Positions 1-36,649 of a stretch of DNA of 36,649 nt are shown here, one piece after another. The first letter of the stretch is position 1. Every line of letters starts with the position of its first letter. The notes beneath the pieces are model-generated. The model was not told where the DNA came from. It was given only the letters and a program-made list of their open reading frames with translations, and made no database searches. Made by a program: the position numbers and the translations under genes. The DNA comes from a virus: IMG/VR virus record IMGVR_UViG_3300029319_000172, positions 1 through 36,649 of that record. One strand, written 5' to 3'.

Positions 1-429
1 GGAGGAGACACATTTTGGAGTAGTTTTTTGACCGGGTTGACGAGCACAAGGTTTACCATCATATTTACCACCAACTTGAACCCAACCTTTTACTTTGCGT
101 CCAGACTTAGTAGTTCCACTTGATTTACCAAACCATGCACGAAGACCTTCCTCTGTCATGTTCTTTGGTTTCTTACCCTTCTTTTTCATGTCGATTGCAA
201 TCGCTGCCTGTTGTGCAGGATTTGCTGCTTCATCAACTTTCTTTTCAAGGGTATCTGCTTGCTTCGCGTGACTCTTAACTGACTTTCTAAGTTGCTTGAC
301 AATCTTTAAAATTTGCTTGTCTTCCTTTACAAGAAAACCATCATCCTTTACAGTATAACCATCAGGAATTGGTTTACACTTTTGCTCAGTGTTGCAGTAG
401 TAGTATCCTTTTTTACAGGATTTCATCAT
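1..429 (-). CDS. Basic Cys-containing phage protein, 3'-truncated by window edge
   Basis: The reading frame is open from ATG at 429-427 to base 1, giving 143 codons with no stop, so the C-terminus lies outside the window. The start overlaps the gp16 stop as ATGA, and a second in-frame ATG follows at 426-424. The N-terminus has cysteines at residues 5, 12 and 18 around a KKGYYYC segment. The middle is rich in Lys and Gln and probably helical. The last visible part contains GLRAWFGKSSGTTKSGRK and WVQVGGKYDGKPCARQPGQ. I recall this last motif from large-virus and phage proteins of unknown function (DUF5872-like), but could not check. T4 has gene 17 (large terminase) directly after gene 16; this sequence shows no ATPase Walker motif and is not gp17 as far as it is visible. 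A nucleic-acid-binding or capsid-associated role is only a guess. Confidence 0.85.
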   Translation of the reverse strand, partial: MMKSCKKGYYYCNTEQKCKPIPDGYTVKDDGFLVKEDKQILKIVKQLRKSVKSHAKQADTLEKKVDEAANPAQQAAIAIDMKKKGKKPKNMTEEGLRAWFGKSSGTTKSGRKVKGWVQVGGKYDGKPCARQPGQKTTPKCVSS

Positions 430-863
430 TCAGTAGTTTTTGAATCATTATTATTTAGAATACCTTGTTTTAGCAGTTTTGATAACTCGCTTGTAGACCC
501 TACAAACAAGGCATTATTTGTGACATTATTCTGTGTCTTAGTGCTTTCTTCATCGATATCTTTCATCTTCTTCTGAAGATCCATTAATTTATCAGTGCTA
601 TCTGCAACTGATTTAATCAACTGACCTGCAACTTCATATGCTCTTGGACTTGCACTTTCACCTGCAACTTCCATGATACCATTAATTGCTTCTTGACCTT
701 TTTCAATCAGTGAATATAACTGCCCTCTTGTATATTTGTAATCTTTTTCAATATCATCTTTTTTAAGAACTACATTTGGTAATTCTGGTTTTTCATCTTT
801 TTTGACAATAGATGTTTCTACATTCAGAGATTTTTCAATACTGCCAAAATTTGTGTTCATCAT
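426..863 (-). CDS. 16: Terminase small subunit, gp16-like
   Basis: A 145-residue protein matching the T4 small terminase by position and by conserved segments: ASPRAYEVAGQLI followed by LMDLQKKMKDI corresponds to ADSPRHMEVF...LHKDMKDI of T4 gp16, and NNALFVGSTSEL matches its NATVFMGSPTEL near the C-terminus. The family forms an oligomeric ring that recognises concatemeric DNA and stimulates the gp17 ATPase/nuclease during head filling. Length is close to T4 (164 aa). The start at 863 overlaps the gp15 stop as ATGA, and a second in-frame ATG follows directly at 860. It follows gp13-gp14-gp15 exactly as in T4 and is presumably part of the same late transcript. Confidence 0.9.
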   Translation of the reverse strand: MMNTNFGSIEKSLNVETSIVKKDEKPELPNVVLKKDDIEKDYKYTRGQLYSLIEKGQEAINGIMEVAGESASPRAYEVAGQLIKSVADSTDKLMDLQKKMKDIDEESTKTQNNVTNNALFVGSTSELSKLLKQGILNNNDSKTTE

Positions 864-1906
864 GAGTCTGTCCTTGTTGCAGGATTAAATTGCAATGAAT
901 CTGTAAAGATGCTTGATGTCTCACTAAATCCAAAGTCATCACCAATATCTATAAGATTATCATCTGCTGTAGTTAATTTATTCACTCTTGCCTGTTCAAG
1001 ATGTTCGACTTTAAGTGTTCGATCAAATCCCCTTTTCACAACTAAAGTGGTTGCATCTGGTTTCTCTTTGATCTGCATAACTTCACTATCAATTACAATA
1101 CGATCTCCAACTGAGAAGTTTGTTGTATCATTCACAGTAAATCTGACCTCTGTTGCACTGATATTAAATGTAAGAACCGCAGTGTTATCACCATCATAAT
1201 CTTTGACTGCTTTTGGTGTTACAACGTAGCGAAGTTCTCTTCTCTTATTCTCACGATCCATATTGGTATGATAATCCAACTGAACTTTCTTGATAAGTCC
1301 TTCTGGAGTATCTGCAACTGGGCCGAATAGATATGTTTTTGCTGTAAAATTGAGCGTATATATCAACGCTCTTCTTGTCGCAAAATCTCCTTCATAATCA
1401 TCTTGGAAAGAAATATTATCTAATACAACACTGATATCTCTCTTCTCACCAATTACACTTACTAAGTCTACAGTTAAATTAAAAGATGGTTGAAAGAATG
1501 GTAAAATCTGTTCTATGATTTGTAGTCCATCATCGTTTAGTTTAACCAAGATATTTAATTCAAAACCAATATTATATGGAACTGGCATGAATACTTTTCT
1601 TAAATTTGATCCATCAGATGCTTTGAATGTTTGTGTGATTGTAGATTTTCTTGTAGCATCATATGAAATATTTGTCATCTCAAAAGACATACGAGGTAAT
1701 GTGATTTGAGTTGCACGATTTAAATCAGGTTGTTGCTCAAGTCTTGCTAAAAATTTCTGCATTGGGCCATATGCCAATGCAACTTTCATATCGCTGATTG
1801 ATTTACCAGTATTATCATTATGACGAATGTGAATATCATTGAATAATGTTCCAAACGCTATAACCGTCTTTCTAAGTATTTCGTGATAAAAATAGGTTCC
1901 TAACAT
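860..1906 (-). CDS. 15: Tail sheath stabilizer and completion protein, gp15-like, with extra C-terminal beta module
   Basis: Residues 1-230 align with T4 gp15: the start MLGTYFYHEILRK is like T4 MFGYFYNSSFRR, and IIEQILPFFQPSFNLTV matches its IVEQILPYFQPHFNTTM. Further matches are EKRDISVVL, ATRRALIYTLNFTAKTYLFGP and the ADTPEGLIKK segment. In T4 this protein caps the contracted-tail tube end and joins tail to neck. At 348 aa it is longer than T4 gp15 (272 aa). The extra part (about residues 248-312) is a compact beta module with VGDRIVIDSEVMQI, VVKRGFDRT and a following His, the same module found in the gp7-like and 2422-aa proteins here. The ATG at 1906 overlaps the gp14 stop as TAATG. Confidence 0.93.
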   Translation of the reverse strand: MLGTYFYHEILRKTVIAFGTLFNDIHIRHNDNTGKSISDMKVALAYGPMQKFLARLEQQPDLNRATQITLPRMSFEMTNISYDATRKSTITQTFKASDGSNLRKVFMPVPYNIGFELNILVKLNDDGLQIIEQILPFFQPSFNLTVDLVSVIGEKRDISVVLDNISFQDDYEGDFATRRALIYTLNFTAKTYLFGPVADTPEGLIKKVQLDYHTNMDRENKRRELRYVVTPKAVKDYDGDNTAVLTFNISATEVRFTVNDTTNFSVGDRIVIDSEVMQIKEKPDATTLVVKRGFDRTLKVEHLEQARVNKLTTADDNLIDIGDDFGFSETSSIFTDSLQFNPATRTDS

Positions 1907-3576
1907 TAGTATGTACCAAAGGGATTAGTTTCAGCAAAGTCAATGATCTCATCTGCTTCAAGTTCAAATTCATCATTTTTACTGTAATCATCATATATAT
2001 CACGATCATCATATTGACTTATGTTGTAAGATATAAATGATGTGCTTCCAACAGATATAGTTTGCATCTGTAAGAATCCAGTATTTAATGTTCTTTCACT
2101 CATGAATACATTACCAAAAGAACCAATTGAATGAATAGTAACACCTGCACCGATTACATTTTCAATTTCACCAACGTCATCTCCAACATTAAATTTAGTG
2201 GTGTTTGCAGTTCCTACATTAAACACTGTGGTTAGACCACTTAAATTTCTACCTGTTGTAGTAAATCCAGCAGTGAATACAGTCTTATGAATTTTTAATC
2301 CAGTCGCACCAATACCAGTTTGAATTCTAAGTTCTTCACCGGGAATAAATCCTCTGATTGTTGTTCCAATACCCACATTTGCAACTTTTAAAACTTTTGT
2401 ATCAGCATCCCATGATCTTACTCTTGCTTCTGTATTTGATGTTTGTCCAACAACTAGATCATTGTAGAGATAATTACCACGACCTGTTATAATATCTGGG
2501 TCTGCAATTGTAACTGCTGGAGCAACAGTGTATCCTGTGCCGGGATTTGTGAATCTGAAGGAGGATACTTGACCTGATCCAATGTCAATAATTGAAGTAA
2601 CTAACGCAGTTGTTCCAATGCCTGGCCCTCCAATTGTGACAGCAGGATTTGTTGTATAACCTCTTCCTTCTTGAGTAAGGTTGAAACTAATTACACCCTG
2701 ACCTGAAGTTACCACGTTACATGTTGCAATCGCTCCACTTCCATTTCCTCCAAGAATTCTAATGCTTGGAGCAAATGTATATCCTGAACCGGGGTTTGTA
2801 AGTATAATTTCTTTGATTGAGAATACACCTGATCTTTCAGTCGTTATGGCAACCGCAGATGCGTTTGTACCACCAGATACCCTACTTGTACTGATAGAAA
2901 CTGTTGGAGTGCCAGTGTATCCACTACCATCGTTTAGAAGTGTGATTGAATTCAAGTATCCTGAGTTCACTGAAATAGCAGCAGTCGCTGTTGCAGTTAC
3001 ACCTGATCCTACAAGATTAAGAGTTGTAATGAATCCTTCATCTTCAATTTCCTGATCGATCTCATCAACACCGGTATCGATAACCTCATCCTCATATTCA
3101 AAGAGTTCACACTGAAGTTGATAAACATAATTTTTACCTAACTGATAGAAAGGTTGTTCATGCTCTACAAATTTAACTTCAAATAATCTTGTACCTAATG
3201 GGAAGAATATTAGATCACCTTCTCTAGGACGAGTTGCAAGTTCGTATTCATCATCATTTAAAAATGGTGCAATGAAATCTTCAAATCTTTCTTTTGATAT
3301 TGTAAGAGTAATCTCATCTCTTAAACTGACACCAAACTTTGTCATGATATCACCAGCACCTGAATATCCCTCATAGGTATTCACGTATGCTTCAATTAAA
3401 AAATTATCATCAAATTTAGATGATTGCACCTCTTCAATGATAGACTGTTTATTAACAAATTTTCTTGGAATATAAGTAACCTCAACCCCATAAATTTGCA
3501 ACTGCTCATTTATGAGATTTTGAATTAATCTCTGCTCACCGGGAGATCCTTGTAGAAAAAAGGGATTGAGTGCCAT
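1906..3576 (-). CDS. 14: Neck protein gp14-like, with tandem GxGYT repeats inserted
   Basis: The first 175 residues match T4 gp14: YGVEVTYIPRKFV, AYVNTYEGYSGAGDIMTKFG, DEITLTIS, REGDLIFFPLG and PFYQLGKNYVYQL each have T4 counterparts. The C-terminus ends with the acidic stretch and NPFGTY, like T4 SSPFDNDFMD. gp14 forms the neck with gp13 and connects the filled head to the tail. At 556 aa it is more than twice the T4 length (256 aa). The extra sequence (about residues 188-500) includes four tandem GxGYTxxPxVxI repeats followed by Gly/Thr-rich beta sequence, with the family C-terminus kept after it. It starts five bases after the gp13 stop. Confidence 0.92.
   Translation of the reverse strand: MALNPFFLQGSPGEQRLIQNLINEQLQIYGVEVTYIPRKFVNKQSIIEEVQSSKFDDNFLIEAYVNTYEGYSGAGDIMTKFGVSLRDEITLTISKERFEDFIAPFLNDDEYELATRPREGDLIFFPLGTRLFEVKFVEHEQPFYQLGKNYVYQLQCELFEYEDEVIDTGVDEIDQEIEDEGFITTLNLVGSGVTATATAAISVNSGYLNSITLLNDGSGYTGTPTVSISTSRVSGGTNASAVAITTERSGVFSIKEIILTNPGSGYTFAPSIRILGGNGSGAIATCNVVTSGQGVISFNLTQEGRGYTTNPAVTIGGPGIGTTALVTSIIDIGSGQVSSFRFTNPGTGYTVAPAVTIADPDIITGRGNYLYNDLVVGQTSNTEARVRSWDADTKVLKVANVGIGTTIRGFIPGEELRIQTGIGATGLKIHKTVFTAGFTTTGRNLSGLTTVFNVGTANTTKFNVGDDVGEIENVIGAGVTIHSIGSFGNVFMSERTLNTGFLQMQTISVGSTSFISYNISQYDDRDIYDDYSKNDEFELEADEIIDFAETNPFGTY
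2497..3015 (-). repeat. Four tandem GxGYTxxPxVxI repeats inside gp14
   Basis: Within gp14, the motif GSGYTGTPTVSI recurs in diverged form as GSGYTFAPSIRI, GRGYTTNPAVTI and GTGYTVAPAVTI, starting near residues 217, 263, 305 and 346 (periods of about 46, 42 and 41 residues). Each unit is separated by an Ala/Val-rich strand and a short 'I.L.N.G' strand. The units are protein-level repeats; the DNA has diverged. Related units occur in the gp8-like, gp7-like and 2422-aa proteins of this window. Confidence 0.85.
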
Positions 3577-3581
3577 ACATT

Positions 3582-4439
3582 CTACCCGATAAAGTCAAAT
3601 GGAGGTAACTCGTATTCGAGTTGCATCTTTTGTTTGATTGATTCTAATTCTCTTTCACCATCTTCATATATTTCTCTTCCATTCAATTCTAATCCACCGG
3701 GAAGTTTGACTCCTCTGAATTTAATTAAGTTCTGTCCCCACTGTCTCTTCATCAATGCAACAAGATACATCTTTACGAAAGGATCATTGTAGACCTTTGT
3801 AAAATCATCAGGATTTAATGCTCTGAAACAATCAATAACAATATAATCATCTGTACTCATGGAGTTAAAATCCATATCAATATACAAACGATTTTGTTTC
3901 TTGTTAAATCTTATTTGTCTTTCAGGAGTTAGTAAGAAGTCAATGTCTTCTAAGTAACTCTTGACCATTGAATATTGTAGTAATTCAACAGAGTTAAAAT
4001 AGTACAAGTCATTTAAAAATAACTGATACTTGATACTAAACATACCACCTGATATTGAACTGGTATCAAACTTAAAAATTTTCTCTATACCAATTACACT
4101 ATCTGGAACTTGAATGAAATTACTAGTCTCAACAAATTGTGAAGTTGTTGTACCGTATCCAGTGATATTTGTTGAAGTTCCTGTAGTTGCTGCTAAACCT
4201 ACAGTATTTGTAGAACCAGTTTGATTATGTGCCTTTCCTCTATCGATATCATTTTGAGTAAATTTATACTTCAAATACATTCTTTCGACACCATCAAAGC
4301 ATCTCTCATTGAATAGTTGCAACGCATCATCCACCAGATCATCAATCTGATCATCGTCAATATTAATTTCCAGCACAGGAGCACCTAGTTTCCTAAGTGC
4401 ATAGTCGATTAATCCTTGTCTGGTGGATGGTTTTGCCAT
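3582..4439 (-). CDS. 13: Neck protein gp13-like
   Basis: A 285-aa protein in the gp13 position, directly before gp14. The N-terminus (MAKPSTRQGLIDYALRKLG, then APVLEINIDDDQIDDLVDDA) is the signature I associate with cyanophage gp13. The later DDYIVIDCFRALNPDDFTKVYND and LMKRQWGQNLIKFRGVKLPGG segments are also typical of gp13. Length is close to T4 gp13 (309 aa). In T4, gp13 and gp14 form the head-completion neck that is needed before the tail can join. A Gly/Thr-rich loop near residues 75-105 looks like a small insertion. The ATG overlaps the upstream 70-aa gene by one base (TAATG). Confidence 0.92.
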   Translation of the reverse strand: MAKPSTRQGLIDYALRKLGAPVLEINIDDDQIDDLVDDALQLFNERCFDGVERMYLKYKFTQNDIDRGKAHNQTGSTNTVGLAATTGTSTNITGYGTTTSQFVETSNFIQVPDSVIGIEKIFKFDTSSISGGMFSIKYQLFLNDLYYFNSVELLQYSMVKSYLEDIDFLLTPERQIRFNKKQNRLYIDMDFNSMSTDDYIVIDCFRALNPDDFTKVYNDPFVKMYLVALMKRQWGQNLIKFRGVKLPGGLELNGREIYEDGERELESIKQKMQLEYELPPFDFIG

Positions 4440-4651
4440 TATTCTGCTTCTACCTCAGCTGCTAGGTTTTCGTATTTTTCTTGCCACTCAAGTGCTTTTG
4501 CTGCTAATTGAGTTTTTTCATCATTAAAGTCGGTCATTACAGTGGTCAATTTTGCTTCCAAAAGTATATTTTGGTTTGTAAGTGTTGATATTTTTTGATT
4601 ATAGATTTTAATCAAAGTGTTTACATCAACGTCATTATTTTGTGAATTCAT
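4439..4651 (-). CDS. Small coiled-coil phage protein (70 aa)
   Basis: An acidic 70-residue protein, probably one long helix: hydrophobic residues recur at three/four spacing from VNTLIKIYNQKI through EWQEKYENLAAEVEAE, which suggests a coiled coil. I recall similar short proteins between the fibre gene and gp13 in cyanophages. In T4 this place is held by wac (fibritin), a long trimeric coiled coil, but nothing here beyond position supports equivalence. It is likely to be virion-associated because it sits in the middle of the late operon, with a 12-base gap upstream and TAATG coupling to gp13. No clear Shine-Dalgarno sequence is visible. Confidence 0.8.
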   Translation of the reverse strand: MNSQNNDVDVNTLIKIYNQKISTLTNQNILLEAKLTTVMTDFNDEKTQLAAKALEWQEKYENLAAEVEAE

Positions 4652-4663
4652 GGTTTTTTAAGG

Positions 4664-6730
4664 CTAGAACGTACCCCCGTCGATCGTTGTTGTCCACATG
4701 GGTTTACTAGTGTATGTAGTTGAGACAGCGGAAGGTGTTTTTCCGGTGCCAGTTCCATTTAATATCAAATCAGCAGAAGTATTAAATGTTCCAGTCACAC
4801 CAATTAATGTAACTGTAGTTGAGTTGGATGTTGTTTTGACAACACCTTGCTGTGATCCACCACCTGCTTGTGTGACTAAATCACCTTCAGTCACTGACTG
4901 AGCACTTGGTAATGTGATCGCTATTTCTGTGACTGCAGTTAGTAACTGAGTTGAAGTTATGGTTGCTGCACTTGGAGCAGTGGTTGAGTTTTGTAATCCA
5001 GTGCTATCAAAGTATGTAATACCGTGTGTTGAGAAATCACCAGACTGATAGTAGATACCTTTAATATCAAGATAACCTTTTGTACCTGAAATTACTTCAG
5101 CAGTGTTAGTTGCATCTGGTACATATGTCCATACTCTAGAACCATTTGCTCCAACCTGACTATCATCCATTCCGAAGAAACCAAGTTTGTTATTGGCTGA
5201 TCCAGAACTTGTATTGTAGTTAAACGAAATACCACGGTCAGTATTCGTATCCTTCGCGTGAGTAATTGTTAACTGTGTTGATGTGGTTATTCCTGCGGAA
5301 GTATTATTACTGATAGTAATAGTTTTAGTTCCAGTGTTGATTGAACTAATTGTTGTATTACCGGGAATTCCTGTTGCTGTAACAATATCATCAGTTTGTA
5401 ATCCTGTGACTGAATCAACCACAATAGTGTTTGCACCACTGGATACGGGTGACATCACAGTTCTAATACTTGTTACGTCACCAACACGCATAATTGGATC
5501 ATTAACAGTCGCAGTAGTTGAGTTGACTGTGGTTGTTGTTCCATCAACCTGTAAGTCACCTTTGATGATAACTGTTCCTTCGTTACTTCCACCAGATGGA
5601 TATGGGTCAATGAATAATTGATCACCAGCACCAACTCTTGTAGCGATTATATTAGATGAAATACCAACACTATCAATCTCAATGCCACCTGTGTTGACCA
5701 TCTTACCAACGTGGGTAATAATACCAACAACTGAAAGTTGAGATCCATCAAATGTTAAGTTTGCATCATCCTCAAGTTCACCTGCAGTTCCGGCAAGAAC
5801 AATACGATTATTAGTCAAATCGGATATCTTTGCTGATGCGACTGTAGCGACTCCTGATACAACTAAGTTATCTGTGTCAGTTGTTCCAGTTACCTCAACA
5901 CCATCTATACGGGTAGCTAATTTTTTTGCATTGTCAAAATATAATTCAACAGCATTATCTGTTTTTGCGACAATCGCGTTATCAGTTCCTAACCTTACGA
6001 AAATATCTCCTTGTCCACCAGCTGCTCTATCAATGAATGAATGGCTTCCATTATGAAATAACCTAAAATCATTATCATCACCCATGCGAAGTTCTTTATT
6101 ATCAGGGAGTCTGATATGATCGGCAAAGGTTACGATACCTGTGATATTTAAATTTCCACCAACGTTTAAATTTTTCTCAATTCCAACACCACCCTCAACA
6201 ATTAAAGCACCTGTGTCTTTACCGTTTGATTGTGTTGTAATGTTGATTCTGACATCGGCACCTGTAAAAGTAAGTTGATCTGTGCCATTCTCATCATATT
6301 CAATCTTTGAATCTTTACCAGTACCAAAAGTTAAGAAAGTATCATCAGGTATTACGATCTCTCCTGATCCGTTTGGATCTATGTTTATATCTCCATTCGT
6401 GTTTGTTGAAGAAAATGTATTACCATTCAACGTTAAATTATCTACATTCCATTCATCAACTTTTCTGTTTTGATCCAGTATTGCAACAAATCCATTTGCA
6501 GCAGTTGTTGGGTTCGTCACTGAAGTGACTGTTCCCGGTGCATGAACCATCAAGTCGGTAAAATAACGACCACCGACAACATCTACGTTACCTGCGTTAT
6601 CACCAACAAAGAGTCTTTCTCCTTTGTTTGCCTGAGTACCAGTACCGATTGTTAGACCAAGTTCACCGAACTGAAGACTACCGGGAGCTGTTGTACCCGT
6701 AGATCTTTTTACTCGTATAATACTAGCCAT
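4664..6730 (-). CDS. Tail-fibre-like virion protein (688 aa)
   Basis: The N-terminus (RVKRSTGTTAPGSLQFGELG, then GERLFVGDNAG) resembles the attachment domain common in phage fibres, where a short beta prism reads 'KRSxxxxxPxxLxxGELxxNxxxxxLyvG'. The rest is low-complexity beta sequence with units such as NKELRMGDDNDFRLFHNGSH and AVELYFDNAKKLATRIDGVE that I recognise from marine phage fibres. It ends TTTIDGGTF, like the 75-aa protein just upstream. It lies where T4 has genes 10-12 (short fibres). A receptor-binding role is inferred from this; no host-binding tip domain was recognised. The start is two bases after the preceding stop, with GGAGG twelve bases before the ATG. Confidence 0.8.
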   Translation of the reverse strand: MASIIRVKRSTGTTAPGSLQFGELGLTIGTGTQANKGERLFVGDNAGNVDVVGGRYFTDLMVHAPGTVTSVTNPTTAANGFVAILDQNRKVDEWNVDNLTLNGNTFSSTNTNGDINIDPNGSGEIVIPDDTFLTFGTGKDSKIEYDENGTDQLTFTGADVRINITTQSNGKDTGALIVEGGVGIEKNLNVGGNLNITGIVTFADHIRLPDNKELRMGDDNDFRLFHNGSHSFIDRAAGGQGDIFVRLGTDNAIVAKTDNAVELYFDNAKKLATRIDGVEVTGTTDTDNLVVSGVATVASAKISDLTNNRIVLAGTAGELEDDANLTFDGSQLSVVGIITHVGKMVNTGGIEIDSVGISSNIIATRVGAGDQLFIDPYPSGGSNEGTVIIKGDLQVDGTTTTVNSTTATVNDPIMRVGDVTSIRTVMSPVSSGANTIVVDSVTGLQTDDIVTATGIPGNTTISSINTGTKTITISNNTSAGITTSTQLTITHAKDTNTDRGISFNYNTSSGSANNKLGFFGMDDSQVGANGSRVWTYVPDATNTAEVISGTKGYLDIKGIYYQSGDFSTHGITYFDSTGLQNSTTAPSAATITSTQLLTAVTEIAITLPSAQSVTEGDLVTQAGGGSQQGVVKTTSNSTTVTLIGVTGTFNTSADLILNGTGTGKTPSAVSTTYTSKPMWTTTIDGGTF

Positions 6731-6732
6731 TT

Positions 6733-6960
6733 CTAAAAGTTACCTCCATTGATATCCAAATTTTGTGTCGATCCGGGTGTTAATGTTAAAGTTGCTTCAA
6801 ATTTTTGTGTTGCTGAATTGAAAACTAAAACCATTCCATTTTGTGGGTTATTGACCTCTGTATCACTAAGACCTGCAAGTGTACCACTAACGTTTCCTGC
6901 TAATGAGGATACGACTTTGGTTGCATTTTGTTGTCCAACACGGACTCTAATGTTTGCCAT
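6733..6960 (-). CDS. Small virion structural protein (75 aa)
   Basis: The 75-residue sequence starts MANIRVRVGQQNATKVVSS and continues with LAGLSDTEV, NGMVLVFNSATQKFEATL and a DINGGNF end. I recognise this as a conserved short cyanophage protein found in the baseplate/fibre region; its exact place in the particle is not known to me. The 'GMVLVFNSATQKFEA' segment resembles the strand-turn unit seen at the start of many fibre repeats. The C-terminal DINGGNF is nearly the same as IDGGTF at the end of the adjacent 688-aa protein, which suggests a shared docking or folding element. The ATG is coupled to the upstream gene as TAATG. Confidence 0.85.
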   Translation of the reverse strand: MANIRVRVGQQNATKVVSSLAGNVSGTLAGLSDTEVNNPQNGMVLVFNSATQKFEATLTLTPGSTQNLDINGGNF

Positions 6961-7301
6961 TAACGGGTCACTCCTTGTCTTACTAAAACAGATCCTTCAA
7001 CAACTCTCGTTACTTCACCTACACTATCGGAAACGATTACGTCATAAACATACCTTCCGGGTTTTAACGTAGCAGTGCTAACACTTGATAATCCAACTTG
7101 CACCTGACCATTATCTGCGTTTTGAATTGACGCTGTAAAAGTCGCTGCAATACCTGTGCTTCCTGCATGTTTTCTCATCTGAGATGCTGCAGTAAATCCG
7201 TTAAGATCTAATGCAGAGTTAGATGTGATATTTTCTAATGAAAATGTTTGTTGGAAGGTAGCACCTGTGTTGATTACAAGATTGCTAACATATACTGACA
7301 T
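6960..7301 (-). CDS. Virion structural protein, BppU-like beta domain (113 aa)
   Basis: A 113-residue all-beta protein: a strand 'YVSNLVINTGATFQQTFSLEN', an 'ALDLNGFTAASQMRKH' unit, then 'FTASIQNADNGQVQVGLSS' and 'LKPGRYVYDVIVSD...VVEGSVLV'. This pattern (unmodified inert strand, 'LtGytv.aqvR', 'G.v.l.lt...T..l..G.Y.yDv') is that of small phage baseplate/fibre-associated domains such as the N-terminus of BppU and similar tail proteins. It is the first gene after a perfect late promoter at 7332-7339 and is followed by coupled structural genes, so a baseplate or fibre-attachment role is likely. No SD sequence is visible in its leader. Confidence 0.82.
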   Translation of the reverse strand: MSVYVSNLVINTGATFQQTFSLENITSNSALDLNGFTAASQMRKHAGSTGIAATFTASIQNADNGQVQVGLSSVSTATLKPGRYVYDVIVSDSVGEVTRVVEGSVLVRQGVTR

Positions 7302-7323
7302 TTATGCAATGATATAGTATGAT

Positions 7324-7524
7324 CTATAGTTTATTTATAATTAGTTCGTTCAGAAGTCCCTTGAGAGTATCTATCTCAGATTTGAGAGCATCTATTTCCG
7401 ATTTCTCAGTTAATTTTTTGTTTCTCATCTTTTTATATCGCATGTATCCAGAAGTATCGCAATTTATGATTGCTCCTGTTTTTTCATCACGATAAAGATG
7501 TTTATGTCCGTCTACTCGTATCAT
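7324..7524 (-). CDS. Small coiled-coil protein (66 aa)
   Basis: A 66-residue protein whose first half (MIRVDGHKHLYRDEKTGAI and a CDTSGYMRY segment) is compact and whose second half, from KKMRNKKLTEKSEIDALKSE onward, is a helix with regular Leu/Ile spacing, most likely a coiled coil. I recall very similar short proteins ('VDGHxxLYRDxxTGAI') in cyanophage structural regions; no function is known to me. The start overlaps the stop of the 2422-aa gene as ATGA. Its last bases overlap the late promoter of the next transcription unit. Confidence 0.85.
   Translation of the reverse strand: MIRVDGHKHLYRDEKTGAIINCDTSGYMRYKKMRNKKLTEKSEIDALKSEIDTLKGLLNELIINKL
7332..7339 (-). promoter_or_regulatory. T4-type late promoter TATAAATA
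   Basis: A perfect TATAAATA on the minus strand, 30 bases upstream of the ATG of the 113-aa gene and inside the 3' end of the 66-aa gene. In T4-like phages this octamer is the only promoter element used by the gp55 late sigma factor with gp45/gp33. It gives the 113-aa, 75-aa and fibre genes their own late start. The leader (TAAACTATAGATC...GCATAA) contains no Shine-Dalgarno sequence. Confidence 0.85.
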
Positions 7525-10500
7525 GCTAACGCAATCGCTCGTAGATCATTTAATCTTGGTGCCTCTGCTTCATTTGTGCCACTAAACACCACTTTGATAA
7601 CAAATCCAGTAAATTCTGAAAGATTATCAGCAGTAAACTGATACTCTAAAAATTCACCATCTACACTTGACCCAACCTTTGCATCTGGTCTGCCACTATT
7701 CTGAGCAGCATTGATTACCTGATCACCAAAACCATCACCATCTGTGTCAAGTAAATTATCAAATCCGGGGAATAAGTCATATGATTGTTCTCCATCTGGA
7801 ATCTCAGAATTAAATAATTTGTACATAACTCTGAAATCAGCAGACTCTGCTTTTTGTGCATTTATAAGCACTTGAAGTGATGTGGCAGGTTGTTTAAGAT
7901 CAACACGATTTGAAATATAAACTCCAGCGTGTGGATCATTAGAATTTAATTTAACTCTTGAATCTAATGCATAATCATCTACAGGTTTATTTAAACGATT
8001 TCTAATGTAAATGATTGAACCATTCATTGTATCGATTACTGGCGATAAATTTTTATCACCAGATAATAATCTTATTGATAATGTATTTGATCTATTTAAA
8101 GGTAGATCATCTAATCTTTCTGTCTCATTAATCGGAGAAGCAACCAATCTTGGTGTACTTAACGTATTAATTGTATTTAATTGAACATCTTCAAATCCTT
8201 GATCAAGGAATGATACCTCACTTCCACCAGCACTTGTTCCGGAAATAGTTCTAGTGCGAGCAGATAGTGCAGTTTGACCCGGAGTTATGTGATTGAATCT
8301 TGGATATATTTGATTGAATTGAATATTCTGTGAAACAAATATTTGATTACCACCACCGAATGAATCAGTAAAGAAGTTCATCATATCATCACCAGTAACT
8401 CTTCCAGCACTTCTTGGAACTTCAATATAATATTTGTCAATATCACTTTGAGTTCTAAGTAATGAAGTCGAAGGTAATTGATGATCTGTATTTATTCCTG
8501 TGAGTGAGAATCCATTCAATTCATACTTGTAGACTAAACTTCCTTTAGCATGCTCACGAATTGCAGTTCCACTTATTCCTCTCTCTGAGATATACAATGA
8601 CTCATTGCTTGAATCAACTGTTGTATACTTCATGATTTCATTATTAACCTTGACAAAACCACTGGTTGTTGGTTTTCCTTCAAATTCAGCAAATGGTAAT
8701 GTTGCATTTGCACCACTGGCAGGATCGTCAAGTAGTAAAACACTTGTAGATAATCCAACTGCTGCGTTTAATATTACAGGCTGAGTATCAGGTTGAATAT
8801 TTGAAATTTCTAACTTATTATTACCAGAATGCATACCGTGGTTGTACTGAGTAATCTCAATTACATTACCAGCATGAAGTGCGTCGATTGGTGTATTTAC
8901 TGTTCCATCAACAAGTTTGTTTCCAGTGAGAGCAACAAAGTTAGTTCCATTAAAGTGCAATAGCGCAGCGTTATTTGAGAATGTTTGTCCTTGAACGTCT
9001 GTGAGGTATAGAGTATCAGTTGCAGAAATAGAATCAATTGAGAATACTGCTCCAGATCCAGATTGTTGTCCAGCACCAAGAGTCGATGTGACAATTCCCA
9101 CAAGATCTCCTACAGAATAACCAGATCCAGCAGCGTTAATTGCAGCACCTGTCATAACTCCATCAGATCCAGAACTTACATCAAGAGTAAGACCTGTTCC
9201 ATTACCAGTAATGTTGAATGTGCTTGCAGTTTGACCTGAAAGACTTGCTTTGTATCCAGATCCACCTGCTTCAAGTGATTCACCAGAAACAACTCCACCG
9301 AGTCTTTCAACAACTCCATTTGGTGTTGTGTTTGCAACACCGGCAACACCAGCACCGATTCTCTTACCAACTGCAATCTCAGACGCAGTAGCACCTGTAT
9401 CAATCTTCACCTTCATCTTTCTAGGTAAAGTTCTGATTGCATTATTACCAAGAGTTGGAATTAAACTACTCTCATAGTTCAATTCTGGATTGTAGAATAT
9501 AACTTCAGCGTCTCTTGACTTAGAGAAATCTGCTTTATTCAAAGTAAATTTGAGATCTTCAAATTGACTTGCTGTCCAAATTGAACCGTTTTGTGATTTG
9601 AATAAACTACCACCAATATATTGTTTTGAAATTACAACACTCTCAGCATCAGGAAGACTTTGAGTCTCAATTGTGGATTCACCCATTCTACCGATCCATG
9701 CTTCATAGTTATCACTAGAGGGTGATAGAAGCACCACAGCATACTCTTGTCCACCTTCAAGGTAAACTGGTGAGGGGAATGTAACTCTAGTCGCTACAGA
9801 GGCATCATCAGATACGTTTACCTGAGATGGTTCTAGAACAACTTGTGCATAATCCTGAAGTAAAACTAGTGTAGGAATACCTAATTCAACAGTTCTTATT
9901 TGAACTGTAAGTTTTTCTCTAACGTCTTTTGATTTAAAGAATAAATCAACTGATGTGAGGAATGCACCACTTTCATCAACAGTGAAAGACTGAGCAAGAG
10001 GGTCAACTCTTACAACTCTGACTGTCTCACGAACAACTTCAGTGACGTTTCTTACATTCTGAGTTACATTAGTTACGTTAGTTACCTCAGTAACGTTAGT
10101 GATATTTTGTGTAATTTCTTCAGTGACGTTTGTAATATTGAAGACAACGGGTTGTGGAGGTGGTGGTGGAATACGAACAACAACAGTAGATTGTCTAAAG
10201 GTATCGACTACTCCACTTGTACGATATGTTTGTTCAACTTCACTTATGCTTGGAGATCCTAATAGTGGTCTAGAATTTGTTGCACTTGAAGTTAACTTAA
10301 ATGTTTTTGTTCCGTTTGTAAATCTTAACTGTGGAACAGGAGTTGCAAGTGGATCTCTAAAGAAAAATGATCCGTTTAAATCACCTAATGTATCGGATAT
10401 TAATCTTATATTTGACACAGTTGCTGTTGCACCACTTGTTGATCCAACTAATTTTATTCCAGTTTCAATATATCCAAAAAATCTACCTTGTGCCTCTTCA

Positions 10501-13500
10501 ACTAATCCTGATATATCAATGTTTAAAACAGTTGACGATGCTGAATATAGACTTGGTAATGTCAATCCAGAATTATATGGGTTTTGAGTATATACTGTTG
10601 TTGGAGAACTAATACTGCCTGTTTTATGATTTGGTGCACATGTTCTTGCTACAAAAACTCTTGTTGCACCATCAAATCCTTCAACAGTTTCATTTACATC
10701 AAATGAACCAGAATCCATTGATACTTCAATTAATTTTGGTATTACATCAATACCAGATGCACTATCAAAGAATGGATAAAATCTTGTAGTTGGTTTTAGA
10801 CTACTTGCATTAAATGCAACGTTGCGAGATCTAATGTGAGTATCAGGAACACTACTTACAATGCGATCATTTGTAAATGTTTCATTCGTATCTCCTAAAA
10901 CAGTTCTTGTACCATCATCAAGAATTACATTTCTTGTCCAAGTATCTGCACTTGGACTCAAAATCATCCTACCTCTAAATGTAACGATATTAAATGGGTT
11001 TACATTCTCAACTCTTGAAGCAAGAGGTTGCTCAAGCATTGTAACTTCATCATAATCAAGAGTGATTAAATCACCTGTTTTTCTTACACCTGAATCTAAC
11101 AACGCTAAATTCTGTGAAAAATCAGCAGTGGATGAGTTTAGTGATACATCGAGTGCTAATTCCGGTTTGACTGAATAAAAATCAGTTGGAGTTACTAGTT
11201 GCTGTGAACTTGATATTACATCACATTTACAATCAGGATTTAATCTATCAAGTAAATTTGTGTTCTTAAAGTCATCAACAAAAAATCCAGTTTTAAATCT
11301 TGACAATCCATCTGCATCTTGAATTTGTAATGTCTTTGTATCTAATTCAAGTAATGATAAAGATGTTAATTCTTCAAGAGTTTCAATTCTATCCTCTAAA
11401 CCACCAATATCTCTCATTGTGTAACGACGATTATCAACTAATGTAATCTTTACATCATCTGTATCATACAAATATGCAGGTAGTTCAATCGTGCCAATAG
11501 TCATGGCAGTCTCTACATCAGCTGGAACTATTGGATTTTGAGATGATACACCTTTAATTATTTGGAATTCTCCGCTTGTGTATGCATTATCACTTGAATC
11601 ACTTGCGTCTAAAATTAACTTATCAATTCTAGGTAAGAAGAATTTAAAATCTAAGGTTGATGCTTCATTTGGTGCGACCACTAAAGTAGGATTACTTCCG
11701 GAAGCATCAAATGCTCTTGATTCAAAGGCGAATGGTGAACTACTACCAGTATAATCTGCTACTTTTGGTCTAAAATCAAGAGTATCAGAAGCCCTTAGAC
11801 CATTTGAAAGTATTGGAACATTCTTAAATCCGTTAGCAGGATATGATCCTACAGTAAATACATCTCCAGTATCATTTGAAGGAACTGTAAATTTATCAAA
11901 GATTACTCTTATCCTTTTAGATGGGATTGTAGATCCATCTTTTCTTACAATTCTTGAATAATCAGAATATTCATCTCTTTGCCCATCATCTAAAATATAA
12001 TTTGTGGAAACATCTTTAAACAATCCTGCAATTGTACCTTGCAAGTTTGCAGTTATATTAGATTCATCGAATGTAATTGATTCACCAATGATGAAGTTTG
12101 ATTGTGTTAATTTAACAATTTCAACTGTTGTGGCATTTGTTTGACCTGCTAGTACAGCGATTGCACCACTAGATGCACCCTTTATCCTTTCACCAAGAAT
12201 TGTATTTGAATTAAGTGCTAATCCACTTACGAAAACTAACTTATCTAAAATAGGATCTGCATTATTAACAGATTCAAAAACACCAGTTACATTGAATACT
12301 TCAGGTGTATTCAATGATATTTCTTTATCTTGCACTCTTAGTCCGTATCCAGTTGCAGTTGTTAAACCATGAGTTGCTATTCCTGCATTGGTTTTATTAA
12401 TAACAATTGAATTACTTCTTGAAATATTTTTAGATTTTTGAGAAATTAAGTCTTTTTCTAGAGTTACGTTAACAACTTTTGCACCATTATCGATGTTATT
12501 AAATGTAATTGTTGTATTATTATTACTTAAAACAACTTGACTTTCTTCTAAGGTTTGATGTCTAGTATCTGTTGTAGTCTTTTTAGATATACTATAACGA
12601 TCAGCGTCAAAAGTTGCAAATGTTGCACTTGATATATCTGTGACATCAGAAATATTTACAACTAATGAATTAGATGATGCACTTTTTTCTACTTGTGATT
12701 TAATGAATAGTTTTGATTGTGCTAATGATACGTCAGAAACATTTTTCTTCTGAAGTTCAGCATATAATCCAGCATCATTCAAAAATATTTGTGGAACACC
12801 TTTACGAATAGGAGCACCACCAGTTGCAATAGAAGCTGAGTTTACTCCTGTTACAGCTGTTGCTGCTGCTAATGTGACTGTTTTTAGATCTGCACTTATT
12901 GCAGTTATACGACTAAAAGATGGATCAGCAGCAGTTGATGTGTTTGAAATCAAAATATCGTTTACTTTTAAAGAATCAAATGTTTTACCCGCACAAATCA
13001 TATTGCTTCCACTTACATTGACTCTATCTGCTGGACTTAATTCTTTTATTGGTACCTCTTTTAATACCAAGTCGCCACTAAAATCAGCACCTGATATGAA
13101 GGTATCCTCTTGAGCAACTGACATTACATCTTCAAGACCATTTTTTAGAACAGTTGTGATTGATCTAGTTAATGAATTATCACCATTTATTCTAACTTGT
13201 TCACCCTCAATAAATGTTCCTGATACCTGATCTAAACTATGGTCTGTATTATTACCACCAGCAGATACTGCAAAACCTGTTGCACCACTGCTCAATCCCT
13301 CAACAAAACTACCAACTGGTAATTCTGAGTTAGATAATGCAACATTAACTGTTATTTTTGTGAATAATTGAATATCATATAGGTAAAGATCAAACTGAGT
13401 TGTTGCATCTTTGTATGCAGCATCCGTATTTTCAAATGCATATATCCTTGCTCTACCAATTCCACCTCCCGCTCCAGCTCCCGCAGGGCCTGGATTATTA

Positions 13501-14789
13501 CCACTTCCTTTTCTTAGATTTCTTAAAAGAATAGTTGAATTTGCATAATTATTATTCAAACCTATCTCTGGTGTTCCATGAACATTATTTAATTTGAATA
13601 GAGTTCCAAGTTTAAAATTAACTTTAGCGTCTTTGAATTCCTCTTTATCTCTGGGTTTGTCAACATCAATTACACTTGTGCCGGATTTTTCAATATCATG
13701 ACCTCTTACATACGCTTTACCCGGAGAAACTTTAACACACATTAATGATTCTTCTGGTGTATTTCTCTGATCTGTTTGTTCAGTCTCTAAAAATACACCT
13801 TCATTTGATACACCATCATTTAAACACTCAGTTACTTCAACATCAAAGTTTCCTACTGAATAATTTCCAGATTCTTCGTATGTTCTCTTTGCAAAATAAT
13901 CTTTTATGAGTGAATAATCAGGTTTTTGCTCACTTTTCTTTAGTTGTCCATTATCAAGACGAAGTAATTCTACAAAATTCTTATCGTTATAATCAGTTAG
14001 TGGTTTTTTGGTTAAAGTTGTTCTTATTTTTAATCTATCAGCACCGGGTGCAGCAAAGTTTGAGAAACCCCGTGCATTATCAAATAGTGAGGGATCATCC
14101 TTTGCTTGAACTATTTCCTCTTGAATAAACAATCCAACTCTATAACTCGGTGTATTTGTATATGGATCTAAAACAATTTTATCAGAAGATACGTTAACAA
14201 AGTGACCACGAATGAAAAATACACCATCTGCAATTGAAACTGCTGATCCTACGCTTGATGCATCTTGATCTATAAGAGATGCAACTGTTTCTCCAGCAGT
14301 AATTTGAGTATTTCCGTAAATAAATGACTCTTCAACAATTAAATTTTCTGCATCTGTCATGAAGGAGACTTCATTATTAGTTCCAGAATCAAGATATTTT
14401 ACAAATAATGTTAAATCTGTTATATCTGCAGAATCTTCAGGAAGAGCAAAATTATCAACTTTTATTCTTATACCACTTTCTTGTCCCTGTAAAACCTTAC
14501 CTTTTAAATTTTGTAAATATCCTGATACTGGAACACCTAAATGGTCACTTTGCACCTTAACTGAATAATACTCATAGTCATAACTTGTGTTTCCGGGGAT
14601 AACCATTGATCCCTCTTTGAACATATGACTACCAAATGATTCAACCTGATCTTGTAATATTGATTGTAGTGTCGTTAATTCACGAGCTTGTACTGGTCTA
14701 CCCGGATTGAATAGAACCCTATAGAACTGATTATCCTTGGAAAAGTCGTCGTAATATGGACTTATATTTAAATTCGTTTTTTGTGGCAT
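7521..14789 (-). CDS. Giant virion structural protein, DUF4815-type (2422 aa)
   Basis: The N-terminus (NLNISPYYDDFSKDNQFYRV, LFNPGRPVQARELTTLQSIL, then SFGSHMFKEGSMVIPGN) is the signature of DUF4815-type structural proteins of marine myoviruses. A second conserved block near residues 1314-1343 contains HIRSRNVAFNASSLKPTTRF and YPFFD. Near 1540-1600 there is a PPPPPQP hinge followed by an NVT-rich helix-like repeat and DPLAQSF. Between and after these lie Gly/Thr-rich beta segments, one GxGYT pair around 9020-9270, and one 'VNNEIMKY...ISERGISGT' module. The C-terminal part reads as a jelly-roll-like domain. It follows gp8 where T4 has genes 9-11, so it probably belongs to the baseplate periphery and fibre attachment. 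It starts three bases after the gp8 stop. Confidence 0.88.
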   Translation of the reverse strand: MPQKTNLNISPYYDDFSKDNQFYRVLFNPGRPVQARELTTLQSILQDQVESFGSHMFKEGSMVIPGNTSYDYEYYSVKVQSDHLGVPVSGYLQNLKGKVLQGQESGIRIKVDNFALPEDSADITDLTLFVKYLDSGTNNEVSFMTDAENLIVEESFIYGNTQITAGETVASLIDQDASSVGSAVSIADGVFFIRGHFVNVSSDKIVLDPYTNTPSYRVGLFIQEEIVQAKDDPSLFDNARGFSNFAAPGADRLKIRTTLTKKPLTDYNDKNFVELLRLDNGQLKKSEQKPDYSLIKDYFAKRTYEESGNYSVGNFDVEVTECLNDGVSNEGVFLETEQTDQRNTPEESLMCVKVSPGKAYVRGHDIEKSGTSVIDVDKPRDKEEFKDAKVNFKLGTLFKLNNVHGTPEIGLNNNYANSTILLRNLRKGSGNNPGPAGAGAGGGIGRARIYAFENTDAAYKDATTQFDLYLYDIQLFTKITVNVALSNSELPVGSFVEGLSSGATGFAVSAGGNNTDHSLDQVSGTFIEGEQVRINGDNSLTRSITTVLKNGLEDVMSVAQEDTFISGADFSGDLVLKEVPIKELSPADRVNVSGSNMICAGKTFDSLKVNDILISNTSTAADPSFSRITAISADLKTVTLAAATAVTGVNSASIATGGAPIRKGVPQIFLNDAGLYAELQKKNVSDVSLAQSKLFIKSQVEKSASSNSLVVNISDVTDISSATFATFDADRYSISKKTTTDTRHQTLEESQVVLSNNNTTITFNNIDNGAKVVNVTLEKDLISQKSKNISRSNSIVINKTNAGIATHGLTTATGYGLRVQDKEISLNTPEVFNVTGVFESVNNADPILDKLVFVSGLALNSNTILGERIKGASSGAIAVLAGQTNATTVEIVKLTQSNFIIGESITFDESNITANLQGTIAGLFKDVSTNYILDDGQRDEYSDYSRIVRKDGSTIPSKRIRVIFDKFTVPSNDTGDVFTVGSYPANGFKNVPILSNGLRASDTLDFRPKVADYTGSSSPFAFESRAFDASGSNPTLVVAPNEASTLDFKFFLPRIDKLILDASDSSDNAYTSGEFQIIKGVSSQNPIVPADVETAMTIGTIELPAYLYDTDDVKITLVDNRRYTMRDIGGLEDRIETLEELTSLSLLELDTKTLQIQDADGLSRFKTGFFVDDFKNTNLLDRLNPDCKCDVISSSQQLVTPTDFYSVKPELALDVSLNSSTADFSQNLALLDSGVRKTGDLITLDYDEVTMLEQPLASRVENVNPFNIVTFRGRMILSPSADTWTRNVILDDGTRTVLGDTNETFTNDRIVSSVPDTHIRSRNVAFNASSLKPTTRFYPFFDSASGIDVIPKLIEVSMDSGSFDVNETVEGFDGATRVFVARTCAPNHKTGSISSPTTVYTQNPYNSGLTLPSLYSASSTVLNIDISGLVEEAQGRFFGYIETGIKLVGSTSGATATVSNIRLISDTLGDLNGSFFFRDPLATPVPQLRFTNGTKTFKLTSSATNSRPLLGSPSISEVEQTYRTSGVVDTFRQSTVVVRIPPPPPQPVVFNITNVTEEITQNITNVTEVTNVTNVTQNVRNVTEVVRETVRVVRVDPLAQSFTVDESGAFLTSVDLFFKSKDVREKLTVQIRTVELGIPTLVLLQDYAQVVLEPSQVNVSDDASVATRVTFPSPVYLEGGQEYAVVLLSPSSDNYEAWIGRMGESTIETQSLPDAESVVISKQYIGGSLFKSQNGSIWTASQFEDLKFTLNKADFSKSRDAEVIFYNPELNYESSLIPTLGNNAIRTLPRKMKVKIDTGATASEIAVGKRIGAGVAGVANTTPNGVVERLGGVVSGESLEAGGSGYKASLSGQTASTFNITGNGTGLTLDVSSGSDGVMTGAAINAAGSGYSVGDLVGIVTSTLGAGQQSGSGAVFSIDSISATDTLYLTDVQGQTFSNNAALLHFNGTNFVALTGNKLVDGTVNTPIDALHAGNVIEITQYNHGMHSGNNKLEISNIQPDTQPVILNAAVGLSTSVLLLDDPASGANATLPFAEFEGKPTTSGFVKVNNEIMKYTTVDSSNESLYISERGISGTAIREHAKGSLVYKYELNGFSLTGINTDHQLPSTSLLRTQSDIDKYYIEVPRSAGRVTGDDMMNFFTDSFGGGNQIFVSQNIQFNQIYPRFNHITPGQTALSARTRTISGTSAGGSEVSFLDQGFEDVQLNTINTLSTPRLVASPINETERLDDLPLNRSNTLSIRLLSGDKNLSPVIDTMNGSIIYIRNRLNKPVDDYALDSRVKLNSNDPHAGVYISNRVDLKQPATSLQVLINAQKAESADFRVMYKLFNSEIPDGEQSYDLFPGFDNLLDTDGDGFGDQVINAAQNSGRPDAKVGSSVDGEFLEYQFTADNLSEFTGFVIKVVFSGTNEAEAPRLNDLRAIALA
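10010..10175 (-). repeat. Polyproline hinge plus NVT-rich repeat in the 2422-aa protein
   Basis: The encoded sequence runs from IPPPPPQPVVF through a stretch of about 40 residues in which 'N-[VI]-T' recurs (NITNVTEEI, EVTNVTNVTQNV, RNVTEVV) to RETVRVVRVDPLAQSF. Hydrophobic residues fall every three or four positions, as in a trimeric coiled coil. At DNA level the short units gttacgttagttac and ttcagtgacgtttgtaat recur. It probably forms a rigid trimeric rod between two globular parts. Confidence 0.7.
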
Positions 14790-14792
14790 TTC

Positions 14793-16349
14793 TTAAAATT
14801 CCAGAATAATTTTAATGTCTTCCTTTTGTCTCAAATTTCTTGAGATTTTTGCTCGATTGTCAACGTATAATAAATCACCTGACCCTTTATTTATCTCAGG
14901 AGAAGCAAGTCCACTTGTGAATGATACACCTAAAGCAACGTTGTTATTGTTTATGTCAGTTGTAATACCAGAACTAAAAGTTGTCTCAACTGATCCGCTT
15001 CCTCCGGGGAATGAGATTTGACTTGTTGTTGAAACGAACTCAAACTGTTTTGATCCATTTCTAACGTTTGCATAATCAGTTTGGTCATTTTTATTTCCAA
15101 AATAAAGTGATCTATCTTGAATGTACTTGATTACATTAACGTCACTATCATATGAACTGATGTAACCAAAGGCAGTTTGTCCTGTACCAACAGTTTGTTG
15201 TAATATTCCACCAACTGCAGGTGTCCCTGAAACACTTGAAAATTTAATAGATTTCAAAGCAGAAAATGTACTTCCTGTATAAATTGATGTGGTTCCAAAC
15301 GATGTTGGATTTTTTACTAATGATACTTGAGCAAATTCAGAATCAATTGGAAAATCTTTTGTGGAATCATCAAATCTTGCATAAACAAGAACACGATCTG
15401 CTCCTAATTCTTTATACAAATCAAATCCATGACCCTTTGATGGAGGTATTATTGGAATCAGTTTGGCAGGAGTGCTTCCCTGAACTGCGCCATTATTAAT
15501 TGATGTTAAATCAACAACTCCATAAGTATAACCTTTACCACCATTTGATACTGTGCATTTTGTAATTTTCTGTCCACTTACCTCAACAACAACTTTACCA
15601 CCACTGCCATCACCTAAAATATCGAATTCACCACCAGTTGTGGTATAATTATTTCCTTGATCAGCAATATATACTGTTTTAATTTGGTTGTTATTTAGAT
15701 CAGAATCACCATTTTCACGAACTGCTTGTATTTGAGCGTCAGTGCTTGTGCTCCAATTGTTTGGTAATGCAATGAAATCTGTTGAATCAAACTTGATAAT
15801 ATCACTAGGATTTACTGTAAAGAGATATTTCCAAACATATCCATCTTGACTTTCACCTGCTTTAGATGGTTCCAAGTCAGTAAAAGTTGGTTCATCTTCT
15901 GATGCGTTTCCTGTTGTATTAATTCCCGATGATCCATTCTCAATACAAATGTAAACATTGAAATTACTATTCATTACATAGTAATTTGCAGAATACAAAC
16001 GTGTTGCTCCTGAATTTGGTGCACTATTATTGATGCTATAGTCTTGGCGATACATATCATATTTCACTCCCTTAGTCCAATCAATACGACGTACTAATCT
16101 TCTTACGTTAGCTTCTGTGACTCTTTTACCAAATTGTGTTGTATCTCCAATATGTGCAATATCTGAAAAACTATCAACTGGATTAGGTGTAGCAGTATCC
16201 CAATTGGTTGCTCTTCCAAAACCAACAGATGCTGGAGCAGGATTTGGTAAACCAAGAGAGATATAATATGAATTAGTCGCAGATGATACCCCCGCAACAA
16301 AATTGCTCGCATTTAATATTCTAAACTGGTCAGTTACAATTGCTGGCAT
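14793..16349 (-). CDS. 8: Baseplate wedge subunit gp8-like (518 aa)
   Basis: The N-terminus MPAIVTDQFRILNASNF is like T4 AIVTSKFRTEKMLNF, VRRLVRRIDWTKGVKYDMY is like VIPRRDWGDTRYPDPY, and DGYVWKYLF (residues 169-177) matches DGYVWEYLF. The end, DNRAKISRNLRQKEDIKIIL, matches ENRPPIIMAMDQTEEINILF. gp8 is a dimeric wedge component that binds gp7 and gp10 in T4. It is longer than T4 gp8 (334 aa) because about residues 225-290 add GxGYT-type beta repeats (GNNYTTTGG, GKGYTYG), with further loops after them. I place the start at 16349, not at the in-frame codon at 16433, because the late promoter at 16369-16376 lies between them and homology begins at MPAIV. Confidence 0.93.
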   Translation of the reverse strand: MPAIVTDQFRILNASNFVAGVSSATNSYYISLGLPNPAPASVGFGRATNWDTATPNPVDSFSDIAHIGDTTQFGKRVTEANVRRLVRRIDWTKGVKYDMYRQDYSINNSAPNSGATRLYSANYYVMNSNFNVYICIENGSSGINTTGNASEDEPTFTDLEPSKAGESQDGYVWKYLFTVNPSDIIKFDSTDFIALPNNWSTSTDAQIQAVRENGDSDLNNNQIKTVYIADQGNNYTTTGGEFDILGDGSGGKVVVEVSGQKITKCTVSNGGKGYTYGVVDLTSINNGAVQGSTPAKLIPIIPPSKGHGFDLYKELGADRVLVYARFDDSTKDFPIDSEFAQVSLVKNPTSFGTTSIYTGSTFSALKSIKFSSVSGTPAVGGILQQTVGTGQTAFGYISSYDSDVNVIKYIQDRSLYFGNKNDQTDYANVRNGSKQFEFVSTTSQISFPGGSGSVETTFSSGITTDINNNNVALGVSFTSGLASPEINKGSGDLLYVDNRAKISRNLRQKEDIKIILEF

Positions 16350-16368
16350 TATTATACGTTTTTTTCTA

Positions 16369-16376
16369 TATTTATA
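16369..16376 (-). promoter_or_regulatory. T4-type late promoter TATAAATA before gp8
   Basis: A perfect TATAAATA on the minus strand lies in the 37-base gap between the gp7-like gene (ending 16387) and the gp8 start at 16349. The leader (TAGAAAAAAACGTATAAT) has no Shine-Dalgarno sequence. It gives gp8 and downstream genes a second late start after the 12.9-kb gp7-like gene, which would otherwise depend on very long transcription. Confidence 0.88.
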
Positions 16377-16386
16377 CAGGAAATCG

Positions 16387-19300
16387 TCATGGTGTGTGAG
16401 ACCTCTTAATTGCACCAGTATTACGGATACCAAAACCTCTTCTTTGAATAACAGGGAAGGTTGAAATTCCTAATCCTTCACCTGCAATGACAGTGTTTCC
16501 AGTGACTCCGATTGCAATTGGATTATTTCTGTTAAAGTTACCAGATGATGGAGTGAGAACACCAAATGAGAACTTACCTCTCTCAGAACTCTTGACAATG
16601 ATCTGTCCATACATTGCATTTGGATGCGATGTGCACTGATAGAAGAAGGTAGTTCTACCTGCTCCAACTGTTGCTGTATTCCATACAAGTGTTCCTGTTC
16701 CAGAACCAGTGATTCCTGTTGTGTAATTTGATCCACCCAATTCTCTTCTTATAGCGATAGGATGTGCACCGCTACCATTAACTATACTCAAAACATCACC
16801 TTTTTCAACATAAATTGTACCATTATTTGCATTTGATAAACTTGTTTGTGTTCCAAATTCATCTCTGTGTGCACCGTTCAAAATATAATTTGAATTTGCA
16901 TTCGCAGTAAATGTAACAGCAAATGCTACATTTGCGTTTGCTAAATCAATTCCGGTGATATTTGTATTTGAATGAACATTAACCTCAATCTCAGCTGCGT
17001 TTGCATGTCTAGTAATATTCTTAATCATGTAAACATTATCAACAAATGTTCTACCAATCGCAACAACATCTCCATTTGCACCACTTTCATTCAAACTTGT
17101 AATTCCATGTCCGACGGATGTATCAGAAATGTAAATCGGCATAGTTTCCTTCAAGTTAGTGAAAGCACCACTTCTTGAAAGTCCAAACTTAAGACCCATT
17201 GTTGATCCAATCATAACAGTAGAAATACCTGTAACTATTCCTGAGAATCCAGTAAAGTCTGAATTTGAAGTATCAATTGACTCAATTAATTCAGTGATGG
17301 GTTTGTGTGCAAATGCGATTACATTTGGTGTGATAGATGTTGAATACCCTATACCACCACTATTAATAGTAACTGATGTGATTGTTCCATTTGTAATATT
17401 CGCAGTTGCCACAGCAGTTGATCCAATACCAGTGGCAATTGGTGATACCTTCATTGCAACTGGTGGTTGTGAAATATGAAGGGAAGTTGAGTTACCCACA
17501 TAACCACTTCCTCCATTTGCAACTGATATTGCTGAAATTGTTCCAGCGGTTGATACTGTTGCTGTAAATGAGGCAGATACTGGATTGTTATTATTAATAA
17601 TTAAAGCATCAAAATTGATATCATTGATTTGTCCATCTTCATTTGCTTCATATTGGAAAAAATTAGCATCATCAATGTAAATTTTACTTGTGCTGCCAGT
17701 GCCAATATCACCAATGATTCTTGCTGTTGGGAATACTAAAGGTTCAATTGAATCTCTTGCTTTGGAAACAACGATACCATTTACGACTTTATCCTCTTTC
17801 TGTTTGATCCATGTAAGAGGTTTGTTTGTTGCTGAATCATTGATACCAACTCCTGCATAAATTTCAGTTTCAAGTGTATCTGTAGTTGTGATACCAGACA
17901 CAGTTCTCTTTCTCTGCTGAAGGTCAATTAGTAATCTTGTGCCCTGACTTGTTAAGGAACTTGTATCATCATTTGCTTGTAGTTGAACAACATCACCATC
18001 TTTTATGGTTTCTACAACATTAATTTCAGTAACATCTTCAGAAGCAGTCCCTTTATAGAAGAACACTGAGATTTCATCATTTGCATCAGGTGCTGTTGTA
18101 AATTCAAATGTAGTTCCACCCTCAAATGAATATGCTACACCGGGATCTTGTAATACATTATTGACGTAAATGATCAATAAAGCATTCATATCAATTAATT
18201 GGGAATCAGTTCCAGTTCCAATATCAAAACTTAGTAGTTCACCATTTACTCTTAATGGGAATCTCTTTCTAACTCCATCCTGTAAATTACCGATAGGATC
18301 AATAAAGTCAAATTCACCAAAATCCCATGCAGCAAATTTATCATTATAAATTTCAGTGACTTCTAAGATATAATCTTCAAGGTCAGCACCTCTTGCAGTG
18401 ACTAAACCTACAGGTTTGAATTTATCACCACGTTTGAAAGCATATCCGTTTCTAGCAATATCAAATGATGTTACTGCAAATAATGTTGATCCTATTCCAA
18501 CTGTTGAACTTGCACCAACATTAAGTGTGACAAGAAGATTATTACCGGTTACAGTTGATGCAACACCATTTCTTGATACACCAATAATTGACATATTTTC
18601 ATAATTTGGTTCAGGGAATTGTAATCTTGGATTAACATAATTTGTACCAGCAGCACCTATGTTTACATCAAGTGTTCCACCAATACCAATATTTCCTGTT
18701 GCAGAGGCACCTGTACCTGCTCCACCACCTACACCAACAAAGATAGTAATTATATTACCACTAACTGCTGTTATAGCTGTTTGTATTCCAGCGATTGGAT
18801 CGGGTAATCCTGTAGTTTTAGAGAGTGCACGAGGATATGCATGATTTGATGCAAAATTATCTCTTGAACATGTAAATACGATACCCCCGGTATCAATACC
18901 AACTGTATCACTTGTGGTTAATCCATGTCCGTTTAAAAGTGTGATATCTAAGAGTCCTGTATGTGATGTATAAACTGCGTCTTGGATTGTGTATGTGTTA
19001 TTGGAATTAGTTGCAGAATTAAGTGATCCTATTCCAGCACTCACAAATCGATGTTCATATGCCAAATCGGTGATACCAATTGCAACTGTCCCCCCAACTG
19101 GTCGATATCCAGATCCAAATGATAAAGTTCCGGGTGGTCTTGATGGTGAAACTGATTCATTGTAAATCGTGGAACCTATACCTACAGCGGTGATTCCTCC
19201 AAACTGATTTAATACTGCAGTTACAGCAGCACCAACTAATGGAGCAACTCCTAATCCACCGGTAGATGCTAGTGAAACTACTTTACCTCCTCTTGGAAGT

Positions 19301-22300
19301 TGGTTTTGATTTACATCTAATTCACTAATTATCTGATTATTTGTACCGAATGATGATATACCTGTAAATTCAATATCTTGTGCTGTTGTTCCAACTCCAA
19401 CAAAAACATAATTATTACTCAAATTATTTTCAGTAGTTGGTTTTTGGAATATACCATTAATTAAAACAAGGGAACTTCCAGTTGTAATACCAGTTGTATT
19501 AGCACCACCAACTTTCATTCTAAATGTGGCACCTATACCAGTAAATTCAGTCGATAAATCATCAAATATTCTGTTATTAGTATATGTTTTTCTAAGATAA
19601 GTTCTACCTTGGAATACTGATCTTGCAGTATCAAGATTTCCAAGAGTTTTAGCAATATTATTAGTTCCTCTAGGAGCATTTGTAAAGAATATATCAGATC
19701 CAATGATATTAAATGAACCAGAGAACACTCTACCAGTTGTATTATTATTGTGAGCAGCAGCGTTTGTTCCAAGTTTTGCTCTTTCAACACCAAGAATATC
19801 AAATGTTCCAATACCAGATACAGGCCCTGTAGAGGTAGTTGCGATACCCACAGATGTTACAAGCATAAATTCATCTGCAAACTTAATGTGATCACCTAGA
19901 TTAATATCAGCAGTTGTGTTTACACATAGATCAGTGGTTGTAGTTGATATACCACTACCTGCATTATTCACTAACGTCGTTGTAACGGGTGAAAATGCCA
20001 TTGGTGATTGAATGATACCATCTATTACAATGATGCTCTTCTCAGTTCGTTTACTCATAGTTAAACGATGAGAATTACCAGCACCAACATTTGTAAATGT
20101 AACAGCAGACCCACCTCTTGTTGTTGCAAGTTGGAATGTACTGTTCGATAATTTTTTAACAAATACTGTAGAAGGTAAATTTGAACCACCAGTCATTTGT
20201 AACGCAGTTGCACCAACACCAGCAAATGTTGATAATGGTGTATAAATTAACTGTTCATTTTCAGAGAAGAAATGATTTGGTATTGTAAATACACCTGTTG
20301 ATCTGTTTAGTTTTGAAGTATCTTCAGGATCAAATCCTTTTTCATAAATTGGAATCGTATTATGTCTTAAGGTAAATTGTTTTTTATTAGATCTTATACC
20401 ATTGACTGCATTGTACTGGAATGCTGATAATGATTCATTAACACGACCATAACCTAAAGTGGGTGGATTGTTTAGTATATCGATATCTCTATACACCTCT
20501 TCACTGAACACCTGAATAGTATGTGCACCTGTTCCTGAATCTGGATGGAATTTAACAACAAAATTAGATGATGTAAGGTTAGATGAGAATGTACCAATAC
20601 CAGAAGTACTACCGATTGAAATAAATGGATAGTGTATGGTATGAGTATCTGTTCCATCATGTATTCCTAGAACCTGATGAACAGCACTCGCTGTTGCTGA
20701 TTTAATTCTTACAATACTCTTTACTGCACTGAAATTATTTTTGTCGAGTGAAACAACATTTGAGATTGAAGAATTTGCTATAGATGTAATTCCAGATCTT
20801 AAATTTATTGTTCTCTCTGCACCAGCAGGTTGTGCGTCATCCTTAAATCTATAAACAGCATTACCACCTGTTGTATTAAATCCAATAACTTTCGCATTAA
20901 TTCTAACAGTCGATGCAATTCCAACAGAATTATCAAAATCTAATGATAATACGTTATTGTGTATTCTTGACCTGAAAGTTCCAATAAAATTAGATGATAA
21001 GTTATTTTGTGATGATGTATCTGCATAATATTCACTGAAATATGAGTTACTTCCATCATGAGTGGCATAAACATCTACATGGTTCTTTTCACCAGATATC
21101 GTATTTACAACCTCTACAGTAGCATAGAAAGCATCAACAGATGTGGTTGATCCTGTTGCTATAGGCTCTGCTGTTGTACCCACGCTTACTACTGTAGATA
21201 GACCAACTAAGTTAACTAATCCAATCGCTTGAGTACCACTTCTTAGATTTTGTTCGTTAAAACTATTCTTATAGACCTTAATGTCAATATCATCATTATT
21301 TGGATCTGTAGGTGAAACAACTAAATTTCTACTACCATTAACAGTTTTTCCTTCAACTTCAACAATATTGCTTGTAGCAGAAACAACACTATTTTTTTCA
21401 AAAGTAAATGTATCAGTATTATCATTAAAAATAACAATATCGTCTACTTGTATTTCACCATTTGATATGTTTCTAGACTGTATTAAGAATCTTACAAAAG
21501 TTTCTTGTATAGGAATAGAAATGTTTCCTGTCAAGTTTGCTTCACTGTCAGAAAATTCACTGCTTATATCATCAATTTTAAGAACTCTGTTGGTATCACA
21601 CTGTACAAAATTTGCTAATTTAGTGTTTACAAGTTGAATAAATTTAGATTTAGATCCATTATCAATGGTGTCAATATCTCTACCTAAATCAAAGTTATTA
21701 ATAGCATCTACTCTCTGTTCAGTCACCACATCAGCGGATACAGTGGTTACGTTTGATGAATCAATTCCAACCGATGCTCTTGATGAAATACCAGTGTCAG
21801 CAAAATTCTTCAATCCACTTGTGTGAATTAATCTGTTTACGGGATCGATAATTTCATCAAATGTCTTTGGACTTTGAATAGTATATGATAAATTTTGATG
21901 ATAATTATTATCTGCTAGTACCATAAAGTCTTCACTCAATCTACCAATCTCATCATTCCAACCTTTATCTTGTGTCAAAGAATAATCAATAATAAATCTA
22001 CCACGATTGTTAACGATTGAGTTAATTGTAGCGATTGTACCTGAGTTTTCTCCACGAATTGTATCACCAACTTTTACTTCAAATTTTCCTTCTATCTTAA
22101 TGAATTCATCAGGACGATTATCGATAACAATGAGTCCTGTAGTAACAAATGCATTATTAATCTTAACTGCTAATTTTTCCCCAGTTCTGAACTCTGAAGT
22201 TTTTTGTGTAGTATTAAATCGTGGATAATCAGTAAATTTAATTATCGTTGCAAAATTTTGTGTAGATGCTGCAATACCGGGATTAGTATTTGTGCTTGGT

Positions 22301-25300
22301 AGTTTGAATTTGACAATCGCTGGATCAGTATTATTGTATTCAATTACATCAAAGAATATAAATCCATTATCCGCTGAGTTTAAACCAATACCAGTTGTAC
22401 CAATACCAATATTTTCAACAAAAACTTGTTCTCCTGCAGTGAACTGAGGAACAGCAAATCCATTTATCGGTGTTTTTAAAGTACAAGTGACAACACCACT
22501 ATTTGCACTACTTTGAACATCTGTTACTTTATATCCATTTGTATTGTTTATTGTCCTTAAAATTTGTGGTTTTGATGTTAATCCTCTAGGTGATTCTAGA
22601 ATTTCTACGTTCCCAAGAGAATTAGCTGCTAAGTCTAAGGTAATTACCCCTTGATCGTCTGTTAACTTACCTGTATCTGGATCAACAATAACTAAAGTAG
22701 GAGCATCAGTATAATTTCTACCACCATCAGATATTTCAATATTTGTGATTGAATCTGAATTTATGAGGGTAACTGTAGGTGACAACCTTGCTTCTGGTTG
22801 TAACGTTTTATCAGAGTGATAATCAAAACCGGGATCAGTGATTCTAACTTCATTTATTTTGTTTATATTTTGAGATAAACATAAAATATTCTCACCAGAT
22901 CCGTTATCACTTGTAACACTTGTAACTCCGGGAACATTCTTATATCCAAATCCACCTGAGATAAGGTCTACTCGACTAATACCACCAGTAGCAGTTAAGG
23001 AAGTTGTGTCATATGTGATCGTTGATGATGCACCAACTGAATATGAACCCTGTTCTGGAACATCATTAAGTGATATGTTAAATCCACCAGTAGTTACACC
23101 AAATGCAACATATGTACCATTATATTCACTATCAACATATGATATTTGTGATGCATTTTTAACATCAGGATCAGATGTGCTTATAAATCCTGACTTTTCA
23201 AGTGTATAGAATAATTTTTCTGGGTTCGATTTATCAAATGATAATGTAACTGTTGAAGTTGTTCCAACTCCTACAGCTCCAACACCACTTACACTAAAAC
23301 TAGTTGTCGATCCAGAGGATACAAATCTATTATTGAAGTTTTTATCAAAGAAGAAATTTAACTCATAACCGTTTAATGATGGATCAGAAACATAAAATAC
23401 TAAATTATCATTTCTTACAATTTCAAGAGGAGGATTAACTAAAGATAGTTCTTGTGTTCCACCACTATTCGATGTGATATTCACTGTGTTTGGTGGTTCG
23501 ATCATCACATCATATCTTGTTTCTCCAAGTTTAAAATTACTATCATCAGATCTATAAACAAAATATGATCTCTGTGATGTTAGACCTGTTGCTGGACTAC
23601 CATCATAGAATAATTTTTGACCAGTTTTAAATCCATGATTTGCAATATTAATAGAATTTGTGTTAACTGATGAATTTGTAAATGATATTGGATTTATAAG
23701 AAGTTTATCATTCTGTGCATTGTATTTCACTACAACTGAAGTAGAACCTGAACCTACACCTTTTGACTGAGTTGATTGTAAATTAATGGAAACAGTATCA
23801 TTATTTTGCATTCCATGTAAGGTTGATCCAGCAGATACAGTTGAAATACCAACAGTAGCGGTGATTCGTTCAACCTTTCCTTTAACTTGAGAGAAATTTG
23901 ATTCTATAGAATATTCAAAGTTATCAAAATTTCCTATGACATTACCATTTTTAAAGAAAACAGCAGGTGTGTTTGCTGTCAAAGCAAGTCCTACAAGATC
24001 ATTTGAAAATTTGCGTATATAAACAACTGTGCTATTACCTGATAACAAATTAAAATCAGTGCCAACTTGGAAACTATCACCGAGACCGATTGTAAATGCG
24101 TTGGTGGGTGATGTTGTTGGTCTTCTTAAGATAACTTCTTGATTATCTTCAAAAGGATGATTTGGTAAAAATATGGATTTTGCTGGTATTGAAATTACTT
24201 CTGATCTTTCACCAGTTGTGTAAGACTTACCTATAGAAACAGTCCTACCAACTGTGTTTGCTACACCAATTGCCTCACATGGGTTAAAATAAACAATATC
24301 ATTTTTCCTAGATACAAAATCTCCAATATTTTGTGTTTGAATATCAAAAGTTTGAGGAATCGTTTCTACTAAACTACCTATGGTATGAGATGCAGTATTT
24401 GCAGATCCTACAATACCTCTCTTGACTCTCAAGATATTTCTCTCATCAAATTTATTCAATACCAATAATTTTTCTGTTCCGATTCCAATACTACTTCCAA
24501 CTGATACAGAATTAGGGATTCTCGCTAAGTAAATATCAGTTATGATACCTGCAGTATTACTTGCTGGTAAATCCTTATATAATACTGTCCTTTCAGATGT
24601 AACTCCAATCTTATGTGATCTTGATAACTTAGAAATATCAGTTGTAACACCTGAAATTACCACAACATCATTTGTATTTAAATTATGAGATGTTGATATG
24701 AATCCTGAAACTGTTCCATTTCCACCTTTAACAAAGACAACATCGTTATATGTTGTCACACCTACAGTAATATTATCAACATCTTTACCTAAGACATGAG
24801 ATACCCTTGCTGCTGCACCACCACCATCTGTGTTAGAATTATCAAAATTTAAACTATCATTTACTTTAAAATCACTTCCTGCAGAAACAATTTGGAAACC
24901 ATTTATATTTCCACTTGTTACAGATTCAATAATTGATGTTTGTTGATTTATTTCGTAAGATTCAACAACAAAATTGTAATCTGCATTTTCATCATCCAAT
25001 TTGTAGGGGAGTGAGTTACGAGTTAAATTAGAATTATTAAAATCAAATAATGATTGTGTTAAAAGTGAATTTTCAGAAACAAAATCCGATCTATATGTAT
25101 CACCGATGAAGTATGGGAATACAGGTGCTGAAGATACAGAAGAAATACCAGCAAAATATGCATAAGTTCCATTTGGAAAATCTGGAGTTTTACAATAACG
25201 ACCGTTACTTTGATCTAGATCACCAGTATCATTAAATGTATGATCTTCTATGAAAAACCCTGCAGCAAAATCACTCGTACTAGGTCTATTAAATACTTTA

Positions 25301-28300
25301 GATGAATCAAGTTGATATCCACTTCTCATAACTCTTGATAGAGAGTTTTGATTATTCGCTTCACTAAATCCGAATGGCCCATATATTGGATTACCATCAT
25401 ATGCCCATCCAATGATTGGTGAGTGTAATTGTGGACTTGTTACGTTATCATCAAAAGCACTTTGAACCTTATTTGAATAACCAACAACAGAATATTGTAA
25501 ATTTGTTTCTGCCTCTCTTAAAAGTATTTCATCACCAAATCGAGTGAGGTTGTTTACAGTTAAATCTCTTACAGCACTATCAATTATAAATCCAGAACCG
25601 TTTGGAGTTATTTTAACATCTGGAGCAACTGTATATCCAATTCCGGGATTAATTACCTTTACATCAGTTATCTTTCCATCAGAAACAATCGCTCTTAATT
25701 TACCACCTATTCCAGTTCCAATTCCAACTAAATCTAGATCTGGTGCGGATGTATATTCCTTACCACCAAACATTACATCACATCCAATTATTTTTCCATC
25801 AAAAACTATTGCTCTTAACTCTGCATTTTTACCATTTAAAACTTTAATATTTGGTTTTTTCTCAAAATTCAAAATATTTGAACCATAATTTGTTCCGGGT
25901 TCGTGCAAATAACCATCTACTAATTTTCCTCGTATTATAGGTGTGACAACTAAAGATTCAGTTCGACCTGCAGATACTGGAGAGTAAATTGCATTTACAT
26001 TTACTACTATTGGTTCAAAGAAAAATTGATGATTGCTTAATGATGATACTTCTGATATTCTTGTGAAATTTTTTCTTACAAAATTATTATCAGGATCTGT
26101 TGCACCAATACCTACATCAATAAGTCTAAATTTATTATTATCAAGTTTATGAACACGATATCTTGTCGTAACACCGAGTCCTATCGGAGCGTGACTAGCA
26201 TTTCCACTTGTGGGTGCATACTGAATTAAATCACCTGATACAAACCCATGATCTTTAAAGTTAATAGAGTTATCAATCGTTGAAATACCGACTGGTTTTA
26301 CAATTAATTTTCTATTTGTATAATTTGTGCCTTTATTAAGAACCTTAACGGATTTAAGATGATTTTTAAGATTTAAAAACGTAAATTTATGATCACCACC
26401 AGTATTTTCAACTGTAAAACCAACTGTATTGATACCAGCATTATAATCACTTAATTTTTCATACAAGTAAACAGAACTTACACCAACAACTTGAGGATAG
26501 TAAGTTGCTCCGTTTATAAGAGTTTTGTTTTGAGCAGTATTTGAACCTCTAAAAGTTCCGACTCCTATCGATGGATTACCATTGTTATGATATACAAGAG
26601 GTTCTCCATTTTCTAGATTGTGAGGTTTTTTAAATTCAATAATATCATTTATTTGATCTACACCACCTTGAACATTTTTTAATCTCCCATCAAATGCAAT
26701 TTCTCTTTGTCTTTTAACAACAACAGGTTTGATAACAGCACCAGATCCATTACCACCGGATACTGTGATTGACATTACTCTTTCTACATCAAAGTCTTGT
26801 TGATCAACCAACATCTCTTCAATAGAACCACTAACAACAGGTTGCACAAGTGCTGTTGTTCCAGTTCCGGGTGAGGGAATACTAATTGTTGGTGGATTAA
26901 CTACATCAAAATTCTTTCCTTGATTTAGTATCTTAATATCTGATAATGGGCCAAAATAAATCTTGTCTAATGACTTATAATTTGCTATCTCTACACCATT
27001 TTTTAATATACCTGTAGTTCCTGCCTCAGTTTTTACTGATGTTCCAGATTTTATGTTAACCTCTGCAGGAAACTTTTTTAAAACTTTTTGAACACCAATT
27101 TGCTCATTTCTATGCCTTAATAAAATAAATTTATGTTCTTGTGTAGATGATGAACTTGAAATATCAAATTCAATGTATGGTGGATTTGATGGTTCAACAT
27201 TAGTAACTGTAATAAATGATCTGGATGGGAAAAGTCTTAATACATTTTTTGCCAAACCACTTGAATCCAGAACTTCAACATAATATATTCCACCACTCTC
27301 TAATCCAACTAAAGGTTGCTCATTTGGTACATATACAATAGCATCACCTGTTATAAAGTCAACAGGTGTGTTAAATTGTAATCTAGAGTATAAACCAGTG
27401 GTAAGATTTTTTTCAAGTAATTGAAATGTACCACCATTTGTTCCTAAAGAATCTGCTTGAGGGACACCAGTGGATGTATGCACGGTTCCGATTCCTGATC
27501 CAAGTGTTTCTTTAATTACTTTCTTTTCAATGGTATATGAGGGCATAGATGATGATGCCACATAGTAATTTTCATCCTGATCATTATAAGTATTCTGTAC
27601 ATCAGTGGTGATGACATCATTTCCAAATTCTAAATCAATATCAGATGCAGCATTTGCTTTTTTTAATTCCCTTTGAATATCATATTCGGTGATGCCATTA
27701 TTTGTTATTGATGTATTCAAGTCAATATCATTCGCGTTTACTGTAACAGTAACACCTGTTTCTACTGGTGTTAAACTACCCCTAGTATAGATTGAAACTT
27801 TATCTCCAGTTTTAAGTTGAGATTTATCAATTACAGATTTATGATTAACAGTTGATGTGGTTGAACCTATACCTACGTTTGAAGGGATGTCTATTTTAAT
27901 TCGACTCGCTGTATTGTATATCCATGAGTTAAAAAATACTGTTTTTCTAGTTCTCTTGCTTGGAAGTGTTGGATTAGGAATCTCTTCTCCTAAATTTTTA
28001 ACAGTTATTTTTTCACCCTCAAGAGTTACACTTGAACCTTCACTTGGAAGAAGTTTAAATTCAGATAAAACTCCTGTAATTCTTAGTTCTACACGTTTAG
28101 TTAAATCACCATTCTCATATCCAAATATAAATTCATCACTTCTTAAATCATCAGCCGATCTTATTGAGTTGCCAATTCCGCTACAATGAAGAAACTGATT
28201 TATAGTTTTGTCGCTATAAGTTATGGTATTAATACCATTAACACCATTAGTCACTACTGTGCCTGTAGTTCCAAACCCAACCGTAGAATCAACAGTTAGT

Positions 28301-29283
28301 GTGGTTGTATTTACGGGAGCGTCTTCTATTACTCTTGTTTTACCGGGAATCGTAAATGTTCCTTGTATCGCTGATCTCTCATCATATCCTACAAATAGAT
28401 TCAACTTGTAGTATGTTGTAATACCTAAGTTACCAGACCTACTAAAAATTTCTACCTCAGATACTGATCCAGAAGTATTTAAATCTGTTGATTTAGTTAT
28501 AGTTTGACCCACTAACTTATTAGGATCACCTGAAATTTGTTCTGCTACTACAACTTCTCTACGAATATATTCGGATGATGATGGTTTAATAAGAAAATTT
28601 TCTAAATCTATAATCTTTGGTGTAATCCCGTATAAAACATTAAATAAAATACGGAAAGACTCCTCTGTCCCTTTAGATTTGTATAAGGATTTAGACTCTT
28701 TTATGAAATTACTTAAATCTACATTCGTGTTTAATTTTGTATCTTCTAGACCGGGTGTAAGATATGACTTAACTTTTTGATAAAATTCTTTTAAAAATAG
28801 AACACTTAGATTTTCAACAGTCGAAGAAGAATCATGAGAACTCGCAACACTTGTTGAAAATACAAGTTCACCTTTATTAATAGGGTCAGTATAAGAAGTA
28901 ATACCACTAAAACCTCTCACACAACCAGTGAATGAATTAGTTGTAATACCAGTGTATGTAATTATCTCATCATCAATCTTAAATAATCCATACTCATTTG
29001 GAAAACCTTTTGTGGATGAAACATTAACTGTGGTATTTGATGTTGTGATGCCAGATGTGAGTGTAGTAACTCCGACAATAACTTCAGGAGTAAGATTATC
29101 AAGCTTGATATATTGATCTAAATTGTCACTAATATCCAGAGAACCACCACGGTGTTCCTGAGAAATATAATATTGCTTTAGAAAATCGACAGTTAATGGA
29201 CTCTCTGCAGTGATAAACTCAGGGAGTTGATTTTCTATTATTTGCTGAACTTGTATACGTTTGTCTATTCCAGTTCCAATCAT
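16387..29283 (-). CDS. 7: Giant baseplate wedge protein, gp7-like (4298 aa)
   Basis: It lies between gp6 and gp8, the place of T4 gene 7. About residues 196-265 match the C-terminal part of T4 gp7: ESKSLYKSKGTEESFRILF, then NVLYGITPKIID, against SRSYDFYSTKGIEASYKFLF and KVLYNEEVEIE, and LVGQTITKST against LVGQTIYTAT. gp7 is the large wedge protein that links gp6, gp8 and gp10. T4 gp7 has 1032 residues; here the N-terminal part is short and the C-terminal extension is about 4000 residues. That extension is mostly Gly/Ser/Thr-rich beta sequence with GxGYT repeats, several 'IDDEI...RG' modules, a YHYH-like domain (about 1290-1400), 'LLIIYVNNVLQDPGVAYSF' fibre units and a cupredoxin-like domain (about 4119-4231). 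The frame is open throughout. The start overlaps the gp6 stop as ATGA. Confidence 0.9.
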   Translation of the reverse strand: MIGTGIDKRIQVQQIIENQLPEFITAESPLTVDFLKQYYISQEHRGGSLDISDNLDQYIKLDNLTPEVIVGVTTLTSGITTSNTTVNVSSTKGFPNEYGLFKIDDEIITYTGITTNSFTGCVRGFSGITSYTDPINKGELVFSTSVASSHDSSSTVENLSVLFLKEFYQKVKSYLTPGLEDTKLNTNVDLSNFIKESKSLYKSKGTEESFRILFNVLYGITPKIIDLENFLIKPSSSEYIRREVVVAEQISGDPNKLVGQTITKSTDLNTSGSVSEVEIFSRSGNLGITTYYKLNLFVGYDERSAIQGTFTIPGKTRVIEDAPVNTTTLTVDSTVGFGTTGTVVTNGVNGINTITYSDKTINQFLHCSGIGNSIRSADDLRSDEFIFGYENGDLTKRVELRITGVLSEFKLLPSEGSSVTLEGEKITVKNLGEEIPNPTLPSKRTRKTVFFNSWIYNTASRIKIDIPSNVGIGSTTSTVNHKSVIDKSQLKTGDKVSIYTRGSLTPVETGVTVTVNANDIDLNTSITNNGITEYDIQRELKKANAASDIDLEFGNDVITTDVQNTYNDQDENYYVASSSMPSYTIEKKVIKETLGSGIGTVHTSTGVPQADSLGTNGGTFQLLEKNLTTGLYSRLQFNTPVDFITGDAIVYVPNEQPLVGLESGGIYYVEVLDSSGLAKNVLRLFPSRSFITVTNVEPSNPPYIEFDISSSSSTQEHKFILLRHRNEQIGVQKVLKKFPAEVNIKSGTSVKTEAGTTGILKNGVEIANYKSLDKIYFGPLSDIKILNQGKNFDVVNPPTISIPSPGTGTTALVQPVVSGSIEEMLVDQQDFDVERVMSITVSGGNGSGAVIKPVVVKRQREIAFDGRLKNVQGGVDQINDIIEFKKPHNLENGEPLVYHNNGNPSIGVGTFRGSNTAQNKTLINGATYYPQVVGVSSVYLYEKLSDYNAGINTVGFTVENTGGDHKFTFLNLKNHLKSVKVLNKGTNYTNRKLIVKPVGISTIDNSINFKDHGFVSGDLIQYAPTSGNASHAPIGLGVTTRYRVHKLDNNKFRLIDVGIGATDPDNNFVRKNFTRISEVSSLSNHQFFFEPIVVNVNAIYSPVSAGRTESLVVTPIIRGKLVDGYLHEPGTNYGSNILNFEKKPNIKVLNGKNAELRAIVFDGKIIGCDVMFGGKEYTSAPDLDLVGIGTGIGGKLRAIVSDGKITDVKVINPGIGYTVAPDVKITPNGSGFIIDSAVRDLTVNNLTRFGDEILLREAETNLQYSVVGYSNKVQSAFDDNVTSPQLHSPIIGWAYDGNPIYGPFGFSEANNQNSLSRVMRSGYQLDSSKVFNRPSTSDFAAGFFIEDHTFNDTGDLDQSNGRYCKTPDFPNGTYAYFAGISSVSSAPVFPYFIGDTYRSDFVSENSLLTQSLFDFNNSNLTRNSLPYKLDDENADYNFVVESYEINQQTSIIESVTSGNINGFQIVSAGSDFKVNDSLNFDNSNTDGGGAAARVSHVLGKDVDNITVGVTTYNDVVFVKGGNGTVSGFISTSHNLNTNDVVVISGVTTDISKLSRSHKIGVTSERTVLYKDLPASNTAGIITDIYLARIPNSVSVGSSIGIGTEKLLVLNKFDERNILRVKRGIVGSANTASHTIGSLVETIPQTFDIQTQNIGDFVSRKNDIVYFNPCEAIGVANTVGRTVSIGKSYTTGERSEVISIPAKSIFLPNHPFEDNQEVILRRPTTSPTNAFTIGLGDSFQVGTDFNLLSGNSTVVYIRKFSNDLVGLALTANTPAVFFKNGNVIGNFDNFEYSIESNFSQVKGKVERITATVGISTVSAGSTLHGMQNNDTVSINLQSTQSKGVGSGSTSVVVKYNAQNDKLLINPISFTNSSVNTNSINIANHGFKTGQKLFYDGSPATGLTSQRSYFVYRSDDSNFKLGETRYDVMIEPPNTVNITSNSGGTQELSLVNPPLEIVRNDNLVFYVSDPSLNGYELNFFFDKNFNNRFVSSGSTTSFSVSGVGAVGVGTTSTVTLSFDKSNPEKLFYTLEKSGFISTSDPDVKNASQISYVDSEYNGTYVAFGVTTGGFNISLNDVPEQGSYSVGASSTITYDTTSLTATGGISRVDLISGGFGYKNVPGVTSVTSDNGSGENILCLSQNINKINEVRITDPGFDYHSDKTLQPEARLSPTVTLINSDSITNIEISDGGRNYTDAPTLVIVDPDTGKLTDDQGVITLDLAANSLGNVEILESPRGLTSKPQILRTINNTNGYKVTDVQSSANSGVVTCTLKTPINGFAVPQFTAGEQVFVENIGIGTTGIGLNSADNGFIFFDVIEYNNTDPAIVKFKLPSTNTNPGIAASTQNFATIIKFTDYPRFNTTQKTSEFRTGEKLAVKINNAFVTTGLIVIDNRPDEFIKIEGKFEVKVGDTIRGENSGTIATINSIVNNRGRFIIDYSLTQDKGWNDEIGRLSEDFMVLADNNYHQNLSYTIQSPKTFDEIIDPVNRLIHTSGLKNFADTGISSRASVGIDSSNVTTVSADVVTEQRVDAINNFDLGRDIDTIDNGSKSKFIQLVNTKLANFVQCDTNRVLKIDDISSEFSDSEANLTGNISIPIQETFVRFLIQSRNISNGEIQVDDIVIFNDNTDTFTFEKNSVVSATSNIVEVEGKTVNGSRNLVVSPTDPNNDDIDIKVYKNSFNEQNLRSGTQAIGLVNLVGLSTVVSVGTTAEPIATGSTTSVDAFYATVEVVNTISGEKNHVDVYATHDGSNSYFSEYYADTSSQNNLSSNFIGTFRSRIHNNVLSLDFDNSVGIASTVRINAKVIGFNTTGGNAVYRFKDDAQPAGAERTINLRSGITSIANSSISNVVSLDKNNFSAVKSIVRIKSATASAVHQVLGIHDGTDTHTIHYPFISIGSTSGIGTFSSNLTSSNFVVKFHPDSGTGAHTIQVFSEEVYRDIDILNNPPTLGYGRVNESLSAFQYNAVNGIRSNKKQFTLRHNTIPIYEKGFDPEDTSKLNRSTGVFTIPNHFFSENEQLIYTPLSTFAGVGATALQMTGGSNLPSTVFVKKLSNSTFQLATTRGGSAVTFTNVGAGNSHRLTMSKRTEKSIIVIDGIIQSPMAFSPVTTTLVNNAGSGISTTTTDLCVNTTADINLGDHIKFADEFMLVTSVGIATTSTGPVSGIGTFDILGVERAKLGTNAAAHNNNTTGRVFSGSFNIIGSDIFFTNAPRGTNNIAKTLGNLDTARSVFQGRTYLRKTYTNNRIFDDLSTEFTGIGATFRMKVGGANTTGITTGSSLVLINGIFQKPTTENNLSNNYVFVGVGTTAQDIEFTGISSFGTNNQIISELDVNQNQLPRGGKVVSLASTGGLGVAPLVGAAVTAVLNQFGGITAVGIGSTIYNESVSPSRPPGTLSFGSGYRPVGGTVAIGITDLAYEHRFVSAGIGSLNSATNSNNTYTIQDAVYTSHTGLLDITLLNGHGLTTSDTVGIDTGGIVFTCSRDNFASNHAYPRALSKTTGLPDPIAGIQTAITAVSGNIITIFVGVGGGAGTGASATGNIGIGGTLDVNIGAAGTNYVNPRLQFPEPNYENMSIIGVSRNGVASTVTGNNLLVTLNVGASSTVGIGSTLFAVTSFDIARNGYAFKRGDKFKPVGLVTARGADLEDYILEVTEIYNDKFAAWDFGEFDFIDPIGNLQDGVRKRFPLRVNGELLSFDIGTGTDSQLIDMNALLIIYVNNVLQDPGVAYSFEGGTTFEFTTAPDANDEISVFFYKGTASEDVTEINVVETIKDGDVVQLQANDDTSSLTSQGTRLLIDLQQRKRTVSGITTTDTLETEIYAGVGINDSATNKPLTWIKQKEDKVVNGIVVSKARDSIEPLVFPTARIIGDIGTGSTSKIYIDDANFFQYEANEDGQINDINFDALIINNNNPVSASFTATVSTAGTISAISVANGGSGYVGNSTSLHISQPPVAMKVSPIATGIGSTAVATANITNGTITSVTINSGGIGYSTSITPNVIAFAHKPITELIESIDTSNSDFTGFSGIVTGISTVMIGSTMGLKFGLSRSGAFTNLKETMPIYISDTSVGHGITSLNESGANGDVVAIGRTFVDNVYMIKNITRHANAAEIEVNVHSNTNITGIDLANANVAFAVTFTANANSNYILNGAHRDEFGTQTSLSNANNGTIYVEKGDVLSIVNGSGAHPIAIRRELGGSNYTTGITGSGTGTLVWNTATVGAGRTTFFYQCTSHPNAMYGQIIVKSSERGKFSFGVLTPSSGNFNRNNPIAIGVTGNTVIAGEGLGISTFPVIQRRGFGIRNTGAIKRSHTP
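16591..16929 (-). other. Cupredoxin-like domain in the gp7-like protein
   Basis: Residues about 4119-4231 of the gp7-like protein. 'GDVLSIVNGSGAHPIAIRRE' has the typical cupredoxin strand and first His ligand (H4174), and after a beta segment 'YQCTSHPNAMYGQIIV' gives C4217, H4220 and M4224 just before the last strand. The His...Cys-x2-His-x3-Met layout is that of type-1 copper sites (plastocyanin-type proteins have Cys-x2-His-x4-Met). Fold and ligand assignment come from motif reading only; copper binding is not shown. About 67 residues follow the domain. Confidence 0.65.
25080..25425 (-). other. YHYH-like domain in the gp7-like protein
   Basis: About residues 1287-1401 of the gp7-like protein. 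It begins GWAYDGNPIYGPFGF (G at 1292), continues with GDLDQSNGRYC, TPDFPNGTYAYF and ends FPYFIGDTYRS. The 'G.A.DG.PIYGP', 'LD..NGR' and 'P.GTY.Y' order is that of the YHYH domain (PF14240), with YAYF in place of the eponymous YHYH. The domain's biochemical role is unknown to me; in YHYH proteins the His residues have been suspected of metal binding, and they are lost here. Confidence 0.6.
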
Positions 29284-31181
29284 GTTCTTGTAAGTTCTCC
29301 GTTAGAGTAACTTGAAGTTACTTTATAACCAACACCAGATATTTGTTCTCCTGATGTAATTGTGTCCTTAACCATATTTATTTGACTACTTGGGATGTTA
29401 AAATCTAAGTAAAGATCTTGCAATCCAATCACATCGTTTGATTCAGGAAATGCCTGAACTTCAATAATATTATTTGGTTTATCTGTTGAAATAATATTCA
29501 CAGTTGATAAATTAATTTCACCATGAACATAATCAACTACACCTGCAGATTTAACAACAACTATAGTTTCTCCAGCAGCATTTTTTCTTACGATTGATAC
29601 TGTACCAGTTAATTTATCTTCATTGGGTACATCAGTGAAGTAAACTGTTTCAATAGTCCCTAATATTTTAAATCCAGTGCTTTTTATATTCAAACCTTCT
29701 GGTTTAACATTAAATTGATTACCAAAACATAATTCATATTGTGCAAATTGATTGACTAATGCATTTAAATTACGACGTATCTTAATTCTTGTGATATTTG
29801 ATGTGATTGCTTTATCAATATTGTCAACAACATTTAATACTTTACTGTATTTAAATCTTCCACCAAATTTATTGACATCACCTGACTTAGAATAAGTAGT
29901 GAGTGCTGACACTATCTTTGTCTTTAAATCATTTACTGTAGCGATCTTGGTAGAGTCATAATATATGAAAGACTCAATTTCAACGTAAAGGACTTGTAAA
30001 TCAATTATTTTTTGGTTGATACCTGTAAGTGAATAACTTTTTAGTTTTCTTAAAATCTGAGTTTTATCAAAATCAGATACAAAATCACCATTTTTAGGTT
30101 TGATTGTAATCAACACAGTTCCAAACTGTGGAGGGTCAACCTCTTCACCTCCAACAACTGATACACTTTCAGTATTTGGATAAACTTGTTGCACTATTGA
30201 TTCATAATCCCTTGCTGTAACCGCCCTGTATTGTGATGAATAGAGTCGAGGTGCAAAATACTTAATCGAATCTACACTCTCAATATCTCCTCCGTTAGAT
30301 GCCGGAGAGATAGTGTTTACAGTTGGAGTAAATGATGGAGTAATCACTTGACCAGAATCTCCTAGAAGACTTCCTGCAAAGTTAAAGAACTCAGGCCCAT
30401 TACCCTCTGATCCAGATGTAACTACGTATTGAACAGTGATGACTGCACCATTTTCTGGTTTTCTTCCAAATATACCATCACCAAATAGTAATTCATATCT
30501 CTCATCCTGAACTTCCTGAATTAAATATGTGTCTGATATGGATGTAATACCAACTATATTATCAATCATCTTATATTGCTTACCTAACACCCCCGGAGAC
30601 CCCACATAAGCGACGATTGATGATGTATCGATGTTTGCGTTATCTAATATAAATCGCTGCTCTAGAGACCCATCAACAATGAATTGTGATGTTAAGAATG
30701 TTCCTTCTAAAACATCGATTGGAGATGATACTGATCCAAAAGATGCTGTTGCAATTCCACTATTGACAGTGGTGCTCGCAACAATCTCTTCAGATATTGA
30801 AAACACTATATCTGAGTCATTTGATCGACCTACACACACTAGGCCTGGTTGTAGTTTAAATTCAGTGCTTGTAGAGTTTGCAGTGACGTTAAATGATATT
30901 GATGCTCTTGCAGCAGATTTTGAACGGGGTACATAACCAATATTTCTTGCCAACGAGACGACATTTTCTCTCAATGTCGCTGAATCAAGAAATGATTCAT
31001 TTACAACAAGGTTAGAGTTGAATGCAGAGATATATGTATTATATGCCAGAGTGTCAATTAAGACTGAAAAGTTAGATCCTTCAAAGTCAAAGTCAGTAAA
31101 ATTTGAATTTGCCCTTAAATAGTCTTTTATTTGTGTCTTAATCTGATCAAAGTCAAGATTAGTGAATTTAGTAGTTGGCAT
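29280..31181 (-). CDS. 6: Baseplate wedge subunit gp6-like
   Basis: A 633-residue protein (T4 gp6: 660) of the gp6/baseplate-J type. The N-terminus, 'FDQIKTQIKDYLRANSNFTD' followed by 'FEGSNFSVLIDTLAYNTYI', and then 'NLVVNESFLDSATLRENVVS' with 'LARNIGYVPRSKSAARASI', is the conserved N-terminal signature of this family in T4-like phages. Later segments such as 'YELLFGDGIFGRKPENG' and 'YRAVTARDYESIVQQVYPN' are typical of the gpJ-like core. In T4, gp6 dimers form the ring that joins the six wedges and switches on contraction. It is coupled to gp25 by TAATG and to the gp7-like gene by ATGA, consistent with assembly of one wedge complex from adjacent genes. Confidence 0.95.
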   Translation of the reverse strand: MPTTKFTNLDFDQIKTQIKDYLRANSNFTDFDFEGSNFSVLIDTLAYNTYISAFNSNLVVNESFLDSATLRENVVSLARNIGYVPRSKSAARASISFNVTANSTSTEFKLQPGLVCVGRSNDSDIVFSISEEIVASTTVNSGIATASFGSVSSPIDVLEGTFLTSQFIVDGSLEQRFILDNANIDTSSIVAYVGSPGVLGKQYKMIDNIVGITSISDTYLIQEVQDERYELLFGDGIFGRKPENGAVITVQYVVTSGSEGNGPEFFNFAGSLLGDSGQVITPSFTPTVNTISPASNGGDIESVDSIKYFAPRLYSSQYRAVTARDYESIVQQVYPNTESVSVVGGEEVDPPQFGTVLITIKPKNGDFVSDFDKTQILRKLKSYSLTGINQKIIDLQVLYVEIESFIYYDSTKIATVNDLKTKIVSALTTYSKSGDVNKFGGRFKYSKVLNVVDNIDKAITSNITRIKIRRNLNALVNQFAQYELCFGNQFNVKPEGLNIKSTGFKILGTIETVYFTDVPNEDKLTGTVSIVRKNAAGETIVVVKSAGVVDYVHGEINLSTVNIISTDKPNNIIEVQAFPESNDVIGLQDLYLDFNIPSSQINMVKDTITSGEQISGVGYKVTSSYSNGELTRT

Positions 31182-31594
31182 TATCTTGTTGCTTTAAGTA
31201 TGAATGAAAATTCTTGTTCCGGAAACGTTTGTCCAATAATATCAAAGAAAACGTTAACCTCAAATTCGTTTGTATCTGGTTTTGGTTCAACGGTTACATC
31301 TACATTTTCAATTCTTGGTTCAAAGTTTTCAATAGTAGTTTGAATTTGTCTTTCTATAATTGATGCTGTACCAAAATCAATAAAACCGGGTGCGGTCTCA
31401 AATAAACTGTCTCTAACTTCTGATCCAAGTGCTGAATTAAAAAATCTTTCATTTGGAATTGTTTGCACAAGATTTCTTACAGATCTTTTGATTGCATCTG
31501 TATCTTTGAGTGCAGCAATATCATTAGTGATAGGATGTCTCTTAAAAGACAGACTTATATCCCTAAATCCTTGTGATTTTTTAATTATCGCCAT
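31181..31594 (-). CDS. 25: Baseplate wedge subunit gp25-like
   Basis: A 137-residue protein (T4 gp25: 132) of the GPW/gp25 family. It has the family's 'I.rsvrNLv.T.pnEr.fn..lGs' core (AIKRSVRNLVQTIPNERFFN) and the EPR motif at residues 92-94 (ENFEPRIENVDVTV), which contacts the sheath initiation region and gp6. gp25 nucleates sheath assembly on the baseplate and is part of the (gp6)2-gp7-like heterotrimer core. It is the first gene after the late promoter at 31614-31621, about 20 bases upstream; the leader has no Shine-Dalgarno sequence. gp25 next to gp6 is the arrangement known for cyanophages (in T4 they are apart). Confidence 0.95.
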   Translation of the reverse strand: MAIIKKSQGFRDISLSFKRHPITNDIAALKDTDAIKRSVRNLVQTIPNERFFNSALGSEVRDSLFETAPGFIDFGTASIIERQIQTTIENFEPRIENVDVTVEPKPDTNEFEVNVFFDIIGQTFPEQEFSFILKATR

Positions 31595-31613
31595 TAAACA
31601 ATGGATTTTTATC

Positions 31614-31621
31614 TATTTATA
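31614..31621 (-). promoter_or_regulatory. T4-type late promoter TATAAATA before gp25
   Basis: A perfect TATAAATA on the minus strand, 20 bases before the gp25 ATG and immediately after the speD stop (31623-31625). By analogy with T4 it is read by the gp55-type late sigma factor. It marks the switch from the accessory genes to the virion assembly operon. The leader (GATAAAAATCCATTGTTTA) has no Shine-Dalgarno sequence. Confidence 0.9.
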
Positions 31622-31622
31622 C

Positions 31623-31973
31623 CTATCTATTTAGCTGATTCATATTATAGTCATCAGAATCGAAATAATTTAGCAACCACCATGCTACTGAACGTGGATT
31701 TTTTGCTCCACAAGTGAAAATATCGATTGCAACGCACCCTTTTTCGGGCCAAGTATGGCAAGAAAGGTGACTTTCACCTAAAGTTACGGTACAAGTCACC
31801 CCGTAAGGGTCAAATTGGTGCACATATGTGTTTAAAACCTCTAAACCTTCAGTTTTACAAGCACTTTCGCATACTTGTTCGATCTTTTTGGCATCATTTA
31901 ACTTATCAAAGGGTACATTATACACTTCAGTGAGTAAATGTTCGCCCATATGAGCATTTTTGACGTTTTTCAT
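31623..31973 (-). CDS. speD: S-adenosylmethionine decarboxylase proenzyme (SpeD), viral
   Basis: A 116-residue prokaryotic-type AdoMet decarboxylase, full length for the class (about 115-130 aa). It removes CO2 from S-adenosylmethionine to give the aminopropyl donor for spermidine. The self-cleavage site is LGES-HLSCHTWPEKG: cleavage between E67 and S68 would produce the pyruvoyl group; H73 and C88 (in DIFTCGAKNP) are the other expected active-site residues, and all are present. speD is a known auxiliary metabolic gene of T4-like cyanophages and some SAR11 phages. No spermidine synthase is in the window, so the product would enter the host pathway. Its ATG overlaps the 35-aa gene's stop as ATGA, and there is no SD sequence. 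Confidence 0.95.
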   Translation of the reverse strand: MKNVKNAHMGEHLLTEVYNVPFDKLNDAKKIEQVCESACKTEGLEVLNTYVHQFDPYGVTCTVTLGESHLSCHTWPEKGCVAIDIFTCGAKNPRSVAWWLLNYFDSDDYNMNQLNR

Positions 31974-32077
31974 CCGTATGTGTGTATGTTATAGTATTTT
32001 CTACGAGGAGGATACTTGAATTTCTTCACTTTTACCCTTACTGCCTTGTAAATTTTCAATAATTGGTCTGATTTCAT
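31970..32077 (-). CDS. Basic peptide (35 aa) coupled to speD
   Basis: An ATG at 32077-32075 overlaps the 222-aa gene's stop as ATGA, and its TGA at 31972-31970 overlaps the speD start as ATGA. Between lie 35 codons encoding MKSDQLLKIYKAVRVKVKKF, then a KYPPRRKYYN segment and HTYG. It has ten or more Lys/Arg and only one acidic residue, so it is strongly basic, with an amphipathic-looking first half and a Tyr/Pro/Arg second half. It fills the whole gap between the two genes with perfect coupling at both ends, which argues for a real gene. I do not recognise a family. Nucleic-acid or membrane binding are possibilities suggested by charge only. Confidence 0.65.
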   Translation of the reverse strand: MKSDQLLKIYKAVRVKVKKFKYPPRRKYYNIHTYG

Positions 32078-32742
32078 CCTAATTCTGGGTTATCTTTACG
32101 CTCTTTTGCTGTTTTCCAGAAATAATTCTCCTCTGAACCCAATCCATCACGATCATGACCGTTTTCCACCTGATAATACACGGTTGAAACCTTAAAATCA
32201 GGATTCTTAGGTGTCTCAGGAGTGATACTATTGTCATAAATCCTCATTCTGTTGTTTGGATAGAGACAAAACTGCCCATTATCGAGTTCTAAGAGGTTAT
32301 GAGACTTATGTTCAGCAGGTTGTTCACTTGTTGAGTAGTCAATTGAGTCAACATCCTGATGATAATTGTCTAAAGTGCAAATATATGTGCCAGTTTGCGT
32401 TCCATAGTCTCTTGTCATCACTTCATAGTGCATTGAACCGATAAATTGCTTCTGAACAGCGACCACACCATAGTCCATACAGTTCCAAAACTGCAAATTA
32501 TGCAGTGTCATGTCGGGTTTTGGTGTCTCTGGGTCTGTTGTAAACGCAGAAATTGGTAATTTATCGAACATTGCAGCATATTCTGGTAAATATGTCTCAA
32601 AATAGAACGCTCGACCGGGTATACTCTTCGCAGATACCCATACTCCCTTTACAAATTCACCGTGACCACTCTTATGGTCGGTCAAATACTCCTTTCTTAC
32701 CCATACTTCGTAAGAAGGTAAATTCGCAATTAGACAAGCCAT
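32074..32742 (-). CDS. Conserved cyanophage protein of unknown function (222 aa)
   Basis: A 222-residue protein. The segments MACLIANLPSYEVWVRKEYL, then GHGEFVKGVWVSAKSIPGRA and FYFETYLPEYAAMFDKLPISAF, and LQFWNCMDYGVVAVQKQFIG, are strongly reminiscent of a protein conserved in many T4-like cyanophages. I know no function for it. It has many aromatic residues and no signal peptide or membrane segment; the mixed strand pattern suggests a globular cytoplasmic or virion protein. The ATG directly follows the 46-aa gene's stop (TAAATG) and its own stop overlaps the 35-aa gene, so it is translated as part of the GT-to-speD series. Confidence 0.9.
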   Translation of the reverse strand: MACLIANLPSYEVWVRKEYLTDHKSGHGEFVKGVWVSAKSIPGRAFYFETYLPEYAAMFDKLPISAFTTDPETPKPDMTLHNLQFWNCMDYGVVAVQKQFIGSMHYEVMTRDYGTQTGTYICTLDNYHQDVDSIDYSTSEQPAEHKSHNLLELDNGQFCLYPNNRMRIYDNSITPETPKNPDFKVSTVYYQVENGHDRDGLGSEENYFWKTAKERKDNPELG

Positions 32743-32883
32743 TTACTTACCCTGCCCTCTTGGTCTTTTACGAGCCGAGTTACGCGAGGTAGCCGCGTAT
32801 TTCGAGTGTTTTCCGTGTCCTTGACGAGTCTTTTTGGGGCGAGATTCAATTGTCTCACCACCCATACTGTACCTTTTTGCCAT
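32743..32883 (-). CDS. Small highly basic phage protein (46 aa)
   Basis: ATG at 32883-32881 overlaps the previous stop as TAATG, and TAA at 32745-32743 is followed at once by the next ATG. The 46 residues begin MAKRYSMGGETIESRPKKTR and end in an Arg/Lys/Gly-rich tail (KRPRGQGK), with GHGKHSKYAATSRNSAR between. About sixteen Lys/Arg and two Glu give a very high pI. The composition resembles disordered ribosomal-protein tails or DNA-condensing proteins. I recall small basic proteins of this kind in cyanophage genomes but no assigned role. Its exact fit between two genes supports it as real. Confidence 0.8.
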   Translation of the reverse strand: MAKRYSMGGETIESRPKKTRQGHGKHSKYAATSRNSARKRPRGQGK

Positions 32884-33053
32884 TAATCGAGTTCCTCTTC
32901 AATCATTTCAGTAGTAAATTGTGCAGGGTCATTATTCCCTGTTAAGTAAAATTCGACAGCATAGTCTTGCATTCTGTCGAAGTATTCGCTTTGTGACAGG
33001 TCTGAGAACACTGCCTTGCCATTCTTAAGTATTGTGTACTTAGTTCTACGCAT
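32883..33053 (-). CDS. Conserved small phage protein (56 aa)
   Basis: The sequence MRRTKYTILKNGKAVFSDLS continues with QSEYFDRMQDYAVEFYLTG and an acidic end (EMIEEELD). The 'KYTILKNGKAVFSDLSQSEYFDRMQDYAVEFY' pattern (two strands then an amphipathic helix) is one I recall from small conserved cyanophage proteins; function unknown. Starts at 33083 (TTG), 33062 (ATG) and 33053 (ATG) are in frame. I choose 33053 because it gives an 8-base overlap with the 25-aa gene, the same as two other overlaps nearby, and because the conserved part begins there; 33062 is the alternative. Confidence 0.8.
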   Translation of the reverse strand: MRRTKYTILKNGKAVFSDLSQSEYFDRMQDYAVEFYLTGNNDPAQFTTEMIEEELD

Positions 33054-33123
33054 GCGGATCATAGTAGCGGATAAAGAATACAAAAATAGCGATAATCAGA
33101 GCGATTGTGATAAGAGTCAACAT
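33046..33123 (-). CDS. 25-aa single-span membrane peptide
   Basis: A start ATG at 33123-33121 lies one base after the glycosyltransferase stop, and TAG at 33048-33046 ends 25 codons. The peptide starts MLTLITIALIIAIFVFF and ends IRYYDPHA: an unbroken hydrophobic stretch of about 17 residues followed by Arg-Tyr-Tyr, a good single transmembrane helix with a short polar tail. It fills the gap between the glycosyltransferase and the 56-aa gene and overlaps the latter by 8 bases. No family is recognised. Tiny one-helix proteins of this sort are common in T4-like phages. A membrane-associated role next to a glycosyltransferase is only inference. Confidence 0.72.
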   Translation of the reverse strand: MLTLITIALIIAIFVFFIRYYDPHA

Positions 33124-33124
33124 A

Positions 33125-34015
33125 TTATATAACCCTTGTCTTCTCATGTCCTACACGAATACGTGGATCACACCATATTTCATAACCCGCATCTTTGGCA
33201 TCAAGACAGAACGAGACATCTTCGCCACACATATCCTGTACATTACCAGACTCAAAGACCTGCATCTTTGGAGCAAACCAAGGATAAGGCATCTTCTTGT
33301 CCTCAAACACACCTTTCTGTATGAGTAACCAACCAAATCCTGCATAGTCAACAGTAAATGGTTTCTTTCTCTTCTGTATTGTTTCGAGAGTCTCGTGATT
33401 CATCACACCACCATTGGATGCGAAGTCATCTTCCTCTAACCAGTGAGCAACCGATGTGGTACGACCATCTTCAGTACAATACCAACCAGATACGATTGGT
33501 CTTACCTTTGTTTGATCAACTTTTATATTCTGTCCAACAACCTGAGTAATTACTTTTCCATCCTTATCTTTGAGTTCTTTACCTTCTTTATCTCTCACTG
33601 GTTGAACTACATCTTCTCTTGTAACTGCTGCTTCTGGAATTGAGTTTAGAATTAACTGATAGAACTTTGCTGTATCGAAAACAATATCAGAATCAATCCA
33701 TAATTGCCAATCATATTCCAATTTACCATCCCAAGGTAACTGATCAGGCCCTCGAAGAACATTTGCACCCAAACATTTACAACGGGCAAAATTTACCATT
33801 GAAGAATAATCCTGAGATATCTGTATACCTCCACCTGCTTGTACAATATCAAAGCATAACTGTACAAAATTCTTCAGATAGGTATATGATACTCCTCTGC
33901 CGGGAAGACAAAAGACAATCTTCTTTCCTTTGATTAATGCTTTCGCAAGTTCGTAATCCCATTCAGGTTCTTTCTGAACAGGTGCTTTTGGTTTGACTTT
34001 AAAACCTTTTGCCAT
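33125..34015 (-). CDS. Glycosyltransferase, GT-A fold
   Basis: A 296-residue putative glycosyltransferase. After a Lys-rich start, a Rossmann-like strand (KKIVFCLPGR) leads to DYSSMVNFARCKCLGANVLR and the metal-binding DSD motif in WQLWIDSDIVF (residues 108-110). The C-terminal acceptor part has AGFGWLLIQKGVF, PWF, CGEDVSFCLDAKDAGYEIW and a late His (VGHEKT, H290), as in GT2/GT8-like transferases. Donor and acceptor are unknown. Phage GT-A enzymes glycosylate DNA, capsid or host envelope; nothing here decides which. A charged insertion (about residues 137-171, DKEGKELKDKDGK) is unusual. It is the first gene after the sigma70-like promoter at 34038-34066, and I recall homologues in cyanophages. 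Confidence 0.85.
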   Translation of the reverse strand: MAKGFKVKPKAPVQKEPEWDYELAKALIKGKKIVFCLPGRGVSYTYLKNFVQLCFDIVQAGGGIQISQDYSSMVNFARCKCLGANVLRGPDQLPWDGKLEYDWQLWIDSDIVFDTAKFYQLILNSIPEAAVTREDVVQPVRDKEGKELKDKDGKVITQVVGQNIKVDQTKVRPIVSGWYCTEDGRTTSVAHWLEEDDFASNGGVMNHETLETIQKRKKPFTVDYAGFGWLLIQKGVFEDKKMPYPWFAPKMQVFESGNVQDMCGEDVSFCLDAKDAGYEIWCDPRIRVGHEKTRVI

Positions 34016-34037
34016 AATTAATTCATTCTATAATTAT

Positions 34038-34066
34038 ATTTTACATCAATATCTAGGTGATGTCAA
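34038..34066 (-). promoter_or_regulatory. Sigma70-like promoter TTGACA-N17-TAAAAT
   Basis: On the minus strand, TTGACA at 34066-34061 is separated by exactly 17 bases from TAAAAT at 34043-34038, a consensus -35 and a one-mismatch -10. It spans the stop of the 60-aa gene and the 47-base gap before the glycosyltransferase ATG at 34015; a start about seven bases downstream of the -10 leaves a leader of roughly 15-17 bases. It fits an early promoter read by unmodified host RNA polymerase. TATAAT at 34038-34033 is an alternative -10, but then the spacer from TTGACA is 22. Confidence 0.72.
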
Positions 34067-34245
34067 TAAGAACTTTCTTCAAGTGTTGCAACGTAATCTT
34101 TCGTGTTTTCCGTAACACATGAGTAAGTTATTTCTTCTTTCCAATAAGAAGTATAAAGTTTATTCCATATTATATCAAATTCATGCTGATCTAAATTTTT
34201 AAAAAGACATTTATCGTTTAAGTAGATGTGATAGGTGTTACACAT
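34063..34245 (-). CDS. Small phage protein of unknown function (60 aa)
   Basis: A 60-residue protein, MCNTYHIYLNDKCLFKNLDQ, then HEFDIIWNKLY and an end with CVTENTKDYVATLEESSY. It reads as a strand-strand-helix-strand mini-domain ('YHIYLNDKCLFKNLDQHEFDIIW'), the same layout as the 56-aa protein at 32883-33053. Both families may share a fold, but sequence identity is low. The start overlaps the cupin-like gene by 8 bases. No function is recognised. Confidence 0.75.
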   Translation of the reverse strand: MCNTYHIYLNDKCLFKNLDQHEFDIIWNKLYTSYWKEEITYSCVTENTKDYVATLEESSY

Positions 34246-34726
34246 GGGTCTTTCCGAAATACTTGTAGTGGATAATTGGTTTAACTGTGTTAATTATACT
34301 ATACAATACTGTATTCTGTCGAGCAGTTACAGGAATAAACTCAGTGGTATGATCAAATTCTTCGTCACGAACTGCTTGATTGATAACAATCGATCCATGA
34401 ACTCCGGAGATGGAGCGATGGTATGTGCCTTTTGGAATAACAAGGGCTCCGCAATCTCGATTTAAGTGCACAATATGATACGGGTCTGACCACTTTGGAT
34501 TCACTAACTCAAATGTGCGATCTCCGGATAGAACTCGATTATGGTCAACCTGATGGTAGTGGATATAAAACTGTTTGATTCCATCATACTCATCAGGTGG
34601 ACTTACTGCAGGGCCTGCATGTTCAACTAGATCCGTCGCATTATTGTTTTTTACAGAGATATCATAAAAAATCACATCAGGAGTTTCACGAAACACTTGA
34701 TGTTTTACAAATTCAATTTCATTCAT
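34238..34726 (-). CDS. Cupin-like protein (162 aa)
   Basis: A 162-residue protein whose middle reads YIHYHQVDHNRVLSGDRTFE followed by LVNP, then a hydrophobic strand, GALVIPKGTYHRSISGVHG, and SIVINQAVRDE. This is the pattern of a cupin/jelly-roll: cupin motif 1 is approximated by YHQ-VDHNRVLSGDRTFE (HxH replaced by YHYHQ and DH) and motif 2 by PKGTYHRS, with His residues placed to bind metal or sugar. Enzymatic role is unknown; sugar epimerases/isomerases and sensing proteins share the fold. The start at 34726 is ATG; a GTG one codon earlier is possible. It overlaps the AbrB-like gene by 8 bases. Confidence 0.7.
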   Translation of the reverse strand: MNEIEFVKHQVFRETPDVIFYDISVKNNNATDLVEHAGPAVSPPDEYDGIKQFYIHYHQVDHNRVLSGDRTFELVNPKWSDPYHIVHLNRDCGALVIPKGTYHRSISGVHGSIVINQAVRDEEFDHTTEFIPVTARQNTVLYSIINTVKPIIHYKYFGKTHV

Positions 34727-34892
34727 CACTTTCAGTAATAATTACGTCATCATCATCAATCTTCCAGTTAAGGTTAGTATCTTCATACCACCCCATTTCA
34801 TTGATGATCCACTCTGGTATTATAGCACGATATTCTCCAGTTACTGTATCAACCTCTATGGATGTAATATAGCCCCCGGAATTTTTTTGCAT
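34719..34892 (-). CDS. AbrB/MazE-like small protein (57 aa)
   Basis: The 57-residue protein begins MQKNSGGYITSIEVDTVTGE and has the core YRAIIPEWIINEMGWYEDTN followed by LNWKIDDDDVIITE. That core is the swapped-hairpin pattern of AbrB/MazE proteins ('.iPkeI...lgl..Gd.l.w...d..iil'). These bind DNA as dimers, often at their own promoter. Related 50-60 aa proteins are familiar from T4-like cyanophages. The open frame extends upstream to a GTG at 35021, but that extension is Arg/Lys-rich and crosses a hairpin and AT-rich leader, so I take the ATG at 34892. A transcriptional role is inferred from the fold only. Confidence 0.75.
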   Translation of the reverse strand: MQKNSGGYITSIEVDTVTGEYRAIIPEWIINEMGWYEDTNLNWKIDDDDVIITESDE

Positions 34893-35055
34893 TCTGTGAA
34901 AACCTGTAGTCGTTTTTATATAGCGAAAAAAAATTTTAAGTCTGTTTAGAATTTGTCTCGTTTTCGTAACACTTTGTAGACTAGGGGAGTCACGCGTTTT
35001 TAACAACGGGGGGATCAACACATAACAACTGCTGATCCCACGAACGAACGAATGG
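34893..35055 (-). promoter_or_regulatory. Structured non-coding leader before the AbrB-like gene
   Basis: A 163-base gap, one of the few in the window. It contains a 10-base-pair hairpin at 35011-35039 (arms GGGATCAGCA and TGTTGATCCC, one G-U pair, 9-base loop), a GACTCCCCTAGTC near-palindrome at about 34977-34990, a run of eight T, and a TATATAAAA at about 34910-34920 that could be a phage promoter element. It could be a promoter/operator region for the AbrB-like gene or an RNA element. No coding sequence fits it apart from the open frame rejected as an extension of the 57-aa gene. Confidence 0.5.
35011..35039 (-). other. 10-bp stem-loop
   Basis: The arms are gggatcaaca (35011-35020) and tgctgatccc (35030-35039), with the loop cataacaac; one pair is G-U in RNA. 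On the minus strand the stem is followed by CCCGTTGTTAAAA and not by a T-run, so it is a poor intrinsic terminator and more likely an RNA structure or operator. Confidence 0.65.
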
Positions 35056-35997
35056 CTATCCCCCTGCCATTCGCGAGTATAAGAAGTTGCGTCTGCTGAA
35101 TGTCATGCGATCCACCAGTTTGTAAGTGCCGAACCCATTATCAAATACGTAACCCTCATGCTCTGCTTCATCACCTTGAAAGTAAACTTCTAAACTGTAA
35201 TCATGTCTACACTGATATAACGCAGCAAGTTTGATACAACGAACCAACGACCACAAACGGATCAGGTTGCGATCCACTCCCTCAAACTCAAATGTGTCTG
35301 GGTGAATGTCCTCACCATTACGAATTGCTTTATTAAACGCTTTCTTTAGTTTCGCTGCTGTTTTCTTATCCACGAACTTCACACTCGCTGCGATCTGTCG
35401 GGCAAACTCAACGCGATTGCCCAGTTCAAAACGATCATCTTTGCCTTCTAAGTGGTTATAATATCCTGAGTACATACGACAACGGGGGTGAACGAAACGA
35501 CACGCTGCGGTAGACTTCAACTCACCGTGATTGATTGGCAACCCGTAGACATCTTGCAACCCGTTATCACCGCATAGTTCGTAACGAGTATGGGGAGCAA
35601 CGATTATATCTTCACCCGTATAATCTGGGAATAAGTATGTTAAAGTATTAGGGGTATATTCACGCTCACCACCAAACCCGATCCAGTCGCCTTGATATAT
35701 GTAAGGTGTATCAGGTAGAAACTCAAGACAAAACTGTAAGATGTGAACTAATACGGGAATATGTCCGTAGTAGTGTTCGACATCTTCACCATTATAACAA
35801 ACCTTTGGATCTTTCTTATTAAATACGGACTTCGTACCAACGAACTGGCGACCCGTGACAGGACAACGACCCCAAACGATTGCTGGCGCACCGTCGATCT
35901 TTACGGATAGACGACCAGCAGATTGAAACCAACTCAGTATGTCTAAGTCACCTGTAAGAATGGTGTCCTCTGGGTGTTCTAGATGTTTGTTCTTCAT
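35056..35997 (-). CDS. Ligase/nucleotidyltransferase-like protein (313 aa), DUF6267-type
   Basis: A 313-residue protein carrying, in order, motifs of covalent nucleotidyltransferases: KIDG (K33, motif I nucleophile; SVKIDGAPAIVWGR), VGTKSVF, YQGDWIGFGGE (near 101-111, motif III-like), EGYVF (281-285, motif IV) and TYKLVDR (K293, motif V-like KxK with the second Lys changed to Val/Arg context). In DNA/RNA ligases K33 would carry AMP. I recall cyanophage proteins of this kind (DUF6267); no activity is known to me. No OB-fold C-terminus is evident. The true start is the ATG at 35997, which overlaps the 58-aa gene's stop as ATGA; the TTG at 36006 is in frame but unlikely. GC content is about 46% in four hand-counted lines, clearly above the rest of the window. 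Confidence 0.72.
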   Translation of the reverse strand: MKNKHLEHPEDTILTGDLDILSWFQSAGRLSVKIDGAPAIVWGRCPVTGRQFVGTKSVFNKKDPKVCYNGEDVEHYYGHIPVLVHILQFCLEFLPDTPYIYQGDWIGFGGEREYTPNTLTYLFPDYTGEDIIVAPHTRYELCGDNGLQDVYGLPINHGELKSTAACRFVHPRCRMYSGYYNHLEGKDDRFELGNRVEFARQIAASVKFVDKKTAAKLKKAFNKAIRNGEDIHPDTFEFEGVDRNLIRLWSLVRCIKLAALYQCRHDYSLEVYFQGDEAEHEGYVFDNGFGTYKLVDRMTFSRRNFLYSRMAGG

Positions 35998-36170
35998 AAG
36001 TCGCAATATGCAGTAGTGATTTTTTCCATGATTGAATTAATACGATCCATGACGGGTAATCCCCCGATTAAATCAGATGCGGGGGTATCTGGGTCTGCGT
36101 AGGAAACGTAATCGTCCATTGCTCTTTCAATGGTTTCTAATTCCGCTTCGGTAAATACAATTGGTTTCAT
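35994..36170 (-). CDS. Small phage protein (58 aa)
   Basis: An ATG at 36170-36168 overlaps the 84-aa gene's stop as TAATG, and TGA at 35996-35994 overlaps the next start as ATGA. The 58 residues begin MKPIVFTEAELETIERAMDD, continue YVSYADPDTPASDLIGGLP and end MEKITTAYCDL. It is acidic and probably mostly helical with a short loop. No family was recognised. The exact coupling to genes on both sides is the main evidence. Confidence 0.75.
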   Translation of the reverse strand: MKPIVFTEAELETIERAMDDYVSYADPDTPASDLIGGLPVMDRINSIMEKITTAYCDL

Positions 36171-36424
36171 TAGGCAAAAATTGGATCAGCGTACTTTGAA
36201 CATGGGTGTGGTTGACTTGGAGAGCAACCGAAAGAGGCGATGAATTCATCTAAGAATGAGATGTCCTCATCTGAAAGAGAATCAAAATCAACTGTTGCAA
36301 TGTGATCGACTCCCCACTCTGCAACCTCAAATACGAACTCTTCCCAATCGCAACAAACGTATGCTACGTTTTCAAAGTTGTCATTTGATTTGATTCTGTT
36401 TGCTATTGCTTCTGCTTTGTTCAT
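36170..36424 (-). CDS. Acidic phage protein of unknown function (84 aa)
   Basis: An 84-residue acidic protein: MNKAEAIANRIKSNDNFENV, then AYVCCDWEEFVFEVAEWGV and an Asp/Glu-rich segment (DHIATVDFDSLSDEDISFLDEF), with a Cys/Pro end (GCSPSQPHPCSKYADPIFA). It shows no signal peptide or membrane helix. No family was recognised; acidic small proteins of T4-like phages often bind host enzymes, but this is a guess. A possible -10 element (TATAAT, 36459-36454) lies 29 bases before the ATG and no SD sequence is seen, so it may begin the next transcription unit after the stem-loop at 36470-36494. Confidence 0.8.
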   Translation of the reverse strand: MNKAEAIANRIKSNDNFENVAYVCCDWEEFVFEVAEWGVDHIATVDFDSLSDEDISFLDEFIASFGCSPSQPHPCSKYADPIFA

Positions 36425-36453
36425 AAACTTCGGGGGTTTTTGTTTATACTACT

Positions 36454-36459
36454 ATTATA
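36454..36459 (-). promoter_or_regulatory. Possible -10 element TATAAT
   Basis: A perfect TATAAT on the minus strand between the stem-loop and the 84-aa gene. The hexamer 17 bases upstream (TACCAA) is a poor -35, so assignment rests on the -10 and on the position after a possible terminator. Confidence 0.4.
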
Positions 36460-36469
36460 AAAGATAATC

Positions 36470-36494
36470 CACGCATTTGGTATAAAAATGCGTG
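36470..36494 (-). terminator. Stem-loop, probable terminator
   Basis: A perfect 9-base-pair inverted repeat: cacgcattt (36470-36478), 7-base loop, aaatgcgtg (36486-36494). On the minus strand it follows the stop of the truncated upstream gene by about 20 bases and is followed by GATTATCTTTTAT, a weak U-run. It could end that gene's transcript, with the promoter of the 84-aa gene just after it. Confidence 0.55.
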
Positions 36495-36514
36495 AATCGA
36501 AACAATTGTTTACA

Positions 36515-36649
36515 TTAGAGATGCGCTTCTACTAATTGTGATATATCGTTTAATATGTCCTCAAACTTCCATTTTGCGGATTGGAGAAGCATTTCTTCTC
36601 CATACATTGGATAATCTCCAGTGTCTTTTGCTTCAGCAATTACTTCTGC
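36515..36649 (-). CDS. C-terminal end of an unidentified phage protein, 5'-truncated by window edge
   Basis: The frame from base 36649 is open for 44 codons to the TAA at 36517-36515. The visible C-terminus reads AEVIAEAKDTGDYPMYGEEM, then LLQSAKWKFEDILNDISQ and LVEAHL, an acidic helix-rich tail. Length and family cannot be told from this. A stem-loop follows its stop. Confidence 0.65.
   Translation of the reverse strand, partial: AEVIAEAKDTGDYPMYGEEMLLQSAKWKFEDILNDISQLVEAHL

What the first reader, a model, noticed from the sequence alone, without database searches (positions are those of the whole stretch)
35056..35997. Ligase-like protein with KxDG motif and unusually high GC
The gene keeps motifs I (KIDG), III-like, IV (EGYVF) and part of V (YKLVDR) of nucleotidyltransferases but lacks an obvious OB-fold, and motif V is altered. 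Four 60-base lines counted by hand give 111/240 GC (46%), against 55/180 (31%) in three lines of the structural region. It may be an unusual ligase, an RNA-end or cofactor-modifying enzyme, or a protein adenylylation enzyme, and may have a different origin from its neighbours.
Basis: partly seen in the sequence, partly recalled or inferred. Interest (0 to 1): 0.62.

Follow-up and report, generated by a model that had tools for sequence, protein, structure and literature searches.

The report
Overlooked ligase-like enzyme of ocean phages
The gene encodes a small enzyme of unknown function that nearly every T4-like phage of ocean cyanobacteria carries; its predicted shape and its invariant residues mark it as a stripped-down relative of RNA ligases, in phages that lack the ligases tested for here, and long versions of it in related phages carry a tag that should load it into the phage head.

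Summary
35056-35997 (minus strand, 313 aa, ATG) is the GC-richest gene of the window (44.3% against 35.1%; GC3 0.42 against 0.16-0.24 in most structural genes). It keeps KxDG and EGYV, has one motif V lysine, and has no room for an OB domain. It is DUF6267 (PF19782, 1e-70) / phrog_455, called 'hypothetical' almost everywhere yet near-universal in T4-like cyanophages. Predicted structures of this protein and of a divergent long form both match RNA-ligase nucleotidyltransferase domains best (Naegleria RNA ligase Z 9.2 and 8.0). Across 44 diverse members K33, D35, K56, D104, H136, E281, K293 and R297 never vary: the residue set of minimal, OB-less RNA ligases such as RLIG1, although sequence profiles do not link the families. 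Eight cyanophage-type genomes lack the DNA and RNA ligase families tested. The high GC belongs to this phage clade and does not show foreign origin. Beyond the window, long-form DUF6267 is encoded near P-loop kinases, a Pol-beta and a HIGH nucleotidyltransferase; it and the HIGH protein often begin with a T4-type capsid-targeting sequence. The window's protein lacks that tag. Best reading: a minimal nucleic-acid-end adenylyltransferase/ligase, probably for RNA. Substrate and activity are untested.

The parts
35056..35997 (-). DUF6267 / phrog_455 / T4-GC 71 gene, 313 aa: predicted minimal ligase-fold covalent nucleotidyltransferase
   Evidence: T4-GC 71 label from annotated relatives
35890..35901 (-). 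motif I, K33-I-D35-G36, predicted adenylated lysine
   Evidence: K, D, G in 44 of 44 diverse members; follows strand 28-32
35821..35838 (-). motif Ia-like G54-T-K56-S-V-F59
   Evidence: K56 and F59 in 44 of 44
35686..35694 (-). motif III-like Q102-G-D104, Asp in place of the usual Glu
   Evidence: Q and D in 44 of 44; strand 100-108
35581..35592 (-). motif IIIa-like H136-T-x-Y139
   Evidence: H, T, Y in 44 of 44; within strand 131-141; RLIG1 has His195 at IIIa
35212..35433 (-). helical insert (residues 189-262) between IIIa and IV, longer in long-form members
   Evidence: models
35146..35157 (-). motif IV, E281-G-Y-V284
   Evidence: E, G, V in 44 of 44; strand 283-287
35107..35124 (-). motif V, Y-K293-L-V-D-R297, single lysine
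   Evidence: K and R in 44 of 44; strand 290-294

Best explanation
The gene encodes a catalytically intact, minimal member of the ligase-type covalent nucleotidyltransferases (RNA-ligase branch of the fold). Most likely mechanism: K33 attacks ATP to form lysyl-AMP, with D35, D104, H136, E281 and K293 holding metal, ribose and phosphates; the AMP is then passed to a 5'-phosphate end, most probably of RNA, and that end is joined to a 3'-OH. Shown here: family, gene extent, invariance of these residues, predicted fold, purifying selection, and near-universal presence in T4-like cyanophages whose tested genomes have no other detectable ligase of the families searched. Inferred: ATP as donor, K33 adenylation, nucleic-acid substrate, and RNA rather than DNA.
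For: Fold: the window model (pLDDT 82.7, pTM 0.82) has all 50 listed VIA rows among polynucleotide ligases, best Naegleria RNA ligase Z 9.2 / 182 residues / 3.7 A, T4 Rnl2 Z 7.3, Rnl1 Z 6.7; a separate model of a long form with 28% identity to the window protein gives Naegleria RNA ligase Z 8.0, Rnl1 7.0, Trl1 6.8, Rnl2 6.3. Residues: K33, D35, G36, K56, D104, H136, E281, G282, K293, R297 in 44 of 44 members, close to the set of the proven minimal ligase RLIG1 (K, D, motif Ia Arg, III Glu, IIIa His, IV Glu, V Lys; its top DALI hit is also Naegleria RNA ligase; PMC11494293). Selection: dN/dS 0.056-0.125. Distribution: DUF6267 matches 371 'Synechococcus', 61 'Cyanophage' and 24 'Prochlorococcus' phage records; the gp6-like wedge matches 373 and 61 of the first two. 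No other ligase: 8 of 8 cyanophage-type records lack PF09414, PF01068, PF01653 and any over-cut-off PF09511; T4 scores as a control for PF01068 and PF09511; absence of g30 in cyanomyoviruses is noted in PMC2984593. RNA side: long-form loci encode P-loop kinases (AAA_33/zeta/PNK-like, adenylate kinase), a Pol-beta NTase and a HIGH NTase nearby, and PNK plus Pol-beta partners are typical of phage RNA-repair sets (PMC7824862). Stenotrophomonas phage DLP6 has DUF6267 and a DNA ligase but no PF09414.
Against: No sequence-level link: Pfam, PHROGs and PDB searches give only DUF6267 or noise; hhalign to T4 Rnl2 relatives Prob 0.2%; RLIG1 PF17720 no hit. Foldseek E-values are weak (best 0.064), the top Foldseek rows of the long form are not ligases, and Z 8-9 is moderate. 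Motif III has Asp for Glu, and no nucleic-acid-binding domain is recognised. The kinase and Pol-beta neighbours occur at long-form loci, not beside the window's gene. No activity has been measured.
Confidence: 0.6

Rival explanations
1. Ligase-fold nucleotidyltransferase that adenylylates (or guanylylates) something other than a nucleic-acid end: a host protein, a cofactor or a small phosphate ester, in a pathway with the HIGH nucleotidyltransferase.
For: Tight co-occurrence with the HIGH 'cytidyltransferase' (Synechococcus/Cyanophage/Prochlorococcus/Methylophilales records 376/61/24/4 against 371/61/24/4), direct fusion in S-PM2 and adjacency. T4-GC190 was detected in S-SM1 virions (PMC3037559). 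Cyanophages lack alt/modA/modB (PMC2984593), so another delivered modifier could fill that place.
Against: Nearest folds are all polynucleotide ligases; kinase and Pol-beta neighbours point to nucleic-acid ends.
Confidence: 0.22
2. It is the missing DNA ligase of T4-like cyanophages, replacing gp30 in Okazaki-fragment or nick sealing.
For: gp30 is absent from cyanophages (PMC2984593); long-form genes lie in the uvsX-gp41-mazG block; near-universal in the group.
Against: DLP6 carries both DUF6267 and a PF01068 DNA ligase; best fold matches are RNA ligases; host ligase can replace gp30 (PMC2984593); head-targeting tags on long forms make little sense for a replisome part.
Confidence: 0.13
3. Catalytically dead ligase-fold protein kept as a binding or structural protein.
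For: Second motif V lysine missing and motif III Glu is Asp.
Against: All other catalytic positions invariant in 44 of 44 diverse members; low dN/dS; RLIG1 is active with one described motif V lysine.
Confidence: 0.05

Closest known systems
RLIG1 / C12orf29 and Yasminevirus RLIG1 (PF17720)
   Same: Minimal RNA ligase lacking the RNA-binding domain; KxDG, IIIa His, IV Glu, motif V Lys; same nearest solved fold, Naegleria RNA ligase
   Different: No PF17720 match in any DUF6267 phage searched; DUF6267 has Asp at motif III, Lys not Arg at Ia, and a helical insert between IIIa and IV; activity unproven
Naegleria gruberi RNA ligase
   Same: Best fold match of both models
   Different: Its residues before about 141 lie outside the aligned part (it is 335-340 residues long); 9-13% identity
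T4 RNA ligase 2 family (PF09414)
   Same: EGYV at motif IV, similar motif order, fold Z 7.3
   Different: KxHG at motif I, two motif V lysines, about 100 further C-terminal residues; profile comparison finds no relation
T4 internal head proteins IPI-IPIII (for the tag of long forms only)
   Same: Many long-form DUF6267 and HIGH NTases share the capsid-targeting pattern: aromatic at 4 and 7, I/L/V at 8, E at 10
   Different: The cargo here looks enzymatic; the window's own protein has no tag

Membership tests
DUF6267 (PF19782) / phrog_455 | profile match above the curated cut-off over most of the protein | tested here: met
   239 bits against cut-off 27; 352 bits
Covalent nucleotidyltransferase (ligase/capping) superfamily | motif I KxDG with invariant Lys | tested here: met
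   44 of 44
Covalent nucleotidyltransferase (ligase/capping) superfamily | acidic residues at motifs III and IV, basic residue at motif V | tested here: met
   D104, E281, K293 in 44 of 44; III is Asp, not Glu; assigned by order and strand position, not by residue-level superposition
Covalent nucleotidyltransferase (ligase/capping) superfamily | NTase fold | tested here: met
   predicted models only: Z 9.2 and 8.0; Foldseek E not significant
Covalent nucleotidyltransferase (ligase/capping) superfamily | lysyl-NMP intermediate | not testable with these tools
   needs a labelling assay
T4 Rnl2-type RNA ligase (PF09414) | profile similarity | tested here: not met
   no Pfam hit at E 1, none in 10 records, hhalign Prob 0.2%
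RLIG1 (PF17720) | profile similarity | tested here: not met
   0 of 10 records at E 10, nine of which carry DUF6267
DNA ligase (gp30 / PF01068, LigA / PF01653) | profile match, and an OB domain after the NTase domain | tested here: not met
   no match in the 8 DUF6267-bearing cyanophage-type records; about 20 residues after motif V
mRNA capping enzyme | profile match and GTP specificity | tested here: inconclusive
   no Pfam hit; weak Foldseek rows for capping enzymes; nucleotide specificity not testable
T4-type internal head protein (CTS) | 10-residue N-terminal capsid-targeting sequence | tested here: not met
   0 of 82 short forms; the window protein starts MKNKHLEH. 23 of 86 long forms fit strictly, 25 more loosely

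The most novel reading that the evidence does not exclude
DUF6267 is the ligase of a head-packaged nucleic-acid end-processing kit: in many marine T4-like phages the ligase-like protein and the HIGH nucleotidyltransferase (with kinase, Pol-beta or phosphatase parts) bear capsid-targeting sequences, ride in the virion and enter the cell with the DNA, so that repair or modification of cleaved RNA (or of entering DNA) starts before phage genes are expressed. The clade of this window has kept the enzyme but lost, or never had, its tag.
Probability: 0.33. Interest if true: 0.82.

Novelty: new variant of a known kind. Interest (0 to 1): 0.6.

Why it matters
T4-like cyanophages are widespread ocean viruses, and a review noted that they lack the T4 DNA ligase, weighing an unrecognised distant homologue against plain absence (PMC2984593). 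A near-universal gene, whose S-PM2 copy (S-PM2_138) is listed there as an unknown shared gene, now has a concrete, testable prediction: an OB-less ligase-type enzyme with K33 as the adenylated residue. If the head-targeting tags on long forms work, these phages would deliver nucleotide-transfer enzymes with their DNA.

Tried and rejected
Foreign origin from GC: rejected. Sequence-profile link to T4 Rnl2: none. PDB sequence searches with one protein and with two profiles: noise only. Literature searches for DUF6267 and PHROG_455: no papers in the library; 'cytitidyltransferase' with cyanophage: none. Apparent bacterial homologues: L093 (Nonlabens assembly) reads as T4-like phage DNA; the other ten genome-contig loci were not checked gene by gene. 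Foldseek on the long-form model: ligase rows not on top, helical rows prominent, so VIA was read alongside it. A strict capsid-targeting pattern misses many tags that look related by eye (38 of 86 long forms match neither pattern, about half of them with a similar tag).

Full report
What is there. The window is a 36.6 kb fragment of a T4-like marine phage: terminase small subunit, gp15-like tail sheath stabiliser, gp6-like and gp25-like baseplate wedge genes, SpeD. The finding's gene runs 35997 to 35056 on the minus strand, 313 aa. It is DUF6267 (E=1.3e-70) and phrog_455 (E=2.6e-104), both of unknown function.

GC. The close relatives L002-L012 also have 42-45% in the gene and 36-39% around it, and keep the gene order phrog_9580, DUF6267, phrog_661, hemagglutinin-like (not found in L008), GT, ferredoxin-like, SpeD, gp25, gp6 as far as the contigs reach. 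In most distant relatives gene and flank GC agree. So the GC is a clade habit set against very GC-poor structural genes, not a sign of recent foreign origin. dN/dS against close relatives is 0.056-0.125.

Distribution. tblastn finds DUF6267 in 461-472 phage records depending on query and E limit, nearly all T4-like cyanophages, plus pelagiphages, Methylophilales phages, Stenotrophomonas phage DLP6 and a few Vibrio and Pseudoalteromonas phages. By organism name, 371 Synechococcus and 61 Cyanophage records have it, against 373 and 61 with a gp6-like match; the counts were not joined record by record. At least 594 IMG/VR stretches encode relatives. There are short forms (about 300 aa, this window) and long forms (about 395-410 aa) with a longer helical insert.

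Fold and active site. The window model (41 sequences, pLDDT 82.7, pTM 0.82) has only weak Foldseek E-values (best 0.064), but the first 19 PDB rows are DNA or RNA ligases or a capping complex, and VIA gives Naegleria RNA ligase Z 9.2 with all 50 listed rows ligases. A second model, of long form L095, gives Naegleria RNA ligase Z 8.0, then Rnl1, Trl1, REL1 and Rnl2, with some helical chance matches to the insert. Order of elements: strand, K33xDG, strands, two helices, strand with QGD104, strands, H136TxY, helical insert, E281GYV, strand with K293, final helix. The motif residues are invariant in 44 diverse members. This set fits RLIG1, whose crystal structure shows a minimal ligase lacking the RNA-binding domain, with motif III Glu, IIIa His and a motif V Lys (PMC11494293). 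Motif letters were assigned by order and strand position; no residue-level superposition was available. Sequence profiles do not connect DUF6267 to Rnl2 or RLIG1, so it is filed as working like them, not as a member.

Why a nucleic-acid ligase. Eight cyanophage-type genomes with DUF6267 have no PF09414, PF01068 or PF01653 match and no PF09511 match over cut-off, whereas T4 scores for PF01068 and PF09511 (T4 was not in the PF09414 run). PMC2984593 states that g30 homologues are not found in cyanomyoviruses and weighs an unrecognised distant homologue against absence, preferring absence. DLP6, which has DUF6267, has a PF01068 ligase but no PF09414 match, which speaks against a plain DNA-ligase replacement. 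At the long-form loci read gene by gene, nearby genes encode an adenylate kinase, a zeta/PNK-like kinase, a Pol-beta nucleotidyltransferase fused to a HIGH nucleotidyltransferase and, once, a PAP2-Pol-beta-HIGH fusion. Kinase plus Pol-beta NTase plus ligase is the set described for phage RNA repair (PMC7824862). The HIGH protein is fused to DUF6267 in S-PM2, lies in 55 of 80 long-form loci of the viral collection, and occurs in all eight genomes tested, unlinked in P-SSM2 and SynMITS9220M01.

The tag. Many long-form DUF6267 proteins start with MFSFKGFITKE, MQDFQDYLTED, MKNFRQFLTES and the like before KNTHLEHLED. A weight matrix from these tags ranks T4 ipI first and ipII/ipIII about seventh and eighth of 270 T4 ORFs; one trained only on HIGH-NTase N-termini ranks ipIII, ipII and ipI 1-2-3 (identities). 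In T4 the mapped capsid-targeting sequence needs residues 4 and 7 above all for targeting and 8 and 10 for processing (PMC9026906). The pattern M..[FY]..[FY][ILV].E fits 2 of 339 T4 ORFs (ipII, ipIII), 0 of 251 in HTVC008M, 23 of 86 long-form DUF6267 (25 more loosely) and 18 of 70 HIGH proteins (15 more loosely), but 0 of 82 short forms; the window's protein starts MKNKHLEH. The pattern was written after seeing the tags, and many tagged sequences are close relatives, so these counts are not independent. The HIGH protein T4-GC190 has been detected in S-SM1 virions (PMC3037559); no such report for DUF6267 was found.

Verdict. Ligase-fold nucleotidyltransferase: about 0.9. Nucleic-acid end ligase or adenylyltransferase, probably RNA: about 0.6. 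Head-packaged kit (in long-form phages): about 0.33. The window's own protein, being untagged, most likely acts in the cytoplasm after expression (inference).

Noticed in passing
L119:7183-9924, L124:8942-11251, L155:2125-4836 and other long-form loci: HIGH 'cytidyltransferase' proteins have varied N-terminal fusions (zeta/PNK-like kinase, Pol-beta NTase, PAP2 phosphatase), several behind a capsid-targeting-like tag.
   Followed up: partly
L093:5166-5945, L086:1923-2981, L085:1881-2966, L088:1578-2921, L224:7070-7987: The gene just upstream of DUF6267 at these loci is filled by different unknown families (phrog_1462, phrog_26930 and others); some look PD-(D/E)xK-nuclease-like by eye, one carries a tag (MQGFKTFLSEA).
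   Followed up: no
L093 (Nonlabens xiamenensis assembly, 188 kb contig): T4-like phage genes (DNA polymerase, UvsX, gp41, MazG-like, DUF6267, HIGH NTase by sequence) sit in a flavobacterial genome assembly: prophage or carried-over phage.
   Followed up: no
H8ZNG8 in BFVD / JN371769.1, Synechococcus phage metaG-MbCM1: A 728-aa protein that matches DUF6267 is annotated 'NrdB ribonucleotide reductase A subunit', evidently a misannotation.
   Followed up: no
window 16387-29283 and 7521-14789: Two very long ORFs (4298 and 2422 aa) with GC3 0.16 lie among the tail and baseplate genes; not identified.
   Followed up: no
window 31623-31973: S-adenosylmethionine decarboxylase (SpeD), E=7e-34, next to the gp25-like wedge gene.
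   Followed up: no
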